A DNA stretch of 64,000 nucleotides from Leucobacter sp. UCMA 4100 (GTDB lineage: Bacteria > Actinomycetota > Actinomycetes > Actinomycetales > Microbacteriaceae). The translations under genes were made by a program, and so were the position numbers. Position 1 is the first letter of the stretch; each line of letters opens with the position of its first letter. Of this stretch, positions 1 through 64,000 are shown one piece after another. The stretch lies in contig NZ_JAFEUS010000002.1 in assembly GCF_027853335.1 (NCBI RefSeq), forward strand, positions 744,001 to 808,000. Reading direction: 5' to 3'. The notes below the pieces were generated by a model that saw only the letters and a list, made by a program, of their open reading frames with translations, ran no database searches and was not told where the DNA came from.

Positions 1-1469
1 ACTGTCTCGCGAAGCGCAATCTCTTTTCGACTCAAGCCGCTCACAACATACCTCAAGATGACAAGCTCTCTCGGTGTAAGCGTCGTCACTTCAGCAGTGT
101 TCAGAACCGGCGTAAATTGATACAGCGGCCCAGCGGAGCGCGAAAGCCATTCCCTCTCGACTTCTGCCGAAAGAGGGTGCGAAACCGTGAGCTCAAAAAG
201 TGCTCTGAGCGAGCTCGGGTGAATTGTCGTGAACACCGAGAGACACCCGTTCAGCCCAAGTAGTAAATCACTGAAGACAGCACGAGCGGCTTCACGCCGC
301 CCAACTGCAAGCAAACACATTGCTTGCAGCGCGAGAAGATCAAGCCGTTTTCGCGACAAAGCCAGCGGTATTGCGGTCTCAATCGTTTCAAGCGCAGTCT
401 TGAAGTCATTCTCTAACGCAGCAGCCCGTGCTTCAATGAGTGCCACCGTGACCGGCTCGTTCAGGGTGCGTGACAGCGAGAGAGCCTGTTCACGTTTACC
501 AGACTGCAATAGAGCCCCGGCTCTCAACCGCTGCGCCGTATGAGGCTCGAGGTACTCTTCGGTCTCATCAATCAGTTGCAACGCGCGGTTGGGAAAGCCC
601 GAGAACAAAAAACAACGCGCCCTCATCTCTATCACCCAGTAAAAGAATTCGAAGCCCTGTGTTGGCTGGGCAAGACTCGGTAGAAACTCGGCTGCACGGG
701 CAAAATCAAGACGTTCGAAAGCGACGATGAATGAAGCGAGCGGCTCGGCAAAATCAACGACTGCGGCATAATCCGGGCTGATCGATACTGGCCATTCTGC
801 GGCTCTTGCAAGCCATTCCTCCGCCTGATCCAGCCTCCCAGAAGCCGCATGTATGGCCGCAATCGTGCTTGCGGCTTCGTGAGCAACGAATCCCAGTTCA
901 TCTTGATGACGCCATCTCCAAGCATGCATATAAGCAGCATGTGCATGAGCGATGTCGCCTGCCAACAAATATGTTTTGGCAGCTTGAGCGAAAAACCCTG
1001 AGGCTGCTGCTTCAGCAGCAGCGCCTACTCGATCGGCAGCAATTAACACCTGTTCTTCAACGGCTTTGACAACTTCAAGGGCTTTCTCGGTGTGATGGTT
1101 AAGTCTCAGAGACACGATAGAAACCGTGAGCCTTCTCACTGCTCTCGCAGAAGTCTCGCCACCCTCGAGTAAAATTTGGTTCGCGGCATTGGGGTCTATA
1201 TCTGCAACTTGCGACAGCCCCACAAATTCGAAGTGCGGTTGCAGTTCAGGGTGCAACGCTCTCACTTCTGGAGGCATAGCTTCCAGAGCGCGCCTCGCAT
1301 AAGCCATTCCACCGGGTTTGCGCACAAGCAACAGCGAGGTATCTTCAAGAATGCGAATAACCTGTGCCCAATCCTGCGCCGAAACAGCTTCGTGGAGACC
1401 CAGATCATCTGTATAAAGGCTTGGCGCCAGATCGGGAATAGCAGCATGGTTCGAGGTACCCATCCCCAT
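1..1469 (-). CDS. LuxR-family (LAL/MalT-like) transcriptional regulator, C-terminus beyond window
   Basis: The minus strand reads open from an ATG at 1469 to the window edge (about 489 codons seen). The last visible residues (LTPRELVILRYVVSGLSRKE, bases about 25-85) are the start of a LuxR/GerE helix-turn-helix. Upstream is a long helical, alanine- and leucine-rich TPR-like region with many AAEA/ALE repeats, as in the C-terminal half of LAL regulators. No Walker motif is visible in this part, so it may be a short LAL without the ATPase domain. The start was chosen because GAGGGG lies 5 nt upstream; a second in-frame ATG follows two codons later. It is divergent from the surface-protein gene at 1792, with GGGGTGA repeats between them. 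The ligand is unknown. Confidence 0.8.
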   Translation of the reverse strand, partial: MGMGTSNHAAIPDLAPSLYTDDLGLHEAVSAQDWAQVIRILEDTSLLLVRKPGGMAYARRALEAMPPEVRALHPELQPHFEFVGLSQVADIDPNAANQILLEGGETSARAVRRLTVSIVSLRLNHHTEKALEVVKAVEEQVLIAADRVGAAAEAAASGFFAQAAKTYLLAGDIAHAHAAYMHAWRWRHQDELGFVAHEAASTIAAIHAASGRLDQAEEWLARAAEWPVSISPDYAAVVDFAEPLASFIVAFERLDFARAAEFLPSLAQPTQGFEFFYWVIEMRARCFLFSGFPNRALQLIDETEEYLEPHTAQRLRAGALLQSGKREQALSLSRTLNEPVTVALIEARAAALENDFKTALETIETAIPLALSRKRLDLLALQAMCLLAVGRREAARAVFSDLLLGLNGCLSVFTTIHPSSLRALFELTVSHPLSAEVEREWLSRSAGPLYQFTPVLNTAEVTTLTPRELVILRYVVSGLSRKEIALRET

Positions 1470-1552
1470 CTATTCCCCTCATCGTCGTCCCCTAATAGAT
1501 CATTTCTAGTTCTCATACTCACATGACGGCGGCTGAGCGAGGGGAATTTACC

Positions 1553-1591
1553 AGGGGTGAACAAAGGGTGATTTACCTGCCCAAGGGGTGA
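1553..1591 (+). promoter_or_regulatory. Three direct repeats (A/GGGGTGA), candidate activator boxes
   Basis: In the 322-bp gap between the divergent genes at 1469 and 1792, GGGGTGA-like units start at 1553, 1564 and 1584, i.e. 11 and 20 bp apart, close to one and two helical turns. MalT-type regulators bind short G-rich direct repeats, so these may be sites of the adjacent LuxR-family protein. No further gene is seen in the gap. Confidence 0.4.
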
Positions 1592-1791
1592 AAAAGTCTT
1601 TCTGTAGGGGCTTCCTTCGGCAAGACTGTCTGCTCGGAGCGTGCCGAACATTTTCACCAAAAACCGTCACTCGTTCTTCAGGTTTCTCGGTTCCTGCATG
1701 AAACATGCCTGCGCACACTCTATGTCGCCGCCTTGCTCACCAAGAACCGGCCGATATCTGCGCAACACAAGCCAGGAGAAAAGGGTACTTA

Positions 1792-3924
1792 ATGGCAAAC
1801 ACAATTACATCCCCGCCGAGGGCAAAGAAGAGAAGAGATGCGCTTGGGGGCGCTCTCGCACTCCTCCTCCTCTCATTCGGTCTCACGACAACGGCCACGG
1901 CACCTGCCCAAGCCGCAGAGGGCACACCAACAGAAATCACCGAATGGTCTTTCCAGCGTTCAGACGGACTGACCAACGGCAACACCTACTGGCTTGATGT
2001 CTCTTGGCGTGCCGTCAAGCAGGTCGCGGCTACGCCTCCGGTTACGGTGCAGTTCGATCTACCAAATGAAATCCGCGGCATCGCTGATTCGTTTGTTATT
2101 CGCGACGCAGCAGGCGCGATTTCAGGCGAGTGCACCGTTACCGAGCAGACTGTCACCTGCGGCCTTGACAACGATTACGTCGTCGCAAACCCGAACAATA
2201 TTCAGGGCACTTTTAGCATGCGAGGCGCTCTACAGTTTGACGAAGAAACCGTCACAGAGCCGCAGGAACGCACCATTCGAATCGCGGGCAAAGACCACAC
2301 GTTCACTGTGGCCCCAAAGGGTGAGCCCGGGCCAGTCTGCGAGGGAGAAGCTTGTGCATGGAGTCCTTACAGCGACAAGGGCGCGAAGTACGGCAGTTAC
2401 AACGATTCAAACGGCAATGTCAAGTGGAATATTTGGGTGCCAACCGTTTCAAGTGGTGCGGCTTGGATGAGCAACTCAGACCAGACGCTGAAAGAGGGTC
2501 TCAAGGTCACGGTCACCGACCACTTTGAAGCACCTCAAACCTATGTTTCCGGTCCCCACATCTACGAGCTCTCATGCATGGCGCACTCAGAGCAGGGTTA
2601 TGAATACCCCGCTGGCTGGCGTGACGTCACAGAAGATGTGAATGCAACGGTAAGCGATGATTTCAAGTCGGTTACGTTTACCTCGAAAGCCCCGGCCTCG
2701 GGTGCATGCGAAGGCGTGAAAAACTCTTCGGGAGCTCCTGAAAGTGCGCCCGCTCCTTACGAGCTTGAGGGCGGTATCTATGTCATCGAGTGGGTACTCA
2801 ATAACAGCAACCACGAACTCGGTGGCAAGCAAACGCTGAAGAACGCTGCTGATATCAAGATCAATGGTGTTGAAACCCCCAGCATTGAGGTCGCTCACGA
2901 AATACAGATGGCAGGCGGATCGGGCGGCGGCGATATGAACAACGCGCTCCCCACCTCACCCACGATCAACGCTGCTGAGTGCACCGAAGGTGATATCGGC
3001 AAGATCTGGGAAGAAGTTGTACTGCCTGAGGGCGGGTTCTTCACCTACGAGCAGTCTGTCGACGATAACCACCTCGCAACGGTCATCGCGACGCCGGTTC
3101 CTGGCGCAACGCTCAGCAATGGCGACCTGCCAGAAGGCTGGACCGCAAACGACGACGGCACCGCAACCTGGAGCTACCAACTCAAAGCCACCGACTGCGA
3201 CACCACCGTCACCCCCAACACCCCCACCATCAACCCCGCAGAATGCACCGTTGACACCGAGGGAACCACCATCTGGGAAACCGTCACACAACCCGACAAC
3301 GGTAACGGCATCACCTACAGCGATGTCACCACCAACGACGAGCACATCGCAACCATCACCGCAACGCTCGACAAGGGCCACGTATTCGGAACCCTGCCAG
3401 AAGGCTGGACCGCAAACGACGACGGCACCGCAACCTGGAGCTACCAACTCAAAGCCACCGACTGCGACACCACCGTCACCCCCAACACCCCCACCATCAA
3501 CCCCGCAGAATGCACCGTTGACACCGAGGGAACCACCATCTGGGAAACCGTCACACAACCCGACAACGGTAACGGCATCACCTACAGCGATGTCACCACC
3601 AACGACGAGCACATCGCAACCATCACCGCAACGCTCGACAAGGGCCACGTATTCGGAACCCTGCCAGAAGGCTGGACCGCAAACGACGACGGCACCGCAA
3701 CCTGGAGCTACCAACTCAAAGCCACCGACTGCGACACCACCGTCACCCCAGCACCTCCAACACCAACCACCCCTAAGCCGGTTCCCAAGGTTCCCGTAAC
3801 CGACGACCTGGCGACAACGGGCGGCACCGGCTTCCCATTCTGGGTCACGGGTGCTGCGGCTCTCTTGCTGCTCAGCGGTGTAGCAACTGCCTTGTTTGCA
3901 CGACGAGAGCGAAGCCTCGACTAG
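1792..3924 (+). CDS. Sortase-anchored surface protein with tandem repeats (LATTG signal)
   Basis: A protein of 710 residues starting at ATG 1792, behind AGGAGA. It has an export signal (basic KKRR, hydrophobic ALALLLLSFGL, then APAQAAEG). A long extracellular part of beta-rich sequence follows, then two complete 89-residue repeats and a partial third (DNA 3127-3749), a Pro/Thr spacer, LATTG, a hydrophobic helix and RRERSLD. The LAxTG motif is typical of class E sortase substrates in Actinobacteria, so the protein is inferred to be covalently wall-linked. An in-frame upstream ATG at 1705 would place the signal peptide internally and is less likely. It is probably an adhesin or coat protein; the ligand is unknown. 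Confidence 0.85.
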   Translation: MANTITSPPRAKKRRDALGGALALLLLSFGLTTTATAPAQAAEGTPTEITEWSFQRSDGLTNGNTYWLDVSWRAVKQVAATPPVTVQFDLPNEIRGIADSFVIRDAAGAISGECTVTEQTVTCGLDNDYVVANPNNIQGTFSMRGALQFDEETVTEPQERTIRIAGKDHTFTVAPKGEPGPVCEGEACAWSPYSDKGAKYGSYNDSNGNVKWNIWVPTVSSGAAWMSNSDQTLKEGLKVTVTDHFEAPQTYVSGPHIYELSCMAHSEQGYEYPAGWRDVTEDVNATVSDDFKSVTFTSKAPASGACEGVKNSSGAPESAPAPYELEGGIYVIEWVLNNSNHELGGKQTLKNAADIKINGVETPSIEVAHEIQMAGGSGGGDMNNALPTSPTINAAECTEGDIGKIWEEVVLPEGGFFTYEQSVDDNHLATVIATPVPGATLSNGDLPEGWTANDDGTATWSYQLKATDCDTTVTPNTPTINPAECTVDTEGTTIWETVTQPDNGNGITYSDVTTNDEHIATITATLDKGHVFGTLPEGWTANDDGTATWSYQLKATDCDTTVTPNTPTINPAECTVDTEGTTIWETVTQPDNGNGITYSDVTTNDEHIATITATLDKGHVFGTLPEGWTANDDGTATWSYQLKATDCDTTVTPAPPTPTTPKPVPKVPVTDDLATTGGTGFPFWVTGAAALLLLSGVATALFARRERSLD
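3127..3749 (+). repeat. Perfect 267-bp tandem repeat inside surface-protein gene
   Basis: Units start at 3127, 3394 and 3661. The first two units look identical base for base; the third is partial (about 88 bp, to 3749). The period is a multiple of three (89 codons), so copy-number change keeps the frame. Absence of even synonymous differences points to recent duplication or ongoing gene conversion. Confidence 0.95.
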
Positions 3925-3933
3925 CAAACACGA

Positions 3934-3959
3934 TTTGTTCCGGAGGTATCCGGAACAAA
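3934..3959 (+). terminator. Hairpin after surface-protein gene
   Basis: An 11-bp perfect stem (TTTGTTCCGGA with TCCGGAACAAA) around a GGTA loop, 10 nt after the stop codon. A second small palindrome (CTCAGAAC...GTTCTGAG, 3961-3980) and a GGCCCCGAAG/CTTCGGGGCC pair (about 3987-4040) follow. Confidence 0.7.
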
Positions 3960-4084
3960 GCTCAGAACTGAGGTTCTGAGTTCCTGGCCCCGAAGCCCGC
4001 GTATTCCCCCATCCTCACGCGGTTCTGCTTCGGGGCCTTCCTCGTTGCCTCAAGCGCCTTCGCCAACCTTTGATACTGATCGAT

Positions 4085-4684
4085 ATGCGCACAGCCCTCA
4101 CCTTGCTCGCCACCGCCAGCACGCTGCTTCTCATCGCCGGCTGCTCGGGCGACCCCACCGTCACCGACGACAACGAACCTCGGGATCAGGCGAGCGAAAC
4201 GGTCACCGACGAAGCCGTGAATGACGCACCTACCGACAGCGCGTCGATCGCTCACATCACGTCGTGCGACCAAGTTGAGGCGGTCGTCGCGCCGTACATC
4301 GAGGGTCTCGTTCCCGCCGAAGATAACGGTGTCGACGAGTGGGGCGTGTATTGCCTCTGGGAGACCGCCGAGGGCGAGACCGCTCTCGCCAATATTCGCG
4401 TGGTCTCAGTGAGCCTCACACCGGTCGAGCCCGGCAGTGAAAAGCCCGACACCAGCATGATTGAAAACGCCGAGGGCGGCTCAGTCGTCGAAGCCGAGTG
4501 GATCACACAGCACGACGGTGTCGCCTTCTCTCTCGACCTCGGCTCGGCGGTTGCCGGGGCCACGACCACGACGGTTTGGGTTCCCACGGTTGAGGCCATC
4601 ATCGGCGGCGGATCCTGGGCCAACATGCCCGCTCTCGACGGCCCCGCGGCTGCAGAGGTCGTGCGGCAGCTACTCAAGGCCTAG
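4085..4684 (+). CDS. Putative secreted lipoprotein
   Basis: 199 residues from ATG 4085; a TTG at 4070 in the same frame would add five residues. The N-terminus MRTALTLLATASTLLLIAGC is a typical lipoprotein signal with lipobox LIAGC, so Cys20 is the inferred lipidated residue. An acidic linker (DPTVTDDNEPRDQ) follows, then a compact domain with two cysteines (TSCDQVE and YCLWE) likely to form a disulfide. The shape resembles small actinobacterial DUF3558-type lipoproteins, but the family was not verified. It stands alone, convergent with the next gene. Confidence 0.7.
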   Translation: MRTALTLLATASTLLLIAGCSGDPTVTDDNEPRDQASETVTDEAVNDAPTDSASIAHITSCDQVEAVVAPYIEGLVPAEDNGVDEWGVYCLWETAEGETALANIRVVSVSLTPVEPGSEKPDTSMIENAEGGSVVEAEWITQHDGVAFSLDLGSAVAGATTTTVWVPTVEAIIGGGSWANMPALDGPAAAEVVRQLLKA

Positions 4685-4707
4685 GGGCGCACGCGCTGAG
4701 CAGCGCT

Positions 4708-5166
4708 TCAAGCATCGCTCGCGTCATCGTTCCTTTGCACCTCATGGCCGCTGCGATCGTCTTCAGTGCCACCGACGTCATCGACGATGGTTGCGCACTC
4801 TTCGTCGGTAATAGCCGGTTTTCGAGCATCGAGAAAGGCAATAAGGGCGGCGATCATGCCGACTCCGAGCAGAGCGAAGAAGCCCCAGACAATACACGTG
4901 ATTCGCTTTTCGGGGTCGCCCATAACGATCACAGACGCAATGACGCTGAGCAGCGCCACGCTACTGGCAGCGAGCATGAAGGGCAAAGCTTTTCGGTGCG
5001 CCCGCTGCCAGACCTCTTCTGAGCGATCGATGCGGCCGACTCGAATACCAATAAACCCGTTGGGCGGAAGCGCTCCCGTCGAGGCAAAGTAGGTCACCGC
5101 GCCGGTGAGCGCGGCGGAGAAGGTAAGCGTCGTGAGACTCAGTAACCAGTTGGTGAGTTCGCTCAT
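4708..5166 (-). CDS. SdpI/YhfL-like integral membrane protein
   Basis: 152 residues with three predicted membrane helices (LTFSAALTGAVTYFA; FMLAASSVALLSVIASVIVM; ITCIVWGFFALLGVGMIAALIAF). Between the first and second lies LPPNGFIGIRVGRIDRSEEVWQRAH, which matches the N-G-x-G-x-R...S...W..A signature of the SdpI C-terminal family, whose founder is the immunity protein to the SdpC toxin of Bacillus. The tail is acidic and cytosolic. Function here is unproven; many family members are not near a toxin, and none is adjacent. Confidence 0.7.
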   Translation of the reverse strand: MSELTNWLLSLTTLTFSAALTGAVTYFASTGALPPNGFIGIRVGRIDRSEEVWQRAHRKALPFMLAASSVALLSVIASVIVMGDPEKRITCIVWGFFALLGVGMIAALIAFLDARKPAITDEECATIVDDVGGTEDDRSGHEVQRNDDASDA

Positions 5167-5277
5167 TCACGCATCCTCGTGTGTGACATACTGCTCAGCT
5201 TAGCCAGCCCAATCTTTTTCACGACCAGGGCTTTACCAGTGAACCTCGCCACGTCTCTCACCGGAACGTAAAGCACG

Positions 5278-5317
5278 CTTGACATACGCCGGATGAAAAC
5301 TTTATCCTTATGTCAAG
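5278..5317 (+). promoter_or_regulatory. Promoter of ABC operon framed by inverted repeat
   Basis: TTGACA (5279-5284), 17-bp spacer, then TTATCC (5302-5307) form a good sigma-70-type promoter. The -35 lies inside CTTGACATA (5278-5286), which is the exact inverse of TATGTCAAG (5309-5317); centres are 31 bp apart. This looks like a paired operator that would block or loop the promoter. The expected transcription start (about 5313-5316) excludes the ATG at 5310 as translation start and supports 5343. Confidence 0.65.
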
Positions 5318-5342
5318 CTACCTTTACAGTCAGGACAGACAC

Positions 5343-6170
5343 ATGAGCAGTCGCACCGCGCTATGGCAGCTCACGGCAATGAGCACCCGCGACCTCATGC
5401 GCGACAAGCTCACCGGCTTTGCCCCGCTCTTTCTCTTTGGCTGGCTCCTCTTGATCTACTGGCTCTTCACGATCATGCTGCCAAACGCAGCAGACTCTGC
5501 GAGCACGCACCCACTGCGTCTCGCGCTGCCGAGCATCGTCATGACCGGCATCACCGCGACCGCGTTTATGGCGACCACGGTTCCACTCGTCGCAATGCGA
5601 GAACGTGACCTCTTACGGCTACTCGGCACGACACCACTCAAACGTTCGACCTTCGTGCTGGCTCAACTGCCAATTCGCGTCGTGCTCGTCGGCGTTCAAG
5701 TAGCGGTCGGCTACGGCGTCGCCATCACCGCGGGCTTCACCGGTGAAACAAGCAACCTTCTGCGGCTACTCACCACGACGCTCATCGGGTCGGCAATGCT
5801 CTTCGCATGCGCGCTCCTCGTTGCGGGCCGAGGGCAAAGCGCCGAGTCAAGCCACCACATAAGTGTTGCGGTAGCACTTGGAGCAATGATGTGCTCGGGC
5901 ACCTTCCTGCCCATCGCAGCGGGAACACTCTCGCCCCTCGTCGAATCGCTTCCGCGGTTGCTACCAACGACCTGGTTCGCTTCTGCGCTCGCCCCAGATC
6001 TTACGGGCGGTGAGGCTTTCATGCCAGTGCCGCTGCTGTGGGCAATGATGCTCGTGATGACGGTCGTCGCGGGAGTCACGGCGCTACGGCGATTCGAATG
6101 GAGCACCGGCGGCTCCCCCGCGCACGTACCAACTCACGATCACCGAGCAAAGGAGGCCGTGACACCATGA
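5343..6170 (+). CDS. ABC-2 type transporter permease
   Basis: 275 residues, about six membrane helices in the ABC-2 permease layout: a cytosolic N-terminus, helices at about 30-50 and 65-90, an ERDLLRLLGTTPLKRSTFVLAQ coupling segment, then four helices. The segment M-R-E-R-[DG]-L-L-x-L-x-x-T-P is characteristic of drug- and peptide-export permeases of this class. The start at 5343 was preferred over 5310 because the latter falls on the promoter. First gene of a five-gene operon, overlapping the next by ATGA. The partner ATPase is at 6801. Confidence 0.8.
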   Translation: MSSRTALWQLTAMSTRDLMRDKLTGFAPLFLFGWLLLIYWLFTIMLPNAADSASTHPLRLALPSIVMTGITATAFMATTVPLVAMRERDLLRLLGTTPLKRSTFVLAQLPIRVVLVGVQVAVGYGVAITAGFTGETSNLLRLLTTTLIGSAMLFACALLVAGRGQSAESSHHISVAVALGAMMCSGTFLPIAAGTLSPLVESLPRLLPTTWFASALAPDLTGGEAFMPVPLLWAMMLVMTVVAGVTALRRFEWSTGGSPAHVPTHDHRAKEAVTP

Positions 6171-6583
6171 ACGGCGCATCTCAATACACTTCGAGCGAGA
6201 AGCGATCCGCAATCACCTATGTCTGGGAGATGACGAGTGGTCTCTTGCTCTTCATCTTGCTCTTCATTGCGCTGCCAGCGCTCTGGCATACCGAGCACGG
6301 CACCTGGCAGCACCTCACGCGAACCCTGTTGCCGCTCGTGCCACTCGTCTGGGTTCCCTTTGCGATCTGGCGTCATGGCCGCCGCATGGATGAAATGCAG
6401 CGGCAATTCTTCTCACGGAGCATGTCATTTGGGTTTGCGGCAGCGATGGTAGCCGCGGTCACGATTGGCTTGCTTGAGGGTGGAGGCTTCTCGATTCCTA
6501 TGAGCGGCATGGTGATCTTCACGGTCGGCATGGCAGCATGGGGCATTGCTCTGCCGGTTAGCTTTGCAAGGGGCAACCGGTGA
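6167..6583 (+). CDS. Small four-helix membrane protein of ABC operon
   Basis: 138 residues from ATG 6167 with AGGAGG at 6151-6156. Four hydrophobic segments are visible (LLLFILLFIALPAL, LLPLVPLVWVPFAIW, FAAAMVAAVTIGLL, MVIFTVGMAAWGIALPVSF). Between helices 2 and 3 lies RMDEMQRQFFSRSMSFGFA, the conserved short motif seen in membrane partners of small Xre regulators (DExxR..R..S); the next gene is such a regulator. The start overlaps the previous stop by 4 nt. The protein may sense membrane state for the regulator; this is inference. Confidence 0.7.
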   Translation: MNGASQYTSSEKRSAITYVWEMTSGLLLFILLFIALPALWHTEHGTWQHLTRTLLPLVPLVWVPFAIWRHGRRMDEMQRQFFSRSMSFGFAAAMVAAVTIGLLEGGGFSIPMSGMVIFTVGMAAWGIALPVSFARGNR

Positions 6584-6804
6584 AAAACATGGTTCGAGAG
6601 CTCCGCACTGAGCAGGGCTGGTCGCAGGTACAGCTGGCCGAGGCCCTCGGGGTCTCGCGCCAAACGATCAACACGCTCGAGAAGGGACGCTACGATCCCT
6701 CGCTGCCTCTCGCATTCCGAATTGCTTCGGTGTTCGAGCTCCCAATCGAGCGCATCTTTTTTCCGTCTGACAGCGACTCACCACCGACCGGAGGCCGTGC
6801 ATGA
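6580..6804 (+). CDS. Small Xre-family DNA-binding regulator
   Basis: 74 residues, GTG start at 6580 overlapping the previous stop (GTGA). A single helix-turn-helix domain, MVRELRTEQGWSQVQLAEAL followed by GVSRQTINTLEKGRYDPSLPLAFRIASVFELPIERIF, matches the short YozG/PF01381 class. Such regulators usually sit next to a DUF2178-like membrane protein and a transporter, as here. It is the best candidate to bind the CTTGACATA/TATGTCAAG operator at 5278-5317 and autoregulate the operon. Confidence 0.9.
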   Translation: MKNMVRELRTEQGWSQVQLAEALGVSRQTINTLEKGRYDPSLPLAFRIASVFELPIERIFFPSDSDSPPTGGRA

Positions 6805-7754
6805 GTGCTCACGCCAAGCCTCCTGCCGCTGTGCACGTTCGTGCGCTCGAGAAACACTATGGCGAGCGCACAGCCGTGGACGGCATCGACCTCACGGTCG
6901 CAGAAGGCCAGGTGTTTGGCCTTCTCGGCCCCAACGGAGCCGGCAAGACAACCACGGTCGAAATGCTCGCGGGACTCCGTTCGCCGACCGCTGGCACGGT
7001 GCGAGTCTTGGGGCTTGACCCCGTGGCCCAGCGTGACGAATTGACGAAGCGTGTCTCAGTGCAGCCACAGGCGGCAAACCTCTTTCCCACGCTCACCACG
7101 CGAGAGACGCTGGCCCTCTTCGCCTCGTTCTACGACGGCTCTCGCCCGCTCGAAGAGGTCATCGCGATCACCGGACTCAACGATTGCCTCGGCACACGCG
7201 TGAAGAAGCTTTCTGGCGGCCAGCTACGTCGCCTACTCATCGGCATCGCCATCATTGGCCGGCCACAGCTGACCATACTCGACGAGCCTTCGGCGGGGCT
7301 TGACCCGGCTGCGCGGCGTGAGCTCTGGGCGCTCATACGCGGCCTGCGCGACGAGGGCGTTACGGTCATTCTCGTCTCACACCACATGGACGAGGCATTC
7401 GAACTCTGCGACACCCTCGCCATCATGGTTTCCGGCAAAGTGGTCGCCGAGGGCACGCCTGAAAAGCTCATCGAACAGCACGGTTCACGAAGCACCGTTC
7501 ACTTCACGGTGCCAGAGGCTACCGATAGGGCCGTCATCACAGAGCTCGCCGGCGAAGCCCCTTTTACCGTCGATCAGGTGCCCGACGCACTGCGCATCAG
7601 CATCGAAACGGCCAACCCCGACGCGCTCTTGCGCCGCGTCACCTTTCATCGTGGTCTTCACGCCTCGGCTATGCGCGTTGAGGCCCCCTCGCTCGAAGAC
7701 GTCTTCATGCGTCTGGCTGGCGAGCGCGAAGCCGGCTGGACCCCATCATCATGA
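6801..7754 (+). CDS. ABC transporter ATP-binding protein
   Basis: 317 residues with all nucleotide-binding motifs: Walker A GPNGAGKT (43-50), Q-loop SVQPQ, signature LSGGQLRR (about 139), Walker B LTILDEPSAGLDP and switch His in LVSHH. The C-terminal ~90 residues after about 225 carry the DUF4162-like regulatory fold found in DrrA/CcmA-type exporters. It energises the two ABC-2 permeases of this operon (5343 and 7751) as an exporter. Starts within the preceding gene (ATGA overlap). Confidence 0.93.
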   Translation: MSAHAKPPAAVHVRALEKHYGERTAVDGIDLTVAEGQVFGLLGPNGAGKTTTVEMLAGLRSPTAGTVRVLGLDPVAQRDELTKRVSVQPQAANLFPTLTTRETLALFASFYDGSRPLEEVIAITGLNDCLGTRVKKLSGGQLRRLLIGIAIIGRPQLTILDEPSAGLDPAARRELWALIRGLRDEGVTVILVSHHMDEAFELCDTLAIMVSGKVVAEGTPEKLIEQHGSRSTVHFTVPEATDRAVITELAGEAPFTVDQVPDALRISIETANPDALLRRVTFHRGLHASAMRVEAPSLEDVFMRLAGEREAGWTPSS

Positions 7755-8557
7755 GGCCGCTCGGCAACGCCACCCAGTTTCGGCAGCTCTGCCTGGCGTT
7801 CGGTCGTGAGGCGCTCCGAGACAAGCGTGCGATGCTCACCATGCTGTTCACTTTTGCCGGGGCCCTCGTCGCCATCACGCTCTGCGATGTCGTGCTCGCT
7901 GTGGGCCACTCCGAGACAGCTGGCTCAGCACACTTGCCAACACTCGGAATCGTCAGAGCCTCACTTCCCACCCTCGCCCTCATCGGATGCTGCTCCCTCG
8001 CTTTCGTCACGACCGCCACCCCGCTCGTCACCTATCGCGCGACAGGCGTGCTGCAACATCTGAGCACGACGCCGATCCGCAGTGTACCGCTCGTCACCGC
8101 CCACCTCGTTGCCCGTCTGCCGGTCAGCGCCGTACAGGTCGCTCTCATCGTTGGCCTCGCTCTTGGATTCGCCACCCCTTCGCCAGCAGCGCTCTCCCGC
8201 TTCACGCTCGTACTCTCGGCAGGCTTCGCTTTCTTCCTCTCGCTCGGGTGCCTTATCGGAGCGAGATTTCGCAGCCCCGAACGCACCATGGGCTTCGCGC
8301 TCATCGCCACGATGCTCGTCATCGCTACCTCAGGTGCAGCGGTCCCGCTAGCGCTCTTGCCGCAGCCACTCGCAAATGTATTCACCTGGCTGCCCACGGC
8401 CTTCTTCGTGAACGCGCTCGGGGCCGAACTCGCGACGCCCACAGTCGAAGCATCCGCCGCATCGCCCTTGCTAGCCCTCGCTTTCGTCGCCGCGGCTGCC
8501 GCCGTGCTCTCGATTGCCGCAGCAACGCTCCATTGTTTCCCTGGCAAGAATCAATAA
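7751..8557 (+). CDS. ABC-2 type transporter permease (second subunit)
   Basis: 268 residues; six predicted membrane helices and the segment VTYRATGVLQHLSTTPIRSVPLVTAHLVAR, which parallels the ERDLLRLLGTTPLKR segment of the permease at 5343, so the two are likely a heterodimer. Overlaps the ATPase gene by ATGA and ends the operon, convergent with the tetR gene at 8583. The exported compound cannot be told from sequence; membership of the DrrB/CcmB group suggests a drug, peptide or lipid. Confidence 0.85.
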   Translation: MRPLGNATQFRQLCLAFGREALRDKRAMLTMLFTFAGALVAITLCDVVLAVGHSETAGSAHLPTLGIVRASLPTLALIGCCSLAFVTTATPLVTYRATGVLQHLSTTPIRSVPLVTAHLVARLPVSAVQVALIVGLALGFATPSPAALSRFTLVLSAGFAFFLSLGCLIGARFRSPERTMGFALIATMLVIATSGAAVPLALLPQPLANVFTWLPTAFFVNALGAELATPTVEASAASPLLALAFVAAAAAVLSIAAATLHCFPGKNQ

Positions 8558-8582
8558 CCAGTGGATCGCCCAAGCGCTTTCT

Positions 8583-9194
8583 CTAGCTGATTGCGTCGAC
8601 CCTCGCCCGAATACCCGCGATGATGAAATCAAGACCTCGTTCAAACACGAGAGAGCTCCGTTCGTCGCCGCTCGGGTGATCGTTCATGAGCGTCACGAGA
8701 TGTGCTGAGGCCCGCTCGGCATCAAAAATGCGCGCGGGCGAAAGCGCATCGAGCGCAGCCCCAAACGAGAACGCATCAATGACTTCAATCGTGGTGAGAA
8801 TCTCAGACTGTGCCAGACCCGCTTCTTCGAGCGTTTGCGCGAGCGCCCCGTAATAGTGCATAAGGTCAGGCTCATCGATGACAACGGTCAACATCAGCTG
8901 TAGCACGCCGGGATGTTCGGCATACATGCGCCAGCTGCGGTGCACTTCGCCACGAATGCGCTCTTCCCAGGTTCCCTCAGTCGGCCCCTGTTCGAAGTAC
9001 TCGGTCACGAGCACGTGCCTCATCGCACGAATAACGCCTTCGCGACCTTGGACGTGGTGGTAAAGCGAAGAAACACTCACGCCGAGCTTTGTGGCGAGAG
9101 GCACCAGCTGAAGTTCATTGCCCGAGTCTACGAATTCAACCGCTGCACGGCCAATGATCTCGCGGTTCAGCAGTGTCGTGCAAGGTCTCGCCAC
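8583..9194 (-). CDS. TetR-family transcriptional repressor
   Basis: 203 residues from GTG 9194, preceded by AAGGAAGGGG. The N-terminal helix-turn-helix is REIIGRAAVEFVDSGNELQL...LATKLGVSVSSLYHHVQGREGVI, typical TetR, followed by the TetR_C effector domain with YFEQGPTEGTWEER and AEHPGVLQLML. Longer starts at 9233 or 9284 are open, but would overlap the palindrome at 9254-9274 that should be its operator. Divergent from the MFS exporter at 9332, which it probably represses. Confidence 0.9.
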   Translation of the reverse strand: MARPCTTLLNREIIGRAAVEFVDSGNELQLVPLATKLGVSVSSLYHHVQGREGVIRAMRHVLVTEYFEQGPTEGTWEERIRGEVHRSWRMYAEHPGVLQLMLTVVIDEPDLMHYYGALAQTLEEAGLAQSEILTTIEVIDAFSFGAALDALSPARIFDAERASAHLVTLMNDHPSGDERSSLVFERGLDFIIAGIRARVDAIS

Positions 9195-9253
9195 GGTGCC
9201 CCTTCCTTTGACGGTCTTGACAAATCTTGCCATACGGGCGACGATAATCACAA

Positions 9254-9274
9254 TAACCGAAATAGTTTCGGTTA
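9254..9274. promoter_or_regulatory. TetR operator palindrome
   Basis: TAACCGAAA-TAG-TTTCGGTTA, perfect 9-bp arms with a 3-bp spacer, lies between tetR (start 9194) and the MFS gene (start 9332). Size and symmetry fit a TetR dimer site. A TTGACA at 9217 on the plus strand is the nearest promoter-like sequence but has poor spacing. Confidence 0.75.
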
Positions 9275-9331
9275 ATTCGTTCACTGAGTAACGACTTCCT
9301 TTTAATCACCGCCAAAGCCGCCGGAGACCGC

Positions 9332-10579
9332 ATGCCCCACACCAACACCCCCGAATCAGCACTGTCGCAAGAATTCGCACAGCCGCCACACAGTGACCCG
9401 CGTCGCCCGCTGACGCTTCGCAACGGCAGCGCAACCTTTGTCATCGCCCTCGCAAGCCTGATGATGGCAAACCTTGCCCCCTTCGTGATGACCGCGCTTG
9501 GCCGACTCGGATTCGATGTCATTAGCAGTGGCAACATTCTCACTTGGGCCCTACTCGCCTCGGCGATTATCGGCCTGGGAACTTCGCGACTCGCGGCAGG
9601 AAAGCACCGCCGGAACCTCGCAACAACCGGCCTGTTTATCGCCACCGCCGCCTTCGCGGTTGCAACGTTTTCGCCCACTCCAGGCGTCGTTGTCGCAGGC
9701 CTCATCCTGGGCGGCGCTGGCATCGGTGCAGCGATCTCCACTTCCGGTGCAGCCCTCGCAGCACTGCGCAACCCAAACCGCATTTCAGCAGCCAGCGGGC
9801 TTGTGAACCGGGTGCTCATCGCCATCATTCTCGGCATCATTCCCATCTTTGGCATCGCTCAAACAAGCGTGTTCGGATCGCTCGCGTTACTCTCGCTCAT
9901 TGCGCTTCTGCTCGCGCAATGGCTTCCCGATGCCCCAAGCCACGCAGAACCCGTCGATGTCACCACCAGCCTGAGCATCGCAGCGCCACGCAAAATCACG
10001 CTTGCGGGCATCGCAATTCTCATCGTGTTCCCGGTATGGGGCGCGAGTGAAGACGCAATTTGGACCATGGCCCCGGTGCTCGGAGAAGCAGTCGGCCTCG
10101 GCGAGCAACCACTCGGCTTCGCGCTGAGCCTCGCGGCCGCCGGTGGCGTACTCGGCATGCTTACTGTCACAATTTTTGGCGAACGCATCGGCCGCGCGCT
10201 CCCCCTTTCAATTGCCCTCGTCATCGGCGGTGCATTGAAAATTACGGTCGGCTTCGTCGACGACCCCACGGTCTTCGCAACGCTCATCATTGCAATCAAC
10301 ACGATTTACGCGTTTTCATTTGCGCTATTCATCGCAGCTGCCGCTGGGCTTGATGCGCGTGGTCGATGGTCTGGGCCATTGATCGGCGCTTACCTCATCG
10401 GTTCAAGCTTCGCACCGCTGCTCGGTGGGTGGCTCATCGAACTCGTCGGTGCCGGCACGTTCACCCTCATTGCTGGCCTCGTGAGCTTCATCGCAATTGC
10501 ACCAACCAACGCAATCGCACGCGTTTCAGTAGGCGCTGAAAAAGCACTCGCCCGAGCCTCAGAGCGTCCCTCATACTAA
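9332..10579 (+). CDS. Major facilitator superfamily transporter
   Basis: 415 residues with about 12 hydrophobic helices. The first starts at about residue 35 (FVIALASLMMANLAPFVMTAL) and there is a cytosolic loop in the middle (about 205-225). The usual MFS loop motif between helices 2 and 3 is degenerate (GTSRLAAGKHRRNLATTG). Divergent from tetR and 33 bp ahead of an amidohydrolase, so the pair may import a substrate that the hydrolase cleaves, or export it. Substrate unknown. Confidence 0.85.
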   Translation: MPHTNTPESALSQEFAQPPHSDPRRPLTLRNGSATFVIALASLMMANLAPFVMTALGRLGFDVISSGNILTWALLASAIIGLGTSRLAAGKHRRNLATTGLFIATAAFAVATFSPTPGVVVAGLILGGAGIGAAISTSGAALAALRNPNRISAASGLVNRVLIAIILGIIPIFGIAQTSVFGSLALLSLIALLLAQWLPDAPSHAEPVDVTTSLSIAAPRKITLAGIAILIVFPVWGASEDAIWTMAPVLGEAVGLGEQPLGFALSLAAAGGVLGMLTVTIFGERIGRALPLSIALVIGGALKITVGFVDDPTVFATLIIAINTIYAFSFALFIAAAAGLDARGRWSGPLIGAYLIGSSFAPLLGGWLIELVGAGTFTLIAGLVSFIAIAPTNAIARVSVGAEKALARASERPSY

Positions 10580-10612
10580 CCAAGCCCCTCCACACAAGAA
10601 AGCATCTGCCAC

Positions 10613-12274
10613 ATGACTTCCTCACCCACTATTTACCACGGAGCAACGGTTTTCACCGGCGTAGCCAGCGATGCACCTCGTGAGAGCTTCGCCTGCCGCG
10701 ACGGGCTCATCATCGCTGCAGGCGACCTCGACGTCGTACGGGCTGCCGCCGGTAATGAAGCAGTTGAGGTGGATCTTGGTGGCTCCGTTGTCACCCCCGG
10801 CATTATCGAGGGTCATGCGCACATGCTGATGCTCGGAGAGACCCTCTCAAAAGTACCCCTGCGCGATGCAGAGACCGTTGCTGAGGTGCAGCACCGACTC
10901 GCAGCCGCCCGTGCTGCGAGCCCTGATGCCAAGGTGTTGCTCGGTTCAGGCTGGCGGTTCGACATATTTGACGAGGGCGAACGTCCCAATGCGGCACAGA
11001 TTGAAGCCGCCGTTGCTGACGTGCCCGTCGTACTCGACGCAAACGATCTCCACTCAGTCTGGGTCAACACTGCAGCGCTCAACGCAATGGGCATCACCAG
11101 AGAAACCCCGGACCCCGTGGGCGGCGAGATCGTGCGCGACAGCGCAGGGAACGCCACGGGCTTCCTGCTCGAGACTGCCGCGGTTTCGTTCGCGTGGAAA
11201 TACCTTGAATCGCTTCGCGGAGAAGAAGACGAAGACCGGTACCTCGATGCGGCCTTTACTGCCTATCTCGAGAGCGGCGTCACCGGCGCCACAGAAATGT
11301 CATTTGGCCACGCAGAGCTTGCCGCTTACCGTCGCAGGCTCGCCCGCGACGGACGCCTCCCCTTTCCCATCACTGCCCATTGGATGCTCACCGCTACCGG
11401 CGACACTGCCCAAGACCTCGCACAGATCGAAGAGGTTATCGAAGTGCGTGACAGCCTGCATGCAGACCATGGCGCCGAATGGCTCTCGATCGTCGGCGTC
11501 AAGTTCGTGCTCGACGGTGTCATCGATGCGTGCACTGCCGCGATGCAAGAGCCCTTCGTCAACGGTTCACACCCGGCCCCCATCTGGAACCGTGAACACG
11601 CTATTCCTGTGGCTGTTGCTGCCGATGCCGCGGGTCTTCAGCTCGCGCTTCACGCAATCGGTGATGAGGCGAGCGCAATTGCGCTCGACATGGTGCAGGC
11701 TTGCATGACAGAGAATGGCCCTCGAAATGATCGTCGTGCACGCATTGAGCATCTAGAATCAGTAACCGACGAGACCATCGCACGCATGGCAGCATTGGGC
11801 GTCACGGCTTCGGTTCAGCCAGTGCACTGCGACCCAGCAATTCTCGACAACTGGCAGGCTGTGCTTGGTGGCGAGCGTGCCGAGAGCGGCTTCCCGTGGC
11901 ATAGCTTCAGAGCCGCAGGGGTGCCCCTCGTCCTGGGCACTGATGCGCCCACTGCCCCGCACTATGCACCAGATAATCTCTTCATCGCACTCACCGCGGA
12001 GTCGGCGCTCGATGCGAGTCGCTCACCGTACCATCCAGAGCGCGTGTTTACTCCCGCTCAAGCGCTCGAAAGCCTCACTTCTGCGGCAGCGACGGCAACC
12101 GGCAAAGGCGAAACGCTCGGTCGTATCGCGACGGGTCACCGAGCAAACATCACGGTATGGGGCGTTGATCCGCTTCATGGAACGCCTCGCGATCTCGTGG
12201 GCAGCGCCGCAACGCTCACGCTGGTCGACGGCGTAGTGATGCACGATACCCGTGATGCCGCATCGCGTCTTTAA
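10613..12274 (+). CDS. Amidohydrolase family 3 (YtcJ-like) metal-dependent hydrolase
   Basis: 553 residues. N-terminal beta segment then VVTPGIIEGHAHMLMLGE, which supplies the first metal-binding HxH of the amidohydrolase barrel. Later LALHAIGDEA, RIEHLESV and LVLGTDAPTAPH supply the remaining metal-binding His and Asp. The family hydrolyses amide or related bonds in small molecules; YtcJ-like members are mostly uncharacterised. No signal peptide, so cytosolic. Probably co-transcribed with the MFS transporter and under TetR control. Confidence 0.88.
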   Translation: MTSSPTIYHGATVFTGVASDAPRESFACRDGLIIAAGDLDVVRAAAGNEAVEVDLGGSVVTPGIIEGHAHMLMLGETLSKVPLRDAETVAEVQHRLAAARAASPDAKVLLGSGWRFDIFDEGERPNAAQIEAAVADVPVVLDANDLHSVWVNTAALNAMGITRETPDPVGGEIVRDSAGNATGFLLETAAVSFAWKYLESLRGEEDEDRYLDAAFTAYLESGVTGATEMSFGHAELAAYRRRLARDGRLPFPITAHWMLTATGDTAQDLAQIEEVIEVRDSLHADHGAEWLSIVGVKFVLDGVIDACTAAMQEPFVNGSHPAPIWNREHAIPVAVAADAAGLQLALHAIGDEASAIALDMVQACMTENGPRNDRRARIEHLESVTDETIARMAALGVTASVQPVHCDPAILDNWQAVLGGERAESGFPWHSFRAAGVPLVLGTDAPTAPHYAPDNLFIALTAESALDASRSPYHPERVFTPAQALESLTSAAATATGKGETLGRIATGHRANITVWGVDPLHGTPRDLVGSAATLTLVDGVVMHDTRDAASRL

Positions 12275-12291
12275 AAAGTCATCATTAGCGC

Positions 12292-12329
12292 GAGACGTTG
12301 CGGGGCGCTTACACACCCGGCAACGTCTC
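12292..12329. terminator. Hairpin after amidohydrolase gene
   Basis: GAGACGTTGC (12292-12301) pairs with GCAACGTCTC (12320-12329), 17 nt after the stop codon. No T-run follows on either strand, so termination strength is uncertain. Confidence 0.5.
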
Positions 12330-12427
12330 AGAGCTGCCATCGCGGCGTAAAACTAGGCGAAAACAGGGCAGACATAGGCGGGGCAGGTGTGCTGAGTACT
12401 CCTTCACACCGGCAACCGCACCCTGCC

Positions 12428-12646
12428 TTAATCGTGCTGGTGCCTTCTTCGCCAGGCCCACTGCCCCACCTCAAAAACAGAGAAGACAAGGAGCAAAAAG
12501 GCTGAGACCATGACGACGAAGTACAGGGGCCCTGCAGCCATACGGCTCGTCGTAAAGAACGCAATCATGGCCCACAGAAAGAACATCGCTGCATTGCGAG
12601 CCACTTTCTTGCCACTGCGAGGGACATCAGGAATCATCTTGTCCAT
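12428..12646 (-). CDS. Small two-helix membrane protein
   Basis: 72 residues from ATG 12646 (MDKMIPDVPRSGKKVARNAA). Two hydrophobic segments (MFFLWAMIAFFTT and PLYFVVMVSAFLLLVFSVFEV) end in a basic tail WAWRRRHQHD. A longer in-frame start at 12814 is open, but its extra residues are low-quality Arg/Cys/His sequence. The family is not recognised. Confidence 0.55.
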   Translation of the reverse strand: MDKMIPDVPRSGKKVARNAAMFFLWAMIAFFTTSRMAAGPLYFVVMVSAFLLLVFSVFEVGQWAWRRRHQHD

Positions 12647-12740
12647 GCCTGCGACCCTAGCAAGGCGAAGAGCGCAAGAAAAGGATGGCTGATCTCGCTG
12701 GTCTACGCATAACGCAGGCCGATGTCTGTGGTGCTGAGCG

Positions 12741-13406
12741 TTACGAACCCAAAAGCAGTTGAAAACCATCGAGCGGGTTTGAATCGCTGAACACAACCTC
12801 AATCGTGATCCCATCGTAGGTCACGAAGGGTTTCCCATTCTTTTTCACAACGGTAGCGAGACTGTCAGGGTCATTCGTGGCAACAACGACTTCCCCCGTG
12901 AACAGATCCAGCGAAAAACCAGTCACGCCATGAATGCCGAGCGAGGCCGCGATCGAGTCTTCGCCACCGTCGGTGAAGTGCTCGCCCAGTTCTCTGGCCT
13001 TCCGAATATCAGCTTGCGACGGGACCGGAATGATCGGCAACGGTGACGTCTCGTTCAGTTCATCAACGATGGCGAGTATTTCATTCGCCACATCTGCTTC
13101 TTCATAGAAACGAAGTCTGACCTGCCCTCGAAGTTCGACATCGACAACGGTCAAGCCTTGATATCTCGGGTCTAAGTCGTTCAGCCCAGCGTCTTGAATC
13201 ATCTGCATGGTGTCTGACGTCGCAAGGTCAGTCATCTCGTCAACGATTGCTTGCGTTTCAGGGTCTAGCCGGTCTGAGTTCACGGCAGTTTTGCCGGCAT
13301 CCGTTTCTTGCCCTACCGAGTAAGCGGGGGTCAAACCGACAAAGCCCAGTGACCCTCCAAGAAGTATTGTGGCCGCCGTAGCAGCCAGTTGAAATTTCTT
13401 CGTCAT
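12741..13406 (-). CDS. Exported protein of unknown function
   Basis: 221 residues from ATG 13406 with AGAAGGG upstream. A signal peptide (MTKKFQLAATAATILLGGSL...TPAYSVG) is followed by an acidic mixed alpha/beta domain. LTVVDVELRGQVRLRFYEE and VTGFSLDLFTGEVVVAT resemble the strands of serine-protease pro-regions (streptogrisin or alpha-lytic type), but no protease domain is present. It may be a free-standing inhibitor- or foldase-like domain; this is inference. A longer upstream in-frame start exists without a ribosome site. Confidence 0.65.
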   Translation of the reverse strand: MTKKFQLAATAATILLGGSLGFVGLTPAYSVGQETDAGKTAVNSDRLDPETQAIVDEMTDLATSDTMQMIQDAGLNDLDPRYQGLTVVDVELRGQVRLRFYEEADVANEILAIVDELNETSPLPIIPVPSQADIRKARELGEHFTDGGEDSIAASLGIHGVTGFSLDLFTGEVVVATNDPDSLATVVKKNGKPFVTYDGITIEVVFSDSNPLDGFQLLLGS

Positions 13407-13697
13407 CACGCACCCTTCTCGAGACAGAGCATCGGGCCCGTCCCAACCGCCTAGTCTTGAGACTTGCACACATTGCCCTCACTCACAATGAGAATCAGGC
13501 TTTAGTTATCGTCTGGCAACACATCTCTACCCACTTGCGAGCCGGGATAGGCAGCCGACCAGACTCAAACCTCTGCGGTCCGTTCCGACTCCGCACGCCC
13601 AAAGTACGCTCCTTGCCGCGCGGGAAACAGCCGCAAAATACTCTTACGCAACCCGCGAAGCCTTGACAAAGGCTTGCATGGCTGGTCGTCTAAGAGC
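13407..13697. other. Gap without a recognisable gene
   Basis: 291 bp between the divergent genes at 13406 and 13698. No RNA gene, long open frame with plausible composition, or clear promoter pair was recognised. Confidence 0.5.
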
Positions 13698-14186
13698 ATG
13701 CTTGACAAGTTTTGGAAGGCCAGAAGAAGGGCAAAGAACGACTTCTTTCACGTCCTGACTCCAAACGAGAGCTGGAAAAAGACGACGGATCCTTTCAACG
13801 GCAAACAACTCTTGTATCCCCCGTCCTACTCTCCGGAAGATGCGATCTCACGCGCGGCAAGAGCTCGCGCAGGCAGACTGCACGAAATTATCCTCTACCC
13901 TGAGCACGGAAACGAGTGGCCACTCTGGGACACCCTTGCGGGCTGGACTTCCTCGCCCGAGGTCTACGGCCTCAGCCAAGCACTAACCGACGACATCTCC
14001 TCCTGGATGCAAGAGTGGCTAACCCCTGCAAACATCAATATGAGTCGCCCACATCCCGACAAATACGTTATGCTCCCGCGTTCATGGTTCGCAAAAGGCG
14101 ACGAGATCGCAGACCGCATTGCCCGCGAAACGTGGCACCTCGGGCACGTGCTCTCGCGTTTCAGAGGAACCGCGAAGCCATATTGA
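13698..14186 (+). CDS. Hypothetical protein next to the integration site
   Basis: 162 residues from ATG 13698 (MLDKFWKARRRAKNDFFHVL); a TTG at 13674 would add eight. Aromatic-rich soluble protein (WPLWDTLAGWTSSP, SSWMQEWL, ARETWHLGHVLSRFRG). No domain was recognised. It reads toward the att repeat and stops at 14186, just before the shared tRNA-Lys terminator hairpin, so it is convergent with the uninterrupted tRNA-Lys and belongs to the chromosome, not the element. Confidence 0.6.
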   Translation: MLDKFWKARRRAKNDFFHVLTPNESWKKTTDPFNGKQLLYPPSYSPEDAISRAARARAGRLHEIILYPEHGNEWPLWDTLAGWTSSPEVYGLSQALTDDISSWMQEWLTPANINMSRPHPDKYVMLPRSWFAKGDEIADRIARETWHLGHVLSRFRGTAKPY

Positions 14187-14279
14187 CGAAAGAAACCCCC
14201 GGCTCCGAAGAACCAGGGGTTTCTTTGATGTGGGCCCAGCCGGGCTCGAACCGGCGACCCGCGGATTATAAGTCCGATG
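14184..14279. other. Left attachment site of the ICE (partial tRNA-Lys duplicate)
   Basis: 96 bp matching 61010-61103 apart from one indel and three substitutions. It contains the terminator and the last 49 nt of the tRNA-Lys sequence as complement. The block 14226-14268 is identical to 61050-61092. At 14269 this copy has T where the intact tRNA has A, so the anticodon would be TAT instead of TTT. Beyond 14279 the match ends and no D-arm follows, so this is not a functional tRNA. The crossover lies in the identical block, because the T variant and everything after it is element sequence. Confidence 0.9.
14192..14223. terminator. Native tRNA-Lys / 13698-gene terminator (left copy)
   Basis: GAAACCCC (14192-14199) pairs with GGGGTTTC (14216-14223), followed by TTT on the plus strand. 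The same hairpin with two differences is at 61016-61047. In the empty site this copy would lie directly after the tRNA gene. Confidence 0.85.
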
Positions 14280-14433
14280 TATCTGACGTGATCTTTGTAG
14301 ATTTCCAACAGAAAACACTTGAACCGACGACACACCTGGCCCGCTGACGCTTTCATGCATAGCTCTCGACGAAATTAAGGAATGATCTTTAGCCGGGGAG
14401 GTTAATTTCTCGTCAGATAGAAAGTAGAAAAAC

Positions 14434-15363
14434 GTGGAGTGGGAGACTTCCCTAACCAAATACTCAAAGTATCAGGCCGCTGCAGGACTAAGCGAACGAA
14501 CCATAGCTGGGCGCGACGAATTATTACGCAATTTAATCAGCTTTAGCAAAGTCAGACGCCCACAATTAATAACCACTGAGGACCTGCTCGATTTCTTGAA
14601 TCGTCCCCATTACAGGACTGGCGGCCCTTTATCTCCCGGCACCAAGCAGGTGGAACGTTCATATTTGCAAAACTGGACACGGTGGATGCATCAATCTGGC
14701 TATATTGCTTACGATCCGGGCTCACGTCTTCCACGCGTAAAAGTACCCAGGAGACAAGCCAGACCTCTCAGCATTGAGCACATCAACGCCTTGATGAATT
14801 CAGATATTCGACAGGCGACCCGGGACAAGGTAACTATTCTTGCGAACACCGGCTTGCGCATCGGGGAAGTCGTGAGAATTAGGAAAAGCGACTATGACTG
14901 GCATACAAACTCTTTCCACTCATCCCGCAAGGGCGGGCTCATCCAAACCATCCACGCAAATAGCGCGGTGCAAGAGGTCGCTCAACGAAAGGCCAAAGAA
15001 CGGTCTGAATGGTGGTTTCCTTCACCGTACACAAGCAGTCAATTTCCTAACGGCGGCGGACACGTCCTCATGAAAAGTGCCAGTACGGCAATCTCTAAAG
15101 CGATGCGAAGAATCGGGATAACCGACACAAGATTGACAACGCATTCATTGAGACATTTTTATGCTTGTATTTTACTGGCACAGGGTACGCAGCTGCACGT
15201 TGTTCAACAACTTCTAGGTCACGCTTCACTCGCCACGACCCAGCTATACATACAGGTCGGCGAAGAAGAGCTGAAGCAAGCCGTGAGCCAGCTTCCGACA
15301 ATCGGTCAGCGAATCCCCGATTCTCACAATACTGATTCGAGAAACCAACTACTGACAGCATAA
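14434..15363 (+). CDS. int: Tyrosine recombinase (integrase) of the ICE
   Basis: 309 residues from GTG 14434. N-terminal SAM-like core-binding domain (about 1-105), then the catalytic domain with Arg142 (TGLRIGEV), His237-x-x-Arg240 (THSLRH), His263 (LLGHASL) and nucleophile Tyr272 (TTQLYIQVG). All catalytic residues are present. No strong ribosome site precedes the GTG. The gene reads away from the left att site. In the integrated state no element promoter is evident upstream, but in the excised circle the Xre gene at 60758 would end 86 nt before it on the same strand. It catalyses integration into and excision from tRNA-Lys. Confidence 0.93.
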   Translation: MEWETSLTKYSKYQAAAGLSERTIAGRDELLRNLISFSKVRRPQLITTEDLLDFLNRPHYRTGGPLSPGTKQVERSYLQNWTRWMHQSGYIAYDPGSRLPRVKVPRRQARPLSIEHINALMNSDIRQATRDKVTILANTGLRIGEVVRIRKSDYDWHTNSFHSSRKGGLIQTIHANSAVQEVAQRKAKERSEWWFPSPYTSSQFPNGGGHVLMKSASTAISKAMRRIGITDTRLTTHSLRHFYACILLAQGTQLHVVQQLLGHASLATTQLYIQVGEEELKQAVSQLPTIGQRIPDSHNTDSRNQLLTA

Positions 15364-15366
15364 CGC

Positions 15367-15530
15367 CATGTTTTTGCGGAAAGCCTGCGGCATTCTACGG
15401 GCTCCGCGACTCCGCACAACCACTTTCGCGGCATATCCTCACTCGCTGCGCTCGCTCCGGTATTCCACGGTTGGTTGCACTCCATCACTACACCCTCCGA
15501 GGCACAAAGTGCCTTTCCGGCAAAAACATG
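15367..15530 (+). ncRNA. Structured 164-nt element, copy 1 (leader of nrdH)
   Basis: Starts 3 nt after the integrase stop and ends 45 nt before nrdH. The ends (15367-15383 and 15513-15530) pair over about 17 bp with one bulged G. A small hairpin AGGCAC-AAA-GTGCCT (15500-15514) adjoins and partly overlaps the 3' arm. About 90% identical to 49967-50131 in the same orientation, with paired changes in the closing stem that preserve base pairing. It could be a cis-regulatory RNA, or a DNA-level hairpin such as a single-strand origin. No known class was recognised. Confidence 0.6.
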
Positions 15531-15575
15531 GAGAGGGAGTGCGCACAAAGCGTATTCAAGAGACTGGAGGACTAA

Positions 15576-15806
15576 ATGCAAACCGTAACGATCTACACCA
15601 CACCCGGATGTGCACAATGCGACATGACCAAACTCGCATTAACTAAACGCGGTATCGAATTTGAAACTGTAGAACTCGCACAAGATGCTGAAGCCCTGGA
15701 GAAAGTTAGAAGCCTCGGATATTCAGCTGCCCCTGTCGTTCTAACTAACACAGATCATTGGTCAGGGTTTCAGCCAGACAAAATCGCGGGTATCCCGAAT
15801 TATTGA
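15576..15806 (+). CDS. nrdH: NrdH-like glutaredoxin (redoxin)
   Basis: 76 residues, ACTGGAGGACTAA ribosome site. Thioredoxin-fold redoxin with Cys12-Ala-Gln-Cys15, the cis-Pro53 region (SAAPVV) and the NrdH-type HWSGFQPDKI (61-70). NrdH proteins deliver electrons from thioredoxin reductase to class Ib ribonucleotide reductase. No nrdEF is in the window, so on this ICE it may supply reducing power to the host enzyme during transfer replication or act on another thiol target. It follows the structured leader element. Confidence 0.9.
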   Translation: MQTVTIYTTPGCAQCDMTKLALTKRGIEFETVELAQDAEALEKVRSLGYSAAPVVLTNTDHWSGFQPDKIAGIPNY

Positions 15807-15876
15807 TCTGATCGAACGACGACCACCCCACCACCCTCTGTTGTCTACGACATCCCAGAGGCAGTACCCTCCGAGG

Positions 15877-15908
15877 AGCTTTTCCCCTGCCCTGGGGTGC
15901 TTCTTTTC
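15877..15908 (+). terminator. Terminator after nrdH
   Basis: AGC-TTTT-CCCC-TGCCCT-GGGG-T-GCT followed by TCTTTTC, between the convergent ends of nrdH and the histidine kinase gene. The stem is interrupted. Confidence 0.5.
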
Positions 15909-15909
15909 A

Positions 15910-17046
15910 TTATGATTTGGGAAGAATGGCTTCAACCGACCATCCATCATTCGTTACAGTCACTTTGAATTCACCCCCAAGGAGCTGAACCCGCTCTTCC
16001 ATTCGACGAAGTCCATATCCCGACGAGTTGGAAGCAACACCTGATTTTTCTGTGGCTGTTGCATTCCACACCCCGAGCCTCACCTCAAAGTCCAGGGCTT
16101 CTAACTCAATTCGGACCGTCTCAGTCCCCGGAGCATGCTTCATGACGTTGGTCACACATTCGTTAAATACATGACCAAGAGTGGACTCCACAATTCGCGA
16201 CAGTCTTACTTCGCCCAAACTCTTAGTTTCCACTTGAACTCCTGCAATACGGAAATCTTCAGAAATCTTTTCAATACGCTCTTGAATTCTAAAAGAATTG
16301 GGAATTATCGTTTGTGCAATGTCCTGACTACTGTCCATAACACGCATCATACGTTTCACATCAGTCATAGCTTGAACAGCTGCTTCTGTGATCGCTCGTA
16401 CGGAGATGTCTCGGTCGTTCTCATTGCCTGGGAGGGTAAGCACTCGTGTATGCATGAGAAGAACGGTTATGTCGTGCGCGACTACATCGTGTAATTCGTC
16501 AGAAATTCTCTCGCGTTCGTTTGCAACCGCTTGTTCAAGTTCACGCTGCAGCCTATCGACATCAGCATTCAGAACAGAAACTCTGTTTCTCTGCAGACGT
16601 AACACCCAACCGATAAGTCCTGAAGTCACACCAATTGCAAACAAACCGAGAGAAGCGCCAGGAGTAATTCCTTGTTCAAGTACCTCTGCAATGACCATAA
16701 ACCCAATGGTCAATGAGCTGTAAACGGTAGCCACCCAGCGCCTGCAGCAAAAGAAAACAAGTCCAGTTGCAAGTGCTAGAACAAAAACGTAGGGACCCCC
16801 TACGTTAAGCACGAGAGCAGCTGAAGCGAGAAGACTTAGAGAAACTGCAGCGCTTAGCGGATGCCAGGCAAAGAGCAAAATTGCCACAAACACGAGAACG
16901 TCCAACTGGCCTGTTGGTGAAGGCTCACCGTCTGAAAATAGGAAAAGAACCAAATTCGCTAGGAAAGCAATAATCACTACAACGACCAAAATGGCGCGCG
17001 CCGAACTCGACATCCTGTCATCAGCCACCACGTTAGACAGTCCCAT
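15910..17046 (-). CDS. NarL-type sensor histidine kinase
   Basis: 378 residues. Six hydrophobic segments in the first 150 residues (VVVVIIAFLANLVLFLF onward) form the membrane sensor. A short coiled segment leads to the HisKA_3 box ERERISDELHDVVAHDITVL with phospho-acceptor His186. The C-terminal ATPase ends GYGLRRMEERVQLLGGEF. An internal start at 17013 (MSSSARAILV) is possible. Divergent from its presumed partner response regulator at 17380. Lower GC than the flanking chromosome. The signal is unknown; the target may be the peptide cassette at 18183. Confidence 0.88.
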   Translation of the reverse strand: MGLSNVVADDRMSSSARAILVVVVIIAFLANLVLFLFSDGEPSPTGQLDVLVFVAILLFAWHPLSAAVSLSLLASAALVLNVGGPYVFVLALATGLVFFCCRRWVATVYSSLTIGFMVIAEVLEQGITPGASLGLFAIGVTSGLIGWVLRLQRNRVSVLNADVDRLQRELEQAVANERERISDELHDVVAHDITVLLMHTRVLTLPGNENDRDISVRAITEAAVQAMTDVKRMMRVMDSSQDIAQTIIPNSFRIQERIEKISEDFRIAGVQVETKSLGEVRLSRIVESTLGHVFNECVTNVMKHAPGTETVRIELEALDFEVRLGVWNATATEKSGVASNSSGYGLRRMEERVQLLGGEFKVTVTNDGWSVEAILPKS

Positions 17047-17379
17047 CTTTCTGTGCAGGGAAAACCTCCCCGCTCAAGGCTATTGATGTTTCTCTGTCTA
17101 TTATGCTCTGGGCCTTACAAAAACAGATTTGTCACGCGCTGAGTAAGTGGTTCAGGAACAAATTCCAAACATTTGGCAGAGCCACTCGAAGAACGAAAGT
17201 TGCAGTGGAGCAATAATTTTAGTGCCAGAGAACATAGAGCAGCGATCCGATCGTCAAAAATGAGGTTGTCACCCCTCATGTTCCAGGTAGAGTCACCAAA
17301 AGAGTAGATACCTAAGTCTCTATGATTGATGACCTTTCGTGCCTGTGCGCAATTTGCCGACCAGGTTAAACTCTTCAAG
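17047..17379. promoter_or_regulatory. Divergent kinase/regulator intergenic region
   Basis: 333 bp, AT-richer than the surroundings, between a minus-strand kinase and a plus-strand regulator. It should hold both promoters. No convincing -35/-10 pair or palindrome was identified, and no gene with plausible composition. Confidence 0.4.
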
Positions 17380-18060
17380 ATGGACGCTATTCGGGTACTG
17401 ATCGTAGACGATGAAGCATTAGTTAGACATGCTCTGCGCATTTTTGTAGAAGCCGATCCAAGGACTACCGTCGTCGGTGAGGCTCATGATGGCCTGACCG
17501 CCTTAGGGATTATGCAGTCTGCTAATCCCGATGTTATTCTCATGGATATTCAAATGCCAGGCACAAACGGTGTCGAGGCGACAGAAGAGATCGTTTCAAA
17601 GTATCCGGGGACAATAGTCCTGGCCCTAACGACATTTTCTTCCGAGCGTCACGTTGTTTCGATGTTGCGCGCGGGGGCTGCTGGCTATCTTGTAAAAGAT
17701 ACGGAGCCACAAGCGATGATCCAAGCCATCGTAGACGTACATAGTGGCCGGTCGGCACTCTCACCCCAGATATCGAGAGCTCTCGTTTCTGCTGTGCAGA
17801 ACCCAGAGAACCGGCAATTAGTGAAGGGACAGGGGCTTACGAAGCGGGAGCTCTCAATCGTACGATTGTTAGCGAAAGGTATGTCTAACCTTGAAATTGG
17901 GGACGAGCTCAACCTGGCAGAGACAACTGTTAAGGCAAACTTTGGTCGAATTATGGCCAAATGGCATGTTCGCGACAGAGTTCAGGTACTGATCTACGCT
18001 ACGCGGATCGGAGCTATCTCACTCGCAGAGATCTTTGACGAAACAAAACCAAGTACCTAA
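17380..18060 (+). CDS. NarL/LuxR-type response regulator
   Basis: 226 residues from ATG 17380 (MDAIRVLIVDDE). Receiver domain with acidic pocket Asp10/Asp11, phospho-acceptor Asp56 (VILMDIQMPG) and the conserved Thr and Lys positions (LALTTF, YLVKDTEP). The C-terminal LuxR helix-turn-helix is LTKRELSIVRLLAKGMSNLE plus IGDELNLAETTVKANFGRI. Upstream in-frame starts (17326, 17329) lack receiver homology; no strong ribosome site precedes 17380. Cognate to the divergent kinase. A terminator-like hairpin follows. Confidence 0.92.
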   Translation: MDAIRVLIVDDEALVRHALRIFVEADPRTTVVGEAHDGLTALGIMQSANPDVILMDIQMPGTNGVEATEEIVSKYPGTIVLALTTFSSERHVVSMLRAGAAGYLVKDTEPQAMIQAIVDVHSGRSALSPQISRALVSAVQNPENRQLVKGQGLTKRELSIVRLLAKGMSNLEIGDELNLAETTVKANFGRIMAKWHVRDRVQVLIYATRIGAISLAEIFDETKPST

Positions 18061-18100
18061 GTTTCTACCGCGGCATGTTGTGTGCATTAAGACTAGGGAA

Positions 18101-18126
18101 GCCGGCCACTCCGGTTCCGGCGCTTT
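18101..18126 (+). terminator. Hairpin after response regulator
   Basis: GCCGG (18101-18105) pairs with CCGGC (18117-18121), followed by GCTTTT. A short stem 40 nt after the stop codon. Confidence 0.5.
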
Positions 18127-18133
18127 TCCAGTT

Positions 18134-18153
18134 GAGATCACTGTTTTGATCTC
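18134..18153 (+). promoter_or_regulatory. Inverted repeat before peptide gene
   Basis: GAGATCA-CTGTTT-TGATCTC, perfect 7-bp arms, 30 nt before the ATG at 18183. It could be an operator for the adjacent response regulator or an RNA hairpin controlling translation; no promoter elements were certain nearby. Confidence 0.4.
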
Positions 18154-18182
18154 TTCACATTACTCCGAGGAGAGTGAGAACG

Positions 18183-18725
18183 ATGAGCGTTTTGGCTCTA
18201 AGTGAAGACAAAAAAGTAAAGGCGTTTTCTGGTTTGAAAGCCCTAATCGCCGCAGTCGTGACGATAGTCATGGCGCTGGCTTTAGCAATGATGCCTCAGA
18301 GCGGTGCCCAGGCCGCAAGTCCGCAGATTAAACAAGCGGAAGACTTCTACGGTGTCCAAGTAGAAGAATTCGAAGACGGCTCATTTGCAATGACTGTGGA
18401 GGGTAGTACCACCACAGTGACGATCGACGACGAAACGCAGTTGATGACCGTGACTACTGAGAGTGGGGTAACCGAGACAGTTGACCTCGCTGAGATCGCT
18501 AGCGGTGGATCCGCTCTTGAGGTTGACGGACAGGCAGTAGCCGCAGCTGACAGCAACATTGTGTGTTCAGTGATTCTTTATGCAGTGAGCTTGCTGCGTA
18601 CATACGGACTTGGAGCGATGATTGCCGCTTTGATAGCAGCTGGTGCAGCCGGAGCGGTGGCTCTGGCTGTTGTGTACGCTGTGGGCACAGAAGGGTTCCT
18701 GATTTGGGTCGGGACTAAGTGCTAA
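18183..18725 (+). CDS. Secreted precursor with hydrophobic two-Cys C-terminal peptide (bacteriocin-like)
   Basis: 180 residues from ATG 18183, GAGGAG 10 nt upstream (a GTG at 18174 is too close). A signal peptide ends near GAQAASP (about 44). Next is an acidic Thr/Glu/Val-rich region (50-120) like a propeptide with strands (TVTIDDETQLMTVTTE). The last 55 residues are very hydrophobic and glycine/alanine-rich, bracketed by Cys128 (IVCSVILYAVSLL) and Cys180, the final residue. AVAAADSN just before it could be a processing site. The plan (signal, propeptide, hydrophobic mature peptide) recalls SdpC-like toxins, but no homology could be tested. It follows a two-component pair and precedes a four-helix membrane protein. 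Confidence 0.6.
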   Translation: MSVLALSEDKKVKAFSGLKALIAAVVTIVMALALAMMPQSGAQAASPQIKQAEDFYGVQVEEFEDGSFAMTVEGSTTTVTIDDETQLMTVTTESGVTETVDLAEIASGGSALEVDGQAVAAADSNIVCSVILYAVSLLRTYGLGAMIAALIAAGAAGAVALAVVYAVGTEGFLIWVGTKC

Positions 18726-18755
18726 GTCAGTTGTAGGCGAAATGAGTGGAAGGGT

Positions 18756-19190
18756 ATGCGTCCTATGCGAAACATAAAGAGCAACGCGTCACGGTCGAAC
18801 CGGGGACTAAAAATCTCGATGGTGACGGTATCTAGCATTGCCATTCTATGTAGCCTTCTATTTGCTCTTCTAGATCAGCCTCTGACTATTGCGTTCGTCT
18901 GCGGAAGTGCTCTTCCCGTCCTCGGCGTACTCGCAATTCTGCTGTCAAGGAACACAAATACGACGTTCGCAGATGACACCGCGTGTAAGAGAAGAAAGGC
19001 AGGTATTTCAGTTATTTACACGGGCGCTATCTGCGCTATCGCAGGCCTGATCACCTTAATTCTTGATCTAGGTGTCTTGCCTCAACTCCTTCTGTTGATG
19101 GGTATTGGCGCTATCGGTGGCGGGGCTCTAGTCTTCAACCAGGCGAAAGACGAGCTTCAGGATTTCAACACAAAATCCAAAGATGGATAA
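18756..19190 (+). CDS. Four-helix membrane protein, possible immunity partner
   Basis: 144 residues. A basic N-terminus (MRPMRNIKSNASRSNRGLK) is followed by four hydrophobic helices in two pairs, separated by a charged loop (RNTNTTFADDTACKRRKAG). The C-terminus is charged and cytosolic (KDELQDFNTKSKDG). GGAAGG lies very close to ATG 18756; ATG 18765 is an alternative. Only 30 bp after the peptide precursor and before a strong terminator, so co-transcribed. Size and topology fit an immunity protein for a membrane-active peptide, but this is inferred from position. Confidence 0.6.
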   Translation: MRPMRNIKSNASRSNRGLKISMVTVSSIAILCSLLFALLDQPLTIAFVCGSALPVLGVLAILLSRNTNTTFADDTACKRRKAGISVIYTGAICAIAGLITLILDLGVLPQLLLLMGIGAIGGGALVFNQAKDELQDFNTKSKDG

Positions 19191-19257
19191 TCTACTCATG
19201 CACGATTTTCCGATACGGCTAGGTGTCTGACAAAATCGACACTACAATTTATTCCCC

Positions 19258-19306
19258 AGCAGCACCCCCGACATAGCACTGCGCTACTGCCGGGGGTGCT
19301 GCTTTT
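19258..19306 (+). terminator. Strong terminator of peptide cassette
   Basis: AGCAGCACCCCCG (19258-19270) pairs with CGGGGGTGCTGCT, followed by TTTTC. It closes the 17380-19190 transcript. Confidence 0.85.
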
Positions 19307-19406
19307 CACAAAAATCATAATCGTCATATCAGCGCCCTGCCTCATGACCTTTCACCACCACACGATTCACGTAACGCTTATCCCTCGGGATCACCTTATT
19401 GCCCCC

Positions 19407-19440
19407 ATAACACCTCCCAGAATTCAGCCAGGAGTGTTAT
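19407..19440 (+). promoter_or_regulatory. Inverted repeat upstream of interrupted gene
   Basis: ATAACACcTCC pairs with GGAGTGTTAT around a 13-nt loop containing GAATTC, 30 nt before the ATG at 19470. Operator or leader hairpin; no T-run follows. Confidence 0.4.
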
Positions 19441-19469
19441 CGCATCAAACATACTTACGAGGAATCGCC

Positions 19470-19730
19470 ATGTTCGTTACAGAAATCAGCCAACCCAAAA
19501 TCTTAAAGCTGTACGCCGCTTGCAGACTTCACAATCTGGGGAGTAATAACCCGATGCCTTCATCGTCCATGAATATCAGAGCACAGCAAGCCATACGGTA
19601 GACCACGACTCCAGAACGGCAGCAGATCATTCTCGACGACATTCAAGAGCTCGAAGCAATGCTCGAACGCGGCGATATTGAAAAGCACGCCTATTTCATC
19701 AAGAAACGGGCACTCATCAAACTGCTGTGA
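19470..19730 (+). pseudogene. Small gene with in-frame amber stop
   Basis: ATG 19470 has a good ribosome site (GAGGAA). The frame reads MFVTEISQPKILKLYAACRL and on to codon 43, then TAG at 19599-19601, then continues in the same frame with convincing coding sequence (PERQQIILDDIQELEAMLER, then GDIEKHAYFIKKRALIKLL) to TGA 19728. The downstream half looks like a soluble helical protein. A single nonsense mutation is the simplest explanation; a sequencing error or two separate genes are alternatives. The end overlaps the convergent SRAP gene by 14 bp. Confidence 0.55.
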
Positions 19731-20400
19731 GCAGTTCGGGCCCGTCGCCTTTCAAAGGCGCGACCTCATGCTCAACCAGAAGCTCCCCCACGCTGCGTGC
19801 CGTCTCGGCGACCATCTCAAACAGCTCCGGCACGCCTTCAACCGCGGGTGAAAGCCAGTCAGCCTGCATCTCGGGCGTCATGAACACAGGAATGCGATGG
19901 TGAATGGGCTGCATCGGCCCGTAGGAATCCATCGTGAGAATCGTTGTGGTGAGATGCCAGCCCTCATCATTCCCCGCATCTGGCTCATGCCACCACGAAT
20001 GAAGTCCAGCAAAGAGAATGGGTTCCTCGGCCAGGTGAATGAAATGAGGCTTACGGGCTGTCTTTTCACCAGTCCATTCGTAATACCCAGTCGCCGGAAT
20101 CAGGCAGCGGCGCGACTTCGCTGACGCCTTGAAACTCGGCTTCTCAAGCACCGTCTCAACCCGAGCATTAAACAGCGGCGTTTTGGTCGCTAGGGTTTTC
20201 GACCAGACCGGGGTGAGCGCCCACCGCGCAGCTTCAGCACGGAAATGCCCCGGCTCTTTGTGATCCTCTAAGAAGACAGTGACGTCCTGCGTGGGCTTGA
20301 TATTCCAAGAAGGCATCGGCAACTCCGGCGCGAACGAATAAAGCTTGAAGTGCTCTTCTGCTTCTTCGTAGCTCATTCCCATCACAAACCGGCCGCACAT
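19717..20400 (-). CDS. SRAP-domain (HMCES/YedK) abasic-site protein
   Basis: 227 residues beginning MCGRF, with Cys2 exposed after Met removal as the residue that forms the covalent link to abasic sites. Family motifs present are NARVETVLEKPSF, CLIPATGYYEW (catalytic Glu) and MQPIHHRIPVFM (catalytic His). Full length for the family. SRAP proteins shield abasic sites in single-stranded DNA. On a conjugative element this could protect the transferred strand or assist an SOS-type response. Followed by other minus-strand genes of unknown role. Confidence 0.92.
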   Translation of the reverse strand: MCGRFVMGMSYEEAEEHFKLYSFAPELPMPSWNIKPTQDVTVFLEDHKEPGHFRAEAARWALTPVWSKTLATKTPLFNARVETVLEKPSFKASAKSRRCLIPATGYYEWTGEKTARKPHFIHLAEEPILFAGLHSWWHEPDAGNDEGWHLTTTILTMDSYGPMQPIHHRIPVFMTPEMQADWLSPAVEGVPELFEMVAETARSVGELLVEHEVAPLKGDGPELLTAV

Positions 20401-20456
20401 GTCTATCCTTTCAAAACGATTGATACATCTATACGAACGGGAATATTGTTGTTCAC

Positions 20457-21281
20457 TTATTCCTCATTACCACGCAAAATACCAAGCCAGGACAAATCTT
20501 CAATCTCCACTTTTTTAGCAGAAGTTGTGGAGTTGAGGGAGAGCACACCCAAATACATCACATAAGTTTCTTGCAAATCGTCCATGGTTGAAAAACGATA
20601 ATGAGCAAGTACTTGTTCAAATAGAGCCTCCTCAATATGGAATGCGTCACTTGGGAAGTGCGAAACGTTGAGGTAATAATTACCGTGGCTCTCTCTGACT
20701 TGTTTTATTTTTCCCCAATAAAGCCGGGTTCTGTGAAGGTGGTTTCCCTCAGCTTCGTTCAAAGGCACTACTAAGTGACGAATGCTACCTTTCTTCCCAT
20801 CTGGAAGACGAAGTGTCACATCAGCTACTTCTTCGAACCTATAAACAACTCCGTTCAGAAGTGAGTTCATATTCCTCTGAGGCACACTTGACTTTTCTCC
20901 GTCCAGAACGTGCCGGCGCACTCGTGAAGACCGATTATTCAACCCGTCTTCTATTCCACCAACCTCAGCATTCACCTGGCCCTTCTGCTGGACTGGCACC
21001 AACCTGAACTCATTGAACAACGCATTGATTGACGACGTTTCCTCTTCTCCAGGCAGCAGAAGAGTTTCTGCACGTTCAGTCTTGTTGTCACAGCCTTCTT
21101 CGTGGCGCGCTGCAAAACAGGGTGCCCGACCATTCCTAGATGCCTTCACGAACCACGCAAAGGCGCCGCAGAGCTCACACTGAAGCGAGGAGCTGAGACT
21201 CATCCTCTGTTCGGGGTCAAGATTTTGGAATGCGGCAGCACCGAATGATCTGTTCTCGTTTTCACACCACACTGTGATCAT
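20457..21281 (-). CDS. Hypothetical protein with N-terminal zinc-binding motif
   Basis: 274 residues. The N-terminal 70 residues hold a probable zinc site, CELCGAFAWFVKASRNGRAP then CFAARHEEGC, reminiscent of the N-terminus of CoiA-like and related mobile-element proteins. Downstream is a mixed alpha/beta region with LRLPDGKKGSIRHLVVPLNE and GNYYLNVSHFPSD. No catalytic motif was recognised. The next minus-strand gene upstream is 15 bp away. Confidence 0.65.
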   Translation of the reverse strand: MITVWCENENRSFGAAAFQNLDPEQRMSLSSSLQCELCGAFAWFVKASRNGRAPCFAARHEEGCDNKTERAETLLLPGEEETSSINALFNEFRLVPVQQKGQVNAEVGGIEDGLNNRSSRVRRHVLDGEKSSVPQRNMNSLLNGVVYRFEEVADVTLRLPDGKKGSIRHLVVPLNEAEGNHLHRTRLYWGKIKQVRESHGNYYLNVSHFPSDAFHIEEALFEQVLAHYRFSTMDDLQETYVMYLGVLSLNSTTSAKKVEIEDLSWLGILRGNEE

Positions 21282-21295
21282 GCAGCGAGCATATA

Positions 21296-21646
21296 TCAGT
21301 TCCCAATTAATTCGTAGATTCGCTCGGCAACATCTGGAGAGTCAAGCAAGAGCAAGCAGTACCGTACGTATTGGCTAAAGTCTTCTCGGAGTTCTAACCT
21401 GCCCCCGTCCGAGAACGGCTGCATACCGGCTATAAAGTCCCAGGCATATGTATCAGTAGGCAAAGGCTCACTGGTTAGGAACTGCAATCCAGCCTTCATC
21501 AGCACTTCGCTTTCATCAGACACTTTCCAGAAGAAGAGCTTCCATGAGTGGAGGCCTCCCGGCTTGATTTGTTCGCGCTCAGCCTCAACTCGCCATGAGT
21601 AGGTAGGAACCCATTCTTCGAAAACCGTTTGCCATTGTTCATCCAT
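21296..21646 (-). CDS. Hypothetical small acidic protein
   Basis: 116 residues from ATG 21646 (MDEQWQTVFEEW), chosen over a TTG at 21676 because GGAGA lies 8 nt upstream. Aromatic and acidic (WKLFFWKVSDESEVLMKAGL, YVRYCLLLLDSPDVAERIYE). No family recognised. Probably co-transcribed with the zinc-motif gene that follows at 20457. Confidence 0.6.
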   Translation of the reverse strand: MDEQWQTVFEEWVPTYSWRVEAEREQIKPGGLHSWKLFFWKVSDESEVLMKAGLQFLTSEPLPTDTYAWDFIAGMQPFSDGGRLELREDFSQYVRYCLLLLDSPDVAERIYELIGN

Positions 21647-21696
21647 CTTTTCGTCTCCGATTGAATAACTAAACAACTTTGTTGCTTGGTGAATAA

Positions 21697-21729
21697 AAAG
21701 GGGAGCAGCTTCGAATGCCGCTCCCCTTT
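21697..21729 (-). terminator. Terminator of the propeller/LAFTG operon
   Basis: AAAGGGGAGC (21697-21706) pairs with GCTCCCCTTT (21720-21729), followed on the minus strand by AA then TTATTCACC; located 15 nt after the stop codon at 21744. Confidence 0.75.
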
Positions 21730-21743
21730 CACAGGTCTTTCGT

Positions 21744-22445
21744 TTACAGTTCTATCTCTGGTTTGCGGCCTCGCGCGAGCAAGAGGCCACCCGCCCCTAG
21801 AGCGGCGATAGCCGCCGCCACGACTCCGGTTAGGCCAGCTCCACCAGTGAACGCGAGTTGGTCGCCTGTACCGGCATAGCGTGGACTGCTGTAGGCCACA
21901 GGTGCAGCCACGCCCCAATCGCCCGAATAGATGGGTTGAGGTGCAGGCGCAGGTGAAGGTGCGGGTGCAGGAGCTACTGGGCCAGGCGTGGGGCTTGGGG
22001 CTGGAGCCGGTGCAACAGGGGGCACTGGTTGAACGGGTTCCACGGGCTTAATAGGTTCTACCGGTTCTACCGGCTTTACCGGCTCTACAGGGGCGACCGG
22101 GTCGACGGGCTCCAAAGGTTCCACAGGTTCCACTGGCTCGACAGGGTCGGTAGGTTCGTCCATCATCAATGCTTGCAGAAACACAGGCTCTTGCACTTTG
22201 AGGAGATCATCGATGAGTTCTGGGTTTCCTTCTGCTGCTTCGGTAAGTTCGGTGCCGTCATTAAACTCGACAATTCCTTCGTCAGTCTCGAGCGTGATGC
22301 CATCAGCGTCTGCGAGCTCGCAAAGCGCGACGAACGCTTTTTCAAGGTCGATTTCGGGAGTTTGCTCTGCAGCGTTTGCCATAGCCCCACCACCGAACGT
22401 TAACCCGAGGGTGACTGCTCCACTGACTGCGATCTTTTTGAACAT
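21744..22445 (-). CDS. Proline-rich wall-anchored protein with LAFTG signal
   Basis: 233 residues. A signal peptide ([20 protein letters not shown]...ANAAEQ) precedes a short acidic domain (25-95). A run of about 20 EPV/DPV/KPV and PAPAPSP units (95-175) could span the peptidoglycan. Then QLAFTGGAG, a hydrophobic helix and RGRKPEIEL form the sorting signal. Last gene of the minus-strand operon 25496-21744. Inferred to be linked to the wall by a class E type sortase encoded elsewhere, displaying the small N-terminal domain. Confidence 0.85.
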
Positions 22446-22498
22446 TACGTTCCTTTCGTTTTTGCAATTGCGCCATCAGAAGTGAGCTACAGCGCAGT

Positions 22499-23626
22499 TC
22501 AACTCAGGTCTCGATATGGCAGCGTCTCTAAGGCGTGGAGTTGGCTACCCTTTTCGATGAGATACAGACCGTTTGCGAATTGTCCAAGAACCTGGGTCAC
22601 GTCTCCGCTTAGCACTGAGGCGCCACTGGGTGAGAACGTCAAAATTTCGGTTTCTGTAGTGTGTCCGCTGAAGCTTTTCTGAAGAGCAACTGGGTCAGCA
22701 ATCTCTGATGTCAGCAACGACATTTCGCCCTTATTGGTGTCGATGAGGACGCTCGCAAAGTATGCGAGCGATCGGTCAGTGCTGAGCCGCCAGGTTTGCT
22801 CGGCCGCATCAACGACTTCGGTCACAGCATGCAACGCCCCCGTCATAACGTCATGGATTGCAAGCAGCTCCACTTCCCCGGCTTCCCACACAACATATGC
22901 AAATGCGTCAGTTGCGGCGAGGCGACGAAGCACCCCTGTCGCGTCAGCTGGCGCTACGAGTTTTGTCTCTGAGACTGTCTCGCTTCCCCGCTGCGTAATG
23001 ATCGAGTTGTCGCCAGCAGTCACCCACATGATCGTGTCGCCTACCGATGTCAACGGTACGGCTCCTTCTTTGGGTGGCGTCACTTCGGTGAGTGTCGCGT
23101 CATGCTCTACAACGTTGATTTTTGTTCTGTCGTCACTGATTGTGAACGCGGTGTCGCCTAAAACTCTGACGTGAGTACCTGTGGGGATGTCGCGCTTTGT
23201 GAACTCTGTCGCCTCACGTATCCACGTCCATATAGCGTCATCGTTGAAGACAATTACGCCACCATCGAACGCTGTCGCCGCTGACGCGCCACGAGCGTCT
23301 TCGAGTGTCGCAACATGTGTCGCGTCACTGCTTGATAGGAGCGTCACGGTGTCATCAGTGAGGACGACAAGCGCGTCAGGGGTCACGACATGTCGCGCCC
23401 CTGGTGTCGCGTCAATCGACCAGTTGGTGTCGCTGACGATGTGGGGCTTTACTGTTTCAGGCGTCGCCTCTATGTCGCCACCGGGTAAAGCTCGCATGAA
23501 CACCACGACGGCTATGACTGCAATCACCAGAGCGATCAGGGCACCCCCGATGATGAAGAGAATGCTTTTCGTTCTGGATTCTTTGGTGAGCTGTTCTTTG
23601 GTTTGCTCAACGATTTCAGTATTCAT
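22499..23626 (-). CDS. Single-pass membrane protein with propeller-like extracellular domain (paralog A)
   Basis: 375 residues. One membrane helix (SILFIIGGALIALVIAVIAV, about 21-45) follows a charged cytosolic start. Outside it is a repeated beta pattern of short strands (VVLTDDTVTLLSSS, GVIVFNDDAIWTW, TIMWVTAGDNSIITQRG) suggesting a seven-bladed propeller. Related in layout to the larger protein encoded at 24114. The gene is dense in GTCGC/GCGAC on the DNA level (Asp-Ala-Thr codons). ATG overlaps the previous stop (TGATG). No catalytic function recognised. Confidence 0.7.
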   Translation of the reverse strand: MNTEIVEQTKEQLTKESRTKSILFIIGGALIALVIAVIAVVVFMRALPGGDIEATPETVKPHIVSDTNWSIDATPGARHVVTPDALVVLTDDTVTLLSSSDATHVATLEDARGASAATAFDGGVIVFNDDAIWTWIREATEFTKRDIPTGTHVRVLGDTAFTISDDRTKINVVEHDATLTEVTPPKEGAVPLTSVGDTIMWVTAGDNSIITQRGSETVSETKLVAPADATGVLRRLAATDAFAYVVWEAGEVELLAIHDVMTGALHAVTEVVDAAEQTWRLSTDRSLAYFASVLIDTNKGEMSLLTSEIADPVALQKSFSGHTTETEILTFSPSGASVLSGDVTQVLGQFANGLYLIEKGSQLHALETLPYRDLS

Positions 23627-25280
23627 CAGAACGGGTTCTCACTGACTGCATCATCTTCATTGCCGAGAGCTTCCGTGATGAGCTCGGGAATTGCCGCTGC
23701 GTCTTCTTCGCGGTGATCGATCCACCATTTCGCTGAAGTGATGAGTCGTGCGGGCTCAACAAATCGTGTCTCAAATGCGTCTTCAGAGGCCCCTTCGGTT
23801 TCGACGGCTTCTTCATAGGCTGCTCGCAGTTTTTCGAACCTGATCCGTTTCGCCCACGGAACCTGTTTCGCTGAACCACCAAGCTCTGGGAGCCGTTGCT
23901 CTTGAATGTCCGCTTCGATCTCTTTGTTCTGTTCACGTATCCATTCACGCTTCGATTGAGCCTGGAGTCTTCCCTTGTTGGCTTCGTAATAGCAGGTGCC
24001 GCAGTCTTGCCTAGAAAGCCATTTCGCGAAGCTTTTCCGGTCTTCTGGCGCTTTGTTCGAGAGGTCTCGATCTTCGGTATGTCCGCACGCGAAGGTGATC
24101 GCCTTCATCTCTGTCATTTCTTCGTTTCTTTCTGTGTAGGGGTGAGAGCGATAACACCCTGAGGAGTCGTCAGAATTAAGCCCCTGTTGCTGACCGCCGT
24201 CACGACCGTGCCTTTCGGGACCGTGATCGTTTCCACGATCTGTTTCTTTGGGTGCAGGATTGTCGCTCTGGTTTCGGTCGCTGTCACGAACCCTTCCCCG
24301 GCCGCTATCGTCATCGGTTGTCCGGTCGGGACTGGGGTGATGGCACCTGCCAGTGCGTCTATGGTGACGTTTGCATAGGCATGGAACGTTTCACCGTGGG
24401 TAGAGAGGAAAGGGTGTTCGTCATCGCCCAGCGTCACTGAGTTGCTATCGACAAGGTCACCGGTCGTAATGTCGTGACTGGAAAGTGACGCGGTGTCGCC
24501 TTGTCGCCAAAGCCCGTACACATGTTTCTCGTCAGCACCGACGGCACGGTCGAGCTTCATGTCGCCGTCGCTAGTGAGCGGCACGTCGCGTCCACCTGGT
24601 GTCGCGTCACCGCGTGCGGTCACGGTGACGCGACGTTTTTCTTCCCACACGACATGGGTTGGCGTCACAGTGATGAGTGTCGCCTCGTTCCCAGGTCGCG
24701 TCACTGCCATCATTGTCGCGTCGTCTTTGACGAGCGAGTATTCCTCCTTCGGGGACACGGCGACAGCAATGCCGCCTCGCGACAACAGTGTCGCTTTCGC
24801 GTCGATGTCGCCATGTCGCCACCCGGTGTCGTCACTCCATACGGACAAGGTGTCGTGTCGCTTCACCACGAACCCGGTCGATGTCGCGACAGCCGTGACC
24901 TGGGCCGTGTCGCCAGGCGACATCGCGTGTCGGTCACGCATGTCGCCTGTCTCCACGTCATACACTGTCGCGTCATTTGGCGTCACCAAGAGCAGCGCGT
25001 CGCCGGTGTCGCTCGCAATAACGTGTGTCGCTTCCCCGGCGATAGCCCATGCCGGTGTCGCGTCATATCCTTCAACGTCGACGGTGATGTGTCGCGCATT
25101 TGCTTGCGCTAAAGAGATTCGGGTCACCGGCGTAGCTGTCGCGACAGACGGGGCCGGTGTCGCTTTGGTGAAGTGTGTGACGCCGACGCCAGCGAGCGTG
25201 ACGCAAGTCAGTGTCGCGACAGCAACACCTGCCTTGATGAGCGCTCGGCGGTGAGCATCGCTTCTACCCGGTCTGTCGCT
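22680..25280. repeat. Region dense in GTCGC/GCGAC
   Basis: Reading the plus strand, GTCGC occurs about 28 times in 24490-25280 and about 14 times in 22880-23480, often as TGTCGC, GTCGCGTCA or GTCGCGACA. Random expectation is roughly one per kilobase per strand. Most occurrences encode GCG ACA or GCG ACG (Ala-Thr) after Asp, in both paralogs. Smaller clusters occur in the relaxase gene at 28600-28990. Confidence 0.7.
23626..24117 (-). CDS. Cys-motif protein of propeller operon
   Basis: 163 residues. The N-terminus FACGHTEDRDL...WLSRQDCGTCYYEANK supplies a likely zinc site (C-x-H...C-x-x-C) found in many plasmid-borne actinobacterial proteins. The middle is a charged coiled-coil-like helix (QAQSKREWIREQNKEIEADIQ) and the end is acidic. 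It sits between the two propeller-like genes and overlaps both by a few bases, so the three are translationally coupled. Function unknown. Confidence 0.7.
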   Translation of the reverse strand: MTEMKAITFACGHTEDRDLSNKAPEDRKSFAKWLSRQDCGTCYYEANKGRLQAQSKREWIREQNKEIEADIQEQRLPELGGSAKQVPWAKRIRFEKLRAAYEEAVETEGASEDAFETRFVEPARLITSAKWWIDHREEDAAAIPELITEALGNEDDAVSENPF

Positions 25281-25496
25281 TTCTGATCTTTCGTTTGGCT
25301 CGTCAGGGGTTTGCAATGTGCGCCGTGGCGAGTCCGGGCCACTGTTACTCGTGTCGAGGCCACAGTTTCGGCAAAGCACCCCTTCAGCTTCATCTGGGGC
25401 GAAGGTTGTCTCATCGCAAAAGGAGCAGTAATAGCCGCGTTCAACGACTCTCAGTTCTGTTGTTTCCACACCAGTGAGATGTGGATAGCTGCGCAA
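24114..25496 (-). CDS. Zinc-ribbon membrane protein with propeller-like domain (paralog B)
   Basis: 460 residues. A cytosolic zinc ribbon (YYCSFCDETTFAPDEAEGVL then CRNCGL) is followed by a charged linker, one membrane helix (ALIKAGVAVATLTCVTLAGV, about 85-105) and an outside domain of about 340 residues with blade-like repeats (ATVYDVETGDMRDRHAMS, DTLSVWSDDTGW, HVYGLWRQGDTASLSSHDI). It shares plan and Asp-Ala-Thr habit with the protein at 22499, suggesting an old duplication. First gene of the operon. DNA has exceptional GTCGC density. Possibly a cell-envelope sensor or mating-pair protein. Confidence 0.7.
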   Translation of the reverse strand: MRSYPHLTGVETTELRVVERGYYCSFCDETTFAPDEAEGVLCRNCGLDTSNSGPDSPRRTLQTPDEPNERSESDRPGRSDAHRRALIKAGVAVATLTCVTLAGVGVTHFTKATPAPSVATATPVTRISLAQANARHITVDVEGYDATPAWAIAGEATHVIASDTGDALLLVTPNDATVYDVETGDMRDRHAMSPGDTAQVTAVATSTGFVVKRHDTLSVWSDDTGWRHGDIDAKATLLSRGGIAVAVSPKEEYSLVKDDATMMAVTRPGNEATLITVTPTHVVWEEKRRVTVTARGDATPGGRDVPLTSDGDMKLDRAVGADEKHVYGLWRQGDTASLSSHDITTGDLVDSNSVTLGDDEHPFLSTHGETFHAYANVTIDALAGAITPVPTGQPMTIAAGEGFVTATETRATILHPKKQIVETITVPKGTVVTAVSNRGLILTTPQGVIALTPTQKETKK

Positions 25497-25765
25497 GAGA
25501 GGAGGACGAATAGCCTGCCTCGGTCGTCAGCCGCATTCAACCAGCGCTCTCAACCAACCGCAACGCCACACACCAAATCCCCTACACCGACTTTTCTCTT
25601 ATGCCCGATCTCTCCACCAGCTCTCTTTCTCTATCGGCATCTTTCGCTGCCTCTCTTCCGTCTCATTCTTCGCCGGAACTTCTCCCTACACGACTGGCAC
25701 TCGCGGAAAGTGCGTTCGTGCTCGCGTCCCATGCACTGCGCAGCGATTCACTTCTGGGAAGCGAA
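25497..25765. promoter_or_regulatory. Divergent intergenic region upstream of relaxase operon
   Basis: 269 bp between the minus-strand propeller operon and the plus-strand zinc-finger/relaxase operon. The plus strand is pyrimidine-rich (repeated CTCT/TTCT) and contains AGTGC (25709)...GCACT (25733) as an inverted pair. A frame open from 25601 exists but its composition is not protein-like. A plausible place for promoters and possibly oriT; no nic consensus was recognised. Confidence 0.35.
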
Positions 25766-26254
25766 ATGACGAACAACTACGCAGACTCGAACAGCCCCAA
25801 GCTGTCTCCTTCGCCTCACAGACGAAACCCTCGTCAACGCGGAAAGGTGGTGTATTTCAAAGACGGGAAATGGGTGAAACGGTGTGCGCATTGCGATACA
25901 CAGTTCAACACTCCAGCGAAACAGAGCTTGTATTGCTCATCTGTTTGTCGACGCAAAAGCGAGGCAATAGCAAAGGGCATCAGCGCATGGATTAACAGCC
26001 GTCTTGTCACACACTGCGCCAACGAAAAATGTGGAAATGATTTCACTCCGGTGAACCGTCAGCATCGGTTCTGCTCCCCAAAGTGCCGCTCTGCGCATTG
26101 GCGAACCCAGGGCGCTCTTGCAGCATCGAAAAAATGCGCCGAGTGCAGGAAACCTTTTCTTCCAGTACGTATCTCGCATCGGTATTGCAGCAACAAGTGC
26201 AGACGCGATGCACACAGAAAACTCACGGCAGAGCAGAACGGAGCAAACTCATGA
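25766..26254 (+). CDS. Protein with three treble-clef-type zinc fingers
   Basis: 162 residues from ATG 25766. Three successive C-x2-3-C...C-x3-C units: CAHCDTQFNTPAKQSLYCSS followed by VC; CANEKCGNDFTPVNRQHRFC followed by SPKC; and CAECRKPFLPVRISHRYCSN followed by KC. Each has the pattern of nucleic-acid-binding zinc knuckles. A longer start at 25601 would add a low-complexity Ser/Leu leader. It overlaps the relaxase gene by 4 nt (ATGATGA), so it is coupled to it and may help in relaxosome assembly or regulate the operon. Confidence 0.7.
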   Translation: MTNNYADSNSPKLSPSPHRRNPRQRGKVVYFKDGKWVKRCAHCDTQFNTPAKQSLYCSSVCRRKSEAIAKGISAWINSRLVTHCANEKCGNDFTPVNRQHRFCSPKCRSAHWRTQGALAASKKCAECRKPFLPVRISHRYCSNKCRRDAHRKLTAEQNGANS

Positions 26255-29200
26255 TGACAATGACTCGAATAGGGGCAAGCCGTGACGCGTGGGGCTACCT
26301 CCTCAACACGGTCGTCGATGCTCAGGGCGAAGAACGTGCTCATTCAAAAAGCTCTTACTACACAGGGGATGGAACACCACCGGGAAGTTGGATTGGCCAA
26401 GGTGCGGCTACGCTCGGGCTGACGGCAGCTCACCCAGCCTCAGAGAGTGAACTCAAAGCATTGTTTGGTGAGGGTGCACACCCGGTCACCAAAGTACCTC
26501 TTGGTCGCGGCTTTGACGTATCCACCTCGCTCGAGGAGCGCGTTCAAGCCCGGCTCACGCAAGTCCTCACAGAAGCATCGGAGCACATTGCTTCCGTCGA
26601 CGTCGACAAGCTGGCAACAGAAATTACTCAAGAAGAACTCCAGAAACCGCAAAAAGAGTCGGTCGCCGGTTTTGAGTTTGTTTTCTCCCCGCCTAAAAGT
26701 GTGTCTTCATGGTGGGCTATAGCTGACCCGGATCTTAAATCGACGATTCAAGAAGCGCATAGCGCGGCTATCGCGTCAGCCGTAGCGATGCTCGAAACAG
26801 ATGTGGTCCGCACTCGTACTGGGATGCAAGGTATCGCCCAAGTCGAAACGAGTGGAATCACTGCTGCCCTCTTCGACCACTGGGATTCCCGTGAAGGAGA
26901 CCCACAACTTCACACACACATGCTTTTGTCGAACAAAGTACAGGCTGCCGACGGAAAATGGAGAACCATAGACTCTCGTGCGCTTTATCCTGCTGTGTCC
27001 ACGGCTGGGGCTCATTACGACACTGTACTCATGGATGAATTGTCTCAGCGGCTTGGGGCTGATTGGACCACGCAAGATGTGCTTGAGCACCCTCAGGAAT
27101 ATCAAGCATGGCTTTCTCGTCAACGGAGAGTAGATTCGCCTGCCGGACGGTTCCAGTTTTCTCTAGACCGAGGAACGAAACGCGGCTCTATTAAATGGCA
27201 ACTAGCGGGTATCCCTCACAGCCTCAATGCAGAATTTTCACAACGCTCTGAGGCCATTCGAGAGGCGAAAGAGAAACGCATAGCTGACTATGTCGCAAAG
27301 CATGGACACGCTCCATCCCCCCAGCAGATCATCAAGTTCAGGCAACAGGCGACGCTCAGTACCAGAGGCGCGAAGATTATCCATTCGTTGAAAGACCTCA
27401 CGCAAAGCTGGCGTCAACGCGCGAAACCACATATCGGTGATTCATTTTTGGCAGCAGACCGGCTCGTCAAAGAAGGAGAAAAACGACTCGCAGATTACCC
27501 GCTCTGGTCTTTCCGTCAAGACGATATTTCTATCGAAGACGAAGAGGAGGCGGCATCCTTTGCGTTGAGTGTGCTTGCAGAAGAACGCTCCACTTGGCGA
27601 CGCACGAACGCAGAAAAGGCAGTGTATGACGCCACCGCGCACTGGAGATTCCGCTCTGACGCTGACCGGCGCGAGACTGTGAAACGCATCACTGAGCGGG
27701 TACTTTCGAAAGCTGTACCGCTTACCCCTACAAACACCCGACGAACACCGACCAGGTTCCAGACACAGGATGGGGCCACCCATTTCCAGCCAACGGCTCA
27801 CGACCTCTACACCACAACAGAGGTCTGGGACGCAGAGGAGCGACTATTGGAAGCCGGAAGAAGAACTGACTGGATCACCGTTGACGAACAGATCGTGACG
27901 GGCCTGATAACCGCACCCACTGGCGAAGAGCAGCTCATTCTTTCGGCCGACCAATCAGAAGCCGTCACGAACATCACGCAGTCGGGAAGGCTCGTTGACG
28001 TTCTCGTGGGACCGGCAGGCGCAGGGAAGACGACAAGCCTTGAAAAGCTCCGCGAGATTTGGGAAACCCAGTACGGACCGGGCAGTGTTCGCGGTCTTGC
28101 CCCGACTGCTCGCGCAGCAGAAGTCCTCGCAGAATCTCTCGGCATCGCAACCGAGAACACCGCTAAGTGGCTGCACGAAACGAACCAGGGAACGAGCAGC
28201 CGTGAGGGGTTCAACTATTCGCTGAACGCTGGCGATCTCCTTATCGTAGACGAAGCATCTATCGCAGGCACCATCGCGCTCGATACTCTCCGGTCCCAAG
28301 CCGAAGAGGCTGGAGCGAAGCTTCTTCTCGTGGGCGACTGGGCACAGCTTGCAGCAATCGACGCAGGCGGAGCTTTTGGTCTCCTTGCAGCTGACCGTCC
28401 AGACGTCGCAGAACTCTCCTCAATCCATCGGTTCAAAGCTGACTGGGAAGCGGACGCCTCCAGGCTTCTCCGACTCGGCCGCAGCGATGGTCTCGAAGCG
28501 TATATTGAAAACGATCGTATCGAGTGGGGGCTCGACGAAACAATCATTACTGCCGCCGTTGACGCGTGGAAACATGACGAGACGACACCGAAGAGCGACA
28601 GTGACGCGACACTCACGTCGCTCCTCATCGCGCCAACAAACGACATGGTCGAAAGACTCAACGACATCGCACGCCAATGGCGCGTCAGTATCGGTGCTGT
28701 TGACGCTTCAGAAACTGCAGAGATTGCATCGGGTGTCGCGTCACCAGGCGACAGAATTGTGACGCGACAAAATGCTAGACACCTCAAAACTGACCATGAC
28801 CGCTGGGTCAAGAACAACGACGAATGGGTGATTAAGGCCGTCGATCAAAAAACTGGCGACATTACTGTGTCGTCTGGAGAAGAGACAGTGACGCTTCCTG
28901 CATCATATTGCCGGGAGCATGTACAGCTCGCCTACGCGACAACAGCGCACCGTTCTCAGGGCCGAACCGTCGACACAGCCCACACCATCGTTGACAGCAG
29001 CGCGTCACGAGAAACGTTCTATGTCTCCATGACGCGAGGCAAAGCACTCAACAAGGCCTACGTCATCATCGACGAGGAAGGAGCCCTTGGCGAAAAGCAA
29101 AACACTGGCATGGTGAAAACTTGGAGGGAAGTACTCGATGGAGTGTTGAAGCAGCGCGGGGGAGACCTCGCTGCACACGACACACAGAAACTCGAAGCAG

Positions 29201-30180
29201 AACGCTTGGGCTCCATCACCCAACTGTATGCCGAATACCAAACGCTCATGAGCCACGCTTTTGCCGAGGAATGGCTCGACGTCCTCAAACAACTCAATGT
29301 TGCGACAGATGAGTCAATTGATCTCCCCTCTCTCGGTCCCCTCATGGCAAACATGAGCCGAATCGAGAAGTTGGGTTATGACGTTCCTGAAACACTGAAC
29401 AACTTACTCACAACGAGAGAGATTAGCTCGAGCCACGATCCCCTTTCAGTTCTGCATTGGCGTACCAAACAGTTTGTCGATGCCGCTGCAGAGAACAGTT
29501 TGCATGGACACCGGTTCGCGCCATTGCTCGATCAGTTCGATATTCAGTTCAATGAAGGCACAACGCATCTACAAGAGCGCCGTTTCTACCGGTCGCTCGA
29601 ATTGCTCGAACGTTCAGGACGAGATGCTGAAGAGGAACTTCGCGAAATTCTGCTAACTACCGATCGGGCGAGTATCGCGAATCTCACTACTTATCTCAGC
29701 TCACGCATAAATCGGCTCGGAGTCAGTGACGAGCACGGGTCACTTGGCTCTCTGAAGAGCCATGCAAACGTTCAACTCAAGGTTGCTGGTCTGCTCGACG
29801 TTGCACCGCAGGTTCGAGATAACGACTTCTTAGCCGCTCTGAAAGATCGAGAAGAAGCGATCCAGCTTCGAGCTGAACTGATTCTTGATACAGCCATCGC
29901 AGAAGACCAACCGTGGGTGAAAGCTCTCGGAGAGCCTTTGCCAGGAGGCGAAGCCCAGTGGAGGCAGGATGCGGTTCGGGTTGCGTGTTATCGCGACCTT
30001 TACGGTGTCGATAGCCACCACCTAGTTGGGGCTCCAGAGCCACAAAACCATGTACGGACTGAACATCGCAACATGGCGTTTGCGCCTTTCCGTGACTCAT
30101 TTGAAGCCGTTAGACAGCAGCAGAGCACAGCAGGGCACTTTATCCACGAAGAACAGCAGTCACGACAACTCCGCTACTAG
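26251..30180 (+). CDS. MobF-family relaxase with C-terminal helicase (TraI/TrwC-like)
   Basis: 1309 residues from ATG 26251 (GGAG 7 nt upstream). Relaxase domain: tyrosine pair Tyr36-Tyr37 (SYYTGDG), then the metal-binding three-His motif with His210, His221 and His223 (FDHWDSREGDPQLHTHMLLS). RecD2/TraI-like helicase: Walker A VGPAGAGKTTSLEK (about 586), Walker B LLIVDEAS (about 663), and YATTAHRSQGRTVDTAH near 910. The last ~350 residues are charged and helical. It nicks oriT, binds the 5' end and unwinds DNA for transfer. A bidirectional terminator follows. Confidence 0.95.
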   Translation: MMTMTRIGASRDAWGYLLNTVVDAQGEERAHSKSSYYTGDGTPPGSWIGQGAATLGLTAAHPASESELKALFGEGAHPVTKVPLGRGFDVSTSLEERVQARLTQVLTEASEHIASVDVDKLATEITQEELQKPQKESVAGFEFVFSPPKSVSSWWAIADPDLKSTIQEAHSAAIASAVAMLETDVVRTRTGMQGIAQVETSGITAALFDHWDSREGDPQLHTHMLLSNKVQAADGKWRTIDSRALYPAVSTAGAHYDTVLMDELSQRLGADWTTQDVLEHPQEYQAWLSRQRRVDSPAGRFQFSLDRGTKRGSIKWQLAGIPHSLNAEFSQRSEAIREAKEKRIADYVAKHGHAPSPQQIIKFRQQATLSTRGAKIIHSLKDLTQSWRQRAKPHIGDSFLAADRLVKEGEKRLADYPLWSFRQDDISIEDEEEAASFALSVLAEERSTWRRTNAEKAVYDATAHWRFRSDADRRETVKRITERVLSKAVPLTPTNTRRTPTRFQTQDGATHFQPTAHDLYTTTEVWDAEERLLEAGRRTDWITVDEQIVTGLITAPTGEEQLILSADQSEAVTNITQSGRLVDVLVGPAGAGKTTSLEKLREIWETQYGPGSVRGLAPTARAAEVLAESLGIATENTAKWLHETNQGTSSREGFNYSLNAGDLLIVDEASIAGTIALDTLRSQAEEAGAKLLLVGDWAQLAAIDAGGAFGLLAADRPDVAELSSIHRFKADWEADASRLLRLGRSDGLEAYIENDRIEWGLDETIITAAVDAWKHDETTPKSDSDATLTSLLIAPTNDMVERLNDIARQWRVSIGAVDASETAEIASGVASPGDRIVTRQNARHLKTDHDRWVKNNDEWVIKAVDQKTGDITVSSGEETVTLPASYCREHVQLAYATTAHRSQGRTVDTAHTIVDSSASRETFYVSMTRGKALNKAYVIIDEEGALGEKQNTGMVKTWREVLDGVLKQRGGDLAAHDTQKLEAERLGSITQLYAEYQTLMSHAFAEEWLDVLKQLNVATDESIDLPSLGPLMANMSRIEKLGYDVPETLNNLLTTREISSSHDPLSVLHWRTKQFVDAAAENSLHGHRFAPLLDQFDIQFNEGTTHLQERRFYRSLELLERSGRDAEEELREILLTTDRASIANLTTYLSSRINRLGVSDEHGSLGSLKSHANVQLKVAGLLDVAPQVRDNDFLAALKDREEAIQLRAELILDTAIAEDQPWVKALGEPLPGGEAQWRQDAVRVACYRDLYGVDSHHLVGAPEPQNHVRTEHRNMAFAPFRDSFEAVRQQQSTAGHFIHEEQQSRQLRY

Positions 30181-30187
30181 CCAAAGA

Positions 30188-30222
30188 AAAAGCGGGCCGA
30201 ACAAAAGTTACGGCCCGCTTTT
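30188..30222. terminator. Bidirectional terminator between relaxase and helicase genes
   Basis: AAAAGCGGGCCG (30188-30199) pairs with CGGCCCGCTTTT (30211-30222); A-run and T-run on either side serve both convergent genes. Confidence 0.9.
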
Positions 30223-30226
30223 CCTC

Positions 30227-33200
30227 TCAGTAACCTACCCGAGGAGTTTGCGGTAACGGTTTATGAACAGTCGGCGTTCCAGGAACGGCTTGCTTCGGAG
30301 TTGCCTCCTCTTGAAGTTGCGCTTCCAACGCGTCAAGACGTGTCTTCTTGGTGTTGAACTCCGCTTGTTTCGGCCAGGGTACCTCCGAGATCTGCCGCAA
30401 TTCTTTCGCATCGTTGGACCGTGCAACGACGAGATCTCGATACTTCTCAACCAAGTGGGGAACGGATTGAGCTCGCGTTTCGAACCTTGCTGCGTTTGAC
30501 CCCGTAGCGTCACCAGTCACGACGGATAGTTTCACTTCGAAACTCAACGCAGAAGGAGCACCAGGATCTTCAAACACCACTATCGGGTCATCTCTTTTCG
30601 CGACATTATGCTTCAGCCTTGTCGCCCATTCAACACCGCCCACGGTAACCGTCAGCTCGACAGGGGCTGGGTAACGTGCCGTATGCTCCGACAGATGCTG
30701 CCGTTTCATACGAGCCTGCGTGACAAGCTCAGATAACCGTTCAGAAAACGCTTTCCTCGAAGTCATAACTACAGGGTGCCGATACACATTTTCTTGCAGT
30801 GTTCCACGGAACGAATCACCATTGGTACTGACCAACTTTGGAACAAGGTCTTCTAGGTGGCTGAGGTCACGCTGATACATAGCCATTTGCTGTTCAGCAG
30901 CCTTTTGCCGTTCGGTTGCGGCGGTAAGCATTCGGTTATGAGAACGGTGCTGGCGACCTAGCTTCTGCACTTCTTGTTTAAGATTTGCTACTTCAAGAAT
31001 TCGCATATCTCCAAGCGTCACAGCCTGCATTTCAGAGAACTGGAGCGCTTGCGTGCCAGAGTCATCGATCTCCCTGACATCAAGACGACGTGACAAAACT
31101 TGCTCGATAAACTGAGCCTTTCTCGCAAGCGTTCCCCACATATAGGCATCAAATGACCCCTCGGTGGAGTAACGGTAGATCTGTACGTCAGAGTTTTGGT
31201 TTCCCTGCCGAATAATCCGCCCCTCGCGTTGCGTCACATCAGCAGGCCGCCAAGGAGCATCTATATGGTGCAGGGCAACAGCACGGGTCTGCACGTTGGT
31301 CCCGATACCCATTTTGTCGGTTGATCCAATAAGTACGTCGACGCGGCCGTCTCGACATTGCTGGAACAACTCAGCTTTCGCTTGATCGTTACTTGCATCA
31401 TGAACGAAACGGACACGGTCTGCCTTCATGCCTTTGTCCACGAGCAGTCGGCGAAGCTCGTTGTACACATCGAACGCGCCGCCCTGCTTCGGAGTACCAA
31501 GGTCAGAGAAAACGATCTGAAGACCCCCAAGCGCTTCAGACGGTTCCCCCCATTCATCGAGATATTCGTTCCCTCGGTTCCTCTCCCACTCTTCAAAAAT
31601 AGTGTCTGCAACGACTTCGATTTTTGTAGTCTCGCTTTCAGTTGGCCCGTCACCTCCTCGGAGCCTAGGGTCCAAAGCGACTGCTCGGCCGTCAGAGGTG
31701 ATTTTCAACATATTGTCCTCTTCAGGCTCGACCATCCGGTCTCGCACGAGAACGGCACGCTCCACAATGGTTTCCATGCCGAGCTGCTGCGCTTCCGTAG
31801 GTTCTACGGCCACCATTATTGGTGTGCGTTCTCCTTCCTCGTTGAGCGCAAGAGTTGGTACAGCAAGGTTCAGATCTGCCTGAGTTTTAACGTCACCGGG
31901 CGTATGCCACATCTGCAAAAGCTCTGGAAGATTTCGGAACTTCGTCGTACGGGTTTTGATCTGGAATCCGTTGCCCTCAGGTTTTGCTTCGACTGCAGTC
32001 GTCTGTTCGGTGAACTGCTTTGCCCAATCATCGGCCCGGAACACTTGCGCATCTTCGAGGAGGTCTGGTCTTAGGTACCGCATCATGACATACATTTCAA
32101 TCATCGAGTTTGGCAATGGTGTCGCAGTCGCCAATGTAGCTACTCGGCTCTGTTTAAGGTGGTCTCGGTGATACCACAGCTTCATATCGAGGTCTTGAGC
32201 GCGTTGCGCCCCTTGTGCCCTGTTCAAGTCATCGATACTCGAGTTGACTGCCAAGTTCTTGAAATAATGGGCTTCATCGATGCAGAGATAATCAATGCCA
32301 GTTTCTTCCCAGGAGATGCCTTCATCGTGATCAATGTCGAGCATTTTGCTGAGTTTTTCTTCTTGGGTAGCGAGCTGGCGCTCAATCGTTTTCACTGAGT
32401 TCTTCGAAAGATCTGAGTTCAACTTTTCGAGGTGTACCGCTTGCAGTTCTTCAAGCTTCTGTTTCGCATATTCTGCTTGAGCTTTCCCAAGTCCAACTTT
32501 CTCAAACGCTGTGTGCGTCATGATCACGGCATCCCAGTCACCGGTCTGAGCACGGGCAATAAACAATTTTCGTGCGTCGCGGCCGCCGGCACTGCTTACG
32601 TCTTGGCTTCCCGCAGCGAGAACTTTAGCTCGAGGGTAAATCTGTTTGAATTCCCGTGTGAACTGTTCTAGCATCTGGTTCGGGACCACGATTGCAGGCT
32701 TTTGAACAAACCCCAACCGTCTGAGTTCCATCACGCCCATGACCATCTCGGCCGTCTTACCTGCGCCAACTTCGTGAAAGAGACCGACAGATGGTTCTGC
32801 AAGCATGCGAGCCACCGCAGCATATTGGTGAGGGTGCGGCGTGAACGTTGCGGCTTTCCCTGGCAGTGACAGCGTTATATCGTCGTATGACCGCAGCACG
32901 ATTCCGTTATACAGATCGTTGTACCGAGTTTGGAGTTCTTCAGCTCGAGCTGCGTCGCTCCACAGCCAGTCTTGGAAAGTCTCATGAAGTTCGCCCGCTT
33001 TTTCTTGCAGCATCTCAGTGGCTTCTTGGTCGACGAAGGTACGGTCATCGACGGTATACGTGACCTGGAGTTTTTCGCCGTTCAATACTTTTTTCACAAC
33101 GACATACGCCGACATTGCCGTGATATCGCTCCGCACGCTCCACCGCGCTTCGCTCACCGAACCTGTTCGGCCGCGCTGTCTGAAATTCCATTTCCCGTCG

Positions 33201-35743
33201 ATGTACTCTATTGCCGAAATGTCAGTGGTGAGAACGTGTTCCAAGAACTCTTTCACATCCCGGCGGGGGACCCAGGAAGCCCCAAGTTTCGTGTCGATTT
33301 CGGCGGGCCCAAGCTCGACCGGAATAACTTTTTGAAGTGCTGCAACGTGCACATTGAATCGGTCATCCTCTTCAGCAAGATCCATTGCTTCGTATCGTTT
33401 CTGCCGGACATTGCCGGATAGATACTCTTCACGTGAGATATATGTTGACCGATCCTTGGGAGATAGAAACACGCGATCTCCAAGCGCCTCGGGAACAGCA
33501 TCTTCGTCCAGGTCGAGCAGTTCAGCCACAAGAGCCACATCAATCACGCCTAGCCTGTCGAGGCTTACCTGAATCGCGTCTTCAGGAGTTTCAACGTGTG
33601 AAATAAGTGTTTGCGCGCCGACAACGCGTTCAAAGAAGATCGTCGCTTTCCGAGCTTCGTGCGTGTCCTCGTTGTATCGCTCGAGAGCCACCACCGTCGC
33701 ATAGTGCGGGTCGACGCGAAAAGCGCGCAGCGCTGCTGGATACTTTCGTGTAATGAGAGCATCTTTTCCGGGACGTTCTCTGACTGTTTCGCTGAATCTA
33801 CCAAGAGGCCCGAACTGAGCGAGATAGCTGTCGTAGTTTCGGTTAAGTTCTGCCCGCAAAGAAGCGATCTGAGGGGTGTCTTCCGCCGTTGCTGCTTCAG
33901 CATTCAATAATGCCACCGAAGCATCGCGCATCTGCAACAGCGCGCGCATTTCGGCCTCGGCGTTCTTAGGTATTTGGAGTGCATCTGGCCCTTCGATACC
34001 GACTTGCATGAGGTGCCCCGATTCGTCTTCGTAGATTCGGCCCACCAGTTTCTCTGGGTCCTGCACTGCTGCTGCGACCGGCCGATCCGTTACCGTACGG
34101 TTCGTCGCGTTCCAGCCTTTTCCAGCTTCGAGAGCTTCTGCACTGATCTGCTTGAGCGCTGTGCCGAGTTGAACCGCGACTGACTCTGGAGCGGTGTTGG
34201 GCGTTCTGACGGTTATTTCTGGCCCAAATTGCCCAGACCTGATGCGCAGGTCACCGAGGACGTGCTCGGGACGATTGATGAAGTAGGGATTCACGAACGC
34301 TTCACCGTCTGCGGTTGTAAACGGCACTGTTTTAACCCACGTAGGTTCGGTGTGGGGAGGTTCTCCCTCGTGCCGTTTGAATACGAGCACATCGATGACC
34401 GCTTCGGTTCCTGCTACTGCACCGTGTGCACCTTGCGGCATTCTCACTGCACCCAACAGTTCGCCGTATTGTGCAATATGGCGCCGGGCTGAACTGGTTT
34501 TGCTGTCCATCGTCCACCGTGAACTCATCACGGCGACGATTCCACCAGGCTTAGTCAGCCGTAACGACTTGACGATGAATGCGTTGTGCAAAGAAAGATT
34601 AGCTGCGTTGTAAGCCGGATCAAACGGCTTTACCGGGGAGAAAGGAACGTTACCGATCGCTGCATCAAAACCGTCTCCTTCGAGCCGTGTTTCCGCGAAC
34701 GACTCATTCTTGACGATTGCGTCGGGGTGGAGCAGCGTAGCAATTTGCGCGGTGGTCGGGTCGAGCTCGATCCCAACCAGGTTGTCTCCGTCACGTGCTT
34801 TTCCAAGGAAGTTACCTGTACCGCAACCTGGTTCCAAAATGGTACTTCCGGCTGGAACGCCAAGTTGATCGAACATTGACCACATCGCGTCTACGTAGAG
34901 TGGGTCTGTGTAGTGGGCGTTGAGCACAGTGCGTCTTGCAGCGCCCCATTCTGCACCGGTCCAGAGCTTCTCAAGAGTCGCACGCTCTGTCTCGAATTTC
35001 TTTGACCTAGGGTCAAAGAGTTCGGGGATGGCTCCCCACCCAGGGAAACGGCGGAGAGCTAGTCGCTCTTCTTCGTTCGGTTCCCTCCGCTCGAGTAGAA
35101 GCTGCTGGAGAGTAGCGACCGCTTCGACTCCGCTTCCCACACGGGATTCATTCCCGGTTCTTGCTCGAGGAACAAACTGAGCTTCGCGAGCATCAAAGCT
35201 TGTACCATCGTTGGCTGCGGTGCCTGAATGTTGCTGTCCTCGAGTGTCATCTCCGCCCACCGGATCAGCACTGACTCCAGCTCGGGTGATGCGTAGAGTT
35301 GCTCGTCCGCTTTCGGCCCCATCGTTGTGAATGCTGTCGCTTCCAGGAGCGAGCTTACGGCTTCCCCGTTCTCCAGGCAGTTCTTCGCGTGTTCTTCCGC
35401 CAGCTCCTTGTACGCTTCCATCTGCTCCAGAGAGTGCAGTTTCAGTTGGTGCCGATGCAAGAGTTTCAAGAGAGCGACTGCTTCGGGTTTCTCCGTCAAG
35501 TCCTCTGTGCTGATCGTCAGATCTTCCAACCAGTCCGGCACCGTTTCCTCGCGTGCCGCTATCTCTCTTGCGAGCATCAGATCGTTGTTGATTTGTCCCA
35601 CTCGCTCCAGATAGTTCTTGGTCTCCGGCCAATGCCGGCGGTCTCGTAGCGGCTGCATCATTGGTCTCGTCTCCTACTTCTTCAAACAAACCGAACAGGT
35701 CAAAAGCGAGTTGGGTGCTCGCAACTTTGGGTTTTCTTGCCAT
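30227..35743 (-). CDS. Giant N6-adenine methyltransferase / SNF2-type helicase fusion (DarB-like)
   Basis: 1838 residues from ATG 35743 (MARKPKVASTQLAFDLFGLF), GGAGG about 10 nt upstream. Residues 30-230 are disordered Gly/Arg/Ser/Glu-rich. Methyltransferase: SAM motif ILEPGCGTGNFLG (about 303) and catalytic NVPF (about 364). Helicase: GLFHEVGAGKTAEMV (about 990), DEAH box YLCIDEAHYFKN (about 1154), and GRIIRQGNQ (about 1509). The same fusion occurs in phage P1 DarB, which protects incoming DNA from type I restriction, and in many plasmids and ICEs. The likely role is anti-restriction or DNA processing during transfer. The disordered part overlaps a second gene at 35059-35661. Confidence 0.88.
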   Translation of the reverse strand: MARKPKVASTQLAFDLFGLFEEVGDETNDAAATRPPALAGDQELSGASGTNQQRSDARKRDSGTRGNGAGLVGRSDDQHRGLDGETRSSRSLETLASAPTETALSGADGSVQGAGGRTREELPGERGSRKLAPGSDSIHNDGAESGRATLRITRAGVSADPVGGDDTRGQQHSGTAANDGTSFDAREAQFVPRARTGNESRVGSGVEAVATLQQLLLERREPNEEERLALRRFPGWGAIPELFDPRSKKFETERATLEKLWTGAEWGAARRTVLNAHYTDPLYVDAMWSMFDQLGVPAGSTILEPGCGTGNFLGKARDGDNLVGIELDPTTAQIATLLHPDAIVKNESFAETRLEGDGFDAAIGNVPFSPVKPFDPAYNAANLSLHNAFIVKSLRLTKPGGIVAVMSSRWTMDSKTSSARRHIAQYGELLGAVRMPQGAHGAVAGTEAVIDVLVFKRHEGEPPHTEPTWVKTVPFTTADGEAFVNPYFINRPEHVLGDLRIRSGQFGPEITVRTPNTAPESVAVQLGTALKQISAEALEAGKGWNATNRTVTDRPVAAAVQDPEKLVGRIYEDESGHLMQVGIEGPDALQIPKNAEAEMRALLQMRDASVALLNAEAATAEDTPQIASLRAELNRNYDSYLAQFGPLGRFSETVRERPGKDALITRKYPAALRAFRVDPHYATVVALERYNEDTHEARKATIFFERVVGAQTLISHVETPEDAIQVSLDRLGVIDVALVAELLDLDEDAVPEALGDRVFLSPKDRSTYISREEYLSGNVRQKRYEAMDLAEEDDRFNVHVAALQKVIPVELGPAEIDTKLGASWVPRRDVKEFLEHVLTTDISAIEYIDGKWNFRQRGRTGSVSEARWSVRSDITAMSAYVVVKKVLNGEKLQVTYTVDDRTFVDQEATEMLQEKAGELHETFQDWLWSDAARAEELQTRYNDLYNGIVLRSYDDITLSLPGKAATFTPHPHQYAAVARMLAEPSVGLFHEVGAGKTAEMVMGVMELRRLGFVQKPAIVVPNQMLEQFTREFKQIYPRAKVLAAGSQDVSSAGGRDARKLFIARAQTGDWDAVIMTHTAFEKVGLGKAQAEYAKQKLEELQAVHLEKLNSDLSKNSVKTIERQLATQEEKLSKMLDIDHDEGISWEETGIDYLCIDEAHYFKNLAVNSSIDDLNRAQGAQRAQDLDMKLWYHRDHLKQSRVATLATATPLPNSMIEMYVMMRYLRPDLLEDAQVFRADDWAKQFTEQTTAVEAKPEGNGFQIKTRTTKFRNLPELLQMWHTPGDVKTQADLNLAVPTLALNEEGERTPIMVAVEPTEAQQLGMETIVERAVLVRDRMVEPEEDNMLKITSDGRAVALDPRLRGGDGPTESETTKIEVVADTIFEEWERNRGNEYLDEWGEPSEALGGLQIVFSDLGTPKQGGAFDVYNELRRLLVDKGMKADRVRFVHDASNDQAKAELFQQCRDGRVDVLIGSTDKMGIGTNVQTRAVALHHIDAPWRPADVTQREGRIIRQGNQNSDVQIYRYSTEGSFDAYMWGTLARKAQFIEQVLSRRLDVREIDDSGTQALQFSEMQAVTLGDMRILEVANLKQEVQKLGRQHRSHNRMLTAATERQKAAEQQMAMYQRDLSHLEDLVPKLVSTNGDSFRGTLQENVYRHPVVMTSRKAFSERLSELVTQARMKRQHLSEHTARYPAPVELTVTVGGVEWATRLKHNVAKRDDPIVVFEDPGAPSALSFEVKLSVVTGDATGSNAARFETRAQSVPHLVEKYRDLVVARSNDAKELRQISEVPWPKQAEFNTKKTRLDALEAQLQEEATPKQAVPGTPTVHKPLPQTPRVGY
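35059..35661 (-). CDS. Overprinted gene nested in helicase gene, alternative frame
   Basis: 200 codons in another frame on the same strand. ATG 35661 has its own ribosome site (AGGAG, 9 nt upstream). The protein is balanced, acidic and helical (ETKNYLERVGQINNDLMLAR, LKLLHRHQLKLHSLEQMEAY, KELAEEHAKNCLENGEAVSS). Third positions are strongly GC-rich as in host genes. The big gene read through the same stretch has weak third-position GC and Gly/Arg/Ser low complexity. The nested frame ends exactly where the methyltransferase gene's conserved part begins. No family recognised. Alternatives are chance or a frameshift artefact. Confidence 0.6.
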   Translation of the reverse strand: MMQPLRDRRHWPETKNYLERVGQINNDLMLAREIAAREETVPDWLEDLTISTEDLTEKPEAVALLKLLHRHQLKLHSLEQMEAYKELAEEHAKNCLENGEAVSSLLEATAFTTMGPKADEQLYASPELESVLIRWAEMTLEDSNIQAPQPTMVQALMLAKLSLFLEQEPGMNPVWEAESKRSLLSSSFYSSGGNRTKKSD

Positions 35744-35762
35744 TATGGCCACTACCTCCGAC

Positions 35763-35781
35763 ATCACGTGGTCAACGTGAT
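35763..35781. promoter_or_regulatory. Palindrome upstream of helicase gene
   Basis: ATCACG-TGGTCAA-CGTGAT, 6-bp arms with a 7-bp centre, 20 bp upstream of ATG 35743; a candidate operator between the SSB-gene terminator and the helicase gene. Confidence 0.35.
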
Positions 35782-35812
35782 ATTCAGAACGTGGTCGGCG
35801 CGCACATAGAAA

Positions 35813-35843
35813 AAGGCGGGGCTCAGAAGCTGAGCCCCGCCTT
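35813..35843 (-). terminator. Terminator after SSB-like gene
   Basis: AAGGCGGGGCTCAG pairs with CTGAGCCCCGCCTT around a 3-nt loop, then TTTT on the minus strand, 15 nt after the stop codon at 35858. Confidence 0.9.
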
Positions 35844-35857
35844 CGAATGTTTTGTAG

Positions 35858-36658
35858 TTACTGCGCGTACGTTTGTGGCGCCGGTTGTGGCCTCAGAAGG
35901 GTCTTATTGTCGGGATTGTGGAGCTTTTCAGCCTCACGCCACGAAAGAGCCGGCCCGTCGCCTGCTGCTTCCCCCACGACGCTCGTTAGGTACAAATTTT
36001 CCGTCATTGGAAGCCGCGCCTGCATTACTGCGGTGTTTACAGAGATTTGGGCTTCTTCTGGCGTAGACGAAGAGGCAAAGGCTGTCATAATTGCGTTCTT
36101 TGTCGTCTCACTAACTCGTTGCGCGTCGACAAGTTCGCTGAGCCGGTGTTCGAGTTTGTCAGAGACGACCTGATAGTTCGTCATGTCTGTCTCCTCGGGT
36201 TTTTCTTGCACCGACTGTTGCGCTGCACTAGCTTGGTGGCTTTGCGCGACGATTCGTGCCGGGTCATGCGACTGGCTTTGCCGGGGCGCACGGTCGATTT
36301 CGGCTTTCACCTTCGTTCCGTCAAACCCGAAGGTCTCTACCCAAAACGGTGTGGAGTCAATCACTCGACCATCCGGCAGTTCTTTCTGGGTTGCCTTACC
36401 GAGGTTCCCGCCCACGATGATTGGGTCTCCGGGCTGAAACGTATCCTTGAAGCGATGTGCTGCGTTACCTCGAATCATCACGTCGTTGTGCCAAATCGTT
36501 TCCGGTTCCGCCCACACTGTCTTGCCGTCGACGTCGCGCGTCGGTGGTGCGTATTTCTTCTCTGCCACCGAGATAATCGCGAGCGCAGCACGCCCGCTTT
36601 CCTTATCCTGTGGAAAGAACTTGATCTCTTTACCGATGTTTCCTTGGATTGCTTGCAT
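35858..36658 (-). CDS. ssb: Single-stranded DNA-binding protein (OB-fold) with long C-terminal extension
   Basis: 266 residues from ATG 36658 behind AAGGAGG. The N-terminal ~110 residues follow the SSB/PriB OB-fold plan (MQAIQGNIGKEIKFF, ALAIISVAEKKYAP, HNDVMIRGNAAHRFKDTFQPGDPIIVGGNLGK). The rest is a Gln/Ser linker and a helical region (DKLEHRLSELVDAQRVSETT) unlike standard SSB tails; no terminal DDDIPF is present. It likely coats the transferred strand or replication intermediates. Part of the conjugation cluster reading from 49804 to 30227. Confidence 0.75.
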   Translation of the reverse strand: MQAIQGNIGKEIKFFPQDKESGRAALAIISVAEKKYAPPTRDVDGKTVWAEPETIWHNDVMIRGNAAHRFKDTFQPGDPIIVGGNLGKATQKELPDGRVIDSTPFWVETFGFDGTKVKAEIDRAPRQSQSHDPARIVAQSHQASAAQQSVQEKPEETDMTNYQVVSDKLEHRLSELVDAQRVSETTKNAIMTAFASSSTPEEAQISVNTAVMQARLPMTENLYLTSVVGEAAGDGPALSWREAEKLHNPDNKTLLRPQPAPQTYAQ

Positions 36659-36738
36659 GGTGTCCTCCTTGAGCCTGGTTTGGGGTCTCAAGATCAAGAT
36701 GTTGAGTGCTGCGCAGTCACTACTCTTTGTGCCATCAT

Positions 36739-37137
36739 TCATCTCTCTCGAATTAGAACGTCATTAGATTTGTTCTCCCACCGCAGTGCTTTCATACCTT
36801 GTCGCTGAGCCGTGGCACGGGGCATCCGCTGGTAGGTGGGAGATTCAACTATCGCGTGAAGCCGATAATGGCATTCTGCGCACATGCCCGCTAGATCAGT
36901 GTGTGTTTCTTGACCTAACCGGTCGTAGAACACATGGTGCAGGTGATCATCCAACGACCATTCCTTACCGCAACCGCCAAAACAGAAAATTGTTGCTTGC
37001 CCTGTGCGCTGCTTTTCTTCACGTTCCCACTCCGCTCTGCGGGCAAACCAAGCAGGAGATTCAATATATTTGGCATACTTTGCACGGCGGTTATTCCTCT
37101 TTCTCGACCGCTGAGTTCCCCTTTTCATTTCACGCAT
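36739..37137 (-). CDS. HNH-like zinc protein
   Basis: 132 residues from ATG 37137, overlapping the VirD4 stop by 8 bp. A basic N-terminus (REMKRGTQRSRKRNNRRAKY) is followed by CFGGCGKEWSLDDHLHHVFY then TDLAGMCAECHYRLH. This is the C-x2-C...HH...C-x2-C-H...H arrangement of HNH nucleases (catalytic His in LHHVFY). It may be a small endonuclease or a structural zinc protein; the catalytic Asn is not obvious. Also found next to transfer genes on other Gram-positive elements. Confidence 0.65.
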   Translation of the reverse strand: MREMKRGTQRSRKRNNRRAKYAKYIESPAWFARRAEWEREEKQRTGQATIFCFGGCGKEWSLDDHLHHVFYDRLGQETHTDLAGMCAECHYRLHAIVESPTYQRMPRATAQRQGMKALRWENKSNDVLIRER

Positions 37138-38914
37138 TGCTGTACTCCTTAATCTGTTCAGCGAATTGGGAAGTAGCCGCAATCTGTTGGCTGAGACGGG
37201 ATGCGTTCGCCTGACAGTCCTTGAAACGGCGGTGCTCGTTAAATGGCCGCATCTCTGGGATCACCGCTGGGAGGTTTTTGTAGAACAACAGGCAGTATCG
37301 GTTTTCCAGCTCGCGAATCTGCTTGCCGGTGAGGATCGCTTGTTTCTCTCTACTCACTGAAACAGAATTTTGGCCTTTGCCCCAGCTATGCGAATCCCGT
37401 TGGACCCACATATCTCCGATGAGCTGCTCCATGTCTCTGAGATCATCAGATTTCGACCCTCCTGGAAGGATGATCTTTGCGGCGGCCGCGTCCCACAAAG
37501 TTTCAGCATTTTCAGCACCCCACTGCGCAAGCTGCCCCTTCGACTGGAACACGACGACACCGACACGGCCACGGCCACCGCCTGCAGTGATCAGCTCGTA
37601 TAGTCCCTGATACTCAAAGTTGCCCGCTTCATCGAGCAGATACGTCACTGGAGGGTCAAGCCTCGTACCAGGCATCGCGTCTGCGATCCCCTTAGTAACG
37701 AAGTCCATTTCGGCCAGGAGCCCGTCGATAATGCGAACGTAACCACCGGTTGTCTGCTTATCGCCAACGAGGTACAGAGTCTCTTTCTCGAACACGAACC
37801 GCACCGGGTCAAACTGTTCATCATTTTTACCCGGTTTCATCCAGGCTCTGGCTGACCCAGACTCAAGAAAGGCAAGAACTGTGCTGAGCGTTCCCCAAGA
37901 AGTCACACGCTGCTCCGGAGGCTGCGTAATGATTTGCTCAAGGTGAGCAGCATGCTCGCTCAACCCTCGTTCGTGTTCACGGATCAGCTTCACCGCATTC
38001 ATTGCTTCTTGCGGGTTCGATACCCACTCCCACACATCGTCAACTGTTTTGTTGCCGAGCGCGGCCGCGTGGAAGAGATGGGCGGCGAGTTGCTGGCCGA
38101 GCGTATCCCAGTGGCCACCGTTGCTCGTTGACCCTGAGAACGAGTCTGAAGGTATCAGCGCTTTGATACGGCGAATCAGAGTTTCTTCATCTTCGCACCC
38201 TTCTATCGGGTTCCAGCGTAAAACATGGCCCAGGCTCTCTCCGCCTATGACGCCTGGCGCGAATACCCAAACACGGCGGCCGCCACGTTGACGTTCCTCA
38301 ATCGTCATGGTCGCGTTATCCATCTTCGATGACGTGGTGATGACTGCGCCTGGCGCATCGAGAAGCCAATTCAGAACAATGTGCCAGCCTTTCCCTGAAC
38401 GGGAGGGGCCAATGACGATGATCGGGTCTTCAATTTTCAGCCAGATCTCAACGCCTTGGAATTCACCAAGCCGGTAGCCAACGTGACTCGCTTTCATCAA
38501 AGCCGGGTCTAATGAAGGCCGAAAACGAGCACCTGCTTCCAGTAATTTTTTCTCTCCGAGCTGCTTTCTAGCCTGGCTGGGTTTCGCAAGCCCTTCTGTC
38601 AGTTGTGGGTTCTTCTTCCTTTTGAAATGCAGAACCATTAAGAAAATAACTCCTCCAACAAAACCCACAATCAACCCCAGAACGGCTGCCCAATGAGCCG
38701 CATCAGATCGTCCTCCCGTTACTTGTGTCGGAGTAGACGTGCCCCATAGCTTCACCAAAGCAATCAATGCGGGTTTGTCTTCTGCGCGGAAGAGGCTGGG
38801 GTTTGTGACAGCGATCGCGAAGAGCTGTGGCACCATTACCAAACCAATTACTGCGGCGATCACTCCCGCAAAAGCAAGGCCTGCTGGGAGCGTTGACCAA
38901 GTGTATTTCGGCTT
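37130..38914 (-). CDS. virD4: Type IV coupling protein (VirD4/TraG family)
   Basis: 594 residues from ATG 38914. Two N-terminal membrane helices (LPAGLAFAGVIAAVIGLVMV and WAAVLGLIVGFVGGVIFLMV), then the hexameric ATPase: Walker A VIGPSRSGKGWH (about 169) and Walker B PVTYLLDEAGNF (about 424). It carries the relaxase-DNA complex to the secretion channel. An upstream in-frame start at 38962 is open but lacks a better ribosome site; 38914 overlaps the preceding gene by ATGA. Confidence 0.93.
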   Translation of the reverse strand, partial: KPKYTWSTLPAGLAFAGVIAAVIGLVMVPQLFAIAVTNPSLFRAEDKPALIALVKLWGTSTPTQVTGGRSDAAHWAAVLGLIVGFVGGVIFLMVLHFKRKKNPQLTEGLAKPSQARKQLGEKKLLEAGARFRPSLDPALMKASHVGYRLGEFQGVEIWLKIEDPIIVIGPSRSGKGWHIVLNWLLDAPGAVITTSSKMDNATMTIEERQRGGRRVWVFAPGVIGGESLGHVLRWNPIEGCEDEETLIRRIKALIPSDSFSGSTSNGGHWDTLGQQLAAHLFHAAALGNKTVDDVWEWVSNPQEAMNAVKLIREHERGLSEHAAHLEQIITQPPEQRVTSWGTLSTVLAFLESGSARAWMKPGKNDEQFDPVRFVFEKETLYLVGDKQTTGGYVRIIDGLLAEMDFVTKGIADAMPGTRLDPPVTYLLDEAGNFEYQGLYELITAGGGRGRVGVVVFQSKGQLAQWGAENAETLWDAAAAKIILPGGSKSDDLRDMEQLIGDMWVQRDSHSWGKGQNSVSVSREKQAILTGKQIRELENRYCLLFYKNLPAVIPEMRPFNEHRRFKDCQANASRLSQQIAATSQFAEQIKEYSNA

Positions 38915-39408
38915 CATGAGATACCTCGGTAGGTAAAGATTTTCAATTCGTGTCCAACACAATCGCTCATCAATGCGGCTGACTTCGCGACCACAGATAA
39001 TGCATACTTCACCGGTAGCGCGGCTCTCCCTCGATGTTTCACCGCATATTCACTGAAAATATCGGCGATGCCGGCGTTGAAAGATAGGTAAGCTCTTATC
39101 TCTTCGAGCTGGTTGCTGTTCTCAAGGTAGTTTCCGAATGTACGGAGCCCCCTCACTGCTGCCGCGGGCACCGTGATGGGCATTCCGTCAGCCATGTTTG
39201 CCACCCTGTGGTGTCGTTCAAGCTGTAGACGAACTTCATTCGCTGCGTCCAAATGCTGTCCTAGATCTGCCTCTAAAAGCCTGAGTCCTACCATGTGCAG
39301 CACACCGGTGTGCACTTCCCACACCTCGGCGAAAGTGGGGTCGTCAGGAGTCGGTGGGAGATCCATTCCGCGCGAAAAGGATGTATAGATTTCTTCGACG
39401 CCGTTCAT
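38914..39408 (-). CDS. Hypothetical protein between VirD4 and VirB4-like genes
   Basis: 164 residues, soluble and helical (LLEADLGQHLDAANEVRLQL, AVRGLRTFGNYLENSNQLEE). Overlaps both neighbours by 4 nt. No signal peptide or catalytic motif. Its fixed place in the transfer operon suggests a small cytosolic accessory of the coupling complex. Confidence 0.7.
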   Translation of the reverse strand: MNGVEEIYTSFSRGMDLPPTPDDPTFAEVWEVHTGVLHMVGLRLLEADLGQHLDAANEVRLQLERHHRVANMADGMPITVPAAAVRGLRTFGNYLENSNQLEEIRAYLSFNAGIADIFSEYAVKHRGRAALPVKYALSVVAKSAALMSDCVGHELKIFTYRGIS

Positions 39409-40892
39409 GCAGCATCTTCCTCCTGCTTTACCATCTGTCTATCGGTGTTGAACACTTCTCGCTCCCATGGAGTCGTTGTCGGGTTTCCGTCGACCACGTA
39501 GGAGCGGTTTCTCATTTTGATGAGGAATTGACCACGTTGCAGGCCGCCAATAGCGGCCGCTTCTGCGGTGGTGTATGTGCCGTCTTTCACCGCGTTATTA
39601 AGCGCCGACTGAGGCTGGTTAAAGCACACTCGGTTGGCGTAACCGCGCAGCAATGATTTCGCGAGCTCACGTTCTTTGGAGCCTTCCGCGCCCACCGCAT
39701 CAAAGTCACCGCCCTCATGCACAATAAGGACCATTGAGATGCCGTACTCACCAGAGAGTTTCAGCTGTTCTTGGTGAGCTTCGAGCGCGGCCACGCTTTT
39801 CATATCTCGCCAGCCTTCTTCTCGAATCACGAAATACCGGCGCCCTGAACTCTTGTTCGAGATCGTGTTTTGCACCCAAGCATTCGACACCGCCTGAGCT
39901 ACTGAAAGAGCGCCAGATCCACGTTGACTAATGGCAGACGTGTCGATCACCGTATACGGGCAATCAGGTCGCAATGTTACCGAGGAATGCACGTCGAACA
40001 TTTCACCGAGGTCGCCTTCAACAAGTCTTCGAAGTCCGTCCCACAAGTCGTCAGCGTCTCGCTTTTCGTAGTGGTTGCCGCCCTGGGCCTGAACAATGTT
40101 CTCTGGGCTAAGCTCTTGCCACACGTCACGTATAACGGGCCTGTCATCGGTCTTTCGCACAACTTCATCGACGGCCCAGTCCAGGAGCGAAGCTTCTCGA
40201 GCGGTTACTGCTCTCTCTCCTGGGTTCAGCAAAGTCGCAATCTGCTGAAGCACAGCGTTCCGTCCCGCTTTCACACGCGATTGATACGCGTCAACAGTTT
40301 CTCCATTTCGACGCTCTGGCTTCTCTAGCGGGTTAATGCGGATGTCGCTACCGTACGCACCCAGCTCAAACACGTCTCCGCCTAGCGCCTGGGCGACCAC
40401 GCCATGCTCACCTTTAGAATCTGAGGTATTGATCGCGTAATGACCAACCTCAACGAGGAGGGCGACAAGCCGTTTGATCCAGAAGCTTTTCCCTTGCCGC
40501 AATGACCCTTCAATCAGCAAGTTCGGAGAACTAACAAGCCCGGAGGAATAGAGAGTCCAAGGATCAAACGTGAAAGCACCGCCCCCAGACATCATCTCGA
40601 TGCCAATAATTGGGCCAGCAGGGTCGTGAATATCTGCGGCAGCAAATGGATTTGCGGCCGCGATCTGGAAACCAGTAGCTCGATGAAATGGTCGCCTGAG
40701 TGGAAGCGTCCAAAAAGATGGAAGAGTGGGCAACTTTCTGTGCAGCGTTGGGAGCGGATCGACAATGCCAGTAGCAGCGGCATCGTCCTCTGCTTGGGGT
40801 CCAGAAAGGCTCTTCAGGTATTCTTCGAGTTCTTTGCGTTCCTTCTTCGACAATCCTGCTGGCGCGAAAGTAATCGCCTGTTTCGCCATGCT
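39405..40892 (-). CDS. virB4: VirB4/TraC-like secretion ATPase, C-terminal ATPase part
   Basis: 495 residues from ATG 40892 (MAKQAITFAPAGLSKKERKE). Walker A LLIEGSLRQGKSFWIKRL (about 129), followed by the VirB4-like pattern LLVEVGHYAINTSDSKGEHG and, near the end, NRVCFNQPQSALNNAVKDGT. It lacks the usual N-terminal half, which is supplied by the separate SCO6880-like protein at 40892. It powers channel assembly and substrate translocation. Confidence 0.85.
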   Translation of the reverse strand, partial: SMAKQAITFAPAGLSKKERKELEEYLKSLSGPQAEDDAAATGIVDPLPTLHRKLPTLPSFWTLPLRRPFHRATGFQIAAANPFAAADIHDPAGPIIGIEMMSGGGAFTFDPWTLYSSGLVSSPNLLIEGSLRQGKSFWIKRLVALLVEVGHYAINTSDSKGEHGVVAQALGGDVFELGAYGSDIRINPLEKPERRNGETVDAYQSRVKAGRNAVLQQIATLLNPGERAVTAREASLLDWAVDEVVRKTDDRPVIRDVWQELSPENIVQAQGGNHYEKRDADDLWDGLRRLVEGDLGEMFDVHSSVTLRPDCPYTVIDTSAISQRGSGALSVAQAVSNAWVQNTISNKSSGRRYFVIREEGWRDMKSVAALEAHQEQLKLSGEYGISMVLIVHEGGDFDAVGAEGSKERELAKSLLRGYANRVCFNQPQSALNNAVKDGTYTTAEAAAIGGLQRGQFLIKMRNRSYVVDGNPTTTPWEREVFNTDRQMVKQEEDAA

Positions 40893-42394
40893 TATTTCAT
40901 CCCTTCCCCGCACGGGTATGCGATATTCATGAGAGCTTCGCTCTGTTGCCAAGGCACGAGCCTTGTTTCGAGTCCGGTCGCAGCACACGCGCTCACAATG
41001 GATGCTGCCTCTTGTTCGAGTGAGTCTTGGTCTGTGGCCGTAACAGTGATGAACGCTGAAAATCTCAGTTCTCCTTGTCCTGCAACGAGGTCCCGCTCAT
41101 GCGCTTCAATCGCGTGCCAGTCAGCCTCATTTGCAGCTGACTCAGGCTTTCCTGCTTTGTGCCGGAGGTTCTGGTTTGTCAACCAGGTGCGTTTTTCGTC
41201 TTCGAGCCGCTTCATTGCTTTCCCAATTGGTACCGGAGAGGCAACCAGCATGAGAGTGTGCCGCACCGGCCTCCCGCTTTGGGCACGATTCATCACGAGT
41301 CTCGACATAAAACCTGGATAGGTGTCGTATCGTGGCCACTCATGAATCCAAAAGGTGCGGTGCCATCCTGAGTCAGTTTCAACATAGTTTCGATGCTCTT
41401 CAAGAAGCATCGGGGTTGCTGCGTGCGGTGCGACCCCTTCATGCTCGGTGCCGGTTCGAACGTCCACAGCTTCTTGCGAAGCAGGGTCAATGATGCTGCG
41501 ACCCCAGGCTCCCCATTCGCGAGCATTAATCCACGCAACTCGGCTAAAGCCTGCTTGCAGAAGAGCTTCGTGGACAGTCTGCATTTCGAGCTCGGCGAGT
41601 TTCAACATGCCACGTTTGCCTCCGCCGTACCCTTTCACGAGGTCGTTGACATGTCCTGCAAGCCGAAAAGTGATCGCAAGTTGCGTGCGGTGCAGCACCA
41701 CCTGTTCCCGTGCTAACTCCAAAGCATGCAAATAAGACGCCTGTGCTGCAGTGCCCTGTTTTCCGCGTTCATCGAAATAACGTTGCTCGGCCGCGACGGT
41801 TCCTGGTCTTGTTTGCTCGAGCGTTGTTACTCGCACGATGTGTTCTTTTTGGGTAAAGGAGCCAAGAACTTTAGCCCACTCAAAGATGAGCCAATCTCTT
41901 TCCCCTTCTTCAAGGGTCGATGGAACCCCCACCTGTGGAAGCCCCATACCAGCAGTGGCGATAAGACAAGTTATCGTTGCTGTCTGTTTTAGAGCGTCCC
42001 AAACGACACAAGCTCCGGTATCGGTTTCATACACAAAAAGCCGACCTTGGCGACCTGGAATATCGAGAGCAGCCTCAGGCTCAATCTTTTTCGCTTCCGG
42101 TCTCGCTCGGTATTTCGTGGCTCCAAGTAGTTTTCGCATGTTTCCTCCAAGTTCACGTCCAACGTGCGTAATCAACGCTTCTCCATGCATTTTCAGAAGG
42201 GATAAAGCTGCCAGCCCGCCAGTCAGTGGCAGAAACAGTAAAGCGACGAGAAAGCCTTTCGCGATAACCATGATCCCTGTCCACAAGACAGCAACCGTCA
42301 GCCCGGTAAACCCCGCTGCACTGATGCCATAAACGAGGCCTTGTGACGGCAGCCGACTAAAGCTCATCGGCTGTGAGGTGTAATTAGTAGTCAT
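40892..42394 (-). CDS. SCO6880-like protein (PrgI domain plus VirB4 N-terminal part)
   Basis: 500 residues. Two N-terminal membrane helices (GLVYGISAAGFTGLTVAVLW and VIAKGFLVALLFLPLTGGLA) are the PrgI-type membrane anchor. They are followed by an alpha/beta region matching the VirB4 N-terminal domain (LFVYETDTGACVVWDALKQT, FWIHEWPRYDTYPGFMSRLV). Overlaps the next gene by ATGA. Actinobacterial transfer systems often carry this half of VirB4 as a separate protein; together with the product of 39405 it forms one functional ATPase. Confidence 0.85.
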   Translation of the reverse strand: MTTNYTSQPMSFSRLPSQGLVYGISAAGFTGLTVAVLWTGIMVIAKGFLVALLFLPLTGGLAALSLLKMHGEALITHVGRELGGNMRKLLGATKYRARPEAKKIEPEAALDIPGRQGRLFVYETDTGACVVWDALKQTATITCLIATAGMGLPQVGVPSTLEEGERDWLIFEWAKVLGSFTQKEHIVRVTTLEQTRPGTVAAEQRYFDERGKQGTAAQASYLHALELAREQVVLHRTQLAITFRLAGHVNDLVKGYGGGKRGMLKLAELEMQTVHEALLQAGFSRVAWINAREWGAWGRSIIDPASQEAVDVRTGTEHEGVAPHAATPMLLEEHRNYVETDSGWHRTFWIHEWPRYDTYPGFMSRLVMNRAQSGRPVRHTLMLVASPVPIGKAMKRLEDEKRTWLTNQNLRHKAGKPESAANEADWHAIEAHERDLVAGQGELRFSAFITVTATDQDSLEQEAASIVSACAATGLETRLVPWQQSEALMNIAYPCGEGMK

Positions 42395-43728
42395 CGTTTA
42401 TTTCCAGGCTGGTTGGGGTTTGCAGGCGGGGTCCAACGAGGTTGGTCTGGCGCAGCCTTCGGTGGTGGCGGTGATGCGGGCTGGCTTTGCGGCCTCGTCG
42501 GCGCAGGGGGTGGTGTAGATCCTCCGCCAGGCCCGTGTTTTGGCTGCTCTGGGACTCTGTGCCCGCTGCCACTGCCGCTTGGCGGCTTTGGCCCATTGGG
42601 AGAGTCTTTTTTAACACCCTGTGCTCCAGCGGCCTTAGGCGTTTCTTTCTTCCCCTGTGGCGAACCGCTGCTCGATGAATCACTCTTGGGGCTCGACTTT
42701 CCGCCCCCAGCGGGTCCGCCGCCAGCAGTTGGAGCGGCCTTTGGTGTTCCTCCGCTACCTCCGCCTCCTGGAGAACGGAACCTAGTAGGCACCATCTGCT
42801 GCACTCGTTGCACCTGCTGCTTAGTGCCTTGCGCTGCACGGCTACCTACTTGATCGCCTGCGTCACTACCTCCAACAAAGTTGAAGAAGGTGAACAGCAT
42901 GAGCGGCATAAACGAGACGATGATGAGCCCGATTGACAGGCTCATACCCTGAGGCGACCAAAGAGAATCGACGTTCCCGAACCCAGCTACCACCAGTTTC
43001 ATAGTGCCAAGGACTATGGGTTTTGCCAGCAACATCGCAATCACCGCAGATGCCCATCGTTTCAGCCAGACATCACCGTTCTTCAGTGGTAAAACGACGA
43101 AAGCCAGTGGCGCAAATGCGATCAAGAGCAACAAGACAAAGTCTCGAAATGCGAGCGCGACAAATACAAAAATCAGTCCGATGCTGAGCATCACCATCAA
43201 AAGCAACATTCGAAGAATCGGGCTACCAACTGGAGCGAGGGTGGACACTAGGCCGTTTGTCCAGTTCGCTTCTCCCTCGAACATTTGGAACAGTGTCCCG
43301 ATGCTTCCGTCTCCGTCTTCACCGGTCAGTGTGCTCGTAAAGTGACCCGAGAACTGGTCGACGAAGTCGAGAGCCTGGTACACCAGCCACCATGCGAACA
43401 TCGTTGCAGGGAAAGTTCCCAGACCACCGAAGATAGCTCGCCCGATGAGATCTTTCCGCTGCTTGACTAACGCGATAGAAAGGCCAACGACGAGGACCAT
43501 GAACGAAAGCATCAGGGACAGCCCTAGCCAAACGCCGGCCTCTCCCATAGCGGTTTCCCACATCCCGCCTTCGTTATCGAGGGCTGAGGGTACAAGAACA
43601 ATCTCAGCAAGCCAGTTGATCATGTCGGCTAGCCCGTTTCCGGTCTTTTGCATTCCTTTGCACCATAGGTCGGCGAACCCACAGTCGAAATCGACTGTTA
43701 AGCCGTCTTGTTCCTCAGCCCTCAACAT
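42391..43728 (-). CDS. VirB6/TrbL-like inner-membrane channel protein
   Basis: 445 residues. Seven or eight hydrophobic helices between about 30 and 300 (WLGLSLMLSFMVLVVGLSIA, MLLLMVMLSIGLIFVFVALA, DFVLLLLIAFAPLAFVVLPL) match the TrbL/VirB6 core. The last ~140 residues are Gly/Pro/Ser/Lys low complexity and cytosolic. Starts one base after the previous stop and overlaps the SCO6880-like gene by 4 nt. Confidence 0.85.
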   Translation of the reverse strand: MLRAEEQDGLTVDFDCGFADLWCKGMQKTGNGLADMINWLAEIVLVPSALDNEGGMWETAMGEAGVWLGLSLMLSFMVLVVGLSIALVKQRKDLIGRAIFGGLGTFPATMFAWWLVYQALDFVDQFSGHFTSTLTGEDGDGSIGTLFQMFEGEANWTNGLVSTLAPVGSPILRMLLLMVMLSIGLIFVFVALAFRDFVLLLLIAFAPLAFVVLPLKNGDVWLKRWASAVIAMLLAKPIVLGTMKLVVAGFGNVDSLWSPQGMSLSIGLIIVSFMPLMLFTFFNFVGGSDAGDQVGSRAAQGTKQQVQRVQQMVPTRFRSPGGGGSGGTPKAAPTAGGGPAGGGKSSPKSDSSSSGSPQGKKETPKAAGAQGVKKDSPNGPKPPSGSGSGHRVPEQPKHGPGGGSTPPPAPTRPQSQPASPPPPKAAPDQPRWTPPANPNQPGNKR

Positions 43729-44049
43729 TTACAGCCCCAAGTCCAGGCCGATAATGAAGTGGTACACGGCGGTGATGCTGCCCAAAACGACCAGCCCAAG
43801 GAACACCGGAACGGCTAACCCGCTTGCTTTCTGTTGGGCACCTTGGTTTCCGAAGCCTTTGAACACGATCAGGAGTACAAGGACGATAAGGGCGATAAAT
43901 GCGAGAACGAGCCCGCCACCAAGTATCCAAGACGCAATTTGGTTCAGGAGTGTACCGCCAGGGAAACCAAAATCTGGTGAAATATCGGGCATCTCGTCGG
44001 CTGTAACCACAATTCCTTGTCGTTCGAGTGCATGAACAAGCTTGTCCAT
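43729..44049 (-). CDS. VirB2/TrbC-like small membrane protein (pilin-like)
   Basis: 106 residues with two long hydrophobic helices (IASWILGGGLVLAFIALIVL and LAVPVFLGLVVLGSITAVYH) joined by a polar loop FKGFGNQGAQQKASG. No cleavable signal peptide is obvious; the N-terminal 40 residues are acidic. The plan and position ahead of the TrbL-like gene fit a VirB2/VirB3-type subunit. Confidence 0.65.
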   Translation of the reverse strand: MDKLVHALERQGIVVTADEMPDISPDFGFPGGTLLNQIASWILGGGLVLAFIALIVLVLLIVFKGFGNQGAQQKASGLAVPVFLGLVVLGSITAVYHFIIGLDLGL

Positions 44050-44125
44050 ATTGAACCTTTCTTTCAGTGAGTGAGTTCACCGAAAGATGCGAGGTACCGC
44101 GCAGCACAAACCCACTTAAACGAAA

Positions 44126-44155
44126 GAGGGGCACCACCTTTAGGTGGTACCCCTC
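44126..44155 (-). terminator. Hairpin between transfer gene clusters
   Basis: GAGGGG-C-ACCACC pairs with GGTGGT-A-CCCCTC around TTTA, with one internal mismatch, 18 nt after the stop at 44173. It may attenuate transcription into the 44049 gene. Confidence 0.65.
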
Positions 44156-44172
44156 CAGAGCGAGTTCCTCTG

Positions 44173-44844
44173 TCACACATCAGGTTGGCCAGCGATTCGC
44201 CACACCACTGCTCTGAACCCTGGTGGCGGGTTTAACCGCTGGTTCTGTCTGATGCCAACCAGTCCAGAAGCGAAAGGCACATTTGATTCAATGATGTCGT
44301 GTGTACCGTCGCCATGAACCGCAAGCACCATATAGGTGTGCACTCCCCACGGGTACCCATTTGGAGTCGCGTAGCTTTCGTACTGGACGACATCTCCAGG
44401 ACGGAGTGAACCATCTGACACTTCGAGGAGCCCGGCCGTGATTCGCCCTTCCCTCGCACCGCAGCACCCGAAGTTACCTCCAGCGGCTCCGACCCATCTG
44501 CGAACGCTCACGATGCACTCCCCAGGCATATTGTGTCCTGTGGCCCGGGAGGTACCGACTTCGCTCATAGCGACTTCGAGCATTCTTTTTACGCTCACGT
44601 GCGTCTGCGGCCCGTCTGCCCCAGCACAGTCCGGTGCACACGATCCAATAACTGCGGGACCGGTTGCGCTGACGCTCTGCTCAGGGGCTTGTTCTTCTGC
44701 GGCAGTTTCAGCCGCGAACACACTTGTGACTACAAGCCCTATTAGGATGACCGGGACCAGCAAAAGTACAGCGATGATCCCGAGAATCGCTTTCCAGTGT
44801 TTAGCTGCCGTCGACGCGGCAGCTACCGCTACCGGCGCAGCCAT
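44173..44844 (-). CDS. Membrane-anchored CHAP/NlpC-type peptidoglycan hydrolase
   Basis: 223 residues from ATG 44844 (MAAPVAVAAASTAAKHWKAI). One membrane helix (ILGIIAVLLLVPVILIGLVV), then an extracellular cysteine-peptidase-like domain: ECIVSVRRWV (candidate nucleophile Cys), LRPGDVVQYES, GVHTYMVLAVHGDGTHDIIESN (candidate His and Asn). T4SS operons of Gram-positives carry such a VirB1-like enzyme to open the wall for the channel. Overlaps the preceding gene by 16 bp. Confidence 0.75.
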   Translation of the reverse strand: MAAPVAVAAASTAAKHWKAILGIIAVLLLVPVILIGLVVTSVFAAETAAEEQAPEQSVSATGPAVIGSCAPDCAGADGPQTHVSVKRMLEVAMSEVGTSRATGHNMPGECIVSVRRWVGAAGGNFGCCGAREGRITAGLLEVSDGSLRPGDVVQYESYATPNGYPWGVHTYMVLAVHGDGTHDIIESNVPFASGLVGIRQNQRLNPPPGFRAVVWRIAGQPDV

Positions 44845-45740
44845 TCTGCTGGAAAGTCGCTGACGATGGAGTATGCGACGCCGCATACCCCTCCGTCATC
44901 AGGGGCATCACAGTAGATAGCGAAATGTGCCGGGTATTGGTAACGAGGCGCCGCGCTTTCGCCTTGGATACCGTCGACTTCCAGTAATACCCACCACTGC
45001 GACAACGTTGCACCAGGTGTGTCTGGAGTCATATCGGTCTCGTCTTTGATTTTCGGCACTGCCTTTGGATAAAGCTCGAGCATCTCTGCCTCGCTGAGAA
45101 CTTCGAGAGGCTTTGCTGTGATCTGAAGATCAGGGATCCAAGACAGGTTTTCGTACACCGTAGAGTTTGCAAGAATCCACCACCAGCGTTCCGGGTCATC
45201 TTGCAGCCCAGCCCCATTAACTAACTCATGAAGCGCTTTTTCAGGGGCCCAGTACATTCGTTGAGTCTCTTCAAACGGCTGAGCTACCACCATCGTATGT
45301 ACCTCTCCCTCGGCACCTTTATACGTTGGGGTTGGATGTGTCATACGCTGAATCACCTCGTCGAAGAATTCCTCTCGGGTATTTTTCGCGAGGTTCACAG
45401 TAAATGCGAGCTGAGCCGCTGCAGCTGCTGCTTCTGCAGGGTCTGTCGTTACTGGCATGATCCCGAGACCCCGGTCATCGATTTTCACTCCGGAGCCAGC
45501 AACTGTGTCTTCCTTTGGTTCATCGTCTTCAGCGGGCCGCTCATCAGATTCCGATTCTTGTGGAACCGATTCTTTCGCAGGTTCACTACCAGGATCAGCG
45601 TTAGGCGTTCCTTCGCTTCCACTTTTCACGCCTAAACCGATCAAACCAGCAACCATGACCACGACCACCATGACTACCGCAACGGTGAGCAGTCTACGAT
45701 TTCCCTTCGGCATGGATCGCCACTTATCTTGAATGCTCAT
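44829..45740 (-). CDS. VirB8/TcpC-like conjugation protein
   Basis: 303 residues. Short cytosolic basic start, one membrane helix (LLTVAVVMVVVVMVAGLIGL, about 18-38), an acidic Pro/Glu linker (40-85) and an extracellular domain with NTF2-like features (WWWILANSTVYENLSWIPDL, SQWWVLLEVDG). Two cysteines at YCDAPDDGGVC could pair. The topology is that of VirB8/TcpC proteins that nucleate the channel. Overlaps neighbours on both sides. Confidence 0.7.
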   Translation of the reverse strand: MSIQDKWRSMPKGNRRLLTVAVVMVVVVMVAGLIGLGVKSGSEGTPNADPGSEPAKESVPQESESDERPAEDDEPKEDTVAGSGVKIDDRGLGIMPVTTDPAEAAAAAAQLAFTVNLAKNTREEFFDEVIQRMTHPTPTYKGAEGEVHTMVVAQPFEETQRMYWAPEKALHELVNGAGLQDDPERWWWILANSTVYENLSWIPDLQITAKPLEVLSEAEMLELYPKAVPKIKDETDMTPDTPGATLSQWWVLLEVDGIQGESAAPRYQYPAHFAIYCDAPDDGGVCGVAYSIVSDFPAEWLRR

Positions 45741-46276
45741 AGAGCTTGTTCTCCTTTGATCTCAGCCCCTGCTTTATCCTCAGTGGCACCACCGACATGA
45801 TTCATCTCAACGGAATAGAAATACTCCTGAACTTCGGCAAGCCATGAAGCAACATCTGTGCTGCCAGGGACCATCCAGCTCGGATAAATGTTTTCGTCCG
45901 GTTTATGCTTCGCGGCGTTGCATCCCACCATTTGCACAAAGGCCCTCAACCGTGGCCTCACCATTGCGTAAAGGTTGTAATGAAAGTCGATGGGGCCTTG
46001 TGGGGCGGCCACGGTATCAAACTGCTGCTCGCGGTATTGTTTGACTGCCAGAAGCTCTTGCACCAATGCTTGATGCTGATACCAGCACCGTGGAATCTCG
46101 GCTTCAGGAATCACGAACTGCTCGACGAGCGTCAACACAAATGGGACAAGACTTTGTAGCTCAGCGTGCCGTTCTTCGTCAGACAAGCTCCACCAATCAA
46201 CCGGTGCAGGCGACAAAGACGGCCCTGCTTCATCGAATACGGGCTCAGCCGGGCGCGCACCGCGTTCACGAATCAC
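45737..46276 (-). CDS. DUF4913-like protein
   Basis: 179 residues from GTG 46276 with GGGAG 8 nt upstream; a TTG at 46291 is also open. The central IPRCWYQHQALVQELLAVKQ and AMVRPRLRAFVQM match the W-x-H-x-x-x-x-x-E-L-x-A-L pattern of DUF4913, a family found almost only on actinobacterial mobile elements. Soluble, no known activity. It overlaps the gene upstream and the VirB8-like gene downstream. Confidence 0.7.
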   Translation of the reverse strand: MIRERGARPAEPVFDEAGPSLSPAPVDWWSLSDEERHAELQSLVPFVLTLVEQFVIPEAEIPRCWYQHQALVQELLAVKQYREQQFDTVAAPQGPIDFHYNLYAMVRPRLRAFVQMVGCNAAKHKPDENIYPSWMVPGSTDVASWLAEVQEYFYSVEMNHVGGATEDKAGAEIKGEQAL

Positions 46277-46661
46277 GGCCACAACTCCCAAGGATGTGCT
46301 GCTGCCTCCACCGCAGCATTGCTAGTTCTGCTGGCCAAAGATCAATACCAGCGAGCCCCACAGCATTGGTGAAATCCGCTACAACGAGCAACCGCGATTG
46401 ATGGACAATGGAGACTTCGCTCGCAACAAGTAAACCGAGGACATTCATCATGAGTTCAGAGAGTTCTGCATAGGATACGGACTCTGGCTCGATTAGATAC
46501 TTCTCAAAGCGTTCCAACACGTTCTCCGACATGAAATCGTTCCGCCGCAAGACCGCGCTGCGCAGTTCTTCCACTACATCAAGTGTTCGAAGCTCCTCAG
46601 CAAGCCATTGTCTGGCTTCCTTACGCCGCCTGGTTCTTCTGTGCCACCTTCTTGGCTTCAT
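46266..46661 (-). CDS. Hypothetical helical protein
   Basis: 131 residues from ATG 46661 (MKPRRWHRRTRRRKEARQWL) behind GAGAGGAAAG. Strongly basic N-terminus, then helices (ELRTLDVVEELRSAVLRRND, LGLLVASEVSIVHQSRLLVV) and a short tail WPAELAMLRWRQQHILG. Upstream in-frame starts to 46784 look non-coding. Overlaps the DUF4913-like gene. Unknown role in the transfer operon. Confidence 0.6.
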   Translation of the reverse strand: MKPRRWHRRTRRRKEARQWLAEELRTLDVVEELRSAVLRRNDFMSENVLERFEKYLIEPESVSYAELSELMMNVLGLLVASEVSIVHQSRLLVVADFTNAVGLAGIDLWPAELAMLRWRQQHILGSCGRDS

Positions 46662-46734
46662 GGCTTTCCTCTCGATAGCTAACAACCGAAAGAAACAAGA
46701 CGAAGCGCACCCCTTCCCCTCAAACGAAAGCTGA

Positions 46735-47508
46735 CTACTGGTCGACCGTGAATTCTCCCGTCGAGTAGTCAATGGCATAACCATTCGCTATGTTCAGAAC
46801 GGTTAAGCCAATGTCAATAGTTCCGTCGCATGAACGCATGTCGACCTTCACCGAGCGCGGCACGAGCTCATCGCCTATGTATTGAGGGGTCGCGGCGTAG
46901 TACAAGGGGCACGAATCGTCAGTTTGGCTGTCAAGCCAGGACCTTGCAATAGTCTCGGTGTATGACATGCCACCCGTCTGCGTGGAACCAACGTTCTGCA
47001 TTCTTGTGCCAGAAATTAGGTTTTCTGGGCCGGCCGACCCTCCAAGTGAATCTGCGATCAGATGAGACCGGTTCCAAAACCAGCCTCGATAATCACGAGA
47101 GCCTTCTACGCTTTCTAGGGCGAGGATCGCCACTTCTCTGTTGCCCTGCCAGCCAGGAGGGTCGACTTGAATAGGCAGGCGCCCTTCTTCCTGCGCGAAA
47201 CGCCTCTGAGACAAAGTCAGGTCGGCAAACGCGCACCCCGGCCTGGTAAGCCGGTCAAGAGGGCAATACTCGACCACGCCTGGAGTAAGGGGGTCATAGC
47301 TACGTTCAGCCGGTCCAATCTCTGTCACATAGTCCTCACTCAGGTGAGCAGTTTTCGCTCGAATAGACCCATGGTTTATTTCACTAGCGTGGTCGTCCCC
47401 GAGAAGCTCTGGACTCCAATAAGCAGCAATTCCGACAGCGCAAAGGGCTGCTATCGACAGGAGTAGCTTGAGCTGTTTAACCGCTGAAATGTGTTTGGCA
47501 TCAACCAT
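46735..47508 (-). CDS. Membrane-anchored DNA/RNA non-specific endonuclease (EndA-like)
   Basis: 257 residues. One N-terminal membrane helix (LLLSIAALCAVGIAAYW), then an outside nuclease domain with LDRLTRPGCAFADLTLSQ, VDPPGWQG, and WFWNRSHLIADSLGGSAGPE followed by NLISGTR. NRSH corresponds to the D/N-R-x-H metal/catalytic motif of the beta-beta-alpha nuclease family; the Asn of SGPENLI and the following segment also fit. It would act outside the membrane. Encoded within the conjugation operon. Confidence 0.8.
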   Translation of the reverse strand: MVDAKHISAVKQLKLLLSIAALCAVGIAAYWSPELLGDDHASEINHGSIRAKTAHLSEDYVTEIGPAERSYDPLTPGVVEYCPLDRLTRPGCAFADLTLSQRRFAQEEGRLPIQVDPPGWQGNREVAILALESVEGSRDYRGWFWNRSHLIADSLGGSAGPENLISGTRMQNVGSTQTGGMSYTETIARSWLDSQTDDSCPLYYAATPQYIGDELVPRSVKVDMRSCDGTIDIGLTVLNIANGYAIDYSTGEFTVDQ

Positions 47509-47806
47509 CGTTACTACCGTCTCCAGTATCAGCTCCTAACAAGGGCGGCTCGCCAAGCCCCACTTTCGCTAGCTCGTAGATGTCCCTGCTTTGAGTTTCA
47601 TCGGTATCGAGGTCCAATACGGTACAGTCTCCGGTTCTCATATCACGTTCGATTAAGCGAAACTTCCGTGAAGAATTGCGACCGTATTCTCCTATCACGA
47701 CTCGATCACCAACATTAGGTGCACACGGTGCGCAATTCCATGTCTCCGTTTCGCACTGGAGAATTTGTTTAGCTGGGGCGGGTTCCCCTTTCAATAGATC
47801 TTCCAT
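47501..47806 (-). CDS. Hypothetical small cysteine-containing protein
   Basis: 101 residues (MEDLLKGEPAPAKQILQCET). Three cysteines near the N-terminus (LQCETETWNCAPCAPNVG) and a beta-rich middle (RVVIGEYGRNSSRKFRLIER) like a small barrel. No signal peptide. Overlaps the nuclease gene start by 8 bp, so it may be a cytosolic partner or immunity protein of that nuclease; this rests only on position. Confidence 0.6.
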   Translation of the reverse strand: MEDLLKGEPAPAKQILQCETETWNCAPCAPNVGDRVVIGEYGRNSSRKFRLIERDMRTGDCTVLDLDTDETQSRDIYELAKVGLGEPPLLGADTGDGSNDG

Positions 47807-47933
47807 ACCGAAAAGAATGACTCAAACGCGCATGTTCTGACCTTTAGGAATCAAAGTCTGCAGTGAAGATGCGTCGCCACTCCGATGCGTCATCTTTGAA
47901 GCCTTGCACAGCTTCGTTCCCGTCCAGTGGGCG

Positions 47934-48239
47934 TTAAAGACACGTAGGCATTTCTATGAATCGCGTGCCTCTAATAGATACGTTTTTGTCGCCCCGCACA
48001 ACGGCCCAGAATGCCTGCCAGCGTGCCGTGAATAACGAGTCGTGAGTAGACACCGAGTCACCACCTCTAACGGTGCGAGAGTCAGACGCTTCGACGAGAA
48101 ATAGAGACTCGCCTTTTTCACCATGAACTATGTCTATCTTTTCTTCCCAGGCCCCTGCCAAAACAAAAACCGATAATGCGATCACAGAAGAATAGATAAA
48201 AAGACCGGGTGATACCTTCATGAGCAATTCCATAATCAT
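47934..48239 (-). CDS. Small membrane protein, paralog of 49397 product
   Basis: 101 residues. One N-terminal hydrophobic helix (LFIYSSVIALSVFVLAGAW), then a beta-rich outside part (DIVHGEKGESLFLVEASDSR) with TARWQAFWAVVRG. The start MIMELLMKVSPGLFIYS and the ARWQAFW segment resemble MIWELLMNAPRLIFIPV and VALWSFWGMV of the protein at 49397, so the two are related. Function unknown. Confidence 0.6.
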   Translation of the reverse strand: MIMELLMKVSPGLFIYSSVIALSVFVLAGAWEEKIDIVHGEKGESLFLVEASDSRTVRGGDSVSTHDSLFTARWQAFWAVVRGDKNVSIRGTRFIEMPTCL

Positions 48240-48339
48240 TCTTAATTCCTTCTAGGAGTCATAGTTCTTATTGTCTCCTGCACCTCTGACACCGGCGCAA
48301 CCGAGACGGATTACCTCTCTTTGCCCTCAAAAATGGGCG

Positions 48340-48711
48340 TTAGCTGCCGGAGTCGATCCGGTGCAGGCGGGCTGATTCTTCACGCTCACGCATATTCTTC
48401 GGACGAAGCAACCGGCCGCCTACCCCCGCCCCCACGAACAGCGCTGCCACGAAGAGAGTTGGCGGCAGGAGCCGGTATAACGACGGCTCGATGAATTCAG
48501 CGCCGACGACAAAAGCCAGCCAGAAACCGCCCATCAAGATCAGAAGGCTTGTTGCGAAGAACATCCAACCTTCGGCCGCTGTCATAGGCCACGGAGTCCG
48601 TAGCGGCTCACCTTGGACAATAACGGGCTTACCCATGAGACGCAGTTCGTCGTAGTAACCTCGTGTCTTTCCCATAACCTTCTGCCTTGTTCTCTCTCCA
48701 CTGTTTGTCAT
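48340..48711 (-). CDS. Small two-helix membrane protein
   Basis: 123 residues from ATG 48711 (AAGGA 7 nt upstream). Cytosolic start with basic residues (RTRQKVMGKTRGYYDELRLM), two helices (AEGWMFFATSLLILMGGFWL and LLPPTLFVAALFVGAGVGGR) and a charged tail RPKNMREREESARLHRI. No family recognised; one of a run of small membrane proteins 47934-49804 likely co-transcribed with the transfer genes. Confidence 0.65.
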   Translation of the reverse strand: MTNSGERTRQKVMGKTRGYYDELRLMGKPVIVQGEPLRTPWPMTAAEGWMFFATSLLILMGGFWLAFVVGAEFIEPSLYRLLPPTLFVAALFVGAGVGGRLLRPKNMREREESARLHRIDSGS

Positions 48712-48733
48712 TTTCGTTCCTTTCAAACGGCTG

Positions 48734-49108
48734 CTAAAGCCCCGTAGGCATTCCTAATTTCACGTTTAGCACCCAAGGAAGATAGAGAATCACTGCCAAC
48801 AGACCTAACGCGGCTAACGCCCTGACGGTAAAAATAATCCAGGGAAAAACATAGTCTTCCTTGAGTGACTGGCAAAGGTTAATCAAGACAGATAAGAGAG
48901 ATCCGATTACCAGAGCCGCGATGAGTACAGTTGCGATTGTGAACACAACAGATGCCTCAGTATCTGACCAACTAAGCCCGAATGCTGCCGGGTAGTGCGC
49001 CACCTGAGACGCAATGTATGGCCATGCGAACCAGAGTGCGAGCCCTCCCACACTTCCAATAGTGGGGAGTGTCACTACCGGCTTAGCAAGAATTTCAGTG
49101 GTCTTCAT
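48734..49108 (-). CDS. Four-helix membrane protein
   Basis: 124 residues (MKTTEILAKPVVTLPTIGSV). Three or four hydrophobic segments (GGLALWFAWPYIASQVAHYP, ASVVFTIATVLIAALVIGSL, WIIFTVRALAALGLLAVILY). Little extramembrane mass. Stops 22 bp before the next gene. Unknown. Confidence 0.65.
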   Translation of the reverse strand: MKTTEILAKPVVTLPTIGSVGGLALWFAWPYIASQVAHYPAAFGLSWSDTEASVVFTIATVLIAALVIGSLLSVLINLCQSLKEDYVFPWIIFTVRALAALGLLAVILYLPWVLNVKLGMPTGL

Positions 49109-49117
49109 GCCTGCTAC

Positions 49118-49321
49118 CTAGCCCTCTTCTTCCTCAGCGACGATGCGCTTAAACTCCTGGCGAATGCGCAGCTGCTCGTAGGCCTCGGCATCGTAGCGCC
49201 GCTGCTCTCGTCTGTGCTTAATTTCGTCAGCGAGGGCGCCCGCTCCCCAAGGTACGACGATAACCAGCACAAGCCCGATAAATAGCCATACAAGACCCGT
49301 GCCGAACAATTCCTCAACCAT
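49118..49321 (-). CDS. Small single-pass membrane protein
   Basis: 67 residues from ATG 49321 (MVEELFGTGLVWLFIGLVLV). One long helix, then a strongly charged cytosolic helix (ADEIKHRREQRRYDAEAYEQ, LRIRQEFKRIVAEEEEG). A longer start at 49357 is open but not better supported. Unknown; the coiled tail suggests an interaction role. Confidence 0.6.
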   Translation of the reverse strand: MVEELFGTGLVWLFIGLVLVIVVPWGAGALADEIKHRREQRRYDAEAYEQLRIRQEFKRIVAEEEEG

Positions 49322-49360
49322 ATTCACAACTTTCACACATGACTCTGACGCTGCCACAAA

Positions 49361-49390
49361 GGGGCGGAATACCTCAACGTATTCCGCCCC
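49361..49390 (-). terminator. Hairpin after 49397 gene
   Basis: GGGGCGGAATAC (49361-49372) pairs with GTATTCCGCCCC (49379-49390) around a 6-nt loop, 7 nt after the stop codon, followed by TTTGT on the minus strand. Confidence 0.8.
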
Positions 49391-49396
49391 GCTGCT

Positions 49397-49804
49397 TTAC
49401 TTGCCTTCGCCGCCCAAAGCATGAGACAGAAGGCGTGCCGGAACCTCCACAAGCGGGAGCAAGAAGAGAACCACCACGAATGGGATAGCTATGAGAGCCA
49501 TTAGCCCCACAGCGGTGCCCACGAACCCGCCTGTCGCGAATAGGCTTTGAATGTCGGTTGCAACGTCCTGTACCCATCCTGGAGTTTCATTGGTGTAGAA
49601 AGACTCGCAGGAGAGCGCCAATACCATTCCCCAGAAACTCCAAAGAGCGACCCGAAGATTTGAGATGAGATATTGGCGTGATTCTCCGCGTCGCGACTTC
49701 ATCATGATGTTTATCCCTGCAAGGACAAAAAGCACTAACGACAAAAGCCCAAAAACTGGGATGAAGATGAGACGTGGTGCATTCATGAGCAGTTCCCAAA
49801 TCAT
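49397..49804 (-). CDS. Three-helix membrane protein at head of transfer cluster
   Basis: 135 residues (MIWELLMNAPRLIFIPVFGL). Hydrophobic segments at about 10-32, 55-70 and 95-125 (FVGTAVGLMALIAIPFVVVL). Its N-terminal half is similar to the 47934 product. It is the first gene of the long minus-strand series, but a terminator separates it from the next. Unknown role. Confidence 0.65.
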   Translation of the reverse strand: MIWELLMNAPRLIFIPVFGLLSLVLFVLAGINIMMKSRRGESRQYLISNLRVALWSFWGMVLALSCESFYTNETPGWVQDVATDIQSLFATGGFVGTAVGLMALIAIPFVVVLFLLPLVEVPARLLSHALGGEGK

Positions 49805-49966
49805 TCTTCAATTCCTTCCATACGGCATAGTTCTTGCTTTCCCCTATACCTATGCCGCTTCCAGATATCTGGCTCATCTTCAAGAAGCGGTCTAACGCGC
49901 AGAGCCAGACCAAAAGATTTCAAAGAGTGGCCTCTGGCCACACTGTTATTCGTCGGCAAAGCCGCC
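49805..49966. promoter_or_regulatory. Hairpin-rich region before structured element copy 2
   Basis: Contains GTGGCC-TCT-GGCCAC (49927-49941) and CGTCGGC...GCCGACG (49951-49970) one after another, followed at once by the 165-nt element. It should also hold the promoter of the minus-strand gene at 49804. No gene is seen. Confidence 0.5.
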
Positions 49967-50131
49967 GACGCTTTCGCCGTGAAGCCTGCGGCATTCTACG
50001 GGCTCCGCGACTCCGCGCAACCACTTTCGCGGCATATCCTCACTCACTACGCTCGCTCCGGTATTCCACGGTTAGTTGCACTCCATCGCTCCACCCTCCG
50101 AGGCACAAAGTGCCTTCACGGCAAAAACGTG
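49967..50131 (+). ncRNA. Structured 165-nt element, copy 2 (leader of 50153 gene)
   Basis: About 90% identical to 15367-15530, same orientation relative to the downstream gene and ending 21 nt before its ATG. The ends (49967-49984 and 50114-50131) pair with three mismatches. Relative to copy 1, at least three stem positions changed on both sides so that pairing is kept (T-A to C-G, G-C to T-A, A-T to G-C). The inner hairpin AGGCAC-AAA-GTGCCT is conserved exactly. Confidence 0.6.
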
Positions 50132-50152
50132 AGGGGAGATTGAGAAGGAGAC

Positions 50153-50629
50153 ATGATGTTCAAGCAGATCGTATTCGCACAAGCCGAGACCAACGAAGAG
50201 GGCGAACTTACTCGAGTGATCGCGCACGAGTCAGGCTGCTCAGACGCAGCAGACCCCGTAGAGCCGGGCTGTGCAGAGGAAGAGAATTGCCGATGCGCCG
50301 GCTTCTTCCAGAACGCTTATGAAGCAACTTCGCACTTCAACCGCCACCTCGATCCCGGCTGGGACAAATGGGTGACCGTCGATTTCGCAGACTGCACAGA
50401 TTGGGAAGCCCCGACCCTCGTGAAGTACCGCAGCAGAGAATGCCAATTCTGCCACCTGACTTCAACGTTCAATATCCCCTCAGATGCAGAGCAAGCGCTC
50501 AAAGCAGCAGCTCCCGTTCAAGAGGTATTCCCTACGCTCCCTGTTCAGGAGCGTGAACACATCAGCCACGGAACGCACCCGTCATGCTGGGAAGAGAACA
50601 TCGGCATGTTTCTTGGACTTGCCGAATAA
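50153..50629 (+). CDS. Cysteine/histidine-rich hypothetical protein
   Basis: 158 residues behind AGAAGGAGAC. Many Cys/His: HESGCSD, EPGCAEEENCRCAGFF, SHFNRHLDPGW, DCTDWE, RECQFCHLTSTF, HGTHPSCWEE. It could bind two metals or be redox-active. No signal peptide. Lone plus-strand gene between two minus-strand clusters, led by the same structured element as nrdH, which suggests shared control. The family is not recognised. Confidence 0.7.
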   Translation: MMFKQIVFAQAETNEEGELTRVIAHESGCSDAADPVEPGCAEEENCRCAGFFQNAYEATSHFNRHLDPGWDKWVTVDFADCTDWEAPTLVKYRSRECQFCHLTSTFNIPSDAEQALKAAAPVQEVFPTLPVQEREHISHGTHPSCWEENIGMFLGLAE

Positions 50630-50632
50630 ATG

Positions 50633-50664
50633 CTAAGAGCCCCGGAGGGGGCCGGGGCTCTTAG
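50633..50664. terminator. Bidirectional terminator
   Basis: CTAAGAGCCCCGG (50633-50645) pairs with CCGGGGCTCTTAG (50652-50664) between the convergent genes at 50629 and 50683. Confidence 0.85.
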
Positions 50665-50682
50665 TCGTTATTCCTTTCTGCG

Positions 50683-53600
50683 TTAGTTATCGGTATCAAC
50701 CAGGGGAGTTGATTTACGTCGGGCAGCAAACGCAATCGCTGCTCCGCCGAGGAGAAGAACAGCACCTGCACCAACAATCAGCGGGGTACCGACAGCACCG
50801 GTAAAGGCGAGCTGCTCTTTAGGGGAAACCTTGGTGATCTCGTCAACCTCGCCACATGCACCACGGTGGATCTCGGTCCGCTTCTCACCCTTATCGGTCT
50901 TTTCGATTTCAGTCAGCGTTTCAACCCACAGAATCTCACCAATGTGGTCTTCCTTGAGCTTCCACTTCTCTGACTTGTACTCACCCTCTGTGGTGACGGG
51001 CGTTGCCTTGTTCGATTCCCAGACCTTAGTGCCTGCCGTGCAGAGCTTCTCATCGACCTTGGCAGTTGTTCCCTCACCACGGTGGTACGCCTCGAACGTA
51101 ACTTCATAAGAAATTTCTTCACGTTCCGAGAGCGGGCCGGTCACAATAGCGGTGTCCTCGATCTTGTCGCCAACGTTAGCCTCAGGCGTAGCCTTCGTCT
51201 TCACCTTTGGCTTCTCGATCACTGTGGTCTCGTTAGGAAGGCCACACTCTCCACGGTGCAAGGAAACTTTTTCCTTGGTCTTCGGGTCTTCAACGAAGAG
51301 TTCCTCTACCCAGTAAGCAGTACCCTCAGTTTCAGCTCGAACGGTAGGCGAGTCGTACTCGCCAGGGCCACTGGCTTCAACACGATCAGTCTTTGCGACT
51401 GGTTGCGCTTCACACACTGCCGCTGGGTCGTCTACTTCATCTTCCTGCCACAGCACAGGGTTGCCTTCTTTGTCGAGTACCGGTTTCCAGTTCTCGTCGT
51501 ACTTCGGCTGACCTGCCTCAGGCTTGAGGTAGAGCGTAAAGTCGATCTCAAGAGGAAGCTCAGTCACTGGCGCTTCAACAAGAGCGGTGTCTTTAATGTC
51601 ACCCTTAACTGCACCGATTTCCTGCGCTTGAGTGGTAACCTTAGGCTTCTCTACCACGGTCGTCTCGTTGGGAAGACCACACTTGCCACGGTGAAGCTCG
51701 ACTGGCTTTTTGGTCTTCGGGTCTTCAACTTCGAGGTCTTCGACCCAGTAAACCGTACCCTCACTCTTAGCCCGGACCGTAGGCGAGTCATACTCCCCTA
51801 CTCCGTCAACCTTGACACGCTTCGTTTTCGCGACTGGCTGTGCTTCACAAACGGCTTCAGGATTCGATACTTCAGCTTCCGTCCAAAGGACAGGTTCACC
51901 GTCCTCGTCCAGCACTGGATTCCAATCAGTGTCGTACTTCGGCTGACCAGCTTCTGGCTTCAAGTAGGCCGTGAAGCCGACGCTGGCAGGGAGCTTGGGC
52001 ATCGCCCCGTCGACCTTAGCGGTGTCCTTGATCTTTCCGTACGTAGTGCCACTTTCTTGTGCCTGAGTGGTTACTTCAGGGCGAAGAATCTTTGCTGTTT
52101 CCGAGGGCACCCCGTAGTCATCACAGAAATCTTCGACCTTATGCTTCGACGCACCAGGCTGCTCTGCACCCTTTACACACCACTGCACGGTCAAATGATC
52201 CTGCTTAGTTGTCAAAGGGACATCAATTGTCTCCGACTTAAACTTTCCAGTATCATCGGCCGTCATCTTGACCTTGGCCATCTCAGTAGCCTCAGCCGGG
52301 GCAGTCGCCTGTTGGACGGGCTTGCCGTCTTGCAGATAGATGGTCCCAACGAGTTCGTAGGGAAGTCGCTTACCATCAGCTCCGCGAAGCCAGCCACCGT
52401 CAACCAGTGAAATCTCAACTTCATCAGTAAACGAATCACCGATGACCACCTTTGGAGCGCTCAGCTGAGTTGAGAGCTCCAGTGAGGTCGGAACTGTCTG
52501 CCCTTCTTTGGCCTGCCCATATCCGTCAGTGAAGAAGTAATCCTTGGGGATCGAGGGGTGCTCTCCCGGAGGGTTCGTAACTGCTTTCGACTGGTCCTTC
52601 CAATCGATATCCCACTTCCAGGTGTAGTAGCCCGACTCCTTCGCTTTCAGATCCGTCTTGATCTGATAAGTTCCAGGGCCTTTGCTGAGGTCAGTCGTCA
52701 CTTCGGCAGTGCCCGCGACCGGTGTCCCCGCAGGCGCATCGGCAGCAGGGTTCAATGCAGGGTCACTCAGCATCGGGCCATACAAGGTACCCTTTGCCTT
52801 AATCGGGGCGTACTTCTTATCGCCCTTCGAGTCGAGGTACCAACGCCAAGCACTGAATGCGTCACCCTTGGCCGCGCTGAACGTCACTGAGTCCCCGAAC
52901 GCTTCGCCTTTCTTGACGAACTCTGAGGGAACCTCGGTAGTCAAAGTGGGCGCCCACAAAGCATCAGGGTCCACATAGATCTCTTTGAACTTACCAGTGT
53001 TGCGTTTAGGCTCACCTGGTGTTGCGTAACCAGTCGATTGGTCAGTCAGGTTGCCCTGTGTCGCGTAAATCACCGATGAACCTGGGGTGAAGTATACGTA
53101 TTCACCTGATGCAGTCACACGGTAATAGCGGTTCCATTCAGCGTCCGCTGGTGGGGTGCCCTCCCATGCAAAAGTCGCGTCAGCTTCAAGACCGTTTTCG
53201 CCCCACGTCATAGTTGACTTGCCGTTTTGGGTGAAAACGGCGTTCGTGAGGGTCAACTTCGTGGTTCCCTTTTTCACCTTGAGTTCGCCCTTGTAGGCGG
53301 CTGTGCCGGTAAATACGGGGGCTTCTGGCTGCGCTGTAGCACCGCCAGTGTTGTTTCCACCGGCTGCAAGCCACTGTGCGGCCTCGGCGACCATCTGCGT
53401 GGCCTGCGAGGCTGCTCCTGATCCAGCCATCTGCCGTTCGGCGTTCAGGAGGGCATCGTAGTCGCCAGTTTTCCCTACCTCACCACGAATCTCCCAAATT
53501 GCCAACGCGAGTGCGGCAGCTTGCTGGTTATTATTCGTCTGGCCGTACTTGCCCATCAGGAACGCCAGTCGCTTGTACTGACTTGAATCGGCGCTGAGCG

Positions 53601-53970
53601 CCCCGGCTCCAACGTTATTGAAAACTTGGCTGCCCTGCTGAATCCACGAAGCCTGGTACGCAGGTATAGTTCCCATCTGATTCAACGCAGGTGATGAGTT
53701 GCCCATGTCTGGCAGCTTGCCAAGTTCAAGACAGTAAAGAGTTGTGCCATTGCCGTGGGTATACCCGCCAGCAAAGCCTCCGACGGAGGGCTCATGAATT
53801 CCCGGGCCGTATTCAAGCGCTTCGGCTTGCGGTAGGCCGTTGATGAGGTCATCGACCCCGACATACGTCCCGCCGAGCATGAGCCCAGCGAGAGTCAATG
53901 CCACTGCTTTACGGGTGCCACGCTTTCGGCGTTCCCGTCTTGGCAGTTGGCTAGAAGGTGTAGCTTTCAC
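50683..53970 (-). CDS. Large VaFE-type repeat adhesin with LAFTG wall anchor
   Basis: 1095 residues. Signal region RKAVALTLAGLMLGGTYVGV. The N-terminal domain has GNGTTLYCLELGKLPDMG, which resembles the Cys of a thioester adhesin domain. The middle has beta domains. Then come about four ~130-residue repeats marked by PKVTTQAQE, KIKDTAKVDG, YLKPEAGQPKYD and ELHRGKCGLPNETTV, a pattern of VaFE/isopeptide repeats. The end is QLAFTGAVG, a hydrophobic helix and RRKSTPLVD. Inferred surface adhesin, perhaps holding mating cells together as aggregation proteins do on other Gram-positive conjugative elements. Sortase is not encoded in the window. Confidence 0.85.
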   Translation of the reverse strand: MKATPSSQLPRRERRKRGTRKAVALTLAGLMLGGTYVGVDDLINGLPQAEALEYGPGIHEPSVGGFAGGYTHGNGTTLYCLELGKLPDMGNSSPALNQMGTIPAYQASWIQQGSQVFNNVGAGALSADSSQYKRLAFLMGKYGQTNNNQQAAALALAIWEIRGEVGKTGDYDALLNAERQMAGSGAASQATQMVAEAAQWLAAGGNNTGGATAQPEAPVFTGTAAYKGELKVKKGTTKLTLTNAVFTQNGKSTMTWGENGLEADATFAWEGTPPADAEWNRYYRVTASGEYVYFTPGSSVIYATQGNLTDQSTGYATPGEPKRNTGKFKEIYVDPDALWAPTLTTEVPSEFVKKGEAFGDSVTFSAAKGDAFSAWRWYLDSKGDKKYAPIKAKGTLYGPMLSDPALNPAADAPAGTPVAGTAEVTTDLSKGPGTYQIKTDLKAKESGYYTWKWDIDWKDQSKAVTNPPGEHPSIPKDYFFTDGYGQAKEGQTVPTSLELSTQLSAPKVVIGDSFTDEVEISLVDGGWLRGADGKRLPYELVGTIYLQDGKPVQQATAPAEATEMAKVKMTADDTGKFKSETIDVPLTTKQDHLTVQWCVKGAEQPGASKHKVEDFCDDYGVPSETAKILRPEVTTQAQESGTTYGKIKDTAKVDGAMPKLPASVGFTAYLKPEAGQPKYDTDWNPVLDEDGEPVLWTEAEVSNPEAVCEAQPVAKTKRVKVDGVGEYDSPTVRAKSEGTVYWVEDLEVEDPKTKKPVELHRGKCGLPNETTVVEKPKVTTQAQEIGAVKGDIKDTALVEAPVTELPLEIDFTLYLKPEAGQPKYDENWKPVLDKEGNPVLWQEDEVDDPAAVCEAQPVAKTDRVEASGPGEYDSPTVRAETEGTAYWVEELFVEDPKTKEKVSLHRGECGLPNETTVIEKPKVKTKATPEANVGDKIEDTAIVTGPLSEREEISYEVTFEAYHRGEGTTAKVDEKLCTAGTKVWESNKATPVTTEGEYKSEKWKLKEDHIGEILWVETLTEIEKTDKGEKRTEIHRGACGEVDEITKVSPKEQLAFTGAVGTPLIVGAGAVLLLGGAAIAFAARRKSTPLVDTDN

Positions 53971-54041
53971 CTTGTATACCTTTCATCTAGATAAACCGAC
54001 AGAAGATTTCCTGTCCACTTACCAAGACCAAAGGTCCGCGC

Positions 54042-54082
54042 ACTAAGAAAGCCCCGCACATGTCGTGCAGGGCTTTCTTAGT
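54042..54082 (-). terminator. Terminator after Gly-rich protein gene
   Basis: ACTAAGAAAGCCC (54042-54054) pairs with GGGCTTTCTTAGT (54070-54082), with GCAC/GTGC inside; 11 nt after the stop codon at 54094. Confidence 0.85.
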
Positions 54083-54093
54083 TGGTCATTTAC

Positions 54094-55605
54094 CTACCAT
54101 TCAATGTCACCGTTCGGAATCCAGTTCTTGCAAGTAATGCCACCAGTTGTGTAGGTACTCCCACCCCAGTAGGTATTCGGAGGTTGTGGAGGGCAAGTTG
54201 CCACTGGAGGTGGTGGCGGAGGTGTGCCTCCCCCACCACCGGCGTTACCGCCACCGGCGGGAGGCTTAACGCCACCCCCACCGCCGCCACCGCCAGTAGC
54301 TGGGGGAACGTATCCACCGCCACCACCGCCTGAGCTACCTCCACCTGACCAGCCGCCACCGCCGCCGGTCGAGCCGCCGCCCCAAGTAGAGCCGCCACCG
54401 CCACCCCAGGTGTTACCACCGGCGTAGCCGTTACCGCCACCACCGTAGTTCGGTGCAGCAGGAGTCGGAACCCAGGTGCCGGTCGAAGGGTCTTGGTATT
54501 CAGCTGCTCCAGCCGCTGCGGCCGCTGCCGCTGCTTCTACCGCTACCTTTTCGTCGTGCGACTTCTTGTATGCGTCGATGTCGTTAATGAACTTCACGAA
54601 CTGCTCACGAAGATCGATCGACAGTTCGAGCTGAACCGCGTCAGTGGGCTCGTGCTTGTAGGTGAACTCATCGAAGATGGTCGGTTCAGGCTGTTCTTCC
54701 TTCTCGTCCTTCTTCTTGGTGTCCTTCTTGTCGGACTTGTCGTCCTTCTCCGGCTTGGCAAGCTCGCCAGACTGGTACTGCCCCAGCACTTCCTGGAACT
54801 TCTTGGTAGTTGCGCTCAGCGCCTTCTTGGTCTTGTCATCGGCCTTGTCCCAGCCCTTGATGAAATCATTGACGTTCTTCAGCGCCTCTTCAGCAGGTTT
54901 CTCAAGAAGAGCAGCGTCAGCGATAACCCGAGCATCGAGTTCATCGAGTTGAGCCTCGTAGCCCTTGATCGCCTCGCCCAGTTCATCGACCGTCTTTTGG
55001 TTTGACTCAACAGCCTTTTCAGCTTCAGCGATCTGCGCGTCAGTGGGGCGAGCATCAAGCTGGGTCGAGGACTTCGGTGGGACAACGGTTTCGGGAGACG
55101 CAAACGTGACCTTCTTGTCCTCCTTGAACTGCTTGTTCAGTTCATCGAAGAGAACGTTGACATCGTTTGTGACAAAGGGGTGCTTCTGCTCGTCAGACTT
55201 GTCATCCGACTTCTCAGCACCCGCCTTCTCGTCAGACTTCTTGCCCTTGTCGGGCTTCTCCTCAGTGTAGGTGTAGTGCTCGTTGAGTTCCTTCACCGCT
55301 TTGACGACCGGTTCAAGGGTGTCCTTCTTGATCAGCTTGTCGCTGGTCTTGGAGAGCGTCGTGATCTGCTTGACGTGAGAGCCCTCGAACTTCTTGGTGC
55401 CGTCAACCGTGAGGTAAGTCAGTTCCGTAAGCGTTTGATTCAGGGCGTCCGCTTCGACTGCAAGCTCCTGTGCCTGCTCGACGTTCTCATCGTAAGCCTT
55501 CGTGCGGTTCGAGTCGGTGATCGCCCAGGCCGACCAACCGCCACCACCGAGTACCAGGGCGGCTGCCGCGAAACTCGCAACGAGTTTCTTGCCTTTGGTA
55601 TTCAT
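54094..55605 (-). CDS. Secreted coiled-coil protein with glycine-rich C-terminal domain
   Basis: 503 residues from ATG 55605 (MNTKGKKLVASFAAAALVLG); an earlier start at 55647 is open. A signal or membrane helix is followed by about 330 residues of charged helices (AIAEAEKAVESNQKTVDELG, KDDKSDKKDTKKKDEKEEQP). The remaining ~110 residues are a Gly-rich (GGGGNGYAGGNTWGGGGG) and Pro-rich end, closing with two Cys (VATCPPQPP, GITCKNW). Not LPxTG. It lies upstream of the adhesin and downstream of the DUF2637 gene, probably one surface cluster. Confidence 0.75.
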   Translation of the reverse strand: MNTKGKKLVASFAAAALVLGGGGWSAWAITDSNRTKAYDENVEQAQELAVEADALNQTLTELTYLTVDGTKKFEGSHVKQITTLSKTSDKLIKKDTLEPVVKAVKELNEHYTYTEEKPDKGKKSDEKAGAEKSDDKSDEQKHPFVTNDVNVLFDELNKQFKEDKKVTFASPETVVPPKSSTQLDARPTDAQIAEAEKAVESNQKTVDELGEAIKGYEAQLDELDARVIADAALLEKPAEEALKNVNDFIKGWDKADDKTKKALSATTKKFQEVLGQYQSGELAKPEKDDKSDKKDTKKKDEKEEQPEPTIFDEFTYKHEPTDAVQLELSIDLREQFVKFINDIDAYKKSHDEKVAVEAAAAAAAAGAAEYQDPSTGTWVPTPAAPNYGGGGNGYAGGNTWGGGGGSTWGGGSTGGGGGWSGGGSSGGGGGGYVPPATGGGGGGGGVKPPAGGGNAGGGGGTPPPPPPVATCPPQPPNTYWGGSTYTTGGITCKNWIPNGDIEW

Positions 55606-55703
55606 GATCCCTTTTCCCTGGGGCCGTTTCTCGACTTGCGTTTGCATATTACTAGTCCTGCTCTTCCCTTCGATAACCGTCGTGCCACTCCCCCAGTTCT
55701 AGA

Positions 55704-56498
55704 CTAGGCGCGACTACCGACAAGATGAATTCCTTCGTTGAGTACATTGTTCTGTTCCATCTTCTGCATGAACCGTTGGCCTGTTTTCGCAGATTTCCCA
55801 CCCAGCCATTCACCGACTACTTTTCCGGTAGGGCGAGTTCCGTTCGTTTCGATGAACTCAAGTACAAGCGTCTCGACTTCCTCATCTGTTTTCTCTTCAG
55901 CTAACGGCAATGGCCTCAGCACAGTGATTTCACCACCTGGTGTTTCTGCCTTCACTTCAGTTGAGTCAGCTGCCGACTCCAACGTCGGTAACGGCTGCTT
56001 AGAGGCTGGTTCGGCGGCTTTAGCTTGTACAGGTGGTCGGGCAGGAGCAAGATGCTGTTTTTCACGAATCGTGGAAAGCTTCTGCCGTTCCTTCTCATCG
56101 GGAATGAGTTTCATCACCAAGTGAGTAATCACAAGCAACGTAGCCGACGGCACTGCACCGATGAGTGACGCGGCCCAAGGCGTTGTAAGGGCCATGTCTG
56201 CGGTTTGTTGTGCATGGTTAGCGTTCGCGAGAACTGATACCAAAGAGAGCACGATAAACGCCAAGTACGCAAGCCACCTACCGTCAATCCCTTTGAGTCG
56301 AAATTGTGCTGCCACGATCATCGAAGCGATCATGCCCACATCGACAACCACTGGGAAAACCTCTGGAAATGGGAGGCCGTTCACTCGCGCAACATCAATG
56401 AGTGTGGCGAAAGTGATCATCATTGCGGCAAGCCCGACAATGAGAAGCGGTAACCCGAGAGTCAAGAGCGTCGCCCACGTGCGGACTGGCTTCTTCAT
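55704..56498 (-). CDS. DUF2637-domain membrane protein
   Basis: 264 residues. Four membrane helices in the first 135 residues with the DUF2637 pattern (FATLIDVARVNGLPFPEVFP, VVVDVGMIASMIVAAQFRL, SLIGAVPSATLLVITHLVMK). The rest is a cytosolic tail of Pro/Ala linker and a C-terminal helix-turn-helix-like stretch (TNGTRPTGKVVGEWLGGKSA then KTGQRFMQKM). Such proteins are typical of actinobacterial plasmids and ICEs (Spd-like). The start overlaps the 46-residue gene upstream. Confidence 0.8.
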   Translation of the reverse strand: MKKPVRTWATLLTLGLPLLIVGLAAMMITFATLIDVARVNGLPFPEVFPVVVDVGMIASMIVAAQFRLKGIDGRWLAYLAFIVLSLVSVLANANHAQQTADMALTTPWAASLIGAVPSATLLVITHLVMKLIPDEKERQKLSTIREKQHLAPARPPVQAKAAEPASKQPLPTLESAADSTEVKAETPGGEITVLRPLPLAEEKTDEEVETLVLEFIETNGTRPTGKVVGEWLGGKSAKTGQRFMQKMEQNNVLNEGIHLVGSRA

Positions 56499-56635
56499 GA
56501 TTCATTTCCTTCCTCAGCTGCCGTGGACGCGGGAAGAACCCCTGCTACCGTTACGGTGACAACGACGAATGATAAGAGCAAAGGGATTCCTGCAAGGAGC
56601 GTCATCGCCATGGGGTACATTTCGAAGTCAGTCAT
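56495..56635 (-). CDS. 46-residue single-pass membrane peptide
   Basis: ATG 56635 with AAGGGA 8 nt upstream; stop overlaps the ATG of the DUF2637 gene (TCATGA on the opposite strand). Sequence begins MTDFEMYPMAMTLLAGIPLL, continues as one hydrophobic helix LSFVVVTVTVAGVLP and ends in a short acidic tail. Start 2 nt after the previous gene's stop, so fully coupled. Too short to assign; it may be a partner subunit of the DUF2637 protein. Confidence 0.6.
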   Translation of the reverse strand: MTDFEMYPMAMTLLAGIPLLLSFVVVTVTVAGVLPASTAAEEGNES

Positions 56636-56636
56636 G

Positions 56637-57419
56637 TTAGATTCCCTTCCCTAAAAATCGTGAACCGTCAGTACGGGCCGCGATAATTTTTTGGTAGTAA
56701 CGCAGCGCCCGGTAATGAGAGGGCGAGTCTTCTGGTTTGAACTCCTCATCAAGCAAGAACTGCCCCATGAGGCTCGTTTCTGCCCGATTAGGCCGCCCAC
56801 CCCAGGTGATGTTCATCACAGCCGAAACCTGAGCTTCATTAAAGCTTGGGCAATATTTCGCCGCAGCTTGCCGCTCGAAGTGCTCATAGGAGAGCCTCTG
56901 CGGCGGATTTACCGCAAGAAAAGCGACCAGATCACCAAGTTGTCCGTGTAGTTTCTTTGGGGTCCGAGGCAGCAGCACTTCCAGGCAAAGCTCAACAACT
57001 TCACCAATGTCAGTAAGCCCAGAATCAAATTCCGTTATCTCATAGGCTTCACTATCTGGTAACAGTTCAGGTATTTCAAGTTGGTTGCCCCGCACCCCAA
57101 ATTCCTTTGGGAGCCACGAACGAAATGCGCAACGGCCAAGGTACGCGAAAGGGTTATCCGCTTCTGCCACATAGTCTGCAACATAGCGATCAGGATCCAG
57201 CTCTTCGAGGAGGTTCACGACCAACATGTTTACCGCTTCATCGGGCTCAAAAGAATACCCCCAACGCCGGGCTCGCTTCACGAGCCCCTCTGCATGGTTT
57301 AGGTGCAGTTGCTCGAGAAGAGCCACGAACTCCGATGAATCGCGGAAATCTGCCTGCGGCAAGAGGGCAAACGCTTCGCGTTGACGAGCAACTGGCCAAG
57401 TCTCAACAGTTTCAAGCAT
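56637..57419 (-). CDS. Hypothetical protein of replication/maintenance cluster
   Basis: 260 residues from ATG 57419 (MLETVETWPVARQREAFALL); starts at 57434 or 57485 are also open. Soluble, helical and acidic (LVKRARRWGYSFEPDEAVNM, DNPFAYLGRCAFRSWLPKEF). Overlaps the ParB-like gene by 8 bp. The region CAFRSWLPKEFGVRGNQLEI is faintly like sigma-factor region 2 neighbours but not convincing. Function unknown. Confidence 0.65.
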   Translation of the reverse strand: MLETVETWPVARQREAFALLPQADFRDSSEFVALLEQLHLNHAEGLVKRARRWGYSFEPDEAVNMLVVNLLEELDPDRYVADYVAEADNPFAYLGRCAFRSWLPKEFGVRGNQLEIPELLPDSEAYEITEFDSGLTDIGEVVELCLEVLLPRTPKKLHGQLGDLVAFLAVNPPQRLSYEHFERQAAAKYCPSFNEAQVSAVMNITWGGRPNRAETSLMGQFLLDEEFKPEDSPSHYRALRYYQKIIAARTDGSRFLGKGI

Positions 57420-58425
57420 CAGTCCCACCACCATTGAGTAAACGTAGGCTCTCCTCAGCAAGCTGACGAGAGACTTCGCTCCCAAGCCTGCGCAGGCTCT
57501 CTCCTGGGTCTCCGGGGGTGTGTTTAACTTCGATAACCATCAGTTGCATCAGGGCCTTTGTCAGAGCCTTCCGACTTCCTCGCAGGTCTTCCAATGCGAG
57601 CTGCGATTCAGATGCAGCCTCAGAAATTTCACTTCCCCAATCGCCAGCGAGTTTGATCGAGAGGCCCGTAGTCTGCTCGACAAGCGACGAGAGTCGTTTG
57701 TCGAGGAACTTCTCACGAGCTTCGTCAGGACTCAGCGCGGTGGTCTTGATTCGTGACTGAAGCGCGAGAAGGCTCTTGTGAACGGGATTCACTGCCGCAC
57801 CGGGGCGGTTGAGCTTTTTCAGTCCGCTGAGAGCAGCTTCACGGAGTTCGGGATTATCCGATTGAGCCGCTTCCTTGATGTCCTTGATTTTGTTGAGCGT
57901 GTCAATCGATAATCCAACCGATTCCTTCGCTGCAGTAGCTTTTGATACTGATGGTTCAGCAACCTTATTGGAATTTCCAATAAGGTTTGCTGCATTCCCG
58001 TTGCCCAGCCCAAGCTCACGAGCACCCTCAGTCTTCCGAGCTGTCGCTTTTCTTTCGTGTTCGGGTTCGTAGAATGACTGCCACGCATCGTGCAGTTCAA
58101 GCATCGTGAATTCGAGCCTCAACCGGTTAGCTTCGACCTCAATTACACGACGGTCTTGCTCGTTAACCCCGTTAACGACGAGAGCGGAAATGTGCTCCCA
58201 ACCTGAACGCTTTGCTGCTTCAAGGCGGTGTGCTCCATCAGCAAGCCGGAAGTCCTGGTCGACAACGATTGGCTGAAGTTGCAGCTGTCCGCCGAGGTCT
58301 TTAAACGAGCGCATGATTGCCTGAACATGTTCCTCGTTCAGATCGCGTAACCGCTGTTCCACGATCACGCTTTCGATAGGCAATGTCTGCCAGTCCTGCT
58401 TAATATCCTTGCTGATGATACTCAT
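57412..58425 (-). CDS. ParB/RepB-type nucleotide-binding protein
   Basis: 337 residues from ATG 58425 (MSIISKDIKQDWQTLPIESV). The N-terminal ParB/Srx domain has LRDLNEEHVQAIMRSFKDLG, QLQPIVVDQDFRLADGAHRL and EAAKRSGW; the ADGAHR box is the GERR-like CTP/nucleotide site. A helical region (about 140-200) may be the helix-turn-helix. No ParA is in the window, so it may act in replication control or as an antirestriction/nicking ParB-fold enzyme rather than in partition. Overlaps the genes on both sides. Confidence 0.8.
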   Translation of the reverse strand: MSIISKDIKQDWQTLPIESVIVEQRLRDLNEEHVQAIMRSFKDLGGQLQLQPIVVDQDFRLADGAHRLEAAKRSGWEHISALVVNGVNEQDRRVIEVEANRLRLEFTMLELHDAWQSFYEPEHERKATARKTEGARELGLGNGNAANLIGNSNKVAEPSVSKATAAKESVGLSIDTLNKIKDIKEAAQSDNPELREAALSGLKKLNRPGAAVNPVHKSLLALQSRIKTTALSPDEAREKFLDKRLSSLVEQTTGLSIKLAGDWGSEISEAASESQLALEDLRGSRKALTKALMQLMVIEVKHTPGDPGESLRRLGSEVSRQLAEESLRLLNGGGTDA

Positions 58426-58769
58426 GAGAACACTCCAATTCGGTTTAACTCTTTGGCGACCATTGCAGGCGTGTCCCCCCGGACCCACAAAGCTGCCGAT
58501 GCTTCTTCACTGTGCTCCACACAAAGGTGAGAGCGGTTTGGATTAGTGCGGCAAGTGCATCGCGATGCCCTTACCGCATGCTCAGGGCAGTACGCCCGAA
58601 GTTGGTTCAAAAGGACGAGAGCCCACCCTTTATCGATCAGCTTCACCAGGTCGGTGAGCTGCTCCTCCCACGTAACTTCACTGCTCTGTGGCATGGTGTG
58701 AAGTTTGTTGCGGCAGCTACGCACTTCGCAGCGGTAACCGATCATTTTCTTCTCGATGATGCGCCCCAT
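58422..58769 (-). CDS. Hypothetical cysteine-rich small protein
   Basis: 115 residues (MGRIIEKKMIGYRCEVRSCR). Cysteines at YRCEVRSC, AYCPEHAVRASRCTCRTNPN and HLCVEH suggest one or two zinc sites. The C-terminus ALWVRGDTPAMVAKELNRIG could be a short helix-turn-helix. Sits directly between the initiator-like and ParB-like genes. Confidence 0.65.
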   Translation of the reverse strand: MGRIIEKKMIGYRCEVRSCRNKLHTMPQSSEVTWEEQLTDLVKLIDKGWALVLLNQLRAYCPEHAVRASRCTCRTNPNRSHLCVEHSEEASAALWVRGDTPAMVAKELNRIGVFS

Positions 58770-59852
58770 TTAGACGTTCACCTCCGTGACATCGTGCTGA
58801 TCTTGGAAAGCCGCAAAGGCAGAATCAATGCTTCGTCGGCTGATGTTGCAGTGCGAGCGAACACACCATGCTCGGTCGTGTTCTGCCCAGACTGTCGGCC
58901 CCCAGTCATGGTCACCGGCTTCACACAAGTCACGCTCATGATGGATAAGGTGACCTGCTACCGGCTGCACCGTTGCTGACTCTGGACGGGGCTGGTACAC
59001 ACCGGGCTGTGGCTGACCCTGAACCCACTTGAAGGGGTTCTTCGCAATTGAAGAAGCGATGTAGTCTGCGGGACGAGCAACTGGGCTCTTCGATTTGAGT
59101 AGCGTGTCCTTCACTGCAGAAACCACGTCGATATTTTCGAGATCGACCCGACCGTTGACGGCAGCTGAGATTGCTTCGAAAGTGAGCCCGAGACCAGGAA
59201 CCATTCGTTCCAGCTCGGCGTTGATCGAAACTCGTTCATTCGTCGCGCGCTGGTTGGTCTGGTGAGGTTGGTTATTTAATAAACCTTTACCTAACCTAAC
59301 CTGGTTTTCTCTTCCTATTAAGGACTCTTGATTTTCAAGACTGGCTCCAGGCCACTCTTGATTTTCTCGACTGGCTCTGACCTGGGGTTTTCCAGGCCAC
59401 TCTTGATTTTCAAGAGTGGGTTTTGGGGCCACTCTTGATTTTCTCGACTGGCTCTCGTTCACCAGATAATCCATGATTTCGGGATGCTCATCTGCATCTA
59501 AAATCGCTTCTTCAGCGTCGATGTAAACGCCCGGTTCTGGGTCTTGAAGCACGAGCCTAAATCGCCTCTGGCCTTTGCGCTGCCCTTCTGCGTAGCGGTC
59601 ACGAATCTCGATTAAGAAGCCCGCTTCCATGAGCTTTCGCTTAGCACTTCGCCACGCAGATTCCCCAAGACCGAGGTCCGCCTGTGCTTCTGTCTGAGTG
59701 ACTCGATGGTTTTGGTCATGAGACAGCAGGTACAAGAGGATGCTTAGAGGGTTTCCCGTCAGTCGCGAGTCCCGAACCCACCAATTCCGGTGGGTTCCAA
59801 ATTCCTGTTCGAAAGTAAGCCGTGGACGAATGATTGGCATATCTGCATTCAC
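58770..59852 (-). CDS. Winged-helix replication-initiator-like protein
   Basis: 360 residues. The N-terminal ~95 residues are a winged helix-turn-helix (WWVRDSRLTGNPLSILLYLL, VTQTEAQADLGLGESAWRSA, KRKLMEAGFLIEIRDRY), like plasmid replication or DnaD-type proteins. The centre (about 130-195) has repeated [LR]ENQEWPG units encoded by DNA repeats at 59324-59443. The C-terminus has a possible zinc motif (CEAGDHDWG...WCVRSHC). Probably replication of the excised form; a plain transcription factor is the alternative. Confidence 0.65.
   Translation of the reverse strand: MNADMPIIRPRLTFEQEFGTHRNWWVRDSRLTGNPLSILLYLLSHDQNHRVTQTEAQADLGLGESAWRSAKRKLMEAGFLIEIRDRYAEGQRKGQRRFRLVLQDPEPGVYIDAEEAILDADEHPEIMDYLVNESQSRKSRVAPKPTLENQEWPGKPQVRASRENQEWPGASLENQESLIGRENQVRLGKGLLNNQPHQTNQRATNERVSINAELERMVPGLGLTFEAISAAVNGRVDLENIDVVSAVKDTLLKSKSPVARPADYIASSIAKNPFKWVQGQPQPGVYQPRPESATVQPVAGHLIHHERDLCEAGDHDWGPTVWAEHDRAWCVRSHCNISRRSIDSAFAAFQDQHDVTEVNV
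59324..59443. repeat. Four iteron-like repeats within initiator-like gene
   Basis: ACTCTTGATTTTC starts at 59324, 59354, 59399 and 59431, each followed by AAGA or TCGA and mostly CTGGCTC. At 59399 the copy extends to ACTCTTGA-TTT-TCAAGAGT, a perfect hairpin. CCTAACCTAACC lies just to the left (59290). Iterons inside or beside an initiator gene are typical of replication origins; the repeats also encode ENQE peptides. Confidence 0.6.
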
Positions 59853-60082
59853 AGCAGCGCCTCCCCCACTGGGTTAATGCCGGCCATGCCGAGATACCCG
59901 GCGACTGCGAGGAACACACCAGTCAAGTAATAAAGCGTGACCGGTTTCCGTTCGGAATTTGGCCTCTGGTTCTGAATGCTTCGTTCCAGAGCAGAAGCGG
60001 TGATAAGTACGCCAGCGATGCCCGAGATCAATCCAACGACAGCAAGTACAGTCACAACCGGAAGATTTAATGGAGCGATCAC
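59849..60082 (-). CDS. Two-helix small membrane protein
   Basis: 77 residues (MIAPLNLPVVTVLAVVGLIS). Helices LAVVGLISGIAGVLITASAL and LTGVFLAVAGYLGMAGI are joined by a basic loop RSIQNQRPNSERK. Overlaps its neighbours by 4 nt. Possibly part of the secretion apparatus, displaced from the main cluster. Confidence 0.65.
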   Translation of the reverse strand: MIAPLNLPVVTVLAVVGLISGIAGVLITASALERSIQNQRPNSERKPVTLYYLTGVFLAVAGYLGMAGINPVGEALL

Positions 60083-60393
60083 GGGAGAACATTCCCTTCC
60101 CGCAGGAAGTCAATCGCGATGTCATGCATCTGCAGCGTGGCATACGCCGCGACCATAACAATGCCGATCAGTGTGAAAAACACTGTCCCGCCTGCAAGCC
60201 TCTTCGTGCCCAATGGAGCAAGTGCTGCAACTTTCCCTGCAAGCACCAACGAGGCGATACCGAGTACCACCAGAATGATGACGCCGAACTGTGCTGCAAT
60301 ACTCCCCACCGCTTGGACAAGCGATTGTGGGAGGATTGAAGCCTCGAACGCAGGTGCAACTGCGCGCGAGAATATGTCTATTGGATGAGACAT
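60079..60393 (-). CDS. VirB2-like small membrane protein
   Basis: 104 residues. A hydrophilic start (MSHPIDIFSRAVAPAFEASI), then two long hydrophobic helices (FGVIILVVLGIASLVLAGKV and GTVFFTLIGIVMVAAYATLQ) with a short basic loop (LGTKRLAGG). The layout is like TrbC/VirB2 pilins of T4SS, similar to the 43729 product. First gene of the minus-strand run to 55704. Confidence 0.6.
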   Translation of the reverse strand: MSHPIDIFSRAVAPAFEASILPQSLVQAVGSIAAQFGVIILVVLGIASLVLAGKVAALAPLGTKRLAGGTVFFTLIGIVMVAAYATLQMHDIAIDFLREGNVLP

Positions 60394-60414
60394 AAAATAT
60401 CCTTTCTTGGATAG

Positions 60415-60450
60415 GAACCCTCGGAGCTGGAACTCCGGGGGTTCTTTTTT
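60415..60450 (+). terminator. Hairpin between Xre gene and membrane-protein gene
   Basis: GAACCC-T-CGGAG pairs with CTCCG-G-GGGTTC, followed by TTTTTT on the plus strand; it overlaps the stop of the minus-strand Xre gene. The T-run is on the plus side, so it may instead act as an attenuator for minus-strand transcripts. Confidence 0.5.
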
Positions 60451-60649
60451 ACGCGTCGACGAAAGATTCTTCGAGCGCAGACATGATTAGTCCGTAATCG
60501 TCTACGTGCATGGGTGTCACCCCTCGAAACCTGCGCCTGACCCACTGAAAGCTCTTACCGATCTTTCGAGCGACCCACGCGTAATCACGTTCCTCACGCT
60601 CCAAGAGCGCGGTAAGTTCCGCTATTGCTTCATCGTTTGTTCGTGCCAT
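60449..60649 (-). CDS. Small Xre-like regulator (left of operator)
   Basis: 66 residues from ATG 60649 (MARTNDEAIAELTALLEREE). A compact helix-turn-helix (YAWVARKIGKSFQWVRRRFR) is followed by a short dimer helix. Divergent from the Xre gene at 60758 across a 108-bp operator region; together they resemble a phage-like switch at the ICE end. It reads toward the replication and surface genes and may be an activator or Cro-like repressor. Confidence 0.75.
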   Translation of the reverse strand: MARTNDEAIAELTALLEREERDYAWVARKIGKSFQWVRRRFRGVTPMHVDDYGLIMSALEESFVDA

Positions 60650-60664
60650 GTTCAAACACTAACA

Positions 60665-60746
60665 CAAATGGAACGTTTCCGTTCCGCTGGAACATTTGCC
60701 CCTGGGAGTCTTTCAACGTCACAACTTCTTGCATCAGGAACCATTT
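60665..60746. promoter_or_regulatory. Operator region between divergent Xre genes
   Basis: Four related half-sites: AAATGGAAC and the inverted CGTTCC (pair GGAACG-TTTC-CGTTCC, 60670-60685), GGAACATTT (60689-60697) and GGAACCATTT (60737-60746). Each is a version of AAATGGTTCC or its complement. The spacing suits two dimer sites controlling both promoters. Confidence 0.65.
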
Positions 60747-60757
60747 AGAATAAAAAC

Positions 60758-61093
60758 ATGGGAGAACTACAGCTAGAACACACAATTGATGAAATCATTG
60801 GCTATCGCATCAACCATCTTCTTTTCATCAACCGGGCAACCCGCAGAAGCGTTGCCTTACAATTAGGCATTTCTCATACCGCCGTAAACAACAAACTAAA
60901 CGGCGTAAGTAAATGGAGCGCCGAGGAGGTATTTCTCCTCAGTGCAGCTTTCAAAACCCCGGTTGGCTACTTCTACGGTGAAGGAGCTTTGGAAAATGCA
61001 TTGCCGCTGGACGAAGAAACCCCCGGTTCCGAAGAACCAGGGGTTTCTCTGATGTGGGCCCAGCCGGGCTCGAACCGGCGACCCGCGGATTAA
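60758..61093 (+). CDS. Xre-family regulator whose 3' end crosses the attachment core
   Basis: 111 residues. A helix-turn-helix occupies most of the first 75 residues (GYRINHLLFINRATRRSVAL, QLGISHTAVNNKLNGVSKWS, AEEVFLLSAAFKTPVGYFYG). From about residue 87 it is translated from the terminator and antisense tRNA sequence (EETPGSEEPGVSLMWAQPGS then NRRPAD), and its stop TAA (61091-61093) contains the base where the host tRNA differs from the element copy. In the excised circle the same frame would read TAT and continue for 26 residues (YKSDVSDVIFVDFQQKTLEP then TTHLAR). Likely the repressor of excision or transfer. Confidence 0.75.
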   Translation: MGELQLEHTIDEIIGYRINHLLFINRATRRSVALQLGISHTAVNNKLNGVSKWSAEEVFLLSAAFKTPVGYFYGEGALENALPLDEETPGSEEPGVSLMWAQPGSNRRPAD

Positions 61094-61103
61094 AAGTCCG
61101 ATG
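61010..61103. other. Right attachment site of the ICE
   Basis: Repeat of 14184-14279. The element supplies the left part, including the terminator hairpin, and the host tRNA-Lys supplies the right part. The tRNA is therefore intact after integration and gets an element-derived terminator. Confidence 0.9.
61016..61047 (-). terminator. Element-supplied tRNA-Lys terminator
   Basis: GAAACCCC (61016-61023) pairs with GGGGTTTC (61040-61047), directly after the tRNA 3' end on the minus strand. It also lies inside the coding sequence of the Xre gene on the plus strand. Confidence 0.85.
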
Positions 61104-61127
61104 CTCTACCTACTGAGCTATAGGCCC
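61055..61127 (-). tRNA. tRNA-Lys (anticodon UUU)
   Basis: 73 nt. Acceptor GGGCCTA pairs with TGGGCCC; D-arm GCTC-AGTAGGTA-GAGC; anticodon arm TCGGA-CTTTTAA-TCCGC (anticodon TTT); T-arm GCCGG-TTCGAGC-CCGGC; discriminator A. CCA is not encoded. The 3' part is the integration target of the ICE. Confidence 0.95.
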
Positions 61128-61216
61128 ACCGAGTATCTTACAGGCTCCCGCCGCTCAGCAAAAACCGAGTGTGCATTCGGCGCGGTGAGCGGCGAGAGAT
61201 CCACTGATAATAACGC

Positions 61217-62098
61217 TTAGGCCGTCTGGCGCTCGGCCATCTCGACGACGTTCTTGAGCAGCAGAGCACGCGTCATCGGGCCAACGCCACCGGGGTTCGG
61301 CGAGACCCAACCGGCAACCTCAGCGACCTCTGGCGCGACATCGCCAACCACGCGGCTCTTGCCGGTCTCGGGATCAACGCGGCGCGATACGCCAACATCA
61401 AGCACGATCGCACCGGGTTTCACGTTTTCGGCGCGCACGATGCCCTCGGCACCTGCGGCTGCGACGATCACGTCGGCCGCGCGCAAGAGCTCTGGCAGGT
61501 TCGTCGTGCCGGTGTGCGTGAGGGTCACGGTGGCGTTGTACTCGCGGCGGGTCAGCAGCGGGCCGATCGGGCGGCCGACCGTGATGCCACGGCCCACCAC
61601 GACGACGTTCTTGCCAGCCCAGCTGATGCCGTTGCGCTCAACGAGTTCGATCACACCGCGCGGCGTGCAGGGCAGCGGCGAGGTGATCTCGGTGTTGGCG
61701 TTGAGCACGAGGCGCCCGAGGTTAGTCGGGTGCAGGCCGTCGGCGTCTTTTTCAGGGTCGATGCGCTCGAGCACGCGGTCAGTGTCGATGTGCTTCGGCA
61801 GCGGCAGCTGCACGATGTACCCGGTGCACGAAGGGTCAGCGTTGAGCTCGTCAATGACGGCCTCAAGCTGCTCCTGCGTGACGTTCTCGGGCAGATCTTT
61901 GCGGATCGACGAGATACCCACCTCGGCACAGTCGCGATGCTTGCCCGCGACGTACCACTGAGACCCCGGGTCTTCGCCAACCAAGACGGTGGCGAGCCCC
62001 GGGGTGACTCCGCGTTCGGCGAGCGCCGCAACCCTGTCGGTAAGTTCGTGCTTGATCGCTGCTGCTGCAGCCGTTCCGTTGAGCAGGTTTGCGCTCAC
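61217..62098 (-). CDS. folD: Bifunctional methylenetetrahydrofolate dehydrogenase/cyclohydrolase
   Basis: 293 residues, full length. Motifs [20 protein letters not shown] (folate and catalytic region), [49 protein letters not shown] (NADP site) and the C-terminal [15 protein letters not shown] are all family hallmarks. It interconverts methylene-, methenyl- and 10-formyl-tetrahydrofolate. Its start is 5 bp after glyA, so it is co-transcribed with it; both feed the folate one-carbon pool. Housekeeping codon use, higher GC than the ICE. Confidence 0.97.
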
Positions 62099-62103
62099 GC
62101 GGG

Positions 62104-63387
62104 CTACCAGTTCTCGAGGCCGGTGTAGAGCGGGAACGCCTCGACGAGCTTCTGCACGCGGGCAGCGAGCGCCGCCTTGTCAGCGCCCGGCTTGAGCGCC
62201 TCAGCGATGATGTCGGCAACCTCGGTGAACTCGGCATCGCCGAAGCCGCGGGTCGCGAGGGCAGGGGTGCCGATGCGCAAACCGCTGGTCACCATTGGTG
62301 GGCGCGGATCGAAGGGCACCGAGTTACGGTTCACGGTGATGCCGACCTCGTGCAGCGCATCTTCTGCCTGTTGGCCGTCCATCTCTGAGTTGCGCAGGTC
62401 GACGAGCACGAGGTGCACATCGGTACCACCGGTGAGCAGATCGACACCGGCCTGCTTCATGTCGGGCTGGCTCAGGCGATCCGCCAAAATCTTCGCGCCC
62501 GACAGGGTGCGCTCCTGACGGTTCTTGAACTCTGGCGATGCGGCGATCTTGAAGGCGGTTGCCTTCGCTGCGATCACGTGCATGAGCGGGCCGCCCTGCT
62601 GGCCAGGGAACACGCTCGAGTTAATCTTCTTGAAGAGCTCGAGGTCGTTCGTGAGAATGAAGCCCGAGCGGGGGCCGCCGATGGTCTTGTGCACGGTCGA
62701 CGAAACAACGTCGGCGTATGGCACAGGGTTCGGGTGCAGACCTGCGGCAACGAGGCCTGCGAAGTGCGCCATGTCGACCCAGAGCGTTGCGCCAACCTCG
62801 TCGGCGATGGCGCGGAACTCGGCGAAGTCGAGCTGGCGGGGGTATGCCGACCAGCCGGCGATGATGACCTTGGGCTTGTGCTCGATGGCCTGCTTGCGCA
62901 CCACGGCCATATCGATGAGCAGCGTCTCGGGGTCAACCTCGTACGAGACGACGTTGTAGAGCTTGCCCGAGAAGTTCAGGGGCATACCGTGCGTGAGGTG
63001 GCCGCCATGAGCGAGTTCGAGACCGAGAATGGTGTCGCCGGGCTCAGCGATTGACGAGAGCACCGCGGCGTTAGCCGAGGCACCCGAGTGGGGCTGCACG
63101 TTTGCGTACTTCGCACCGTAGAGCTCCTTGGCGCGATCACGCGCGAGGTTCTCGGCAACGTCAACGTATTCGCAACCACCGTAGTAGCGACGGCCGGGGT
63201 AACCCTCGGCGTACTTGTTCGTGAGCACAGACCCCTGGCTCTCGAGCACGGCGCGCGGCACGAAGTTCTCGCTCGCGATCATCTCGAGGGTATCGCGCTG
63301 GCGACCGAGCTCCTGCTCAAGTACCTTCGCAATTTCTGGGTCTACGACCGAGAGGGCGTCATTCATGAAATCGGGCTGGTTTGACAC
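62104..63387 (-). CDS. glyA: Serine hydroxymethyltransferase
   Basis: 427 residues from GTG 63387 behind AAGGAGG. Key parts: [38 protein letters not shown], and the PLP-lysine region [20 protein letters not shown] (Lys in HKT). PLP-dependent enzyme that makes glycine and methylene-THF from serine. First gene of the glyA-folD operon and divergent from purU. Confidence 0.97.
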
Positions 63388-63580
63388 CAGGTTCCTCCTT
63401 ATAGTTTTCTCGCAACAATACGAGGTTCACTGACCCAGGCGAGCGGCCTTTATTTCATCGGTGTAGTCGCTCCCCGATGGTATCCATCTATACGCCAGTC
63501 ACGACCACCACAATCATACCCAAGCGCGCGGGGTGCTGCTATATGCGAGCCGTGTGCCTGCGGTGTCTACAATAGGTCGG
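63388..63580. promoter_or_regulatory. glyA leader and purU promoter
   Basis: 193 bp between divergent glyA and purU. For purU, TACAAT (63568-63573) lies 7 bp before the GTG, so the transcript would begin at or next to the start codon (leaderless). The glyA leader on the minus strand is long, with GGGGAGCGAC...GGCCGCTCGCC able to fold. It did not match THF or glycine riboswitch sequences known to me. Confidence 0.5.
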
Positions 63581-64000
63581 GTGAACGCTTCAACCGATGC
63601 CCCCCGTCCCGCCGCAGCCCGCTCGCACACCCCAACCGAGTGGGTGCTCACGTTTTCTTGCGTTGACGGTCCGGGTATCGTGCACGACATCAGTGGTGCG
63701 GTCGTTCAGGCAAAGGGCAACATTCTCGAGAGCCAGCAGTTTGCGAGCCACGACACCGGCAAGTTTTTCATGCGTCTGCAGGTCGAAGCGACCGAGGCAG
63801 CCGACTCGTTTGAAGAGCGCTTTCGCAGTGCTATCACGAAGGTCGCCGACCACTTCGCGATGGATTGGGCCCTCGACGCCGTCGGCCGTCCCGTGCGCAC
63901 GCTCATTCTCGCGTCGAAGGCAACGCACTGCGTGAACGACCTCCTCTTCCGCAAGCACGGCGGCACCCTTCCCATCGAGGTGCCCCTCGTGCTCGCAAAC
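63581..64000 (+). CDS. purU: Formyltetrahydrofolate deformylase, N-terminal part
   Basis: 140 codons to the window edge from GTG 63581. An ACT-like domain (WVLTFSCVDGPGIVHDISGA, VVQAKGNILESQQFASHDTG, KFFMRLQVE) is followed by the start of the formyltransferase fold (RTLILASKATHCVNDLLFRK). PurU hydrolyses 10-formyl-THF to formate and THF, balancing one-carbon pools, which fits its place beside glyA-folD. The rest lies outside the window. Confidence 0.93.
   Translation, partial: MNASTDAPRPAAARSHTPTEWVLTFSCVDGPGIVHDISGAVVQAKGNILESQQFASHDTGKFFMRLQVEATEAADSFEERFRSAITKVADHFAMDWALDAVGRPVRTLILASKATHCVNDLLFRKHGGTLPIEVPLVLAN

Follow-up and report, generated by a model that had tools for sequence, protein, structure and literature searches.

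Our analysis of a 64,000-nucleotide stretch of Leucobacter DNA, hereafter the window, points to a conjugative element in which integration itself would set the state of a regulator. The gene of this Xre-type regulator (xre) contains the attP site, takes its stop codon from the host tRNA gene and would encode an additional C-terminal tail only in the excised circle, and we consider it probable that this arrangement works as an integration-dependent switch of an integrative and conjugative element (ICE). The layout, the reading frame and the junction are solid as sequence readings. A functional role of the tail in this switch is likewise likely, to judge by the related tail that another genome has at this site and by the statistics of tail end residues in relatives.

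An att site inside a regulator gene

The xre gene of the integrated element lies on the plus strand at positions 60758 to 61093 (ATG at 60758, 111 aa) and runs through the attR core into a minus-strand tRNA-Lys(TTT) gene (61054 to 61127, ARAGORN) that is whole at attR. Its stop codon, TAA at 61091-61093, lies in the antisense of the tRNA anticodon loop; open reading frame, stop and core are all as the original prediction had described them. The protein matches HTH_3 below the Pfam cutoff (E 0.0041) and a transcriptional repressor in PHROG (E 1.5e-6), and a profile of this Xre family without the tRNA part (A2) matched the P22 C2 and 434 repressors in the PDB. The attR core (61014 to 61103), which comprises the 3' part of the tRNA and the terminator hairpin, is a near-identical copy of the attL core at 14190 to 14279. 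A single base had been said to distinguish the two cores, but three do (14203, 14225 and 14269), with an extra A in the left copy just outside. The first two differences are silent in the xre frame; the third, T at 14269 against A at 61093, turns the xre codon into TAT (14267-14269) in place of TAA.

In the predicted circle, a join left of 14269 adds to Xre the 26 residues YKSDVSDVIFVDFQQKTLEPTTHLAR, encoded on the plus strand at 14267 to 14347 (26 codons followed by TGA at 14345-14347), in agreement with the gain claimed earlier. attP would lie inside the xre coding sequence. The tail stop is followed after 86 bp by the start of the integrase gene (int) at 14434, and xre and int would be consecutive, co-directional and presumably co-transcribed in the circle. 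Taken alone, the 26-codon tail does not exceed what read-through by chance could produce, and its importance is argued here from relatives. That xre merely adjoins attP, its frame running into the tRNA and yielding a tail without a role, is unlikely in our estimation, and the ease with which random read-through can produce such a length is one point in its favor; another is that the window tail lacks -LAA. The tail ends THLAR, which leaves the long Xre with no ssrA-like end, and the integrase ends QLLTA rather than -LAA, so that a classic end of this kind appears to be missing from the window system. The -LAR ending also suits a tail that is functional without being a degron, for example through altered DNA binding or xre-int transcription in the circle; this reading, which overlaps with the switch proposed here, seems to us possible if somewhat unlikely.

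A join right of 14269 would keep the xre stop. The T would then reflect drift in a displaced tRNA relic, and the circle would retain TAA and an unchanged regulator, which we hold to be highly improbable. In a genome of the same genus (G001) the tRNA-Lys site is empty, with a right flank that matches well and a left flank whose match is limited to 78 bp, and the base matching 14269 is A. Since tRNA-Lys needs an A there, the T would belong to the element, unless it is a later change in the displaced copy. The left att copy differs from this empty site at four places (three substitutions and the extra A), as could be expected of a drifting relic, and the core match runs 10 bp beyond 14269; both would be compatible with drift, and the related elements described below speak against it. 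As a side observation, the tRNA terminator hairpin (61005-61060), which is contained in both the xre reading frame and the att core, has a predicted energy of -25.9 kcal/mol (z -2.98), and the core of a sibling element also includes, by eye, a hairpin-like stretch.

Upstream of xre, a regulatory region (60650 to 60757) separates it from a small divergent gene on the minus strand (60449 to 60649, 66 aa), which has no Pfam match and has a related gene in the sibling ICE; its place corresponds to that of the Cro-like gene in mycobacteriophage BPs. The region contains the palindrome GGAACG-N4-CGTTCC at 60670-60685, and the sibling has another palindrome at the same place upstream of its xre, neither being significant (161 and 170 of 1000 shuffles, respectively, were equally good). 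No second exact copy of the palindrome was found within the window, and no sigma-70-like promoter in 60380-61160.

From these features we propose the following scheme. In the integrated state, the antisense of tRNA-Lys supplies the stop and gives a short Xre, which would be stable and would repress the divergent leftward genes for replication or transfer. Upon excision, presumably at the att site, the codon would become TAT, Xre would gain its C-terminal tail and the gene would lead into int. The tailed Xre would be weakened, possibly by proteolysis in relatives with -AA tails. In the circle, the leftward genes and the integrase would both be on, and re-integration would shut both off in one step.

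The carrier element and its sibling in tRNA-Asn

The carrier looks like a Leucobacter ICE. It encodes a tyrosine integrase of 309 aa (14434 to 15363, plus strand, its gene being the one that follows the tail in the circle) with a match to the catalytic domain at residues 116-277 and a weak, below-cutoff match to the SAM-like core-binding domain at residues 12-81, a TrwC-type relaxase (26083 to 30180, plus strand), a T4SS coupling protein of the VirD4/TraG type (37130 to 38962, minus strand) and an SCO6880-family protein (40892 to 42394, minus strand; 221 bits, cutoff 60). The integrase, the relaxase, the coupling protein, the flanking att repeats and the empty site in a relative are the features expected of an ICE, and the relaxase, the coupling protein and the SCO6880-family protein would not fit carriage by a temperate phage. 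No relative of the integrase was found in IMG/VR. A further large open reading frame (30227-35767) matches the DISARM SNF2-like helicase DrmD weakly (50 bits against a cutoff of 610) and is perhaps cargo, as it has no match among the open reading frames of the sibling ICE.

The genome with the empty tRNA-Lys site (G001) carries this sibling in tRNA-Asn, a site that is empty in the genome of the window, with flanks matching on both sides. Besides int and Xre, 31 of the sibling's 47 open reading frames have collinear counterparts in the window element; their identities range over 52-100% and exceed 73% in 26 cases, against 25% for the integrases and 40% for Xre. At the DNA level, homology breaks off at 60665 and begins again at 15370. 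In the circle these two points enclose a single contiguous stretch, so that the exchanged unit consists of the regulatory region, xre, attP, the tail and int, and an exchange of the whole cassette argues against a tail that is a mere by-product of its position. In the sibling, the exact core match breaks two bases ahead of the xre stop codon, which makes this stop part of the host DNA; this argues against drift as the source of the read-through. The predicted circle form of its Xre is longer by 31 residues. Given the matching backbone, the exchanged int and Xre and the read-through in both, one backbone has been fitted with two cassettes of shared logic. The sibling integrase ends FSFAA. With respect to the sibling (G001C11), the stretch 15910-22445 has protein identities of 98-100%, the other matched open reading frames 52-97%, and the window ICE is a mosaic by this comparison, with signs of recent exchange.

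Tails of close integrase relatives

Eight relatives of the window integrase were found, and the upstream regions of seven were read (L235 of G260 being already known). One of the two closest, from G075 (locus L233), is 48-49% identical to the window integrase and has the same tRNA-Lys half as the window just upstream of int, in which GAT TAT is followed by a tail in the xre frame. This tail, YGYDVSRVVSLDFFREEHRELAAA, shares 7 of its first 13 residues with that of the window, and their local BLOSUM62 score of 33 was matched in 1 of 5000 shuffles. The codons of the two tails agree at 9 of 13 first, 9 of 13 second and 5 of 13 third positions, although these counts are low and the DNA might also be conserved as a binding site of Int. 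The crossover had been placed left of 14269, and as far as sequence can tell this holds: an identical TAT that leads in frame into a related tail would be hard to explain by drift in a relic, and the related tail also speaks against one without a role. As had been suggested as a check on relatives in the same tRNA, G075 keeps both the frame and the TAT. Its tail ends ELAAA, which argues against a function other than that of a degron. The contig yielded no xre that could be the partner of this tail, which counts against the switch.

The other close integrase, from G213 (L232), is 47% identical, with an E-value slightly better than that of G075. No att-like tRNA half was seen upstream of its int, and a search of 80 kb revealed no tRNA-Lys core and no Xre matching the profile used here; this, too, counts against the switch. 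A tRNA-like half further upstream of int was recognized in L234 (by pattern) and L239 (by eye), and none was seen in L236, L237 and L238. G075 also has an intact tRNA-Lys(TTT) gene (L233, 2439-2513), situated 78 bp beyond the integrase match, and two tRNA-Lys att halves are 39 kb apart.

Survey of related elements

Profile searches for Xre were performed in 398, 396 and 394 genomes, in partly overlapping sets. The profiles were built from members overlapping a tRNA gene; A1, which contains the tRNA part, includes one non-overlapping member, and A2 is without the tRNA part. Among the matches listed in the first search, xre ended antisense within a tRNA gene (ARAGORN) at 14 of 28 loci (28 of the 30 listed were examined, two being already known), and among those listed in the later searches at 22 of 39 (L125 was left out, and L086-L088 are repeats of earlier loci). 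As the profiles stem mainly from overlapping genes and the loci are those among the matches listed, these rates are not unbiased. When 43 regions were tested for a left att copy, 20 were positive and 23 were not, many of the latter because the contig or the fetched stretch ended.

The 20 elements occupy six kinds of tRNA gene, namely Lys(TTT), Lys(CTT), Asn, Thr(CGT), Met and Val. In every one of them, exact identity between the two cores is lost no later than the final base of the xre stop codon. The predicted circle form of Xre exceeds the integrated form in 18 elements, with a gain of 12 to 106 residues. In the two others (G579 and G432a) it is slightly shorter and no tail is gained, as might be expected if the tail had no role. 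Two elements (G138 and G432b) have TAT against TAA at the stop, as in the window, which again is at odds with drift. Relatives of the relaxase or coupling protein of the window were seen in 5 of the 20, the window element itself (WIN) included (the others being G001C11, G358, G711 and G1108).

The tails were compared in 19 non-redundant elements, G474 having been dropped since its tail is identical to that of G487. A stop codon lying wholly within the tRNA part of the core was found in none of the 19 in the xre frame, but in 4 and 8 of the 19 when the two alternative frames were read. Eight of the tails have A as their last residue and 5 have AA, compared with means of 1.8 and 0.21 in random read-outs of the same elements, where none of 2000 was as high as observed; the other frames at the same joints gave 1 of 38 in the tail-end test. 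This signal was first noticed in the first 10 elements (A in 5, AA in 4), and the later 9 gave A in 3 and AA in 1. For G406 we counted the left copy with the AA tail, the alternative copy adds one residue and would bring the totals down to 7 and 4; G457 has two left copies with the same tail and G579 two that both give the shorter form, and one was used for each. The -AA endings, far above the null, and an xre frame that stays open across the tRNA portion of the core in all 19 weigh against a tail that merely follows from the position of xre, and the enrichment of -AA across elements likewise disfavors a tail acting otherwise than as a degron. Integrases were recognized in 16 of the 20 elements. 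Of these, 10 have A and 5 have AA at the C-terminus, compared with 59 and 13, respectively, of 516 open reading frames of at least 100 aa.

In a comparison of nine tails, the summed pairwise score was above all 300 shuffles; as shuffling is a crude control, weight is placed on the G075 comparison rather than on this score. The tails of G260 and G387 are related, with 12 of 25 aligned residues identical, and their codons agree at 15, 20 and 15 of 25 first, second and third positions, a pattern in which coding constraint is not clearly marked. In five elements (G037, G487, G474, G711 and G1108), tails of 63-106 residues overlap the called start of the integrase open reading frame. Finally, G457 (L140-L141) has two Xre genes of equal score, together with a pair of att copies separated by about 14.5 kb, and looks like a case of tandem insertions in one tRNA-Lys(CTT).

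Relatives whose Xre ends before the tRNA

The original prediction had named relatives whose Xre gene ends before the att core as evidence against it, and on this point the findings are divided: four relatives do end early, while G075, as described above, keeps the frame. The four stop short of their tRNA-Lys (L190, 35% identical, and L191-L193, 45-49%, the closest found), which would suit a tail of no consequence. In L193 the tRNA-Lys is in the other orientation, and in L191 the tRNA is broken by unread bases. Distant relatives of the ICE right-end genes lie beside all four, and no window-type integrase was found near their xre. The L192 contig, the one long contig of the four, contains a distant integrase match (28%, a 443-aa frame) about 41 kb from xre and no second att copy. 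A gene of this Xre family can thus do without the tRNA overlap. Two further hits came from the same search: L194 (33%) does overlap a tRNA-Met, and L195 is the empty site. Searches with the short Xre as query gave five phage records and one plasmid record, all distant.

Relation to known systems

Integration-dependent immunity is said to have been described by Broussard in 2013 for mycobacteriophage BPs, of a kind present in clusters G, I, N and P. According to passages of two papers on BPs (PMC9262239, PMC4557955), attP lies in the repressor gene, the stop arises by a third-base change at the junction, the long repressor is degraded via a C-terminal tag, the integrase is likewise tagged, and a Cro-like gene is divergent. 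The parallel drawn earlier for an att site within a regulator appears to hold. As far as these passages go, BPs and the window ICE share an attP inside the repressor gene, an attB in a tRNA gene, a stop made at the junction by a third-base change, a repressor and an integrase that are consecutive in the circle and a divergent small gene, and the BPs tag has a counterpart in the -AA tails of several relatives of the window system. In contrast to BPs, the carrier is an ICE, the window tail is without -LAA, and the short form is here no more than the presumed active one. A modest rise of Prep activity with a stabilized long form of the BPs repressor is reported (PMC4557955), which would be in line with a tail that does more than mark the protein for degradation, whereas the short and long forms are reported there to be similar in DNA binding, which would not.

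Beyond BPs, the Bifidobacterium prophages Bb423phi2 and 689b-1 have been read in silico as cases of integration-dependent immunity, and the integrases of such systems are described as armless, in the passages available of PMC6109161. From those passages, they resemble the window in the extra C-terminal tail of the circle-form repressor and in the nearby integrase, and differ in being phages with ssrA-like tail ends. In ICEKp1, as presented in the portion seen of PMC13023037, the joined ends of the ICE also change expression beside a tRNA gene, but it is the int promoter rather than a protein end that is switched by the state. In the mainly open-access literature searched, to judge by titles and the openings of abstracts, the layout of an att site within a regulator was found in phages and in no ICE, and the passages shown of a survey of actinobacterial ICEs (PMC3218068) do not mention it.

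We lean towards a broader picture in which ICEs use integration as a commitment switch, the host tRNA providing the stop of their master regulator, and in which a cassette of control region, repressor, attP, tail and int swaps both control specificity and tRNA target at once and is shared with phages of the same order. A phage decision circuit would then have been carried over into conjugative elements, which suggests how such an ICE could sense integration without an extra sensor. With one backbone and two swapped cassettes, the sibling ICEs lend themselves directly to a test of this idea, and to judge from the survey the layout is probably common among relatives of the same order. A possible phage counterpart of the circle is the free Gordonia phage Dogfish, whose annotated repressor runs through an apparent tRNA 3' half (by eye) into a tail ending VAAA and is followed by an integrase gene whose product ends LAA. 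It looks like an unintegrated arrangement, similar to the window circle in the C-terminal tail of the repressor and the integrase nearby, and unlike the window ICE in that its carrier is a phage and its tail end ssrA-like.
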